Assembly (NCBI GenBank): GCA_937934595.1 | Contig: CALGZA010000011.1 | Span: forward strand, 1 to 37,729 | Origin: an uncultured Verrucomicrobiales bacterium | GTDB taxonomy: Bacteria > Verrucomicrobiota > Verrucomicrobiia > Verrucomicrobiales > Akkermansiaceae | Length of the DNA stretch: 37,729 nt | Direction of reading: 5' to 3' | Shown: positions 1-37,729 of the stretch, in pieces | How the letters are laid out: each line of letters starts with the position of its first letter | Position numbering within the stretch: the stretch's first letter is position 1 | Notes under the pieces: model-generated | What the model saw: only the letters and a program-made list of their open reading frames with translations | What the model was told of the DNA's origin: nothing | The model's database searches: none | Program-made: the position numbers and the translations under genes

Positions 1-139
1 TGAGCCAACAATTAAGCCATATCAAACATCTAAAAGCTATCTATCATCTACAACCTGACATCCGTCACATAATCACCCAAAAAAGAAAACGTAAGTCTCA
101 GATACAGAAGTTAATAGATCTCTTAGCTTGATGCAAATG
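1..139. repeat. 139-bp terminal inverted repeat, left copy (probable IS end)
   Basis: This stretch is an exact reverse complement of 37589-37727: base i pairs with base 37728 - i with no mismatch, and identity stops sharply between 139 and 140. It contains the end of a transposase-like reading frame on the plus strand, with its stop 8 bases before the repeat ends. That layout suits the 3' end of an insertion sequence. The rest of the element would lie outside the window. The neighbouring ABC permease frame reads into the repeat and stops inside it. Confidence 0.9.
3..131 (+). CDS. C-terminal end of a transposase-like protein (partial)
   Basis: An open frame enters from the left edge and stops with TGA at 129-131, giving 42 residues. 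The tail is rich in Lys, Arg, His and Gln and ends with the residues QIQKLIDLLA. The identical frame at the right-hand edge begins with an ATG one codon earlier, but that is probably an internal Met. A basic C-terminus ending a few bases inside the edge of a perfectly repeated sequence is what the last part of an IS transposase looks like. The family cannot be named from this fragment, and no catalytic residues lie inside the window. It could also be a small unrelated gene in a duplicated segment. Confidence 0.45.
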   Translation, partial: SQQLSHIKHLKAIYHLQPDIRHIITQKRKRKSQIQKLIDLLA

Positions 140-1352
140 ACTCCACCCCCTCAGATTTAGTTGAACCATAACTATTATAAGGACGTTGCAGCATAAGCCC
201 TGGACGAGCTAATTCAGCATAAACATATCCCTTCACCCGGACCTCAGGAGGCATGCTCTTCCCCTTTTCAAGCTTTATACTCAGCTCTAACTGATTATAG
301 TGTGCTTCATTCGAATTAGGCCTCAAGTTATTATAACCCCTCGTTATACTCCTCGGAACGACACACATGTTATTACTAACATGCATCCTATCTACATTAA
401 TACTCACAACATCTCCTTCATACTCCAAATCCTGATGAACTAAACGGTTCAAAAACTCCTCAGAATCCTGCCCCACCCGCAAATCAAAACTAACTTCACC
501 GCGTCGGTATCCAGTATCCCCAGTAATCGTGACTTCATCACTCTCAGAAACAAAAGTCAGCTCCTCTGACGCATCCTCAGAAACACAATCCATTATCAAT
601 ACTTTGTTACAATAAACCCCAACAACAACCAAAGGAATACAAAGGTAATGCTTAAAACCAAGCTTAAACCAAGATGACCTAAACTGCAGCACCACCATAA
701 CATTCAGAACAATGCCTAGCACCAGCAAAACCACTAAAGTCACATATATATTCGACACAGCTCCAGCTAAAAATACACCATTCTGAATAGAATAACACCA
801 CGCTAACGCCCCAATTATCCCAATAACAGAAATACCGCTGATAATTGCCAGCCAGCTCAATGGACGAAGGAAACCTAACATTCCCGCTCCATGTAGCATC
901 AACAATGCCGCCACTCCATGCATAAACATTACCCAAGCCAACACCTCAAGTCCTACCCAGATGGACATCGAAAAAGAATGATACATCCAGACATTAATCA
1001 CAAACATCAACACAACGGGCAGCGCCACCACACCCAGAAAAAAGAGAAACTTTGCAAAATACAAAGGCCACTACCGCACAGGCCGTGTCTGCCAAGCAGA
1101 ACACACCTCCCTATAATCATCTCTTTTATAGACACACAAAGCAAAAATAAACACAAAGCAACCAATAAAAACATAGGCCAGCTCTACACTATAGCGTATA
1201 TTGCCACGCGACCTATAATCAATCAGTGGTGCATCCCAAGAAAAAAACATCCAGCACGCCCAGCCCAGAAAAATTACCCAGAGCCCTACCAGCCAGCGAA
1301 AGCTGAGCCATTCACATTTCAATTGATGAAGTATCATTTGTTTCGTTTTCAT
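123..1352 (-). pseudogene. ABC-2-like permease, broken by an in-frame TAG and truncated by the terminal repeat
   Basis: Two open stretches lie in one reading frame, separated only by a TAG at 1071-1073: 93 codons from ATG 1352, then 312 codons after the stop. The first part is a clear paralogue of the start of the next gene upstream: both begin with a short amphipathic stretch containing HQ(L/F)K, have a W-rich first membrane helix followed by WDA, and reach a TRP(V/M) motif. The homology then continues directly across the TAG (IYGAKALL in the paralogue against LYFAKFLF here). About six membrane helices are followed by a soluble domain. The C-terminus is lost: the frame enters the terminal repeat and ends FASS-stop. 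The ATG overlaps the upstream TAA by one base (TAATG). A fragment beginning at the TTG at 1064 could be translated, but a decayed gene is more likely. A sequencing error at the TAG cannot be excluded. Confidence 0.75.
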
Positions 1353-3055
1353 TATTTTATTCCTTTCTTTTTAAGATATCCCACAACATCTTGAGGAAGA
1401 AAGACTTCTATATCAACATCCATTCTAGAGTCGCTGACTTGAGTCTTCCGGTAAACATACAGCTCACAATCATCGAACCATGAGCTGAAGTCCACGTCAT
1501 ACTTACTCTCACCACGCCTTACACGAGCAGAGCCCCATTTTTTCTCAGTTGCTGCCAAATCAATGCGCGTAGTATAAGACCCTTTAGTAAGGTGAGTTTC
1601 TACATAGATACCACCCCCATTTTTACCTTGTTTTAGCATCTGCGGCCTAATCCACTCTCTTTTCTGATGATTAACCAGCACCACATCCAGAGGATAACTA
1701 TTACTTCGCCAGTCATGCTCATCAAAAGGACTAAGCATAAGCCCTGTGTTAACAACCTTTACATCAAGCTCTCCGCCATTGGCTTCAGGCTTCCAAGACA
1801 CATGAACTCCATCCTTATTCTGACTATCTCTCTCCCGTAGTTTAGTTGTGAATATTTGTCTATAGTTATTGGACCTCACTACACTATGACCTGTCACCCT
1901 CGCTTTGATGTCACTTAAAATAACTTTACTGTCACCAGAGCGGTGCCTATTCTTAGAACCTCCATAAACAAACATCGATAAATTTGAATAACTCTTACTG
2001 ACCGATCTTCTATCAGTAGTGAGATTTAAGTAATTACTCCACAAATGGTCGCCATATACCCTCTCCCTACCATGAGTGTGATGTATTTCAAAAACAGGTA
2101 AAATAACCTCAGGCTCCACATTTATACCATTAATACTGAGAATCAACTCACCGCTGTGAATATAATCAGGCTCTATTCCCTGCGTTGATTTAGGGAGCTC
2201 AAATTGATAACTATAAGTATCAAATTTAGTGCTCTCCATATTCGCAGAACTACTTCCTGTCCCAGACCCTGCTTTCACATTAACAGATCTATCTGCTACT
2301 GCCTTGAATTCATGAAAATCATCAAAATCAAAGCGCATCGTCGTTGCCCAGAGCCCTCCTAGTGGAATAGCATGTAAAGCTATCAAAACCACACATACAC
2401 ACCAACAAGGCCACAAAGGAAAACGCTTTTTACCCCTGAAAAGAGCCAAATAAAGTAATCCCAATACAACGAATAAAATAATAATAACATAACTGTAGAT
2501 CCACTCATCTTGATGACTAAACATAGGTACTCCGATTTTCTCTAGTATGAGAACTCCCCCACCAATACAACCAAAACAGCCCAAAGTATGAAACCATGAA
2601 TACTGAACATTGAAAAAGGTCACCGCCAAAATAACACATAATCCCCATACCCATATCTCAAACAGCATCATCCCAGTTACCGGCCAACCAGCAATCGGCA
2701 AATAAACCAAACAAAACAAGATACTCACAGGAACCATAACACACACCAAAACCAATAAAGCCTTGGCCCCATAAATAGTAATTGCAGGCATCGGTCGCGT
2801 ATTCCACTGCGCCCTCTTATCCAGAAACAGATCCCTCACCTGCGTTAGAACGGTCAAAAGGAACAAACAAATCCCGACAAACACATACATCGTAGTCATG
2901 TAAATCGACTTTAATAACCAAAATCCATCCTTCAATTCAGCATCCCAAGCAGTCAACATTAACCAGCTAATCATAGAAAAAATAACAGCCCAAGCCAACA
3001 ACGCCCAACGCAAAGAATAAAACTCAACCTTAAACTGATGCACTAATAATCTCAT
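1352..3055 (-). CDS. ABC-2-like transporter permease with large soluble C-terminal domain
   Basis: The 567-residue protein has about seven hydrophobic helices within the first ~235 residues, then about 330 polar residues with predicted beta character and no motif I recognise. The N-terminal pattern (HQFKVEFYSLRW, first helix, cytoplasmic stretch ending in TRPMP) resembles the ABC-2 permeases that pair with YtrB-type ATPases. It starts one base after the ATPase gene ends and its stop overlaps the next gene, so the regulator, ATPase and two permeases form one operon. By context it is the membrane half of an exporter controlled by the GntR protein. The substrate is unknown; in Bacillus the related ytr operon responds to cell-wall antibiotics, which is only an analogy here. 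Confidence 0.8.
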   Translation of the reverse strand: MRLLVHQFKVEFYSLRWALLAWAVIFSMISWLMLTAWDAELKDGFWLLKSIYMTTMYVFVGICLFLLTVLTQVRDLFLDKRAQWNTRPMPAITIYGAKALLVLVCVMVPVSILFCLVYLPIAGWPVTGMMLFEIWVWGLCVILAVTFFNVQYSWFHTLGCFGCIGGGVLILEKIGVPMFSHQDEWIYSYVIIILFVVLGLLYLALFRGKKRFPLWPCWCVCVVLIALHAIPLGGLWATTMRFDFDDFHEFKAVADRSVNVKAGSGTGSSSANMESTKFDTYSYQFELPKSTQGIEPDYIHSGELILSINGINVEPEVILPVFEIHHTHGRERVYGDHLWSNYLNLTTDRRSVSKSYSNLSMFVYGGSKNRHRSGDSKVILSDIKARVTGHSVVRSNNYRQIFTTKLRERDSQNKDGVHVSWKPEANGGELDVKVVNTGLMLSPFDEHDWRSNSYPLDVVLVNHQKREWIRPQMLKQGKNGGGIYVETHLTKGSYTTRIDLAATEKKWGSARVRRGESKYDVDFSSWFDDCELYVYRKTQVSDSRMDVDIEVFLPQDVVGYLKKKGIK

Positions 3056-3056
3056 C

Positions 3057-4007
3057 TTATTGAACAGTAGAAGTTACACTCTCCTTCGCCGCGCGCCTCA
3101 CACGCTTCTTCTCCCTCGCCATTACCAAATAAATATCCCTTAGAGACAAACTCTCCAACTCAATCAAAGCATCAGCCCCAAATAATCGCCTTAAATCCCC
3201 CTCACTAGTTGCAGAAAAATCACTCACCGTAAATGTCCATCGTCTGCCATGATCCGTCTCTATGTTCAGCCACGCATCACACAGCTCCACCTTCACAGGA
3301 TTCTCCACAGTAACATCCACCTTCTTATACCTGGCCTGTAAATCCTCTAACGGCTCAGAAACCGTCACCTTACCCTTATCAATAAGTGCCACCGTATCAC
3401 AAAGGCGCTCCACCTCATGAATATCATGAGAAGATAATAATATCGTCCACTCACCACCCTGCATCAACTCAATAATCCCATCAATCAACTCCTCCCTAAC
3501 CAAAGGATCTAATCCACTAAACGGCTCATCTAAAATCAACAGCTCCGGCCTGTAAGACAATGAACACACTAGCATAGCCTTCATCTGCATCCCCCTAGAA
3601 AAAGCACCTATCTTTTTATCCATCGGCAAATCAAAATCCTCCACCAGCTCATCACAAAACGCATCATCCCAAGTCGGATACATCGGCCTCAAATACGTGA
3701 TCAAACGCTCCAAAGTCCAGTTCATATACATCTTCTGGTTCTCAGACACATACCCCAGCTTCGCATACTCAGCCTGACCTAACCCACCAAGAGGCTTACC
3801 AAGAACAGATCCCTCCCCCTTATGCGCCGCAATAACACTAGCGATAACCCTCAATGTCGTCGTCTTACCCGCACCATTCTCTCCCAGCAGAGCCACCGCT
3901 CGCCCCTTCTCTACTCGTAAATTCAGCCCATCCACCGCAGCAAAATTCCCATACTGAACAACTAAATCATTCACCTCTATTATTATATCCTTATTCACTA
4001 TACTCAT
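3057..4007 (-). CDS. ABC transporter ATP-binding protein (YtrB-like)
   Basis: This 316-residue nucleotide-binding subunit has Walker A GENGAGKT (residues 42-49), a Q-loop Gln near 91, a signature region FSRGM (136-140), Walker B LLILDEP (156-162) and a switch His in SSHD near 194. The signature FSRGM departs from the canonical LSGGQ, as is common in the ATPases of ABC-2 exporters. The last ~95 residues form the accessory C-terminal domain seen in YtrB/CcmA-type ATPases and end in a very basic stretch. The start overlaps the regulator's stop (TAATG), so the two are translationally coupled. It should energise the permease encoded directly downstream. Confidence 0.92.
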   Translation of the reverse strand: MSIVNKDIIIEVNDLVVQYGNFAAVDGLNLRVEKGRAVALLGENGAGKTTTLRVIASVIAAHKGEGSVLGKPLGGLGQAEYAKLGYVSENQKMYMNWTLERLITYLRPMYPTWDDAFCDELVEDFDLPMDKKIGAFSRGMQMKAMLVCSLSYRPELLILDEPFSGLDPLVREELIDGIIELMQGGEWTILLSSHDIHEVERLCDTVALIDKGKVTVSEPLEDLQARYKKVDVTVENPVKVELCDAWLNIETDHGRRWTFTVSDFSATSEGDLRRLFGADALIELESLSLRDIYLVMAREKKRVRRAAKESVTSTVQ

Positions 4008-4396
4008 TATTTTTTTCTATGTTTTAAATGATCCCAAGCCTCTTCCAGCGCACCAGAAAGCTCAGATTTACTAAATCCTAATCGCATCGCCTCTATAACT
4101 ATCTCCTCCACACCCAGCTCCTCTACCTTCGCACTTTTTGATAACTTACTCTGCCTAGCCACCCTCGTCCCCCTTCCAGGCAAAACCTCAAGCGTCCCCA
4201 TCCCCACCAAATGCTGCACCACCTTATGAGCCGTATTCGGATTAATCCCCACATCCTTACTCAGAGCCCTAACAGCAGGAAACTTCTCACCCTCCCTCAA
4301 GCGCCCCACCGCTATTGCCCTGTGCACAGCATCTATAACCTGCTCGTATGCGGGCTTTCCGGGCTGAATAGTTAAACTAAAAGGTAATTCACTCAT
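4007..4396 (-). CDS. GntR-family transcriptional regulator, YtrA subfamily
   Basis: The protein has 129 residues. An N-terminal winged helix-turn-helix of GntR type occupies about residues 10-80: it opens with PAYEQVIDAV, carries the recognition helix around NPNTAHKVVQHL, and ends with a wing containing PGRGTRVA. Only about 45 residues follow, too short for the large ligand domains of FadR or HutC types, which places it in the short YtrA subfamily. It is first in an operon with an ABC ATPase and permeases, the usual YtrA arrangement, and a YtrA-type palindrome overlaps its promoter, so autoregulation is likely. The ATG at 4396 has no Shine-Dalgarno sequence. Confidence 0.93.
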   Translation of the reverse strand: MSELPFSLTIQPGKPAYEQVIDAVHRAIAVGRLREGEKFPAVRALSKDVGINPNTAHKVVQHLVGMGTLEVLPGRGTRVARQSKLSKSAKVEELGVEEIVIEAMRLGFSKSELSGALEEAWDHLKHRKK

Positions 4397-4405
4397 TGCT
4401 GTTTA

Positions 4406-4430
4406 CGTGTATTAGTTCACATGGTACACT
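4406..4430 (-). promoter_or_regulatory. YtrA-type operator (GTGTA-N13-TACAC)
   Basis: On the minus strand the sequence AGTGTA, 13 bases, then TACACG lies 10 bases upstream of the regulator's ATG. The described Bacillus YtrA operator is AGTGTA-N13-TACACT, so spacing and all but the last base agree. It covers the spacer and -10 region of the predicted promoter, the right place for repression. Confidence 0.75.
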
Positions 4431-4437
4431 AAATCAA
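4409..4437 (-). promoter_or_regulatory. Promoter of the GntR-ABC operon
   Basis: On the minus strand, -35 TTGATT (4432-4437) and -10 TAATAC (4409-4414) are separated by exactly 17 bases. Transcription would begin near 4402, only about six bases before the ATG at 4396, giving a very short or nearly leaderless message, in line with the absent ribosome-binding site. Confidence 0.55.
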
Positions 4438-4496
4438 TAAAAATAAATAAAAAAATCATCAACCCATCACTCATGCATTATAAAATAAAGCTTTTT

Positions 4497-4502
4497 TATA
4501 AT
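4497..4502 (+). promoter_or_regulatory. Candidate -10 element for the PH-domain gene
   Basis: A perfect TATAAT lies 35 bases before the ATG at 4537. No convincing -35 was found at 16-18 bases (TGCATT is the best), so this rests on one hexamer in AT-rich sequence. Confidence 0.3.
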
Positions 4503-4536
4503 ATACAGCCCACACAACAACACTCATCATCAGCCC

Positions 4537-4941
4537 ATGAAAGTCGATATCAACCAAGCAACCCTATTAAAATACATCAAATGCAACTTTTGGATATACT
4601 GGATACCAAAACTAGGCCAGTGGTGGTATAAAAAATACCTTAACAACCTCAAATACGAGTTCACAGATAACTTCTTCATCCAAGAAGGAGGCGTATTCTT
4701 CTACCATAAATAACGCGTCCCACTCCAAGGCATACGCGAAGCCTCAATCCACCGAGGCCCTATAAGCCAACTTTTAAACATCTCCATCGTCACCGCACAC
4801 ACAGCAGGCCGGAACATAGGAGCACCAGAAATCTTTATCCTATGCCCCTCAGAACCAGATGAGCTCATCAAAAAACTCACAGAACAGCGCTTCAAACATG
4901 AGCTTGTATCACCAAAACAAGAGCATACTATAGACAGATAA
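4537..4941 (+). pseudogene. Bacterial PH-domain (bPH2/DUF304-type) protein with an in-frame stop
   Basis: An ATG at 4537 opens a frame of 58 codons that ends at TAA 4711-4713; the same frame then stays open for 75 codons to TAA 4939-4941. Protein similarity crosses the stop: before it stands the strand pattern LKYEFTDNFFIQEGGVFF, after it VPLQGIREASIHRGP and later VTAHTAGRN. Together these make one bPH2 domain in which the usual Gly-Val-hydrophobic, Ile-Pro-Leu and Thr-Ala-Gly landmarks occur in order. The expected residue between the halves is probably basic, so a single-base change to TAA (for instance from AAA) would explain it. It is either a recent nonsense mutation or a base-call error; recoding is unlikely because TAA ends many other genes here. 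It lies 41 bases before the next gene. Confidence 0.75.
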
Positions 4942-4982
4942 ACCCCAACGCTTAATAATAAATAAAACCACTTCTAAACATC

Positions 4983-5333
4983 ATGAAAAACCGCGACATA
5001 CTCATAACACTATACGGACTACACGTAATCTGGACCGGACTCTGGCGCAGTATACAAGCCGCAGAATACAAGCCAAACGCACTCTGGTTCTGCCTAACAA
5101 TGGGCCTAATAGTCATCTCCGCAAGCTTCCTATACCGAAAAGGTAAACAACGTATCGCCACCATAATAGCCGCAGCCGCAGCTAACATCATCCTCATATT
5201 CTACGCCATAGAATTCATCTCCAAAGCCTCAACAGAAGCCAACTTCAGAGTAGGGCTAATCATACTCAGCTCCATAGCCCTCTTAGTAACTATCTTCTTA
5301 CCGAAAAATTCTAACCCCACAGAAGATCACTAG
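4983..5333 (+). CDS. Small integral membrane protein, unknown function
   Basis: The 116-residue protein has about four hydrophobic segments (around residues 5-22, 36-52, 60-80 and 89-107), separated by short loops with a few Lys and Arg residues (YRKGKQR). This suggests a compact four-helix membrane protein. I recognise no family. It follows the broken PH-domain gene by 41 bases on the same strand and probably shares its transcript. It ends 40 bases before the convergent metal-transport operon. Codon composition and the continuous hydrophobic pattern support real coding. Confidence 0.65.
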   Translation: MKNRDILITLYGLHVIWTGLWRSIQAAEYKPNALWFCLTMGLIVISASFLYRKGKQRIATIIAAAAANIILIFYAIEFISKASTEANFRVGLIILSSIALLVTIFLPKNSNPTEDH

Positions 5334-5373
5334 TAATAAACGTGGACTGCAACAACCCCACCTCCACTTCCAG

Positions 5374-6276
5374 CTAAACCTCATCAAGCTTCCGATTCCT
5401 CCTCTGAACCGCCTTAATAACAACCCCATCAGCCGGCCCAAACATCCAAGCCAAAACAAACAAACCCGTCCCAGCCACAACCACACCAGCTGACTCCTTC
5501 CCATTAAGCCAAACACTAAAATACATCCCCATCACAGAAGAAACCAACGCATGAAGTACCGACAAAACCAATAACAACTTCAACCTATGCGTGCACAAAT
5601 AAGCAGTCGCTCCAGGAAGTATAAGCAGTGCAATCACAAGAATCGCCCCCACTGCCTCAAAAGCCGATACCACCACCACCGAAATCACTGCCATCATACC
5701 ATAATGAACCACCGCAGGCTTGTACCCAAATGATGCAGCCAAGCCAGAATCAAAGGAACTCAATGTCAAAACGCGGTAAAAAATAATCATCAAAATCACC
5801 GTCCCAGCAGCAACCACAGCCGCAGGAATAAGTGAATCAGGAACATCCAAACCCATCACCCCCACCGTCTCAGCATACGCAACATGCTGAAGATTACCCT
5901 CCAGCACCATATCCTGATGCAAATGAACCTTATCGCCAATAATCACGCGGATAAGAATCAACCCCAGCGCAAATAAAGAGGTGAAAGCTATCCCTATCGC
6001 TGAATCCTGCTTAATGCGCGTATGCCTGTGAATCTGCTCAATCAGAAAAGTAACCAGTAATCCCGCCAAAGCAGCACCCACAAGCAACCAAGGCGATGAC
6101 AAATCACCCACAAAAGCAAATGCCACCACTATCCCAGGTAAAGCACTATGAGAAATAGCATCTCCCACCAGCGACATCCTCCGTAAAATAAGAAAAACCC
6201 CCAGTAGCGCACAAGGCAAAGCAACCAGAAAACTCATCCCCACCATCCACCAGCTATCTTGATCCAGCTCCATCAT
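5374..6276 (-). CDS. troD: Metal ABC transporter permease (ABC-3 family, TroD/MntB-like)
   Basis: This 300-residue polytopic inner-membrane protein has about eight to nine helices. The ABC-3 family pattern LVGDAISHSALPGIV appears near residue 35, followed by the short cytoplasmic RIKQDSAIGI segment near 88-97 and the ALLILPGATAYL helix near 215. It is the last gene of the operon, starting one base after the preceding permease ends. With the other permease it should form the heterodimeric channel for Mn, Zn or Fe ions. The stop faces a convergent small gene 40 bases away. The metal cannot be told from the permease alone. Confidence 0.92.
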   Translation of the reverse strand: MMELDQDSWWMVGMSFLVALPCALLGVFLILRRMSLVGDAISHSALPGIVVAFAFVGDLSSPWLLVGAALAGLLVTFLIEQIHRHTRIKQDSAIGIAFTSLFALGLILIRVIIGDKVHLHQDMVLEGNLQHVAYAETVGVMGLDVPDSLIPAAVVAAGTVILMIIFYRVLTLSSFDSGLAASFGYKPAVVHYGMMAVISVVVVSAFEAVGAILVIALLILPGATAYLCTHRLKLLLVLSVLHALVSSVMGMYFSVWLNGKESAGVVVAGTGLFVLAWMFGPADGVVIKAVQRRNRKLDEV

Positions 6277-6277
6277 A

Positions 6278-7615
6278 TCAATACCCCGTCTCCTCCTGCT
6301 TGCCCGCAGCCTTCTCCATCTGCAAAGTCGTTTCTAAATTCGGTATCGGCTTACCATGAGGATCAAACTGAGGAAAATTAAGATCTCGCTCCAGCTTTCT
6401 CACCGTATCAGCTCCTAAAATATGCTCAATCTGCTCCGCATCATCATGCACATGATCAGCCGCATAATCAGCCTGATCAGTCAGATACAGCTCCCATAAC
6501 CTATGGTTTCTCACTATCTCAGCCGCCCTCCTCCACCCAGAAGAGGTCAAATAAAGAGCAGACTTACCCTCCTCCCAGCTAGCCTCATCATTTCTAACAA
6601 GCTGCTGACCATCCTTAGTAACTTGCTCAAAAGATAACTTCCTCACCTCCGCAAGCCGCTCCACCCCCACACCAGATGACTTAAACCCATCCTCCTCAAT
6701 GATCCGGTAAATCGCCTTCAATGTATTCTCCCTATGAACGCGTGACTTCATCCCAGACCTCCTCAAATACTTAGCCAGCACACCATGACGAGGAGCCAAA
6801 AAATACGTGCAAGCAAACACAAACGCTGCCAGTAATGTGATCACCGGCCCAGTCTGAAACCTCACATCTATACTCGCTATATACCACCCTCCCAAGGCAG
6901 CCAACACACCCAATAAAACAGACAATCCCATCATCTTCTGAATCCTATTCGTCAACAAATAAGCAGTAGCAGCTGGCGTAATCAACATAGCAGATACCAA
7001 TATCACTCCCACAGCCTGTAATGCCACTACAACAGCAAATGCCAGTAACCCAAAAAACAACCCATTCAAAAACCTCACAGGATAACCCAAACCAATTGCA
7101 AATCCCTCATCAAAACTCAATACACGGAAAGGCCTCAGAAACATACACACCAGCATCCCCACAGCAAAGGTAGACCCCACCATCAACCATAAATCAACAT
7201 CAGCTATCGTAGTCAAATCACCAAACAAAAAACCATCCACACCAGGAAACTGCTGCGTCGAATTCCAAAACACTCCCACCGCAAAAAAAGAAGCCAGCAC
7301 TATCCCCAGCGCCGCATCAGACTTCAGCCGCGTGCTAGTCACTATAGCACGCACCACCCCCACACCCATTAAACCAGCTACCAAGGCACAAACAAAAATC
7401 ACCCACGGATCCCTATCATCACTCCACATAAACCCAGCAACCACACCAGGAAAAACAGCATGGGAAATAGCATCACCCAGTAAAGCCACTCGCCGCACAA
7501 CAACAAAACAACCCAACAAACCACAACATATCCCCACACAAATAGCCGCTATAGGAGCCTTCTGCGACAGCGAAAGCGCCAAAACATCTCCAACATTAAA
7601 CAATTCCCACATCAT
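6278..7615 (-). CDS. troC: Metal ABC transporter permease fused to a DtxR-like domain (TroC-DtxR)
   Basis: The protein has 445 residues. Residues 1 to about 285 are an ABC-3 permease with LLGDAISHAVFPGVV, RLKSDAALGI and MLITPAATAYLL landmarks. After a basic linker (residues ~290-300) comes a DtxR/MntR-like cytoplasmic module. It starts with a divergent winged-helix stretch (TLKAIYRIIEEDG... through LTSSGWRRAAEIV) and continues into a metal-binding/dimerisation helix set with HRLWELYL, HVHDDAEQIEHIL and NFPQFDPHGKPIP. The His, Asp and Glu residues of that second part are well kept. I chose the ATG at 7615, which overlaps the ATPase stop (TGATG), over the in-frame TTG at 7618. Such fusions occur in Planctomycetes, Verrucomicrobia and relatives; the attached domain may sense metal, gate the transporter or bind DNA at the membrane, which is inference. 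Confidence 0.9.
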   Translation of the reverse strand: MMWELFNVGDVLALSLSQKAPIAAICVGICCGLLGCFVVVRRVALLGDAISHAVFPGVVAGFMWSDDRDPWVIFVCALVAGLMGVGVVRAIVTSTRLKSDAALGIVLASFFAVGVFWNSTQQFPGVDGFLFGDLTTIADVDLWLMVGSTFAVGMLVCMFLRPFRVLSFDEGFAIGLGYPVRFLNGLFFGLLAFAVVVALQAVGVILVSAMLITPAATAYLLTNRIQKMMGLSVLLGVLAALGGWYIASIDVRFQTGPVITLLAAFVFACTYFLAPRHGVLAKYLRRSGMKSRVHRENTLKAIYRIIEEDGFKSSGVGVERLAEVRKLSFEQVTKDGQQLVRNDEASWEEGKSALYLTSSGWRRAAEIVRNHRLWELYLTDQADYAADHVHDDAEQIEHILGADTVRKLERDLNFPQFDPHGKPIPNLETTLQMEKAAGKQEETGY

Positions 7616-8385
7616 CAAATCTCATGCTTAGCCTCCGGTGTCTTAGCCGCCCGTTCCGCCACCTCATCAAGAATAGTCAATCGCCCACCATACGTCTTCT
7701 GAAGCAACTCAGTCGTATACATCTCATCCGTTTTCCCATAAGCCACCAACCGCATATTCAACAACAGCAAATGATCAAAATACTCACGCGCGGTCTGTAA
7801 ATCATGATGCACCACTAGCACCGTCTTACCACACTCACGCATCTCCTTAAGTAGCTCAATAATAGCCGACTCAGTAGCAGCATCCACTCCAGCAAAAGGC
7901 TCATCCATGAAATATAAATCACTATCCTGCGCCAATGCCCTCGCCAAGAAAACCCGCTGCTGCTGACCACCAGAAAGATTACCAATCTGCCTCTTAGAAT
8001 ACGGAAGCATCCCCACCTTATCTAGCGCCTCAGAAGCTATCATCCTCTCACGCTTTCCTACCCTGCCAAATAACCCCAGCTTCCCATATGTCCCCATCAA
8101 AGCCACATCCATCACCGTAACAGGAAAATCCCAGTCCACACTCTCTCGCTGAGGAACATAACCCACCCGATGCAAATTATCAGCCAGAGGTTTCCCAAAA
8201 ACCTTCACCCACCCCCCAGAATGAGGAACCACACCCATAATCGACTTAATAAGCGTAGACTTACCAGCTCCATTAGGCCCAATAATACCAACCAAACTCC
8301 CAGCCTCCACCTCCACATCCACCCCATAAAGAACCGGACGTTTATGGTAGGTAACTGTCAGATCATGAGTCTCCAGCGCTATCAT
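7615..8385 (-). CDS. troB: Metal ABC transporter ATP-binding protein (TroB/MntA-like)
   Basis: This 256-residue ATPase has Walker A GPNGAGKS (36-43), a Q-loop at YVPQR (77-81), signature LSGGQQQR (137-144), Walker B LYFMDEP (157-163) and a switch His in VVHHD (191-195). The sequence just after the Q-loop, VDWDFPVTV, is characteristic of Mn/Zn/Fe importers of the Tro/Mnt/Znu group. The ATG overlaps the lipoprotein's TGA by four bases (ATGA), and its own stop overlaps the fused permease start, so the operon is tightly coupled. It powers metal import from the cytoplasmic face. Confidence 0.95.
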   Translation of the reverse strand: MIALETHDLTVTYHKRPVLYGVDVEVEAGSLVGIIGPNGAGKSTLIKSIMGVVPHSGGWVKVFGKPLADNLHRVGYVPQRESVDWDFPVTVMDVALMGTYGKLGLFGRVGKRERMIASEALDKVGMLPYSKRQIGNLSGGQQQRVFLARALAQDSDLYFMDEPFAGVDAATESAIIELLKEMRECGKTVLVVHHDLQTAREYFDHLLLLNMRLVAYGKTDEMYTTELLQKTYGGRLTILDEVAERAAKTPEAKHEI

Positions 8386-9344
8386 TTCAACCCTTCCACT
8401 ATAGCGTTCACATTATGCTTAATCATACCAATATAACTCCCTAAATCGTAAGTCTCACCATTCACCGTCTCCAGCTCCCCCACCTTACCAGTAGCATCAG
8501 CATAGAGCTCCTTATCAGAAACCGCCACTCCTGCATCCTTAGCTATCGCCTCTATCCCCTTCTTATTAGCTGCACTCTCAGGAAATATCATCTTCAATTG
8601 CCTCTCTCTAATAAAAGCAACTAACTCCTCCACCTTCTTCGGCCCACTCTTATCTCCAGGAGCCAATCCATCTATCGCCTTAACCTCAAAATCAAAAGCC
8701 CTCGCATAATACATAAACGCATCATGGCTCGTCACTAAAATCCTACGCTCAGCAGGAACCTCACGCATCCGCCCCTTAGCCCACTCACTCAGATCCATAA
8801 GCTCCTTACGGTAAGCGTCCCCCCTCTCTTTATACTTCTCACCATTCTTAGCGTCCTTAGCCACCAGCGCATCCACCACTACATCAATGGTCTTAGACCA
8901 TAAGAGCGGATCACCCCAAACATGAGGATCAGCATACGCACTATACTTCTCCTCAGGCTGAACTAATTCAGACTTCTCCATGCCACTCGTCACCCTATGA
9001 GCCGTCTTCAAAAGCTCAATATTCTTCTGCAACGTCTCTTCTAAATGCAACCCATTGTAAAAAACCAAATCAGCACTCTTCAATGCCTGCCTATCAGATG
9101 ACCTAGAACTATAACTATGCGGATCCACTCCCTCACCCATCACCCCATAAATCTCAACATCATCTCCTCCTATAACCTTCACTAAATCTTGAACCATCGT
9201 TGTAGTCGCCGCTATCTTCAGCTTAGCTCCTGACTCAAACCCATCAGCAGACTCCCAGACATTCTGTGAACCCTTACCCCCACAACTGTTGAATACCAAT
9301 AAGGACAAACCCATTGCCACCAACTTAAACAAATCTCTCTTCAT
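8382..9344 (-). CDS. troA: Metal-binding lipoprotein of ABC importer (TroA-like, cluster A-1)
   Basis: The 320-residue protein has a lipoprotein signal with lipobox FNSC (Cys21). The cluster A-1 fold is marked by DPHSY (His76), DPHVW (His141), TSHDAF (His207) and LYADATG (Asp283). These four residues give a His3-Asp site as in TroA and ZnuA, rather than the His2-Glu-Asp of strictly Mn-selective PsaA/MntC. There is no His-rich loop of the ZnuA kind. It is the first gene of the operon. The ATG is preceded by an AGAGG Shine-Dalgarno-like sequence (9351-9355) at six bases, one of few in this window. It captures Mn or Zn outside the inner membrane and hands it to the permease pair. Confidence 0.93.
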   Translation of the reverse strand: MKRDLFKLVAMGLSLLVFNSCGGKGSQNVWESADGFESGAKLKIAATTTMVQDLVKVIGGDDVEIYGVMGEGVDPHSYSSRSSDRQALKSADLVFYNGLHLEETLQKNIELLKTAHRVTSGMEKSELVQPEEKYSAYADPHVWGDPLLWSKTIDVVVDALVAKDAKNGEKYKERGDAYRKELMDLSEWAKGRMREVPAERRILVTSHDAFMYYARAFDFEVKAIDGLAPGDKSGPKKVEELVAFIRERQLKMIFPESAANKKGIEAIAKDAGVAVSDKELYADATGKVGELETVNGETYDLGSYIGMIKHNVNAIVEGLK

Positions 9345-9350
9345 ACCAAA

Positions 9351-9355
9351 CCTCT
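9351..9355 (-). promoter_or_regulatory. Shine-Dalgarno-like site of the metal-binding lipoprotein
   Basis: AGAGG on the minus strand sits six bases before the ATG at 9344 and supports that start. It stands out because most start codons in this window have no such sequence. Confidence 0.5.
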
Positions 9356-9386
9356 ATGCCTCATCACACTACCAGTCAAATAAAAA

Positions 9387-9400
9387 TTAGCCTAGCCTAA
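9387..9400 (-). promoter_or_regulatory. Candidate DtxR-family operator of the metal-transport operon
   Basis: An interrupted palindrome TTAG-N6-CTAA, flanked on both sides by A/T runs, lies 43-56 bases upstream of the lipoprotein ATG. The centre reads CCTAGC, which resembles DtxR/IdeR/TroR boxes of the TTAGG-GCCTAA kind but with one arm imperfect. A TATAAA on the minus strand just upstream could be the -10, which would put the palindrome near the transcription start, a repressing position. The match is by eye. Confidence 0.45.
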
Positions 9401-9412
9401 GTTTTTATAACT

Positions 9413-9436
9413 AGCATTTTCAATAAAGCATTTTCA
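9413..9436. repeat. Direct repeat AGCATTTTCA x2 in the divergent promoter region
   Basis: The ten-base sequence AGCATTTTCA occurs at 9413-9422 and again at 9427-9436, offset by 14 bases. It lies between two divergent operons and could bind a regulator, or be chance in AT-rich DNA. Confidence 0.4.
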
Positions 9437-9638
9437 CGCTAATTAGTTAACATACCATAAATATCCCATTATTTAGATAAAAGAGCATCTACCTGTCGCT
9501 CTACAAATAATAAAGCAGAAATTCATTATGTTATTTCACCATCCACCGAAATATCATATAAAGCGTTTGCGTATAAAAATAAAAGTATCTCGTAAATTGA
9601 GAAAATTCACCACAAGACAAACATAATCGCCCCATACC

Positions 9639-12347
9639 ATGTCAGAATCAGAAGATAAACAGCACCTAGCACCACTGCCAGATTCTCTCCGCGAACAGCT
9701 TGAAAGCTTTAAAAAGCATCTCTGGCGGATTAAGATCACCGAAGCCGTCCTTGCTGGTCTCATAGGTCTTCTATTCTCATTCGCACTCATTTTTGCTCTC
9801 GACCGCTTCTGGGAGATCCCTCCCCTTGTAAGGCTCATCGTCCTCATAGCCGGCGTCTCTCTCTTCGCCGTATTCGCTCCATTCTGGATCAACCGTTGGG
9901 TTTTTAAACACCGTAAAGAAAACCAACTAGCACGCCACATCTCTAAACACTACCCAAACCTAGGTGACAGACTACTCGGTGTCGTAGAACTACAAAACCA
10001 AGACGAAAGCCAAAAAGCACTCTCGCCTGAGCTCCGTGAAGCGGCCATGGTCGCCGTCGCAAATGAAACTAAAGACAGAAATCTAAGCCTCGCTATATCA
10101 TCATCATGGACACGTAAACTTGCACTAGGTTTCACTGCCCTTGCTCTAGTAGCTGGTGGAGCATTCATCGCCTACCCTAAAGCAGGTAAAAATGCCCTCG
10201 CCAGATGGTTCATGCCCCTCTCTAAAACTGAACGCTTTACCTTCACCCAGGTAGACATGTCTAAAATCCCTCAGCCACTCTACACCCCCATTGGAGAAAA
10301 ATTCACCATCCCCATCCACCTCAAAAAAGAAACCGAAGACACTCCCTCATTCGCAAAAGCCAAATACACCAACGCTAAATGGCAAAATTACCCATACTCA
10401 AACGATAAATACACACTCGAATTCCCAGGAAAACGAGAAAAAGGAACCGTCAGCCTCCTCTTAGGTGACGCCAAACATAAAATCACCGTCCAGCCCATAC
10501 ACAGACCAAAAATCAGCGGCTATCAACAAGAAATAATCTACCCAGAATACCTTCAGCGCGAGCCCATACGCGCCTCACTAGCTACCACTCAGACAGAAGT
10601 CCTCACCGGCTCTAAAGTCACTATTACAGCATCAGCAGACCGTAAACTAAGTTCTGCCAAATTCCACTCACCCACCTTCGAGCCTCATGCTCCAGAGATC
10701 GATGAAGAAGAAGCAGAAATCCAAGGCATCGACATCAACGCTAAACCAGAGCCCGTCGCGCTGAGTCTAAATCACACCATCTCCGGTAACTCCGTGATCA
10801 CAGATCCTATCAAAATCAAAGATGGCACCATCACTCTTCCTCTATCATGGGTAGATGAATACGGAATCGCAGGTATAAAATCATCAGAATTCACCATCAA
10901 TTCAGTGCCTGACCTACCTCCCGTAACATACACAGAACGTGATTCAAAAAGCACCGTCATGCTCTACAATCAAGTCCTAAAGTTCAAACTCGCTGCTGAA
11001 GACAACTACGGCATCAAAAAAGCAGGAATCGTTTGGAAAGGTGAATTCACCACACCATCCCCAGACACCCCAGCCTCAGCTGAAAAAACCCTTCTTACTG
11101 GTGACCCATACATGACCTCAAGCAACAAAGAAGTTCTAATCAACTTCGTTGAAGAAGGCATCACACCCCAGAAACTAGAAGTTAGAACATGGGTGGAAGA
11201 CTATAACCCTGATACACCACGCATCTTCTCAGAACCCATCACTATATTCATTCTGAGCAAGGAAGAACATGCTGATCATCTAAGAGATAAAGTTGATAGT
11301 ATTCAGACTAAAATGCAAGACGTTACCAGAACAGAACAGGAAAACTTGGAAAAAAACAAACAACTCCTCAAAGACTTAAAAAATCCTAAAAAAGCAGCAG
11401 AAGCCAAAGCTAAACTCGCAGAACAAAAACGCGCAGAACTAGAAAATAAAGACGAAGTCAAAAAACTAGCACAAGAAATGACAGAAGCATTCAAAGAAGC
11501 CATCAAAAATGACTCTATCAAAAGCAAAGCTCTTAAAGACATGAAAGATGTCCTCAAAGACCTAAAAGATATGGCTAAAAAAGACATGCCAGAAGTTGCT
11601 GATGACTTAGATAAAGCTCAAAACAAAAAAAATTCAGAAGAAAAAACCAAGAAAGACCTCGATTCAGCTATAAAAAAACAGAAAAAGCTAATCGAAAAAA
11701 TGAAGAAAACTTCTAAAAAAGCAGACCGAGCCAAACTCAAACTAGAAGCAGGAACATTCGTCAACCGCCTCAGAAAAGCAGCCGCACAAGAAGAAGCCAT
11801 TGCCGGAACTATCATACAAGAAGCTAACAACATCTTCGGTCTACATTACAACGAATTAGACCCAGAACTCAAAAAAGTAATCCAAAGAATCTTCCTATCC
11901 CAAGAGAAAACCACATCGGACATTCGCTGGATCCTAGAAGACCTAACATTCTTCCACCAACGCACAGAAACACCCATCCATAAAGAAATCGTCGAAAAAA
12001 TGAACGACGAAAAAATTAAGGATGATAAAACTATTACAGAATTCGTAGCCTCCATCGAAAGACAAATAGAAGAACAGCACACTGCCATGACCATAGACAA
12101 TGTCATATTAACCGCCAAAAAACTACGCGAATGGGCCAAATTACTTGAACAAGCTAAAGATGAGGATTCTTCACAGGGTGAATCAGACGGAGGATCTCCA
12201 CCACCTAACAACGAAGACAAAGACTTTGAATTCATGCTCAAAGTCATGAAAATGATTCAAGCTGAACAACTACTCAGAGACAAAACCCGCGCCCTAGAGG
12301 AAAGCAAAAGAAATGCACTAAAATCATCTCCTGCACCATTACCATAG
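9639..12347 (+). CDS. DUF4175-type membrane protein with long coiled coil
   Basis: The protein has 902 residues. Two N-terminal membrane helices (about 34-54 and 62-86) are followed by a cytoplasmic-looking stretch with HISKHYPNLGDRLLG, a third helix (about 159-179), then a large extracytoplasmic part. Residues ~200-540 look like beta-sandwich domains. Residues ~545-705 are a highly charged Lys/Glu/Ala-rich coiled coil, and a helical C-terminal part with a Ser/Pro/Gly-rich linker follows. This organisation fits DUF4175, a family of unknown function usual in Planctomycetes and Verrucomicrobia and often found near BatA/MoxR-type envelope genes, which are not seen here. It heads a seven-gene run of exported proteins and could anchor or organise them at the membrane (inference). 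Confidence 0.85.
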   Translation: MSESEDKQHLAPLPDSLREQLESFKKHLWRIKITEAVLAGLIGLLFSFALIFALDRFWEIPPLVRLIVLIAGVSLFAVFAPFWINRWVFKHRKENQLARHISKHYPNLGDRLLGVVELQNQDESQKALSPELREAAMVAVANETKDRNLSLAISSSWTRKLALGFTALALVAGGAFIAYPKAGKNALARWFMPLSKTERFTFTQVDMSKIPQPLYTPIGEKFTIPIHLKKETEDTPSFAKAKYTNAKWQNYPYSNDKYTLEFPGKREKGTVSLLLGDAKHKITVQPIHRPKISGYQQEIIYPEYLQREPIRASLATTQTEVLTGSKVTITASADRKLSSAKFHSPTFEPHAPEIDEEEAEIQGIDINAKPEPVALSLNHTISGNSVITDPIKIKDGTITLPLSWVDEYGIAGIKSSEFTINSVPDLPPVTYTERDSKSTVMLYNQVLKFKLAAEDNYGIKKAGIVWKGEFTTPSPDTPASAEKTLLTGDPYMTSSNKEVLINFVEEGITPQKLEVRTWVEDYNPDTPRIFSEPITIFILSKEEHADHLRDKVDSIQTKMQDVTRTEQENLEKNKQLLKDLKNPKKAAEAKAKLAEQKRAELENKDEVKKLAQEMTEAFKEAIKNDSIKSKALKDMKDVLKDLKDMAKKDMPEVADDLDKAQNKKNSEEKTKKDLDSAIKKQKKLIEKMKKTSKKADRAKLKLEAGTFVNRLRKAAAQEEAIAGTIIQEANNIFGLHYNELDPELKKVIQRIFLSQEKTTSDIRWILEDLTFFHQRTETPIHKEIVEKMNDEKIKDDKTITEFVASIERQIEEQHTAMTIDNVILTAKKLREWAKLLEQAKDEDSSQGESDGGSPPPNNEDKDFEFMLKVMKMIQAEQLLRDKTRALEESKRNALKSSPAPLP

Positions 12348-12409
12348 CATAAAACCAAACAGCTATCAGCTCCACTCTCTTCTCATACGCAATTTGACAC
12401 AAAAATCAT

Positions 12410-13450
12410 ATGACCTTAAAGAAAAGCATTCTCAAAACTCACATCCTTGCTCTACTCGCGATAACTTCCTCATTATTCATTGCCTCAACTATGAATGCTG
12501 ATGCTCAAGGCCGTAAAAGAAATAAAGTAGTCACCATACCTCCTAATGTTGAAATCTCATACAAGAACGGACTAAAGTTCCTAGCTAGAATACAAAAGGC
12601 CGACGGCACATTCAGTGAAGACGCAAGATCTGGTCGAGGATACAGTTCTCAACCCGGTATCACAGGTATTTGTGTCCTTGCGTTCCTCGCACACGGCGAA
12701 GATCCTGAATTTGGCCCCTACGCTAAAGTAATTAAAAAAGGAATCAACTCCATACTCAAACAACAAAAAAGTACAGGATATATCGGTAGCAGCATGTATA
12801 ACCACGGCTTCGCCACTCTAGCTCTAGCAGAAGCATACGGCATGATCGAAGATGATAGACTAGCCGGAGCTATCAAAAAATCTGTTGCCCTCCTAATAAA
12901 ATCCCAAGAATCTAACTCCAAAGGTGGCTGGCGATACACCCCAGAAGATAACAGCGCAGATAGCACAGTTGCTGGATGCCAGCTGGTAGCTCTTCTCGCC
13001 GCCAGAAATGCAGGCATTCCCGTTCCAGATAAAAACATAGACCTAGCTGTCAAATACATGGAAAGTTGTAGAGCTTCCAATGGTGGTTATGGCTACACCT
13101 CTAAATCAAATCCCAGAACCACCCTCACTGCAATAGGCTCACTATGCATGTCTCTCGCTAAGAAAAAAAATGGGAAAGGCTTTAAAGCTAGCACCAAATT
13201 CTTAGAAAAACGCATCGAAGATAATGGTGAATACCTCTTCTATCACCAATACTACATGGCTCAAGCACTATTCCACGCTGACGAGGAAATATGGAAACGT
13301 TGGAACGATAGAAATTCAGCAATAATGACATCAGCACAAGCAGGAAACGGAAGCTGGAATGATAATAGATTAGGCAGTTCAGGTGCTACTGGATTCGCAT
13401 TATTATCTATGGCTCTTAACTACAGATTCCTCCCTATATACGAAAAATAA
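12410..13450 (+). CDS. Secreted alpha/alpha-toroid protein (prenyltransferase/squalene-oxidase repeats)
   Basis: The 346-residue protein has an N-terminal signal peptide (about 1-33, ending near MNADAQG). The rest is built of helical repeats with the QKADGTF/GGWRYTP/NGGYGYTS/GNGSW pattern of the prenyltransferase and squalene-cyclase toroid. The Asp-rich catalytic DxDD motif of hopene/squalene cyclases is absent, so terpene cyclisation is unlikely. It resembles the exported toroid proteins of Planctomycetes and Verrucomicrobia, whose role is unknown, and a binding or scaffold role is possible. It starts 62 bases after the DUF4175 gene and ends 20 bases before the first member of the paralogue array, so one transcript is likely. 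Confidence 0.85.
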   Translation: MTLKKSILKTHILALLAITSSLFIASTMNADAQGRKRNKVVTIPPNVEISYKNGLKFLARIQKADGTFSEDARSGRGYSSQPGITGICVLAFLAHGEDPEFGPYAKVIKKGINSILKQQKSTGYIGSSMYNHGFATLALAEAYGMIEDDRLAGAIKKSVALLIKSQESNSKGGWRYTPEDNSADSTVAGCQLVALLAARNAGIPVPDKNIDLAVKYMESCRASNGGYGYTSKSNPRTTLTAIGSLCMSLAKKKNGKGFKASTKFLEKRIEDNGEYLFYHQYYMAQALFHADEEIWKRWNDRNSAIMTSAQAGNGSWNDNRLGSSGATGFALLSMALNYRFLPIYEK

Positions 13451-13470
13451 TAGCGCCACATCTCTATAGT

Positions 13471-14919
13471 ATGAAACTTATCACAACCCATCTCATCAGT
13501 CTTTTAGCCATCACGTCCTCCATGGCTGCTGACAACCATGATCTCATAAACTTTAAAAACCATGACACACTCCATGGTAAATTCATAGGTTTCACCAAAT
13601 CAGGAAAAATCATCTGGAGAAATAATGCAGCAGACAAAAATATCGCATTCACTACACCTGAAGTGCGTAAAATAGTCATAAACAAAGGCAAACCAATTAA
13701 AGAATTCACTCACAAAGGCTTTATCGAACTGACAAACAACGATAAAATTCCAGGTAAATTCATTTCTTACTCCAATGATAAAATCACTATCAATACCGAC
13801 TATTCAGGAACCATTAATATCCCCAAAAAAGAAATCCTAAACGTTCACTTTAATCCCACTGGACATCATTTCAGATATTCTGGCCCATTTTCTAAAGATG
13901 AGAAATGGCTACTAAAATACGCGGACAACCGTGATACCTCCACCATCGATGAGAAGAAAAAATCTTGGCAGTTCAAAAATTTCAGCCTTACTCATAAAGG
14001 TGATCACAGCGCCATACTCAAAAAACTCGATCTGCCTGAAAAATTCAAGATTACATTTAACGCATATACAAATCAGTTCTACTACCCATCCTTAGTATTA
14101 ATGGCGGATCTAAAAATACCTAAGAACATTAAAGCAATTGAAAATAACAACCAATACAGCAATAGATACGGACGGTATAATAAAGCTCACTCTCTAGGTA
14201 ACTGTATTCTCATATCATTGAGCCCTACACGCTCCACTTTGAATTTCCATGGATTCAATGATAAGAATACTCCAGAACTAAAAACATTAAATAACATAGT
14301 AAAAAATACTAGCTCAGACTCTAAAACCTCTAAAACCGCATTTGAAGTCAGATGTGATAAATCTACAGGAGCCACCTTGCTATACGCTAACGGGAAAATG
14401 GTAGCAAATTGGAACATCAGCTCAGTTATCAATAAACTCAAAGGATCATACATTGGATTCAATATCTCTCACAGAAGTAAAAAAAGTAATACCGCTATTA
14501 GCGACCTTACCGTTAGTCAGTGGAACGGCATACAAGATTCAGACCTATCCCTAGAACATGAGTCACGTGATGTCGTATTGCTAGATAACATTACTGATAG
14601 ATACTCCGGTGAAATTACCTCCATCACAAACAAAGTAGTCGAAATGAAATCCGACCATGGAGAATTAACCATACCCACAGATCAAATACACTCTGCCACA
14701 TTCCAGAGAGCCACCCCCAGTGAGCCACTGAAAGATGTAGAAAATGAAATAACCATTCATTTCTACGGTACAGGTTCAATCAGCGGTAAACTCGTAGAAT
14801 CAAATAAAGAATCCGTAACAATAGAATCCTCAAAATGTGGCAAATTGAATATCAAAACTGAATTCATTCACGCTATAGAATTCTCTAGTATGGACGAAGT
14901 TCACGAGAACTTTGATTAA
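13471..14919 (+). CDS. Exported paralogue 1 (type A): beta modules flanking a LamG/DUF1080-like domain
   Basis: The 482-residue protein has a signal peptide at 1-19 (ending SSMAAD). Module 1 (about 25-70) has NHDTLHGKF, and module 2 (about 82-127) has NNDKIPGKF and ends TINIPKKEILNVHF. The central domain (about 132-355) runs from RYSGPF to SQWNG and includes STLNFHGFND and a LLYANGKMVANW strand typical of jelly-roll carbohydrate-binding or DUF1080-like folds. Modules 3 (about 367-412, TDRYSGEI) and 4 (about 427-472) follow. The protein ends acidic, without an anchor or sorting signal. I recognise no catalytic residues and no named family. It is first of the array, 20 bases after the toroid gene, with no Shine-Dalgarno sequence. 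Binding of a polysaccharide or cell-surface glycan is a guess from the fold. Confidence 0.8.
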   Translation: MKLITTHLISLLAITSSMAADNHDLINFKNHDTLHGKFIGFTKSGKIIWRNNAADKNIAFTTPEVRKIVINKGKPIKEFTHKGFIELTNNDKIPGKFISYSNDKITINTDYSGTINIPKKEILNVHFNPTGHHFRYSGPFSKDEKWLLKYADNRDTSTIDEKKKSWQFKNFSLTHKGDHSAILKKLDLPEKFKITFNAYTNQFYYPSLVLMADLKIPKNIKAIENNNQYSNRYGRYNKAHSLGNCILISLSPTRSTLNFHGFNDKNTPELKTLNNIVKNTSSDSKTSKTAFEVRCDKSTGATLLYANGKMVANWNISSVINKLKGSYIGFNISHRSKKSNTAISDLTVSQWNGIQDSDLSLEHESRDVVLLDNITDRYSGEITSITNKVVEMKSDHGELTIPTDQIHSATFQRATPSEPLKDVENEITIHFYGTGSISGKLVESNKESVTIESSKCGKLNIKTEFIHAIEFSSMDEVHENFD

Positions 14920-14966
14920 ACTATCCCCCTAAACACAGCACACAAAATCTATTTCCTAATTTTAAA

Positions 14967-16307
14967 ATGAGTTCAAAATCAATCATATCCACCGTCTGCT
15001 TATTCACCTCAGTATTACTGAGTCATTCTAAAACCTCAGACTCAATTACTCTTAATAACGGAAACACCCTCTCAGGAGAATTGAAACCAAGTAACAAAAT
15101 AAGTACATTCACATTAAAATCGGCTATCTCAAACAAGCCTATCAAAATCAAAGAATCTTCAGTGCACGAAATCATCTTCAAAACCAAAGAAAATAGCATC
15201 ACTGAACTCAAAGATAACATCCAACTTATAAATGGAGATAACATCTCTTGTTCTATCACGCAGCTCAACAAAGATTCCGTCACTATCAATACAAATTCTA
15301 TCGGAAATCATACTATACCTCGTAACAAAATCACTAAAATCATATTCAACGGTATAGGAGACAAATATATCTACTCCGGCCCAGGAAAAATTAGCAGGTT
15401 ATGGATTACTAAAAACGGTAAACCTAAGATCCAAAATAATAAACTAATTTTCAATGAATACTCAGAAGCTGCAAAAATAATTAATAACTTACCTGAAAAT
15501 TATACATTCGAGTTTACAACCACATTTCAAGATAACGCACCTACATTAAGAATTTATCTTTCCTCAGATACAGCAAACCATGACAAAAAAGATGATTGCT
15601 TCTTCCTTGACATCAATAGACGCCAAATCAGTGTTAAATCATATAACAAAGGAAATATTAAAACATTATCTGAACTTAATCCTGACGAAAAATTATTCGA
15701 TAACTCCTCATTTCATGTAGCCCTTCACGTAGACCGGAAAAAAAAACAACTAGCACTCTACATAAACAACGACCTCAAATTAACCATCTTAGACACCTTA
15801 ATAAAACCTAAAGGTAAATACTTCATATTTAAAAATCTAGCCAGATCAGGATACAAGACAGAAATAACTAATATAAAAATAGCCAACTGGACTGGTAGTG
15901 TGCCAAAGAGTGTCAATCCAACAAAACAAGCTTCTACAAAACATGACTTCATTGTAAATAAATCAGGTGAATTCATTACAGCAAATATAGCTAAAATCAT
16001 TAATACTGACAATACACCTCATTTGCTTTTTAAACTCCCATTCGCTAAAAAAGAATCTTCAATTCCATTAAATTCATTAAATTACATAAAATTTAAATCC
16101 CCTGAAAAACCCTTATCTCCTGTCAAATCAAACTATAAACTCATACTCAATTCTGGTGCATCGCTTTCATATCTAAAATCACAAATGATGAATGATCATT
16201 TAAATATTTATAATCCACTTCTTGGAGACTTAGCTATCCCAAGTTACGCGCTCTCGTCTGTTGAAGCCATTCCTACAAAAGATCCTAAAGATAAATCAGA
16301 TGATTAA
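14967..16307 (+). CDS. Exported paralogue 2 (type B)
   Basis: The 446-residue protein has a signal peptide at about 1-22 (ends LLSHSKTS). The two N-terminal modules are clear: NNGNTLSGEL with SSVHEIIF, and NGDNISCSI with IPRNKITKIIF. The central domain opens YSGPG, is shorter than in type A, and contains LRIYLSSDTA, FLDINRRQISVKSYNKG and QLALYINNDLKL before closing ANWTG. Modules 3 and 4 (around 330-380 and 392-440) are more diverged; module 4 ends with LLGDLAIP...VEAIP. The closest relative in the window is the fifth paralogue, which shares YNKG and the closing VEAI/IEAI. The start is an ATG 47 bases after paralogue 1 without a ribosome-binding sequence. The function is unknown. Confidence 0.78.
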   Translation: MSSKSIISTVCLFTSVLLSHSKTSDSITLNNGNTLSGELKPSNKISTFTLKSAISNKPIKIKESSVHEIIFKTKENSITELKDNIQLINGDNISCSITQLNKDSVTINTNSIGNHTIPRNKITKIIFNGIGDKYIYSGPGKISRLWITKNGKPKIQNNKLIFNEYSEAAKIINNLPENYTFEFTTTFQDNAPTLRIYLSSDTANHDKKDDCFFLDINRRQISVKSYNKGNIKTLSELNPDEKLFDNSSFHVALHVDRKKKQLALYINNDLKLTILDTLIKPKGKYFIFKNLARSGYKTEITNIKIANWTGSVPKSVNPTKQASTKHDFIVNKSGEFITANIAKIINTDNTPHLLFKLPFAKKESSIPLNSLNYIKFKSPEKPLSPVKSNYKLILNSGASLSYLKSQMMNDHLNIYNPLLGDLAIPSYALSSVEAIPTKDPKDKSDD

Positions 16308-16357
16308 TTCATCTAACAAATGCTAGCTAAAATTCTATAATTGATAACTCATTCACT

Positions 16358-17863
16358 ATGTCCTTACCCATTTTCAAATTAATAACATCTACTCTCTGTC
16401 TCATTCTCAGCAGCCTTTCCTTGCTTGCCATTCAGGAGGCTAAACCAAAAGAGGACCCAGTAATTACTAACCCATTAATCTCGTTAGAGGGCTCCATACA
16501 CTTCGATAATGGAGATTCAATAAGTGGTAAAATACTGAATTGGTCTAAATCTAATATATCTGTCAGTAGCCCAGACCTTCTAGAGCCCGTAACCTTCTCA
16601 AATTCAAATATTCTTAAAATTACTTTTAATGATAATCAAACCACAAATAAAGCAAATCCACATCTAGACGAGACTATACTTATCATGAACAATCGTGATA
16701 ACGAAGTAGGCAAAAACGGTATGATCAGAGGCAGCCTTGTAGACATTACCCCCCAGAAAATTAAACTCAATACAGCATACGCAGGGGAAATCTCAGTGAT
16801 GAGAAAATTCATATCCAAAATGGAAATAGACCCCAAAAAAGGCTACTTATACTATGGCCCCAAGAGCCTAGAGCATTGGCACAATAACTCATTGACCAAG
16901 GGATGGAAGTTTGAAAACAATTCTCTAATCTCTTCTAGAACCGCTAATGGTAATATTGCTAAAAACATAAATCTCCCAGACCAAACATCAATCAGCTTTG
17001 ACCTGTCATGGAAAAAATCACCCTATATATCACTCTTCCTTTATTCATCTGACCATGAAATGGCTAGACCAGATAACTACTACAAGCTTAGTCTCGATAG
17101 AGGTAGATGGTTGTTAAACAAATACATTGATGGTAGAAGAGTTAATACCACCAGAATACTTAAAGAAAAAAAACTATTATTAAGAAAAAATGCTTTCGGT
17201 AGACCCAGAATAACACCACTAAAATCATTCAATAAACTGCACGCACAATACTCAATTTATATAGATAAAACCAAAGGCTTATTCCATATCTACCAAAATG
17301 GTAGTAAATTAATATCATTTCTAGATGCAGATCCTAAAACCAAAAAATTTGGAACTGCCATGCACCTACTTAACAACTCACGGTATCCTGTCAGAATTAA
17401 AAATCTCAGAATTTCCAAATGGAATGGCCATATTCCTAACAAAATAAACGAAAAAACCTTCAGCAGCCTAAAAGATGCTAAACAACCCAAAGTCGAAGGT
17501 GAACATATACTTCTTAAAAACGGAGATTTCCTATTCGGAAAAATCAACAAAGTGGACAATGGGCTCGTTGAAATAGAAACTAAACACGCTCCCCTTAAAC
17601 TCCCCTTAAACAGATTGAGATCTATCGATATCACCGCATCCATTAAGAAAGAGGAACCTATTAAAGACATTGATGATATCAAATGCTACTACAAAGATAA
17701 AGGATGGGTCATCCTAAAGCTCATCGCATTAGGAGAAAAATCATTTACTGCCTACCACCAAGCCATTGGTGAAAAGAAATTCAATTACAACGCATTCAAA
17801 CGTATCGACCTCAATATATACGACGAAGAAGCCAATAGTAAGAGAAAACCAGATACATGGTAA
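16358..17863 (+). CDS. Exported paralogue 3 (type C)
   Basis: At 501 residues this is the longest of the array. The signal peptide covers about 1-26 (a Leu/Ser-rich core ending LLAIQEA), followed by a polar linker. Module 1 is canonical (DNGDSISGKI). Module 2 is interrupted by a short Asn/Gly-rich insert before MIRGSLVDI. The centre opens YYGPKSLEHW, has a Lys/Arg-rich stretch around residues 260-290 not seen in the other types, and closes SKWNGHIP. Module 3 is the clearest copy of the repeat in the window (LKNGDFLFGKI with PLKLPLNRLRSIDI), and module 4 is diverged. The C-terminus is basic and polar. There is no partner of the same type nearby; the function is unknown. Confidence 0.78.
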   Translation: MSLPIFKLITSTLCLILSSLSLLAIQEAKPKEDPVITNPLISLEGSIHFDNGDSISGKILNWSKSNISVSSPDLLEPVTFSNSNILKITFNDNQTTNKANPHLDETILIMNNRDNEVGKNGMIRGSLVDITPQKIKLNTAYAGEISVMRKFISKMEIDPKKGYLYYGPKSLEHWHNNSLTKGWKFENNSLISSRTANGNIAKNINLPDQTSISFDLSWKKSPYISLFLYSSDHEMARPDNYYKLSLDRGRWLLNKYIDGRRVNTTRILKEKKLLLRKNAFGRPRITPLKSFNKLHAQYSIYIDKTKGLFHIYQNGSKLISFLDADPKTKKFGTAMHLLNNSRYPVRIKNLRISKWNGHIPNKINEKTFSSLKDAKQPKVEGEHILLKNGDFLFGKINKVDNGLVEIETKHAPLKLPLNRLRSIDITASIKKEEPIKDIDDIKCYYKDKGWVILKLIALGEKSFTAYHQAIGEKKFNYNAFKRIDLNIYDEEANSKRKPDTW

Positions 17864-17908
17864 GCTGCTAGCACCAAACCCACTAAAATATATCAATGTC
17901 GTAATTAT

Positions 17909-19366
17909 ATGAAGCTATTTCAAAAATCATTACTCTGCTTATGCACGTCAACTCTATGCTTATACTCTAAATCATTCGCTGGCCAACCAGCTAAAATCAC
18001 CTTCCATAATGACGATTCCCTGCGCGGCTCATTCACGGGAATTACCGAAAAAAATAAAGCCGTTTTGAATAGTGAGTTTTCTGCTGAGCCTATCCATTTT
18101 GATGTTTCTCAAGTTAGCAATATTGTATTTTACAACACTAACTTCAAAGTCCCTTCAAAGTCGATAAGCAGAATATCATTACTAAACAACGACATCATTG
18201 AAGGACATATTATAGAATTAGCAGATAGCAGCCTTAAGCTGAAAAGCCCAAATCTAGGAGATATCACTATCCCCAAAAAATACATTCTCGAAATAGACAA
18301 CAAAATCTCAGATAAAGAGATAATCTATCAAGGCCCTAATAAGAAAAAAGAGGACTGGAAGCTGCTATTCAGCAGCCCAAAAATCGCAGGGAAATACAAA
18401 GAAGCGAAAGCACCCTGGATCCTCAATGACTACAACATCACTCATAATTCTCTCGAAGGTGCATTTCTAACTAAAGCATCTTATCCTGATAAATTCTCTG
18501 CTACATTCAACATCAAAAACACGCAACCATACGCTCCAGCCATCATCCTTATGGCTGATCTTAACATACCAAAAGAAATCAAACAGCCTGAGAATAAGCT
18601 AAAAAGAATGACGGGAAGAATACACCATGGTAAATACCTAGGTAACTCATTTGTGATGGGACTCAGCGCCAATACACCCAGACTCACCTACTACGGATTC
18701 AATGATGACCATTCACTCGCACTCAAAAGCTTCGAGAATGACATTCCCAGAGGTTTCAACCGCTCTTCCACCACGTCTACTAATTACGAAATCAAAGTAG
18801 ATAAAACAAAGGGCATCATTCTACTCTTCGTTAACAATAAAATCTCAGCCCGCTGGAAAGTAGATTTCAACAGTATAAAAGCCAAGGGCTCATACCTAGG
18901 TTTTAAAAAGGCTCAATACTCCCGCTCCAGTAATACGACACAAGTATTTATTTCTGACATAACAATCAAAACTTGGAACGGTATAATTCACCCAGCTTCT
19001 CCTGTCTCCAGCACCGAAAGAGACGTCATTTTACTCAAAAATGATACCGATAGAATATCAGGCGAAATTATCTCCATTGTGAATGACAAAGTAAAAATAA
19101 AGTCTACCAGTTCTAAATCCAATAACCTAACTATCCATGTCGACCAAGTGAAGCAGATCATTTTCTCTAGCCAGGATGAAAAACAAAATACCACCTCATT
19201 AAACGAAAACATCGTTATAAACACATTAGGGCCAGATCGCTATTCAGCAAAATCACTGCAATCTAAGGACAAAAAACTCGAGATTACATCAGAAAAATTT
19301 GGTAACGCTAGTATAGAAATGAAAAATATTACGTCTATCAAATTTCCACATTCAGATAATGAATAA
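17909..19366 (+). CDS. Exported paralogue 4 (type A)
   Basis: The 485-residue protein has a signal peptide at about 1-25 (ends SKSFAGQP). It aligns along its whole length with paralogue 1: both have MADLNIP/MADLKIP, GNSFVMGLS/GNCILISLS, YGFND/FHGFND, a WKV or WNI strand followed by KGSYLGF/KGSYIGF, ISDITIKTWNG/ISDLTVSQWNG and RDVILLKNDTDR/RDVVLLDNITDR. The four flanking modules are all present, the second ending LGDITIPKKYILEI. It starts 45 bases after paralogue 3 without a Shine-Dalgarno sequence. Similarity is clear at protein level but weak at DNA level, so the copies have diverged for a long time under protein-level constraint. The function is unknown. Confidence 0.8.
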   Translation: MKLFQKSLLCLCTSTLCLYSKSFAGQPAKITFHNDDSLRGSFTGITEKNKAVLNSEFSAEPIHFDVSQVSNIVFYNTNFKVPSKSISRISLLNNDIIEGHIIELADSSLKLKSPNLGDITIPKKYILEIDNKISDKEIIYQGPNKKKEDWKLLFSSPKIAGKYKEAKAPWILNDYNITHNSLEGAFLTKASYPDKFSATFNIKNTQPYAPAIILMADLNIPKEIKQPENKLKRMTGRIHHGKYLGNSFVMGLSANTPRLTYYGFNDDHSLALKSFENDIPRGFNRSSTTSTNYEIKVDKTKGIILLFVNNKISARWKVDFNSIKAKGSYLGFKKAQYSRSSNTTQVFISDITIKTWNGIIHPASPVSSTERDVILLKNDTDRISGEIISIVNDKVKIKSTSSKSNNLTIHVDQVKQIIFSSQDEKQNTTSLNENIVINTLGPDRYSAKSLQSKDKKLEITSEKFGNASIEMKNITSIKFPHSDNE

Positions 19367-19383
19367 ATATCAATTATTGACTC

Positions 19384-20745
19384 ATGTTAAACATGTTACT
19401 CCACTTGATAAAACATCTCCATTACATTTTAAAATCACTCATCCTCCTACCTGTCATAACCTGCTGTTGCGTTCTCCTCACTACAGAACTGCATGGCCAA
19501 GACTTATTATTCCTAAAAAATAAAAACAGACTAAGTGGTAAACTAGAAACCAGTAACTCAGCAGGTGTTATTTTACTGAATTACCCTGAAGCTAAACTCC
19601 CCCTGAAAATCAAAGAGTCATCTATACAAAAAATTCTATTTCAGGAGAAAAAAAATGTCGTCCCCACTTCATCAGAAAAAATACATTTCACGAACGGAGA
19701 TTCTCTCGCCTGCACCATTCTCACTTTGAATGAAAAAACAATTTCATTCAAATCAAGCATCACAACAAAGCAGACTATCCACAGAAATCTTGTATCAAAA
19801 ATCGAATTCAACACAAATTCAGACAGAATAATATACAAAGGTCCCACTAACGACTCAAACGAATGGCATAATAAAACTAACAGCTGGAAATTTGAGAAAA
19901 ACAAACTAACTACCACCAAAATAGGCTACATTTCAAAAAAAATAAATAAGCTCACTACTAACTATATAATCCAGTTCCAGCTCAAGTTCCCAAACAAACC
20001 CCCAAAACTAAGATTCTGTTTCTCAGCTAACAGCAACAAGCTTAATAGAGATTCTCAGTGTTATTACATGGATATCAACAGTCACGGAATCATAGTGCAT
20101 GCATACAATAAAGGAGTCACCAACAAACTAATGGCAGTAGCTGCTAGCAACAAACTCTATCACAACTCAAAGGTCAATATTGGTTTACATGTCAACAGAG
20201 ACAAAAAACAAATCGCTCTGTACACCAACGGCAAACTCGTTGCCGTGACTAAAAAAGCAATCATCAACCCAACTGGTAACTGTATTATCTTTGAGAATAA
20301 ACAACACCGCGGCATTCTAACAGAACTAAGTGATATTAATACAACAACCAGCTATTCAGATAAAACACCAATGAGCCTAGCTGTAGTCGATGAAAAAATC
20401 AATAAACATGACGTCATATCAGATCTTAACGGTAAACAATCAAACGGCCAAATCATTGGTTTTATCAAAGAAAATGATCAAGACGTTATCAAATTCTTAC
20501 CACTCTTCGCTAAGAAAACCACAAATATACCCAGAAACAATATAAGCACTTTAGGATTCAAAAAAGAAACATCTACCCCTACCCACAAAAAAGCTAATTA
20601 CCTGCTTACCCTCACATCTGGTAACAAAATATCATTTTCCTCTTCACAAATTATCGATAAAAATATCGCCATCCAGCACCCACTCCTAGGTAAACTGCAG
20701 TTCCCTGTCAACCTTGCTTCATCTATTGAAGCCATTACCAAATAA
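19384..20745 (+). CDS. Exported paralogue 5 (type B)
   Basis: The 453-residue protein has a long signal-like N-terminus (about 1-38) with a cysteine cluster TCCCVLL. The Cys could be acylated, but the site does not match a lipobox well. Modules 1 and 2 contain KNRLSGKL with KIKESSIQKILF (compare KIKESSVHEIIF in paralogue 2) and NGDSLACTI. The centre opens YKGPTNDSNEW and includes CYYMDINSHGIIVHAYNKG and QIALYTNGKLVA. The closing Trp-Asn-Gly motif is lost. Module 4 ends LLGKLQFP...SIEAI as in paralogue 2. It begins 17 bases after paralogue 4 and ends four bases before the convergent ATP-grasp-like gene, leaving no room for a terminator between them. Confidence 0.78.
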   Translation: MLNMLLHLIKHLHYILKSLILLPVITCCCVLLTTELHGQDLLFLKNKNRLSGKLETSNSAGVILLNYPEAKLPLKIKESSIQKILFQEKKNVVPTSSEKIHFTNGDSLACTILTLNEKTISFKSSITTKQTIHRNLVSKIEFNTNSDRIIYKGPTNDSNEWHNKTNSWKFEKNKLTTTKIGYISKKINKLTTNYIIQFQLKFPNKPPKLRFCFSANSNKLNRDSQCYYMDINSHGIIVHAYNKGVTNKLMAVAASNKLYHNSKVNIGLHVNRDKKQIALYTNGKLVAVTKKAIINPTGNCIIFENKQHRGILTELSDINTTTSYSDKTPMSLAVVDEKINKHDVISDLNGKQSNGQIIGFIKENDQDVIKFLPLFAKKTTNIPRNNISTLGFKKETSTPTHKKANYLLTLTSGNKISFSSSQIIDKNIAIQHPLLGKLQFPVNLASSIEAITK

Positions 20746-20749
20746 TCTG

Positions 20750-22030
20750 CTATTCAGCTATCATACAAGGAACCAAGATCCCATCCCTCATCCCATGGAT
20801 CTTCTTCTTATCAGCCGGAACGATAGTCGCCATAGTTCCCCCCATATTTGTTTCCCCACTGCTATCGATAAAGTAATAAGGACACAGCCTAACTCTCCCT
20901 TTCATTATCTTAACAGCACCAGTCGCCTCATCGAAATAAGGATGCTCTACTACCCTACCAGGCTGATACTGCTGCATCATCCATGGCTGTGTATCAAAAT
21001 CGTTTACAGCCTGCTCAATAGCCACCTTCCAGTCTTCTCCAGATAAATCATGACCTATCGTCACACTTTTAGAACCCCATGCAAGTTCATTAAAGCCACT
21101 AAGCTTTGCCACTAATCGGCGCTCTTTCTGGCTAAAATCACCCACCTCACTCCATGTGTTAACCCCCAGTCTTGGCAACGCAGCATGAGGTGGCAGCGGC
21201 GTCGGATCCATCGCCCATCCAAAAGGAACCACCCCCCGTATTCGCTGCAAATGACTACCTCGCATCTCACTCTCCCATAAACGCTTCAGAGCCGGCGACC
21301 ACAGCAAAGCCAGCCAAAGCTTCTCCTCTAAATGAGGCTTACATGGTGAAGTCAAGTTACTTCGCTCAGCAAGCTCTCTCGCACCAGGTATATTCTCCCA
21401 GTCAAACCACTCAAAAAAACGATACCTGTCCTCATCATCCTGCAGGTCATCAGACTCAGCAGAAATCGTCTCATAACCAGGTCCAAGTTGCTCAGCCAGC
21501 CATGACATCTCTGGCATATAATCTGCAGACTCTTCACTAACTAGTATCTTCCCACCCTCAGGCATCAGACTCTTAAATCCATCAACAATACCACGCTCAC
21601 CACCAAAAATTTCAAACCCATGCGCCGTATAAACCTGACTCAACCAAGTCGCTATCCCCATCCCTCCAGGAACACTATCTAGCTCAGTTAATGCATAGCC
21701 ACTTCCAATATCCCGATCCGTCAAAATAAGATCAGGCCGAATCACTCTTGGTAATACATCTCTTAGACCAGAACCACGCTGAACTCCTACCATCCAATCA
21801 GGCTTTCCTGTATCAAATAAATCTGAAATCCACCCTGGTAACCTCCCCTTTGCAGAACGTTGATAAATCGACTCACTCGCCTTTTGAAACATCGCCAATG
21901 TATGCCCCAGACTCTCTATTTCCCTTGCCTCCTTCCTAGAAATCTTAAATGGCTCAGGTGAAAATAACCACTCAGCTCCATTCCTAAGCTTTGATGCAGG
22001 TAACGCAGACCGTATCTCCTCAAGTGTCAT
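20750..22030 (-). CDS. Uncharacterised ATP-grasp-like protein in the trp operon
   Basis: The 426-residue soluble protein has no signal peptide or membrane segment. The C-terminal third has an ATP-grasp look: VAKLSGFNELAWGSKSV, then WMMQQYQPGRVV, a KGRVRLCPYYF strand and TNMGGTMATIV near the end. The N-terminal part has TELDSVPGGMG, recalling circularly permuted ATP-grasp or glutathionylspermidine-synthase-like proteins. I cannot name the substrate. I chose the ATG at 22030, preceded nine bases upstream by AGAGGG, over an in-frame TTG at 22033. It lies about 13 bases after trpG and is probably cotranscribed with trpE and trpG, although a direct role in tryptophan synthesis is not evident. Its stop is four bases from the end of the convergent array. 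Confidence 0.82.
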   Translation of the reverse strand: MTLEEIRSALPASKLRNGAEWLFSPEPFKISRKEAREIESLGHTLAMFQKASESIYQRSAKGRLPGWISDLFDTGKPDWMVGVQRGSGLRDVLPRVIRPDLILTDRDIGSGYALTELDSVPGGMGIATWLSQVYTAHGFEIFGGERGIVDGFKSLMPEGGKILVSEESADYMPEMSWLAEQLGPGYETISAESDDLQDDEDRYRFFEWFDWENIPGARELAERSNLTSPCKPHLEEKLWLALLWSPALKRLWESEMRGSHLQRIRGVVPFGWAMDPTPLPPHAALPRLGVNTWSEVGDFSQKERRLVAKLSGFNELAWGSKSVTIGHDLSGEDWKVAIEQAVNDFDTQPWMMQQYQPGRVVEHPYFDEATGAVKIMKGRVRLCPYYFIDSSGETNMGGTMATIVPADKKKIHGMRDGILVPCMIAE

Positions 22031-22043
22031 CAAAAAAATCCCT

Positions 22044-22610
22044 CTACGCTAAACTCAAAAAATTCCCCAGCATCTCCTTACCATACTCAGTAAGAATACT
22101 CTCAGGATGAAACTGAACTCCATGGATCTCCATCTCCTTATGCTTCAAACCCATTATCACACCATCCTCAGTCTCCGCAGTTATCTCTAAACACGCAGGC
22201 AACGTCTCACGCTCCACAATAAGCGAATGATAACGAGTAGCCGTAAACGGACTCGCCAAACCTTTAAAAACACTCTTCCCATCATGAATCACACTAGAGG
22301 TCTTACCATGCATCAACTCAGAAGCACGTATCACTACACCTCCAAAAACCTGACCTATACTCTGATGCCCTAAACACACTCCCAAAATAGGTATCTTCCC
22401 ACCAAACTCACGGATCACATCACAGCTAATCCCAGCCTCATTGGGAGTGCAAGGACCAGGTGACACACAGATCAAACTAGGAGCCAACTCACGTATCTCA
22501 TCCAATGAAATCTTATCATTCCTCACCACCTTCATCTCCGCACCTAACTCGCCAAAATACTGCACAAGATTATACGTAAATGAATCATAATTATCAATAA
22601 CTAGTAACAT
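22044..22610 (-). CDS. trpG: Anthranilate synthase component II (glutamine amidotransferase)
   Basis: The 188-residue class I amidotransferase supplies ammonia from glutamine to TrpE in the first committed step of tryptophan synthesis. The start [10 protein letters not shown], the oxyanion loop SPGPC (50-54), the nucleophile Cys79 in GVCLGHQ, and His168 with Glu170 in FHPES complete the catalytic triad. Length is typical of the family. It begins 13 bases after trpE ends. The same protein may also serve para-aminobenzoate synthesis (PabA role), since no second copy can be checked here. It ends with TAG, which shows TAG is a normal stop in this genome. Confidence 0.95.
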
Positions 22611-22623
22611 GCTCTTCTTAAAT

Positions 22624-24144
22624 TTAATCGTTAGTATTACCCACCAATGTATTCGCTAAACCTACCGCTCGTATCATCCCCATAGCCTTATTAAGCGTCT
22701 CTTCATATTCATAGGTAGGATTACTATCAGCTACCACTCCCGCTCCAGCCTGAACATAAACCTTACCATCCTTAACCAAACAAGTCCTCAATGTAATGCA
22801 AGAATCATGCCCCCCATCCCAGCCAAAATACCCCACAGCACCACTATAAGAACAACGTTTATTCTTCTCTAACTCGTTAATTATCTGCATAGCACGTATT
22901 TTAGGTGCTCCACTGACAGTCCCCGCAGGAAAAGTTGATCGTAGCGCATCATAAGCACTATGCGAATCATCTAACCTGCCACTCACATTAGACACAATAT
23001 GCATCACATGACTATAACGCTCCACTATCATAAAGTCATCCACTGTCACACTAGCGTGCCTCGCTATCCTACCCACATCATTCCTCGCTAAATCAACTAA
23101 CATAAGATGCTCAGCACACTCTTTCTCATCGGCAAGAAGATCCGCCGCCAGCGCATCATCTTCCGCCTCAGTCTTCCCCCTCCAGCGCGTCCCTGCTATC
23201 GGCCTAATATCTAACTTACCATCAATAGCCCTCACATGAACCTCAGGTGAACTCCCTACCAATGAAAAATCTTCAAACTGCAATATAAACATATAAGGTG
23301 AAGGATTAACATGCCTCAAAGCCCTATACAAATCCACCGGCTCACCAATAAAATCAGTCTCAAATCTCTGACTAGGAACCACCTGAAACACATCACCAGA
23401 CGCTATATATTCCTTCGCCTTCAATACCATCGCCTCATACTCATCCTGCGTAGTATTACTCTTTGGCTCAGGTATCTCATACTCAGTCAGCCCATTCAGT
23501 GGCGCTATGTGCAAGGGAACATCAAGCTGAGATATCATCGCACCTATCCTCTCATTTGCATCCCGATATGCTTCATCCAGACCACCCTCATCATCATCCA
23601 AAAACGCATTAGCCACAACCAATAAACGACGTAACTTATGATCAAAAATTAACAACGTGTCCGCTATCAAAAATAAAGCATCAGGTAGACCCAAATCATC
23701 TTCAGGTGACACCTTAATCGAAGGCTCAAACTGCTGAACCGCATCATAAGAAATATAACCCACCGCACCACCATAAAAAGGAGGAGCATCACCATGAGTC
23801 ACAGGCTTATACTGTGCCATCAAATGCTCTAACTCTTGCAAAACATCACTCTCACTATCAGCCGTCCACTCACATGTCTCACCATTCTCAGACAATGAAA
23901 TATCCTTGCCATGTGCAACAAAAACAGCACGTGGATCAGTACCCATTATCGAATACCTCCCACTCGCATCCGTACTCTCAGCACTCTCAAAAAGAAACGC
24001 ACCATCTCGCTGCGCTATCTTCATAAACGCTGACAGAGGGGTTTCAAAGTCCGCCGCTAGCTGTGCATAAACAGGCACAACATTCCCCAGTTTCGATAAA
24101 TTCTGAAACTCCTCTAAACTTGGTTTTACAGGCACCTTGCTCAC
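22624..24144 (-). CDS. trpE: Anthranilate synthase component I
   Basis: The 506-residue chorismate-utilising enzyme converts chorismate and ammonia to anthranilate. The N-terminal regulatory region has FLFESAE, the tryptophan-binding landmark (usually LLES), so feedback inhibition is likely retained. The catalytic domain has [50 protein letters not shown] and [11 protein letters not shown]. The start is GTG at 24144: the same frame has a TAG 12 bases further upstream and no ATG between. It heads the minus-strand operon trpE-trpG-ATP-grasp-like gene and is divergent from secA. No leader peptide or attenuator was seen in the short upstream space. Confidence 0.95.
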
Positions 24145-24270
24145 AGCGCTAGAATGCTACCATACCGAAAACAATCAAGTTCAAATCGTAAATTTCTCAA
24201 TGCTATGCTTGCCACAGACCCTATCCATGTGTATGCAAACTACGCCCATGAACTTATCGGGTTAAAAGCT

Positions 24271-27200
24271 ATGCTAAAGTGGACATTACAAAAAATCGTT
24301 GGTAACAAAAATGAGCGCGAAATCAAAAAACGTATCCAGCCCATTGTTGCTAAAATCAATCAAATCGAAGAAACCCTCCAATCCGAATCAGAGGAGGACG
24401 TCCTCGCTCGCACCACAAAATGGCAAAAACACCTCCATAGATACCTCCCACTTGATTCCCCATCAAAGCGCTTCATCGAAGCAATGTCTCCTGAAGACCT
24501 TGCCACACAAGCTAAAGCAATCGATGAAAGACTCTCAGAACTCCGTGATGAATTCCCTTCACTACCCACTGTCACAGCCACACCAGAATCCATCGAAGCC
24601 GCTAAAACCGCATTCCACCTAGCAGAAGAAGAATTCTCAGACAAAAGAGCCAATTACTTAAGCGAAATCCTACCAGAAGCCTACGCTGTTGTTAAAAACG
24701 CAGCTCGCCGCATGGCTGGATCCAAACTCACCCTCGGTGATCAAGATATCGAATGGAACATGGTTCACTTTGATGTCCAGCTTGTCGGAGGCATCGCCCT
24801 TCACCGTGGCATGATCGCAGAAATGATGACGGGTGAAGGTAAAACCCTCGTAGGAACACTTCCCGTCTATCTAAATGCTCTCACAGGTCTAGGAGTCCAC
24901 GTAGTCACTGTAAATGACTACCTCGCTAAGCGTGACTCAGAATGGATGGGTGCACTCTATAAATTCCTCGGCCTCACCGTAGGTTGCCTGCAAAACATGC
25001 AAGACCCAATGACGAGGAAAAACCAATACCTCACAGACATCACCTACGGAACAAACTCCGAATTCGGATTCGATTACCTCCGAGATAACGGAATGTCATC
25101 CTCTAAAGAAGAGCAAGTCCAAAGCAGACGCTATTTCGCTATTATCGATGAAGTAGACTCAGTGCTTATTGATGAAGCCAGAACACCGCTCATCATTTCC
25201 GGTCCATCCACCATTTCTAATACAGAGCAATACGTGCAATACAAAGGCATGATCGAAAAGCTCGTCAAAAAACAAAATACACTCTGCTCAGAACTCGCAG
25301 AAGAAGCAAAAAAAGCATTAGAAGCAGGAGACGAAGAACACGCAGGTCGCTGCCTCTTCAAGATCAAACTCGGCCAGCCGCGTAACCGCCAACTTGAGAA
25401 ACACATGCAGGATCCAGAATCCCGCCGCCTCATTGACAAAACAGAACTCTCATTCTACCAAGACGCCCAGAAAAAAGAACTCTACGCAGCAAAAGAAGAA
25501 CTCTACTTCACCATCGACGAGAAAGCCCATGATGCTGACCTCATGGAAATGGGCCGCAACCTCCTATCCCCAGATGATGAAGATGCATTCACACTCCCTG
25601 ATATCGCTGAAGAATATGCCGAAATAGATGCTAATAAAGACCTATCAGATCAACAAAAAATAGAGCTAAAAGAAGAGATTAGCGACCGCCTAGATAAACA
25701 AGGTGAAAAAGTACACTCCATCTCTCAGCTCCTAAAAGCATACTGCATTTATGAAAAAGATGTAGAATACGTCGTCGAAGACCAAAAAGTCAAAATCGTC
25801 GATGAGCAGACAGGCCGAAAAATGGAAGGCCGTCGCTGGTCAGATGGCCTGCACCAAGCTATAGAAGCTAAAGAAGGAGTCACAGTCGAACGTGAAACTC
25901 AGACCTACGCCACCATCACCATCCAGAATTATTTCCGCCTCTATGAAAAACTCGGAGGAATGACAGGAACCGCAGAAACAGAAGCCGCAGAATTTAGCGA
26001 CATCTACGGACTAGACGTCCTCCCTATCCCTACGAACCAACCTAACATGCGCGTCGATCTTAACGACCAAGTCTTCAAAACTCGCCGCGAAAAATACAAC
26101 GCAGTAGTCAACAAAATTACAGAATGCCAAGAAAAAGGTCAGCCCGTACTAGTAGGCACCGCCTCAGTCGATGCATCAGAAACTCTATCCAGACTACTTA
26201 AACGCGCCAAAATCACCCACTCCGTACTTAACGCCAAATTCCACGAGCAAGAAGCAGACATCATCGCCCGCGCAGGTAAAAAAGGTGCCGTCACAGTCTC
26301 CACAAACATGGCAGGTCGAGGAACAGACATCAAACTAGGTGAAGGCGTAGAAGAAATCGGTGGTCTCATGGTCATCGGCTGTGAGCGTTACCAGTCCAGA
26401 CGAGTTGATCGCCAGCTTCGTGGACGATGTGCCCGCCAAGGAGATAAAGGAATGAGCCAGTTCTACATCTCATTTGAAGATGACCTCATGAGAAACTTCG
26501 CAGCAGCTCAGCGCATGACTCGCATGATGGAAAAATTAGGCATGGAAGACGGCGAAGCTCTAGAACACAAATTTCTAAATAACTCAATCGAAACAGCTCA
26601 GAAAAGAGTAGAACAGCGCGACTACACTGGCCGTAAACGCGTCCTAGATTTTGATGACGTCATGAACATGCAGCGTGAAGTAGTCTACGGCTACAGAAAC
26701 GAAGTCATCTCCACAGAAGACCCTCGCGAGCTCATAGACGAAATCATCGATGAAATCATCCCAGAGCGAGTTCATGACTTCCTCGAAAACAGAGACCAAG
26801 CAGCACCAGACTATGCAGAGCTTCTAAATTGGGTAAATAACACATTCCCACTCGGCCTCACAATAGAGTCATCCGGACTACACGATAGAAATACAGAAGA
26901 AAATGCTGAATGGATTGTCAATGAAGTCAAAAAAGCATACCAGCTCAAAACTGAACACGAGGAACCAGAACTTCTCGACCACCTCGAGAGACACATCATC
27001 CTCTCAGGTATCGACAAACTCTGGCAACAACACCTCTACAACATGGACTCCCTGCGCGAAGGTATTAACCTCCGTGCTCAGGGACAAAAAGACCCACTTG
27101 TAGAATACAAAGTAGAAGCCTACAGCCTCTTCGAAACTCTCATGGACAACATCAAAGGAGAGTCACTCAGTAACCTATTCCGCTCCACCACAAGCCTCGA

Positions 27201-27423
27201 GCACTTCGAGCAGTTCCTTCAGAGCATGCCCACAGAATACAGTGACTTCGATGACGAAATGGAAGAACCAGTAGAAAAAATCTCACAAGATAACATCAGC
27301 CAAGCTGTAGCAACAGCAGGTGGTGTCCCTCTTAAAAATAACAAAAAAGTCAAATTAAACTTACCAAAGCGTAAACCCATCAAAATCAAAAGAACGGGTA
27401 AAAAAACAGCCAAGAAAAAGTAA
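24271..27423 (+). CDS. secA: Protein translocase ATPase SecA
   Basis: The motor ATPase pushes preproteins through SecYEG. I place the start at ATG 24271 (1050 residues), where the family's usual N-terminus begins (MLKWTLQKIVGNKNEREIKK). An upstream in-frame ATG at 24154 would add 39 unrelated residues and leave only nine bases to the divergent trpE start. Walker A is MTGEGKT near residue 186, Walker B is DEVDSVLIDEART near 293, and MAGRGTDIKL and LRGRCARQGDKG lie in the second motor domain. It is about 150 residues longer than the E. coli protein: extra sequence sits before Walker A and in a charged insert between IISGPS and the VEYVVEDQKV segment. The C-terminus lacks the Cys-rich zinc motif and ends in a Lys-rich tail. 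Confidence 0.93.
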   Translation: MLKWTLQKIVGNKNEREIKKRIQPIVAKINQIEETLQSESEEDVLARTTKWQKHLHRYLPLDSPSKRFIEAMSPEDLATQAKAIDERLSELRDEFPSLPTVTATPESIEAAKTAFHLAEEEFSDKRANYLSEILPEAYAVVKNAARRMAGSKLTLGDQDIEWNMVHFDVQLVGGIALHRGMIAEMMTGEGKTLVGTLPVYLNALTGLGVHVVTVNDYLAKRDSEWMGALYKFLGLTVGCLQNMQDPMTRKNQYLTDITYGTNSEFGFDYLRDNGMSSSKEEQVQSRRYFAIIDEVDSVLIDEARTPLIISGPSTISNTEQYVQYKGMIEKLVKKQNTLCSELAEEAKKALEAGDEEHAGRCLFKIKLGQPRNRQLEKHMQDPESRRLIDKTELSFYQDAQKKELYAAKEELYFTIDEKAHDADLMEMGRNLLSPDDEDAFTLPDIAEEYAEIDANKDLSDQQKIELKEEISDRLDKQGEKVHSISQLLKAYCIYEKDVEYVVEDQKVKIVDEQTGRKMEGRRWSDGLHQAIEAKEGVTVERETQTYATITIQNYFRLYEKLGGMTGTAETEAAEFSDIYGLDVLPIPTNQPNMRVDLNDQVFKTRREKYNAVVNKITECQEKGQPVLVGTASVDASETLSRLLKRAKITHSVLNAKFHEQEADIIARAGKKGAVTVSTNMAGRGTDIKLGEGVEEIGGLMVIGCERYQSRRVDRQLRGRCARQGDKGMSQFYISFEDDLMRNFAAAQRMTRMMEKLGMEDGEALEHKFLNNSIETAQKRVEQRDYTGRKRVLDFDDVMNMQREVVYGYRNEVISTEDPRELIDEIIDEIIPERVHDFLENRDQAAPDYAELLNWVNNTFPLGLTIESSGLHDRNTEENAEWIVNEVKKAYQLKTEHEEPELLDHLERHIILSGIDKLWQQHLYNMDSLREGINLRAQGQKDPLVEYKVEAYSLFETLMDNIKGESLSNLFRSTTSLEHFEQFLQSMPTEYSDFDDEMEEPVEKISQDNISQAVATAGGVPLKNNKKVKLNLPKRKPIKIKRTGKKTAKKK

Positions 27424-27452
27424 CAAAAATAACAGTTGAGTGAAATCTTACC

Positions 27453-27487
27453 AAGCCTACATTAGTAATCACTAATGTAGGCTTTTT
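27453..27487 (+). terminator. Intrinsic terminator after secA
   Basis: A perfect 14-bp hairpin (27453-27466 pairing with 27471-27484, loop AATC) is followed directly by a T run (27483-27487). It begins 30 bases after the secA stop, has no mismatch, and should insulate secA from the next operon. Confidence 0.9.
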
Positions 27488-27539
27488 AATGAACCAAATT
27501 CACAGATACACAGCTCACAAACACTACGTATTATTTAAA

Positions 27540-27568
27540 TTGATACATTATCACTAATAAAATACATT
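27540..27568 (+). promoter_or_regulatory. Candidate promoter of the DUF1549/1553-DUF1501 operon
   Basis: TTGATA (27540-27545) and TACATT (27563-27568) are 17 bases apart. Transcription would begin near 27575, about 20 bases before the ATG at 27596. It lies downstream of the secA terminator. Confidence 0.4.
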
Positions 27569-27595
27569 CTCTACAACCAGAGTCATACTTTATCC

Positions 27596-30500
27596 ATGCC
27601 AAACATCATAAACATCCTTAGATCTTTGGGGTCACTTCTCAGCATCTTATCAATGCTTACACTCTCTTCGTGCCAAAAAAAATCACAAACCATCACTGCC
27701 AATACTCAGCCCATCGAAAAACACACACAAGATCACGGACATAACCAAATTGACTTCAACAACCAGGTAATGCCCATCCTCTCTGATAAATGCTTCCACT
27801 GTCACGGCCCAGACGCCAAAAACCAAAAATCTGATTACCGCCTAGACACAGAGGAAAACGCAAAAAAAGCACTCACCGGCGGAGGCTATGCCATCGTCCC
27901 CGGTAACCTGGAGCAAAGTAAACTCCACATGCATATCCACGATACAGGGGATGACATGATGCCCCCAGCAGATTCTAATCGCTCACTAAGTAAACATGAA
28001 AAAAATATACTCGATACATGGATCCTGCAAGGTGCCAAATACTCCAAACACTGGGCATACATACCAATACCAAAAAAAATAAAACTCCCAGAAAAAACAA
28101 CCTGGGCAAAAAACGAAATTGACCAGTTCATACATTCCCAATTCGCAACTCACAACCTCAAACCAGCTCCAGAAATCAACAAAGAAAAATGGCTCCGCCG
28201 CGTCACCTTTGACCTCACTGGACTCCCACCCACACTAACAGAACTAGACAACTTCAGCGCAGACACATCACCTCATGCCTACGAAAAAGCAGTAGACCGC
28301 CTATTCCTCACTGATGCATATGCAGAAAGAATGACAAACGAATGGATGGATGTCGCACGCTACGCAGACAGCTACGGCTACCAGACCGATAAACCTCGCT
28401 TCGTCTGGCCATGGAGAGACTGGGTCATCAGCTCATTCAAAAAAAATCAACCATACAGTGAATTCATCACTTGGCAGCTAGCTGGAGACCTACTCCCTAA
28501 CCACACCAGAGAACAACAACTAGCCACCACATTCAATCGTCTCCACTCACAAAAAGCAGAAGGAGGCAGCGTCGAAGAAGAATTCCGCGTAGAATACGTC
28601 GCAGACCGCCTCCACACATTCGGCACTGCATTCCTCGGCCTCACCATGGAATGCAGCCGCTGTCATGACCATAAATATGACCCCATATCCACAAAGTCAT
28701 ACTACGAAATGAGCTCCTTCTTCGCTAACATCGATGAAGCAGGTCTCTACTCCTTCTTTAACGCAAACGCACCACCACCACCCACTCTCCTTCTAACCAC
28801 TAAGGAACAAGACAAAAACATAGCCACTAACCTCTCAACCCTCAAAAAAGCAGAGCAAAATCTCCAAAATACCAAAAACAATCAACAGTCTCATTTTCAA
28901 GCATGGCTAGAAAATAGACCCCAAACACCACAATGGAAAAACATCACAGCTCACTTCTCATTCGACTCAATAGAAGGCAGAAAAATCCCAAACAACATTA
29001 ACCCAAAAGCAATAGCATCGACCAATCCAGCTAACAAAATACTTCCCCAAGGTGTCACCAAAGCTGCAGTTCAACTCACGGGTGACCACCCCATCAACAT
29101 CAAAATACCAAAATACAACAGAGAAGCACCACTCACATTCTCCTTCTGGATAAAACCCACAAAACTACACGACCGAGCCGTCATCTTCCACCAGTCTCGC
29201 GCATGGACTGACTCCGCCAGTAAAGGATACGAGTTACTCCTAGAAAAAGGCAAACTCAGCGCAGCATGGATCCACTTCTGGCCAGGAAACGCCCTGCGCG
29301 TCAGAGCCACAGAAGAACTCCCCATCAACAAATGGACACACGTCTCCATCGTTTACGATGGATCCAGCTCAGCCAAAGGACTCCAGATCTACACAGATGG
29401 TAACCTAGCACCCTCAGAAATAATACGAGATCAGCTTACCAAAGAAATAGTCAAACGCGCAGGCAGATCACTAACCATCGGACAGCGCTTCCGTGACAGC
29501 GGATTTAAAGACGGCCTCCTAGACGAATTCAAAATATTCAACAGAAACATCTCCAGCATCGAAGCCAAACAACTCTTCGATAAAAAATCACTCTCATCGC
29601 TATTAAAAAAACCTCTAACAGCACTGAGCCCCTCAGAAAAAAAACAGCTCTTCCCCTACTTCCTCGGAAACCACTCAGAACCATACATTACAGCAAGTAA
29701 AACACTTCAAACCGCTCGCGCTAATTATAATGACTCTATAGACACCACCACCGGAATCATGGTCATGAAAGAACTTCCAAAACCAAAAAAAGCATTCATC
29801 CTAGATAGAGGCCTATACAGCGAGAAAGGCCAAGAAGTAACCGCAAACACTCCAGACATCCTCCCCCCATTCCCAGAAAAAACCAAAAAAAATCGCCTCG
29901 GACTCGCCAAATGGCTACTCCAAGATAACCACCCACTCACAGCGCGCGTCACTGTCAACCGATACTGGCAAATGATCTTCTCACGCGGAATCGTCTCTAC
30001 ACCTGAAGACTTCGGAAGCCAAGGTAATCGCCCCAGCCACCCAGAACTACTCGACTGGCTCGCCAGAGACTTCATGGACAACAACTGGGACGTCCGCAGA
30101 CTACTCAAGCAAATGGTCCTCTCCGCCACCTACAGACAAAGCACTGTAACTACTCCAGAAATGAGAGAAACAGACCCTAAAAATATTTACCTCTCAAGAG
30201 CCAACCCAGCCAGATTAACCGCCGAAATGATCAGAGACCAAATGCTAGCCACCAGCGGACTCCTTAATACAACCATCGGCGGACCATCCGTCAGACCATA
30301 TGAAGTTGCCTACGCACTGAAACCCATGAAGCCAGAAACCAAAGACGGCCTCTACCGCCGTAGCCTATACACTTGGTGGCAAATAACAGCACCAGCACCC
30401 GTCATGACAACATTCAATGCATCTAAAAGAGACGTATGCCGTGTAAGCAGAGACGTCACCGCATCACCACTACAAGCACTCGTACTACTCAATGGTGCCG

Positions 30501-30817
30501 AATTCATCGAGGCAAGCAGAGCACTTGGTATTAAAATACTCACCAAATTCCCAAACACAGAAGACCAACCAGCCATGGTAGAATCCATCTTCCGCACCCT
30601 AACAAGCCGTATCCCTACTACCCGCGAAAGAGAAATATTCCTCAACCTATACCGCCAACAATTAACCTACTACCAAAACACCCCAGAAGAAGCAGCCGCT
30701 CTCCTCAAAGTCGGTGAAGCACCTAAATCTAACACTTTGGACGATGCCAGCCAAGCAGCAGCCACAACCCTAGCTAACACCATTTCCAACCTAGACGAAT
30801 GCCTAATCAAGCGATGA
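27596..30817 (+). CDS. Cytochrome-type DUF1549/DUF1553 lipoprotein with LamG insert (PSCyt1-PSCyt2-PSD1)
   Basis: The 1073-residue exported protein has a lipoprotein signal with lipobox LSSC (Cys26). A cytochrome-c-like domain follows with CFHCH (Cys66, Cys69, His70) and a distal MMPP near 121-124, then DUF1549 (about 169-380) with its conserved ECSRCHDHKYDP-type motif at MECSRCHDHKYDP. A LamG-type concanavalin domain lies at about 447-660 (WIKP, LQIYTDGN, LLDEFKIFNR), and DUF1553 at about 770-1060 (LTARVTVNRYWQ, RRSLYTWW, SPLQALVLLN). These families are expanded in Planctomycetes and Verrucomicrobia and are thought to take part in polysaccharide or sulfated-glycan use, without a proven reaction. 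The gene overlaps the following DUF1501 gene (ATGA). Confidence 0.93.
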   Translation: MPNIINILRSLGSLLSILSMLTLSSCQKKSQTITANTQPIEKHTQDHGHNQIDFNNQVMPILSDKCFHCHGPDAKNQKSDYRLDTEENAKKALTGGGYAIVPGNLEQSKLHMHIHDTGDDMMPPADSNRSLSKHEKNILDTWILQGAKYSKHWAYIPIPKKIKLPEKTTWAKNEIDQFIHSQFATHNLKPAPEINKEKWLRRVTFDLTGLPPTLTELDNFSADTSPHAYEKAVDRLFLTDAYAERMTNEWMDVARYADSYGYQTDKPRFVWPWRDWVISSFKKNQPYSEFITWQLAGDLLPNHTREQQLATTFNRLHSQKAEGGSVEEEFRVEYVADRLHTFGTAFLGLTMECSRCHDHKYDPISTKSYYEMSSFFANIDEAGLYSFFNANAPPPPTLLLTTKEQDKNIATNLSTLKKAEQNLQNTKNNQQSHFQAWLENRPQTPQWKNITAHFSFDSIEGRKIPNNINPKAIASTNPANKILPQGVTKAAVQLTGDHPINIKIPKYNREAPLTFSFWIKPTKLHDRAVIFHQSRAWTDSASKGYELLLEKGKLSAAWIHFWPGNALRVRATEELPINKWTHVSIVYDGSSSAKGLQIYTDGNLAPSEIIRDQLTKEIVKRAGRSLTIGQRFRDSGFKDGLLDEFKIFNRNISSIEAKQLFDKKSLSSLLKKPLTALSPSEKKQLFPYFLGNHSEPYITASKTLQTARANYNDSIDTTTGIMVMKELPKPKKAFILDRGLYSEKGQEVTANTPDILPPFPEKTKKNRLGLAKWLLQDNHPLTARVTVNRYWQMIFSRGIVSTPEDFGSQGNRPSHPELLDWLARDFMDNNWDVRRLLKQMVLSATYRQSTVTTPEMRETDPKNIYLSRANPARLTAEMIRDQMLATSGLLNTTIGGPSVRPYEVAYALKPMKPETKDGLYRRSLYTWWQITAPAPVMTTFNASKRDVCRVSRDVTASPLQALVLLNGAEFIEASRALGIKILTKFPNTEDQPAMVESIFRTLTSRIPTTREREIFLNLYRQQLTYYQNTPEEAAALLKVGEAPKSNTLDDASQAAATTLANTISNLDECLIKR

Positions 30818-32244
30818 AACACTGCACCGGATACCAAACCAACCTAGGCATGAGCCGCCGAAAATTCCTCAACTCACTAGGAATGGGACTCGGTAGCCTA
30901 GCACTATCTAACATCCTCACACCAGAAGCACTCGCCGAAAAACTACTCGGCTCGCCTCAGTTCGCCCCTAAAGCAAAACGCATCATTTTCCTCTTCCAGT
31001 CCGGCGGCCCATCACAGCTAGACATGTTTGACTACAAGCCAACGCTCAACAAAGAACACGGTAAAGAACTACCAGACAGCGTCCGTAAAGGACAACGCCT
31101 AACAGGTATGTCAGGTAACCAATCCAGCCTCCCACTCGTCGGTTCACCATACTCATTCAAACAACACGGCGAATCAGGTAACTGGTTCAGCGAACTCCTC
31201 CCACACACCGCAAAAATCTCAGATGAAATCTGCATCCTCAAAGCACTAAACACAGAAGCCATTAACCACGGCCCAGGCATCACCATGATGCAAACCGGCT
31301 CCCAGCTCGCAGGGCGTCCCAGCATCGGATCATGGCTATCCTACGGCCTAGGATCAGAGAACCAAGACCTCCCAGACTTCGTTGTCATGAACACCAAAAA
31401 CAAAGGCGGACAACCACTCGTCTCTCGCCTCTGGGGCAGCGGATTCCTTCCAGGTAAACATGACGGCGTCCGCTTCAGACCCGATAAAAACGCCGTCCTC
31501 TACCTAAACCGCCCAGATGGAGTCAGCGCCAACACCAGAAGACAAGCCCTAGATGCGCTCAATGAAATACACCAACAACAACTAGAAAAAACCTCAGACC
31601 CCATCCTAGAAACACGCATCGCACAATACGAAATGGCATTCCGCATGCAGACCTCCGTCCCTGAAGTCACAGACCTCAGCAAAGAAACCGAAGACACCTT
31701 CAACCTCTACGGACAAGACGCCAAAACCCCAGGCACATACGCTGCTAACTGCCTCATGGCTAGAAGACTCGCTGAACGTGGAGTCAAATTCATTCAGCTC
31801 TACCACCAAGGATGGGACCAACACAACAAACTCAAAAAAAATATCACCATCCAATGCCAAGAAACAGACCAAGCCTCAGCAGCACTCATCACTGACCTCA
31901 AACAACGCGGCATGCTCGATGACACTCTTGTCATCTGGGGCGGCGAATTCGGTCGCACCAACTACAGCCAAGGACCACTCAACCAAAACTTCGGACGTGA
32001 CCACCACCCACGCTGCTTCTCCATGTGGATGGCTGGTGGAGGCATCAAACCAGGCATAACCCACGGTGAAACAGATGAATACGGATACAACGTCGTTAAA
32101 GACGGCGTCCACATACATGACTTCCACGCCACCATCATGCACCTACTCGGTATCAACCACGAGCAACTAACATACAAATACCAAGGCCGCCACTTCCGCC
32201 TAACAGATGTCCACGGTCACATCGTCAAAAACATCATCAAATAA
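30814..32244 (+). CDS. Tat-exported DUF1501 protein (sulfatase/alkaline-phosphatase-like fold)
   Basis: The 476-residue protein has a twin-arginine signal SRRKFLNSLGMGLGS soon after the N-terminus. The body has the DUF1501 landmarks FLFQSGGPSQLDMFDYKP, INHGPGITMMQTG, IQLYHQGWDQH, LVIWGGEFGRT and RDHHPRCFSMWMAGGG. The Asp and His residues in these motifs suggest a metal-dependent hydrolase of the alkaline-phosphatase/sulfatase superfamily. I chose the ATG at 30814, which makes a four-base ATGA overlap with the upstream stop; an ATG at 30799 is also possible. The pairing with a DUF1549/1553 partner is the standard genomic arrangement. Tat export implies folding, perhaps with a metal, before secretion. 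It ends 32 bases before the convergent recQ. Confidence 0.93.
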   Translation: MKHCTGYQTNLGMSRRKFLNSLGMGLGSLALSNILTPEALAEKLLGSPQFAPKAKRIIFLFQSGGPSQLDMFDYKPTLNKEHGKELPDSVRKGQRLTGMSGNQSSLPLVGSPYSFKQHGESGNWFSELLPHTAKISDEICILKALNTEAINHGPGITMMQTGSQLAGRPSIGSWLSYGLGSENQDLPDFVVMNTKNKGGQPLVSRLWGSGFLPGKHDGVRFRPDKNAVLYLNRPDGVSANTRRQALDALNEIHQQQLEKTSDPILETRIAQYEMAFRMQTSVPEVTDLSKETEDTFNLYGQDAKTPGTYAANCLMARRLAERGVKFIQLYHQGWDQHNKLKKNITIQCQETDQASAALITDLKQRGMLDDTLVIWGGEFGRTNYSQGPLNQNFGRDHHPRCFSMWMAGGGIKPGITHGETDEYGYNVVKDGVHIHDFHATIMHLLGINHEQLTYKYQGRHFRLTDVHGHIVKNIIK

Positions 32245-32276
32245 ACCAATCCACCACTCCCCCCAGCCCCTATGCT

Positions 32277-34499
32277 TTAAACCACAGTCTTACTACCGTG
32301 AACAGCCAAGACTATCTTTATTACTCCATAACTAAGCCTCTCCTCAGCAGCCATAAAAATCGGCTTTAATGCCTCAGCCCCATGTTCAGCTATAAGCTTC
32401 AAACACAGAGCCTCCTCAGCATCACTAACATAGTCACGGATATCTAACTCCTCACCCTCCTCAAACAATCGCGCCACATGCCCCTCCACCGTAGTTAAAC
32501 CTAACTTACGCTTCTCAGCTATCTCAGCAGCACTCATACCCCCCTGTAACATTTCCAAAGTCACCTTATAAGTTTCACCTAATCCACGCTTAAGACCACC
32601 ACCCCCAGAACCACCACCACTCCTCACCCCAGTCTTCAAACCAGCCACCGCCACCCTCTCCCCCCTCACATCAGGATGCTCCTCTAAATAATCACAAACA
32701 GCACCCACAAAAATCTCCCCATACTTCTCTAACTTCGCTGCACCCACACCATGCAACCTCTGTAATTCATCCAGTGACTCAGGCATCACCGCAGCCATCT
32801 GCCTAAGCGTCCTATCCGCAAACACCACATAAGGCGGCACCCCAGCCTTATCAGCCTCCTCCTTCCTCCGGCCCCGCAAATAATCAAAAAATGCCTCATC
32901 ACAAGGCTGCTCATCATCACTCCGTGAACTACCACCCACCTTCTCAGGTTCCACTCTCTGATCCACCTGCATTGAAAACCTCTCACCACCCTTGCCCATC
33001 ATCAAATCCCAGCCTAACTGCGTCATCCCTGGAACCGGATACTGTGCCTTAGATAAAGCCAAATGCCCAGACGTCAGCAACGCATCCATCACTCCTCGCC
33101 AATAACCCTTCGCCTTATCCTTACCCACCCCATAAGTCTTTAACTGATCATGACCAAACTGCTTAACCTTTGCAGTCTTAGCCCCCACAACAATATCACA
33201 AACCTGAACCATCCCAAACTTCCCATTCGTCCGAGCCACAGCTGACAAAACAATCTGCGCATCCCGTGTCGCATCCACAGCCATAAAATCCCCAGCACAA
33301 AAATCACAACCACCACAATTCTCACTAACATAATCCTCATTAAAATAACCTAACAACGCCTTCCTCCTACACTGCGGAACCGCCGCAAATCGATCCATCG
33401 CGCGTAACAACCCACGCGTCCTCTCACGCTCAGCATCATCACCTATATCATCTATAAAACGTGATAACTTAACCACATCACCAGAACCATGAAGTAACAA
33501 ACAACTAGACTTCTCACCATCCCTTCCAGCACGACCCGTCTCCTGATAATACCCCTCAATATTCTTCGGCAAATCAACATGCACCACATACCTTACATCA
33601 GCCTTATCAATCCCCATCCCAAATGCAACCGTAGCCACTATCACATCACAGTCATCACGGATAAAATCCTCCTGAGCCCTAGACCTAACCCCAGCCTCCA
33701 TCCCAGCATGATACCCCAGAGCATTCACCCCATTCCTCTTCAGTAAGTCCACCGTCTGCTCCACACTCTTCCGCGTCGTCCTATACACCACACCACTCTC
33801 ACCCTTCCTCTGAGAAATATAATCCACCAGCTGCCTCTCCCAGTCCTTCTTCGCCCTAACCTCATAAAATAAATTAACCCTATCAAACGAAGCCCTCAAC
33901 TTCACCGCATCCACCAAACCAAGACGCTCCTCAATGTCCGCCGCCACCCGCTCAGTCGCCGTCGCCGTATAAGCCACTATCGGAACCCCCACAAACAACG
34001 ACTTCAACCGATTCAAAAACAAATAATCTGGCCTGAAATCATGACCCCACTCAGAAATACAATGCGCCTCATCAATCGCAAAAAAACTCGGACCCCCACC
34101 AGGAGAACGCCTCAAAAAATCTACAAAACCTCCACTAGATAATCGCTCAGGAGCCACATACAGCAAATCTAACACCCCATCCCTATACATACGCTCCACC
34201 TCCTGCGCCTCCCCCATATCCAGAGTGCTATTTAAGCAAGCCGCCCGTATCCCATTAGCCACCGCAGCATCTACCTGATCCTTCATCAGCGCTATCAAAG
34301 GACTCACCACCACACAACACCCATCCAAAACAACAGCAGGCAGCTGGTAACACAACGACTTACCACCCCCAGTAGGCATCACCCCAAACACATCCCTACC
34401 ATCCAGCACCCCTCGCACCAACTCCTCCTGATTCGGCCTAAAACCAGAAAACCCAAACACATCAGCCAATACCTGCTCAACCGTCATATCCATTCTCAT
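32277..34499 (-). CDS. recQ: ATP-dependent DNA helicase RecQ
   Basis: The 740-residue superfamily-2 3'-5' helicase acts in recombination and replication-fork repair. It has Walker A TGGGKS (43-48), DEAH (143-146), the aromatic-rich loop WGHDFRPDY (151-159), and ATVAFGMGIDKADVR with QETGRAGRDG in the second helicase domain. A zinc site follows, with Cys residues in QCRRKALLGYF and CGGCDFC. Then come the RQC winged helix, an HRDC domain (about 543-620, LQRLHGVGAAKLEKYG) and a C-terminal helix-turn-helix region (about 645-740, with MSAAEIAEKRKLGLTTVEGHV). The extra C-terminal domain makes it longer than E. coli RecQ and is common in RecQ proteins outside the Proteobacteria. It is transcribed alone. 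Two further in-frame ATGs lie within the first five codons. Confidence 0.96.
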   Translation of the reverse strand: MRMDMTVEQVLADVFGFSGFRPNQEELVRGVLDGRDVFGVMPTGGGKSLCYQLPAVVLDGCCVVVSPLIALMKDQVDAAVANGIRAACLNSTLDMGEAQEVERMYRDGVLDLLYVAPERLSSGGFVDFLRRSPGGGPSFFAIDEAHCISEWGHDFRPDYLFLNRLKSLFVGVPIVAYTATATERVAADIEERLGLVDAVKLRASFDRVNLFYEVRAKKDWERQLVDYISQRKGESGVVYRTTRKSVEQTVDLLKRNGVNALGYHAGMEAGVRSRAQEDFIRDDCDVIVATVAFGMGIDKADVRYVVHVDLPKNIEGYYQETGRAGRDGEKSSCLLLHGSGDVVKLSRFIDDIGDDAERERTRGLLRAMDRFAAVPQCRRKALLGYFNEDYVSENCGGCDFCAGDFMAVDATRDAQIVLSAVARTNGKFGMVQVCDIVVGAKTAKVKQFGHDQLKTYGVGKDKAKGYWRGVMDALLTSGHLALSKAQYPVPGMTQLGWDLMMGKGGERFSMQVDQRVEPEKVGGSSRSDDEQPCDEAFFDYLRGRRKEEADKAGVPPYVVFADRTLRQMAAVMPESLDELQRLHGVGAAKLEKYGEIFVGAVCDYLEEHPDVRGERVAVAGLKTGVRSGGGSGGGGLKRGLGETYKVTLEMLQGGMSAAEIAEKRKLGLTTVEGHVARLFEEGEELDIRDYVSDAEEALCLKLIAEHGAEALKPIFMAAEERLSYGVIKIVLAVHGSKTVV

Positions 34500-34787
34500 A
34501 AAAAAGTGTTAACATGAACACATCAAAAACGCAACGCATTAAACAGAAAAATAATGCAGACATCATGACTAAGGAAAAACCAAAATAGTAACTACATTCA
34601 GCAGCCAGAGTATCCATTATAGTAATGACGTAATGACGTAATGAAAGATTTTATATGTGATAACTTAATGACACAATATCTCCAAGAAATATCGAAAAGT
34701 CACACCCTATGATGCTTTCAAAAATAATATTGAAATAAACTAAAAATATAATAGTATATTTAATTAGATCTAACAATTTACCTAATT
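34500..34787. other. Divergent intergenic region between recQ and the DUF6288 gene
   Basis: These 288 AT-rich bases contain no gene and must hold both promoters. On the minus strand TTGCGT and TTAACA sit 16 bases apart shortly before recQ. On the plus side, TATAAT-like and TTGAAA sequences occur just upstream of 34788 but not at proper spacing. Three copies of an eight-base unit lie in the middle and are listed separately. Confidence 0.5.
34622..34644. repeat. Tandem repeat GTAATGAC, nearly three copies
   Basis: The unit GTAATGAC occurs at 34622-34629 and 34630-34637, followed by seven matching bases at 34638-34644. It lies between two divergent genes. It may be a slippage-prone microsatellite or a regulator-binding array; nothing decides between these. 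Confidence 0.75.
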
Positions 34788-37061
34788 ATGAAAATTAACA
34801 CATTCTTTCAGCGCTTTACCGTGCACCTCATATTAGTCATCATTGCTATAAGCACAGTCTCACTTGATGCACGTAAATCTCGTTCCAAGCCTATGCTTTT
34901 CGGCCCAACAGGTATCCAAGGACTAGTAAAAGGTAAAACCATTGTCGTCTCAGACATACAGAAAGGCAGTCCCGCAGAAGGAATAATCAGTAAAGGAGAC
35001 GTGATTGTTGGTATTGATGAGAAAAAATTTAATCTACTTATTCATGATATAACTAATGCGATAGATAATGCCGAAAGTAATAAAGCCAAAGGCAAAATGA
35101 ACCTAATGATAAAAGGTGGAATCAATAAATCTATAATACTACCCACACTAGGTGAATACAGCAACACCGCTCCCCTAAATTGCAATAAAACCAACAAAAT
35201 TATAGCAAACACCGCAGAGCGCCTAGCCAAACAAAAAAACCTAGGCAGGTTCGGCTTCGAAGCACTCGCTCTAATGGCTACAGGAGAAAAAAAATATATC
35301 GAGGCCGCAACTCGGCAAATAAAACAATCGAAATGGATGGATCTCGACGGCAAACCCATACCTAATCGTATCTATTGCACTTGGGACTGGAGCTACAATG
35401 CCATAGTCTTTGCAGAATACTATCTCCTCACTAAAGATGCCGCTGCCCTACCTCCTCTTAAATCCTTTGCCATCAGCCTCGCAAAAGGCCAAGATAGCAA
35501 CGGTATGTATGGACACCAACTTGCAAACCCAAATAACTTTTACCGCATCCCCGGATACGGCGCCATGAACCAAACCACACTCAGTTGCTTTCTAGGCATG
35601 CTACTGGCTCAAAAATGTGGCATTCAAGACCCAGACCTAGATAAAGCAATTAAAAAGACTACCGCACATATTAACAACTTCCCAGGTAATGGCACATTCC
35701 CATACAGTGGCAGCGGCGCATACAGTGGCGCTTTTAATAATAATGGAATGAGCGGCTTAGCTGCCATCTGCTTCGAAATCATCAAAAACTCAGAAGCCAC
35801 AAAGTTTTTCTCAAACTCCGCAGCCACCACATATGATCAATTAAACCAAGGTCATGCCTCTGCATACTTTAACCCACTCTGGACTTCCCTAGGTGCTGCT
35901 CGTTCAGGACCATGGGTCACAGCAAAATACTTTAAAAAAACTCTCTGGTATAACAACACTCGCCGTAACTATGACGGTTCCTGGTCGCCAGACTGGAAAG
36001 AAGGAGCACACGATGCCGTCGCCCTTCTAACATACTGCATTCCCAGAAATGCCGTCATCATAACAGGACGCGAAATGGATAAATCAATCTTCACCAAAAA
36101 AGAAAATGCCGACAATGTAATCAACCTGAGTAAATTACAAATCGATGACCTAGATCCCAAAAAACTAGTCCATATCGCTCTCAACCACCCTATGCCTCAA
36201 ACCAGAAGAAAGGCCACAGGATTACTCGGGAAATATCGTAAAGAAATGACTCCAACCTATATAAAATGGTTGCAGTCCGGAACTACAGCACAAAAAATGA
36301 CAGCCATCGGCCAATACGGCTGGTGGATTAAACCCAAAGTAAAACTCCCGCATCTCGATGCAATTGGTGCTATCTTGAGAAATCCAGAAGAACCTACCCC
36401 CCTCCGCTTAGCCGCTATCCAATCCATCACCTACATGGGCGATCCCGCAAAAAAATTCTATATGGACATCCTCCACTTAATGGACAAAACAGGTGATAAA
36501 AAACTAAGCGCAAACTTAAATAAATTATGCCCTCACCCATTAGAAGAAAACCTCGTAACAGATATAGAAGTCTTATACAGAAACGCACTCGCTCTCTTAA
36601 AATCAAGAGACCAAGGACAACGTGGAGCAGGATTCAGAATGATCCGCAGCTTACCGATTAAAGACTTTCACATGTTCGCCAATTTCATAGACTATGTCTT
36701 TGAGGGTAGCGATCCCACCTGGACGTCATATAACCACCCAGGCCACGATGTCACACCCGCAGTCCAGCTCTTAGCCAGCCTAAACATTAAAGAAGGACTA
36801 GACTACGCACTCAAAATATTCGATAGTCGCCCCAAAGCGAAACACTCATTCCGCCTTCATGCCACCTGGCAAGCACTAGAAGCATACGAGGGAAATGCTA
36901 AACAAGCACTTGCAAAGCACATCAAACGCCATGGAGCAGATAGAAGTTATGGTCGCCATCACGGAAAATATTTAGCCACCATCAAAAAAATCACCGAAAG
37001 TAACAATACTCCTAAATTAATCTCCATGAAAGAAGCCATAGAAGCGGGAATAAAGAAATAA
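34788..37061 (+). CDS. Exported DUF6288-type protein: PDZ domain plus toroid and HEAT-like repeats
   Basis: The 757-residue protein has a signal peptide at about 1-28 (ends VSLDARK). A PDZ domain (about 40-115) starts GPTGIQGLVKGKTIVV, with VSDIQKGSPAEGIISKGDVIVGI typical of the peptide-binding groove. Residues ~140-420 form an alpha/alpha-toroid-like region with repeated small-residue and Trp motifs (TWDWSY, GMYGHQL, NGTFPYSGSGAYSGAF, NYDGSWSPDW). The rest is helical with HEAT-like pairs. The overall plan fits DUF6288, a family of unknown function common in Verrucomicrobia and Planctomycetes. It is probably monocistronic, and no terminator was identified after it. A role as a periplasmic or surface substrate-binding scaffold is inference from the domains. 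Confidence 0.85.
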   Translation: MKINTFFQRFTVHLILVIIAISTVSLDARKSRSKPMLFGPTGIQGLVKGKTIVVSDIQKGSPAEGIISKGDVIVGIDEKKFNLLIHDITNAIDNAESNKAKGKMNLMIKGGINKSIILPTLGEYSNTAPLNCNKTNKIIANTAERLAKQKNLGRFGFEALALMATGEKKYIEAATRQIKQSKWMDLDGKPIPNRIYCTWDWSYNAIVFAEYYLLTKDAAALPPLKSFAISLAKGQDSNGMYGHQLANPNNFYRIPGYGAMNQTTLSCFLGMLLAQKCGIQDPDLDKAIKKTTAHINNFPGNGTFPYSGSGAYSGAFNNNGMSGLAAICFEIIKNSEATKFFSNSAATTYDQLNQGHASAYFNPLWTSLGAARSGPWVTAKYFKKTLWYNNTRRNYDGSWSPDWKEGAHDAVALLTYCIPRNAVIITGREMDKSIFTKKENADNVINLSKLQIDDLDPKKLVHIALNHPMPQTRRKATGLLGKYRKEMTPTYIKWLQSGTTAQKMTAIGQYGWWIKPKVKLPHLDAIGAILRNPEEPTPLRLAAIQSITYMGDPAKKFYMDILHLMDKTGDKKLSANLNKLCPHPLEENLVTDIEVLYRNALALLKSRDQGQRGAGFRMIRSLPIKDFHMFANFIDYVFEGSDPTWTSYNHPGHDVTPAVQLLASLNIKEGLDYALKIFDSRPKAKHSFRLHATWQALEAYEGNAKQALAKHIKRHGADRSYGRHHGKYLATIKKITESNNTPKLISMKEAIEAGIKK

Positions 37062-37239
37062 CAACACACATAAAGACAGTCTTACTGATCTTACCTCCCA
37101 CACCAAAATTCCTACTCCCACCACCGCCAAAAAGATTTCAACACCTATCAAAAACTATCACCGCCTTAAACGAACCATCAGGCGTGAAGTTTTCCCATGT
37201 TTTTACGCTGCTTTCAGCGGCCTAAAAAAATCCCTCTAG

Positions 37240-37605
37240 TTATACTTCAAACACTCAACCTATACAGACATCATCATATCGCATTGGTATAAATCTCGTC
37301 TTTACGTATCCGGTGCAATAGGTTTCTTTTTTCTCATAAGCATTTGGTTTGCATGCTTACGAACTTCCATAACTTTCTGCTGGCATCAAAAAAATGCCCA
37401 ATACGGAATATCTTGGGGTCACTCTGAGATTGCTTTCTTCAGCAATGAATATGAAAAACTCATGGGCATCGAAGCAAGCATAACAGAACAAAAATTTGAG
37501 TGGATAAAAGAACCATTAGATCCAGAGGAAAAAACCATCATTTTTCTACCTCCCGTTTACATAGACAAAACAAGGTTTGGTATATACACATTTGCATCAA
37601 GCTAA
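37240..37605 (+). pseudogene. Membrane-protein fragment without a start codon, truncated by the right terminal repeat
   Basis: A frame of 121 codons is open between TAG 37237-37239 and TAA 37603-37605. It looks coding: a basic Lys-Ser-Arg start, one membrane helix (around SGAIGFFFLISIWFACL), then a polar part with WGHSEIAFF and a Pro-rich IIFLPPVY stretch. There is no ATG, GTG or TTG before the helix; the only ATG in frame is far inside at KLMGIE. The last residues FASS and the stop lie inside the terminal repeat, so the natural C-terminus is missing. The N-terminal start has probably been lost too, or an unusual start codon is used. The pattern resembles small single-helix proteins common in Planctomycetes and Verrucomicrobia, but no family can be named. 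Confidence 0.5.
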
Positions 37606-37727
37606 GAGATCTATTAACTTCTGTATCTGAGACTTACGTTTTCTTTTTTGGGTGATTATGTGACGGATGTCAGGTTGTAGATGATAGATAGCTTTTAGAT
37701 GTTTGATATGGCTTAATTGTTGGCTCA
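37589..37727. repeat. 139-bp terminal inverted repeat, right copy (probable IS end)
   Basis: This is the exact reverse complement of 1-139. Two further bases (37728-37729) continue the element beyond what the left edge shows, extending the transposase-like frame with an ATG. As on the left, the transposase end faces the inside of the window, so the two copies are in opposite orientation. Confidence 0.9.
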
Positions 37728-37728
37728 T
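37597..37728 (-). CDS. C-terminal end of a transposase-like protein (partial, second copy)
   Basis: This carries the same residues as the frame at 3-131, on the opposite strand, with one extra codon (ATG, 37726-37728) at the window edge. It ends with TGA eight bases before the repeat boundary. The family is not identifiable from 43 residues. Confidence 0.45.
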   Translation of the reverse strand: MSQQLSHIKHLKAIYHLQPDIRHIITQKRKRKSQIQKLIDLLA

Positions 37729-37729
37729 C

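What the first reader, a model, noticed from the sequence alone, without database searches (positions are those of the whole stretch)
13471..20745. Five tandem exported paralogues in A-B-C-A-B order
All five share one unusual plan and are packed with 17-50-base spacers, yet protein divergence is high. Type pairs (1 with 4, 2 with 5) imply that an A-B block was duplicated around or after a C gene. Retention of distinct A, B and C types suggests non-redundant parts of one assembly, for example a hetero-oligomeric extracellular structure. I know of no described system with this composition.
Basis: partly seen in the sequence, partly recalled or inferred. Interest (0 to 1): 0.85.

Follow-up and report, generated by a model that had tools for sequence, protein, structure and literature searches.

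The report
Exported lectin-fold trio plus extra pair
A Rubritalea-like bacterium carries five neighbouring genes for exported proteins with a predicted lectin-like fold, of three related kinds; the three-kind set is conserved in its bacterial family beside the same envelope genes of unknown function, and this genome has doubled two of the kinds.

Summary
In detail: five exported-looking paralogues, order A-B-C-A-B, gaps 47/50/45/17 bases, 18-35% identical, genes 1+4 and 2+5 pairing. The conserved unit is A-B-C. It follows an alpha/alpha-toroid gene (PT) in 59 of 66 Akkermansiaceae loci with enough sequence and in 8 of 10 congeneric loci. Of the loci examined, only this genome adds a second A-B after C. 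Models of A1 and C3 (pLDDT 88 and 86) show one plan: two five-stranded SH3/Sm-like barrels, a concanavalin-like jelly roll, two more barrels. In some distant Verrucomicrobiota the genes follow DUF58-BatA; here MoxR-DUF58-BatA lies on another contig. In three genomes of a related family the counterpart ends in a thioredoxin domain. Best reading: A, B and C are structural subunits of one envelope assembly served by a MoxR/Bat-type machine (confidence 0.5). Complex formation is inferred, not shown. Side finding: the small exported gene S, usual between D and PT, has in-frame TGA codons (only TGA) in 31 of 69 loci, and in this genome on another contig, each with a hairpin just downstream. SelB occurs in 29 of 31 such genomes, 9 of 27 others. 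S is probably an undescribed selenoprotein, pointing to redox chemistry.

The parts
9639..12347 (+). D: 902-aa protein that reads as membrane-anchored with a charged, helical C-terminal part; first gene of the conserved D-(S)-PT-A-B-C module
   Evidence: ORF; D and S found upstream of PT in 54 of 63 loci with at least 4 kb before PT, neither in the other 9; no Pfam family over cut-off
12410..13450 (+). PT: 346-aa exported-looking alpha/alpha-toroid protein (squalene-cyclase/prenyltransferase-like fold)
   Evidence: PF13243 E 5.9e-08 and PF00432 E 3.4e-06, both over cut-off; 44-72% identical to 14 orthologues aligned
13471..14919 (+). gene 1, type A
   Evidence: model m623ecb7ef695, pLDDT 88.1, pTM 0.85
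13534..13686 (+). gene 1, barrel 1 (residues 22-72)
   Evidence: five strands in DSSP of the model; related to barrels 2 and 3 by hhalign
13711..13854 (+). gene 1, barrel 2 (residues 81-128)
13858..14529 (+). gene 1, concanavalin-like jelly roll (residues 130-353)
   Evidence: VIA Z 15.3, rmsd 3.3, 185 residues to 1oq1_A; Z 15.3, rmsd 2.8, 181 residues to 4jqt_A
14560..14706 (+). gene 1, barrel 3 (residues 364-412)
14740..14889 (+). gene 1, barrel 4 (residues 424-473)
   Evidence: its link to the other barrels is the weakest
14967..16307 (+). gene 2, type B
16358..17863 (+). gene 3, type C (last gene of the set in relatives; the best-scoring type for most copies of distant classes)
   Evidence: model m7cb0bd766828, pLDDT 86.0, pTM 0.79; jelly roll Z 15.3, rmsd 3.0, 176 residues to 1oq1_A
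17909..19366 (+). gene 4, second type A, long-branch duplicate (keeps 38 of 59 conserved A positions; gene 1 keeps 48, the lowest of the 56 other rows 47)
19384..20745 (+). gene 5, second type B (keeps 24 of 32 conserved B positions; gene 2 keeps 20, the lowest of the 58 other rows 25)

Best explanation
Genes 1-3 are the window's copy of a conserved exported set, A-B-C. Each protein is one unit: two small SH3/Sm-like barrels, a concanavalin-like jelly roll, two more barrels (modelled for A1 and C3). The set belongs to a module D-S-PT-A-B-C. In distant relatives D, PT and C-like genes follow DUF58 and BatA genes (shown by gene order); in this genome MoxR-DUF58-BatA and S lie on other contigs. 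Inferred: the three types pack together outside the inner membrane as structural or adaptor subunits of one envelope complex with the toroid PT and the membrane protein D, and a MoxR ATPase with its von Willebrand (DUF58/BatA) partners assembles or remodels it. A redox task is likely, from the probable selenoprotein S of the same module and the thioredoxin fused to the counterpart of A-B-C in a related family. The extra A-B (genes 4, 5) is a duplication found only in this lineage, whose A copy diverged fast: a variant subunit pair or neofunctionalised duplicate, not a core part.
For: Set and order: A-B-C after PT in 59 of 66 loci with at least 5.5 kb after PT and in 8 of 10 congeneric loci. 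Co-occurrence in 288 genomes of the phylum: of 50 genomes with the close PT type (E 1e-60 or better), 48 have a strong C-profile match, within 8 kb of PT in 43 (tally of positions); the 9 genomes of genus g3 listed without PT also lack a C match. Operon: DUF58 and BatA lie on the same contig just before D and PT in G040, G256 and G212 (in G040 E 1.3e-48 and 1.3e-16). The half with MoxR (PF07726 E 3.2e-62) is on contig C123 of this genome, its 752-aa gene 37.5% identical, E 6e-180, to the operon copy in G256. Fusion: in G021, G241 and G258 the gene after PT encodes 1083-1257 aa with similarity to these proteins and a C-terminal redoxin/thioredoxin domain (E 2e-21 to 2e-19); in G258 profile matches at 50-244, 486-589 and 655-897 fit two units in one chain. 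Structure. S.
Against: One or two copies suffice elsewhere (G040, G256; L114, L116, L119), and G010 has no A, so an A-B-C heteromer is not obligatory. C-like genes also occur away from PT: 6 of 49 genomes had no copy near PT (some on short contigs), and five C-like genes looked at away from PT had no D, S or PT beside them. In 9 of 63 loci D and S are not upstream of PT. Three of the six f4 genomes sampled (G025, G029, G223) have no C match. The window has no MoxR, DUF58 or BatA; whether MoxR heads the operon in the distant genomes was not checked. No complex was predicted. Putative glycosyl hydrolases match the jelly roll as well as any lectin does (4jqt Z 15.3). Deleting all bat genes in Leptospira biflexa gave no oxidative-stress phenotype (PMC3557215, abstract).
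Confidence: 0.5

Rival explanations
1. A, B and C are surface or periplasmic glycan-binding proteins: the jelly roll binds polysaccharide and the paralogues differ in ligand, so the array is a diversifying lectin repertoire rather than parts of one assembly.
For: Many of the best structural matches are lectin-like: galectin-like 1oq1, CBM66 4azz, legume lectins, calreticulin. Divergence is high and copy number varies from 1 to 5.
Against: A one-of-each set in fixed order next to the same genes in 59 of 66 loci is unlike a lectin repertoire. Invariant positions are mostly G, W, P, N, D. I recognised no glycan-degradation gene in the module.
Confidence: 0.23
2. The proteins are enzymes of the DUF1080/3-keto-glycoside hydratase sort, using the jelly roll as catalytic domain.
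For: A putative glycosyl hydrolase, 4jqt, ties for the best match to A1 (Z 15.3); 3s5q and 3imm score 13.1-13.9, and DUF1080-type or 3-keto-glycoside hydratase structures (3hbk, 3nmb, 3osd, 9fbe, 8v31) 12.3-13.0. One of 56 C members hits PF06439 at E 0.046. Type A has a conserved polar stretch N-G-T-D-R-x-S-G (A1 373-380, with I for the first G and N-I-T-D-R-Y-S-G in gene 1 itself), though in barrel 3, not in the jelly roll.
Against: Non-enzymatic jelly rolls score as high. No curated cut-off is met by the five proteins, and the C members gave only weak Pfam matches, best E 0.0022. The invariant columns of the jelly roll are mostly W, G and P. Active-site residues were not compared.
Confidence: 0.1
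3. The extra A-B pair is only a transient tandem duplication on the way to loss, without function (compatible with any reading of A-B-C itself).
For: Seen in 1 genome; gene 4 has lost 21 of 59 conserved A positions and lies below all 56 other rows.
Against: Both frames are intact at 485 and 453 aa after divergence to 33-35% identity; gene 5 keeps 24 of 32 conserved positions, more than gene 2 (20).
Confidence: 0.12

Closest known systems
MoxR-DUF58-BatA (Bat, 'Bacteroides aerotolerance') operons
   Same: In G040, G256 and G212, of other classes, D, PT and C-like genes follow DUF58 and BatA genes; this genome has a contiguous MoxR-DUF58-BatA-752 aa set elsewhere.
   Different: The window holds none of MoxR, DUF58 or BatA; exported A-B-C proteins, toroid PT, D and S are not in the Bat operons I know of (recalled, not tested).
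Concanavalin A-like jelly-roll proteins (1oq1, 4jqt, CBM66, DUF1080, calreticulin)
   Same: Central domain fold, Z 12-15 over about 145-190 residues in the rows shown.
   Different: Flanked by two pairs of small barrels; 5-17% identity in the rows shown; no Pfam cut-off met by the five proteins; ligand binding unknown.
Sm/SH3-like small barrels (Hfq, LSm, RimP C-terminal domain)
   Same: Five strands with a short turn before the last; several single barrels score weakly to Hfq, Hfq_1, LSM, Rof and RimP-C.
   Different: All weak: Hfq in 4 of 48 barrels, best E 0.0015; the commonest weak match is DUF6897, 14 of 48. The barrels sit in exported-looking proteins, so RNA binding is not expected.
Bacterial selenoproteins (119-family list in PMC13188914)
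   Same: Gene S of the module: in-frame UGA, downstream hairpin, SelB and often tRNA-Sec in the same genomes.
   Different: A small exported-looking protein with Sec in a low-complexity linker (single U in 20 loci, U-x5-U in 10, U-x2-U in 1). I saw no entry with this description in Table 1, but some entries give no motif. The S proteins scanned (six in NCBIfam, four in Pfam) met no cut-off.

Membership tests
Bat/MoxR-DUF58-BatA operon | MoxR AAA+, DUF58 (vWA) and BatA genes contiguous with the genes in question | tested here: not met
   None recognised in the window; the BatA and DUF58 profile matches of this genome lie on other contigs. DUF58-BatA before D-PT-C in G040, G256, G212 (MoxR there not checked); MoxR-DUF58-BatA on contig C123 of this genome
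Bat/MoxR-DUF58-BatA operon | role in aerotolerance or maturation of a protein complex | not testable with these tools
   needs mutants; MoxR roles as told in PMC3893208 (abstract and passages)
Concanavalin A-like jelly-roll superfamily | sandwich jelly-roll fold | tested here: met
   Z 15.3 for A1 residues 130-354 and for C3 residues 162-358
Concanavalin A-like jelly-roll superfamily | carbohydrate binding | not testable with these tools
   needs binding assays
Sm/SH3-like barrel | five-stranded barrel with recognisable family profile | tested here: inconclusive
   DSSP strands fit; only weak profile matches, Hfq in 4 of 48 barrels, best E 0.0015; barrels not searched alone by structure
Squalene-hopene cyclase (for PT) | NCBIfam equivalog or subfamily cut-off | tested here: not met
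   TIGR01507 27.5 bits against 431.1; TIGR01787 35.4 against 322.7
Selenoprotein (for S of the module) | conserved in-frame UGA, no other stop | tested here: met
   31 of 69 S genes, 42 TGA, no TAA/TAG inside; two TGA in this genome at C95:7590 and 7602
Selenoprotein (for S of the module) | SECIS-like hairpin downstream | tested here: met
   stem of 7-9 pairs in 31 of 31 TGA loci when the short motif is folded; motif starts 15 nt after the last TGA in 28 of 31, 21 or 33 nt in 3, and 15 nt in this genome; motif absent in 36 of 38 genes without TGA. SelB binding untested
Selenoprotein (for S of the module) | Sec machinery in the genome | tested here: met
   SelB over cut-off in 29 of 31 TGA genomes and 9 of 27 non-TGA genomes scanned, 11 of 38 not scanned. 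tRNA-Sec in 23 of 31 against 9 of 27 when I keep only full-length hits by hand, but against 13 of 27 at the family cut-off (Fisher p 0.06)
Selenoprotein (for S of the module) | selenocysteine in the protein | not testable with these tools
   needs mass spectrometry or 75Se labelling

The most novel reading that the evidence does not exclude
D-S-PT-A-B-C is an undescribed selenium-dependent envelope machine of Verrucomicrobiota: a MoxR/Bat ATPase builds a periplasmic hetero-oligomer of A, B and C (lectin fold between barrel pairs), and the selenoprotein S, or a fused thioredoxin in another family, supplies redox chemistry. The window shows a variant with a second A-B pair.
Probability: 0.25. 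Interest if true: 0.85.

Novelty: new variant of a known kind. Interest (0 to 1): 0.6.

Why it matters
MoxR/Bat operons are widespread but what they build is mostly unknown. Here one has a fixed, exported, structurally tractable client-like set, a toroid partner and a probable new selenoprotein. That gives concrete candidates for the product of such an operon and makes the question testable in cultured Akkermansiaceae. It would also add a selenoprotein family that does not look like the thioredoxin-fold majority.

Tried and rejected
I first noted that S is lost in this genome, because only 62 bases separate D and PT (note); a genome search found it on contig C95, so the claim was dropped.

Five separate functional parts: rejected, because only A-B-C is conserved.

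Foldseek's first twelve hits for A1, and nearly all of the 50 rows shown, are receptor-binding domains of clostridial neurotoxins and their companion proteins, with TM to the query about 0.2-0.3 and rmsd mostly 13-23. This is the shared jelly-roll fold stretched over the whole chain; VIA-align ranks a Bacillus galectin-like protein and a putative glycosyl hydrolase first for A1. One companion protein is in the list for C3 (8c8g, Z 13.9, rank 9). I see no toxin relation.

DUF4175 as a name for D is recalled from memory and no Pfam hit supports it. PDB sequence search with the C profile and with the barrel profile gave nothing convincing (best E 0.014 and 0.18). The flanking barrels were not searched alone by structure, and only two of five proteins were modelled. 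Rfam found nothing in the window; promoter and terminator patterns were no more than in shuffles. Paper searches for MoxR/DUF58/BatA with Planctomycetes, squalene-hopene cyclase/DUF4175 with Verrucomicrobia, MoxR/prenyltransferase operons, and selenocysteine with Rubritalea/Roseibacillus/Akkermansiaceae listed no paper that by its title or abstract start describes this module (listings, plus passages of PMC7159879). Other listings served to find reviews; passages of PMC4807772 on planctomycete selenoproteins were seen, its supplements not.

Full report
What is there. Five + strand genes fill 13471-20745 with gaps of 47, 50, 45 and 17 bases. Identity is 35.0% between genes 1 and 4, 32.7% between 2 and 5, and 17.8-23.1% between all other pairs. 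Trees place the 15 A rows on one branch (100/100) and the 15 C rows on one (98/96); B is one group but for a long row from G010. Gene 4 sits with gene 1 (95/78). Gene 5 sits just outside gene 2 and three sister species, within a B clade of this genus (99/96); forcing 2 with 5 is not rejected (AU p 0.20). Gene 4 is on a long branch (2.85 against 0.81 for gene 1).

Where it comes from. Records that match the window's genus-mates by contig number and length are labelled Verrucomicrobiales, Akkermansiaceae, Rubritalea sp. or Rubritalea profundi, so the window is from a Rubritalea-like member of the Akkermansiaceae. In the 10 congeneric genomes where the locus was found, A-B-C follows PT in 8 (C cut by a contig end in G008), A-B-C-C in one (G002) and B-C in one (G010); an eleventh (G001, 58% complete) gave no match. 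In 80 named loci found through PT (the best 80 of 310 kept by the tool), 66 have at least 5.5 kb after PT: 59 A-B-C, 2 A-B-C-C (one of them, L166, is one C gene in two frames), 3 weak-B then C (L114, L116, L119; the last two labelled Akkermansia muciniphila, as are other records that have A-B-C), 1 B-C, 1 with A only; the other 14 are cut short. None of these loci has A-B-C-A-B. In sister genome G008 a contig begins with the last 125 residues of a C gene, probably the rest of the one that ends contig C386. It is followed by five other genes and, some 5 kb on, by the same ATP-grasp-trpG-trpE-secA genes that follow gene 5 in the window, without a second A-B. So the second A-B was gained, or kept, only in this lineage, after C.

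Wider family. Among 288 genomes of the phylum, 56 match the C profile at E 1e-5 or better. Seven of these are weak and were set aside; of the other 49, 43 have a match within 8 kb of PT and 6 do not. Of 50 genomes with the close PT type (E 1e-60 or better), 48 have a strong C match; G159 and G299 do not (from the tables). Five C-like genes away from PT were looked at and have no D, S or PT beside them, so the family is wider than this module.

The larger system. In G040, G256 and G212, of other classes, DUF58 and BatA genes, a ~750-aa gene, D, PT and one or two C-like genes run in one direction (DUF58 and BatA placed by Pfam profiles, and scored in G040). G035 looks the same by sequence similarity, with a C-like match just after PT. 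D is longer there and carries S at its C-terminal end: 45-58 bits in the last 190-230 residues of the four chains checked, from L095, L096, L097 and L100. In the window's genome MoxR-DUF58-BatA-752 aa is contiguous on contig C123. The 752-aa protein is 37.5% identical to the G256 operon copy (E 6e-180), while that of a second Bat operon on C36 is 26% (E 4e-70). The C36 operon ends with a PT paralogue and a 919-aa protein with a thioredoxin-like match (PF00578 E 1.3e-6). In G021, G241 and G258 (family f4, same order) the gene after PT encodes 1083-1257 aa, is similar to these proteins, and ends in a redoxin/thioredoxin domain; G021 also has a PpiC domain. In G258 a start-of-unit match at 50-244, a barrel match at 486-589 and an end-of-unit match at 655-897 fit two barrel-jelly-roll-barrel units in one chain. 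The three other f4 genomes sampled (G025, G029, G223) have no C match.

Structure. A1 (58-row alignment) gives pLDDT 88.1, pTM 0.85; C3 (56 rows) 86.0, 0.79. Both show barrel-barrel-jelly roll-barrel-barrel. The jelly roll matches galectin-like 1oq1 (Z 15.3 in both), a putative glycosyl hydrolase 4jqt (Z 15.3 and 13.5) and CBM66 (Z 13.5 and 14.5). The barrels are related to each other by profile comparison: barrels 1-3 clearly (hhalign probability 89-99%), barrel 4 unevenly (1-96%). Single barrels give repeated but weak matches to Hfq, LSm, Rof and RimP-C, and most often to DUF6897 (14 of 48). Invariant columns are mainly G, W, P, N and D, which suits scaffolds more than enzymes; type A also has an N-G-T-D-R-x-S-G stretch in barrel 3.

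Gene S. Between D and PT most of the loci carry a small exported-looking gene. Of the 80 loci, 38 have it in one frame, 31 have it broken in frame by one (20 loci) or two (11 loci) TGA codons at one place, and 11 show none, 2 of them cut off there. All 42 interrupting codons are TGA. A motif with codons AGC ATG GGT GCC/TCC ATG CTN (one locus GGC for AGC) begins 15 nt after the last TGA in 28 of 31 and 21 or 33 nt after it in 3; it folds into a stem of 7-9 pairs in 31 of 31; 36 of 38 uninterrupted genes lack it. SelB is present in 29 of 31 TGA genomes and 9 of 27 others scanned (Fisher p 1.3e-6, relatedness not corrected). For tRNA-Sec the counts are 23 of 31 and 9 of 27 if only full-length matches are kept by hand, but 23 of 31 and 13 of 27 at the family cut-off (p 0.06); the extra ones are about 84 nt long and may be tRNA-Ser, and the tool warned that its filters lose weak matches. 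The two TGA genomes without SelB are MAGs; one of them has tRNA-Sec. In the window's own genome S is on contig C95 at 7212-7907, with TGA at 7590 and 7602 and the hairpin 15 nt on, next to a gene 78% identical to the neighbour of D in two relatives; SelB and tRNA-Sec are present. Six S proteins against NCBIfam and four against Pfam met no cut-off. In the 119-family table of PMC13188914 (Table 1, read) I saw no entry with this description; PMC9312934 was read in passages.

How it most likely works. Shown: conserved set, order, predicted fold, gene-order link to DUF58-BatA, co-occurrence with PT. Inferred: A, B and C co-assemble outside the inner membrane; D anchors; PT is a partner; MoxR with DUF58/BatA assembles or remodels the complex, as MoxR ATPases are thought to do for other complexes (PMC3893208, abstract and passages); S or thioredoxin gives a redox function. 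Against a simple oxidative-stress role: bat deletion in Leptospira biflexa had no such phenotype (PMC3557215, abstract). Genes 4 and 5 add a variant pair; both are intact. Gene 4 keeps 38 of 59 conserved A positions, fewer than all 56 other rows; gene 5 keeps 24 of 32 B positions and gene 2 keeps 20, both under the lowest of the 58 other rows (25).

Novelty. None of the five proteins reaches a Pfam or NCBIfam cut-off, and my paper searches listed no paper on the module. Because it attaches to a known operon kind and uses known folds, I call it a new variant of a known kind. The five-gene array itself is a local elaboration.

Noticed in passing
L104-L183 between D and PT (31 loci); G000:C95:7212-7907 (L239): Probable undescribed selenoprotein S: one or two in-frame TGA codons, hairpin just downstream, SelB co-occurrence.
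   Followed up: partly
L224 8107-14341 (G000:C123): MoxR-DUF58-BatA-752 aa gene set, corresponding to the half of the operon that some distant relatives keep joined to D-PT-C.
   Followed up: yes
L225 (G000:C36:50000-69000): A second, paralogous MoxR-DUF58-BatA operon with a 1533-aa gene, a PT paralogue and a 919-aa protein with a thioredoxin-like match.
   Followed up: partly
L101 9183-12956, L102 9605-13198, L103 9683-12934: Proteins similar to A/B/C that end in a redoxin/thioredoxin domain, L101 also with PpiC.
   Followed up: partly
L040 8818-10284 (G004): An orphan A-type gene away from PT in a congeneric genome.
   Followed up: no
L243-L247: C-like genes away from PT in five genomes of other groups, in L243 and L244 followed by what looks like the same kind of ~475-500-aa gene.
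   Followed up: no
L041, L042, L046 upstream of D: Three congeneric genomes carry a large similar-looking gene directly upstream of D; the L042 one matches YhdP and AsmA below their cut-offs.
   Followed up: no
L166 7424-8926: The C gene is split into two frames in this locus, a frameshift or assembly error.
   Followed up: no
window 27596-32244: Neighbouring large exported-looking protein and DUF1501-type protein pair, a common Planctomycetes/Verrucomicrobia type (names recalled; translation).
   Followed up: no
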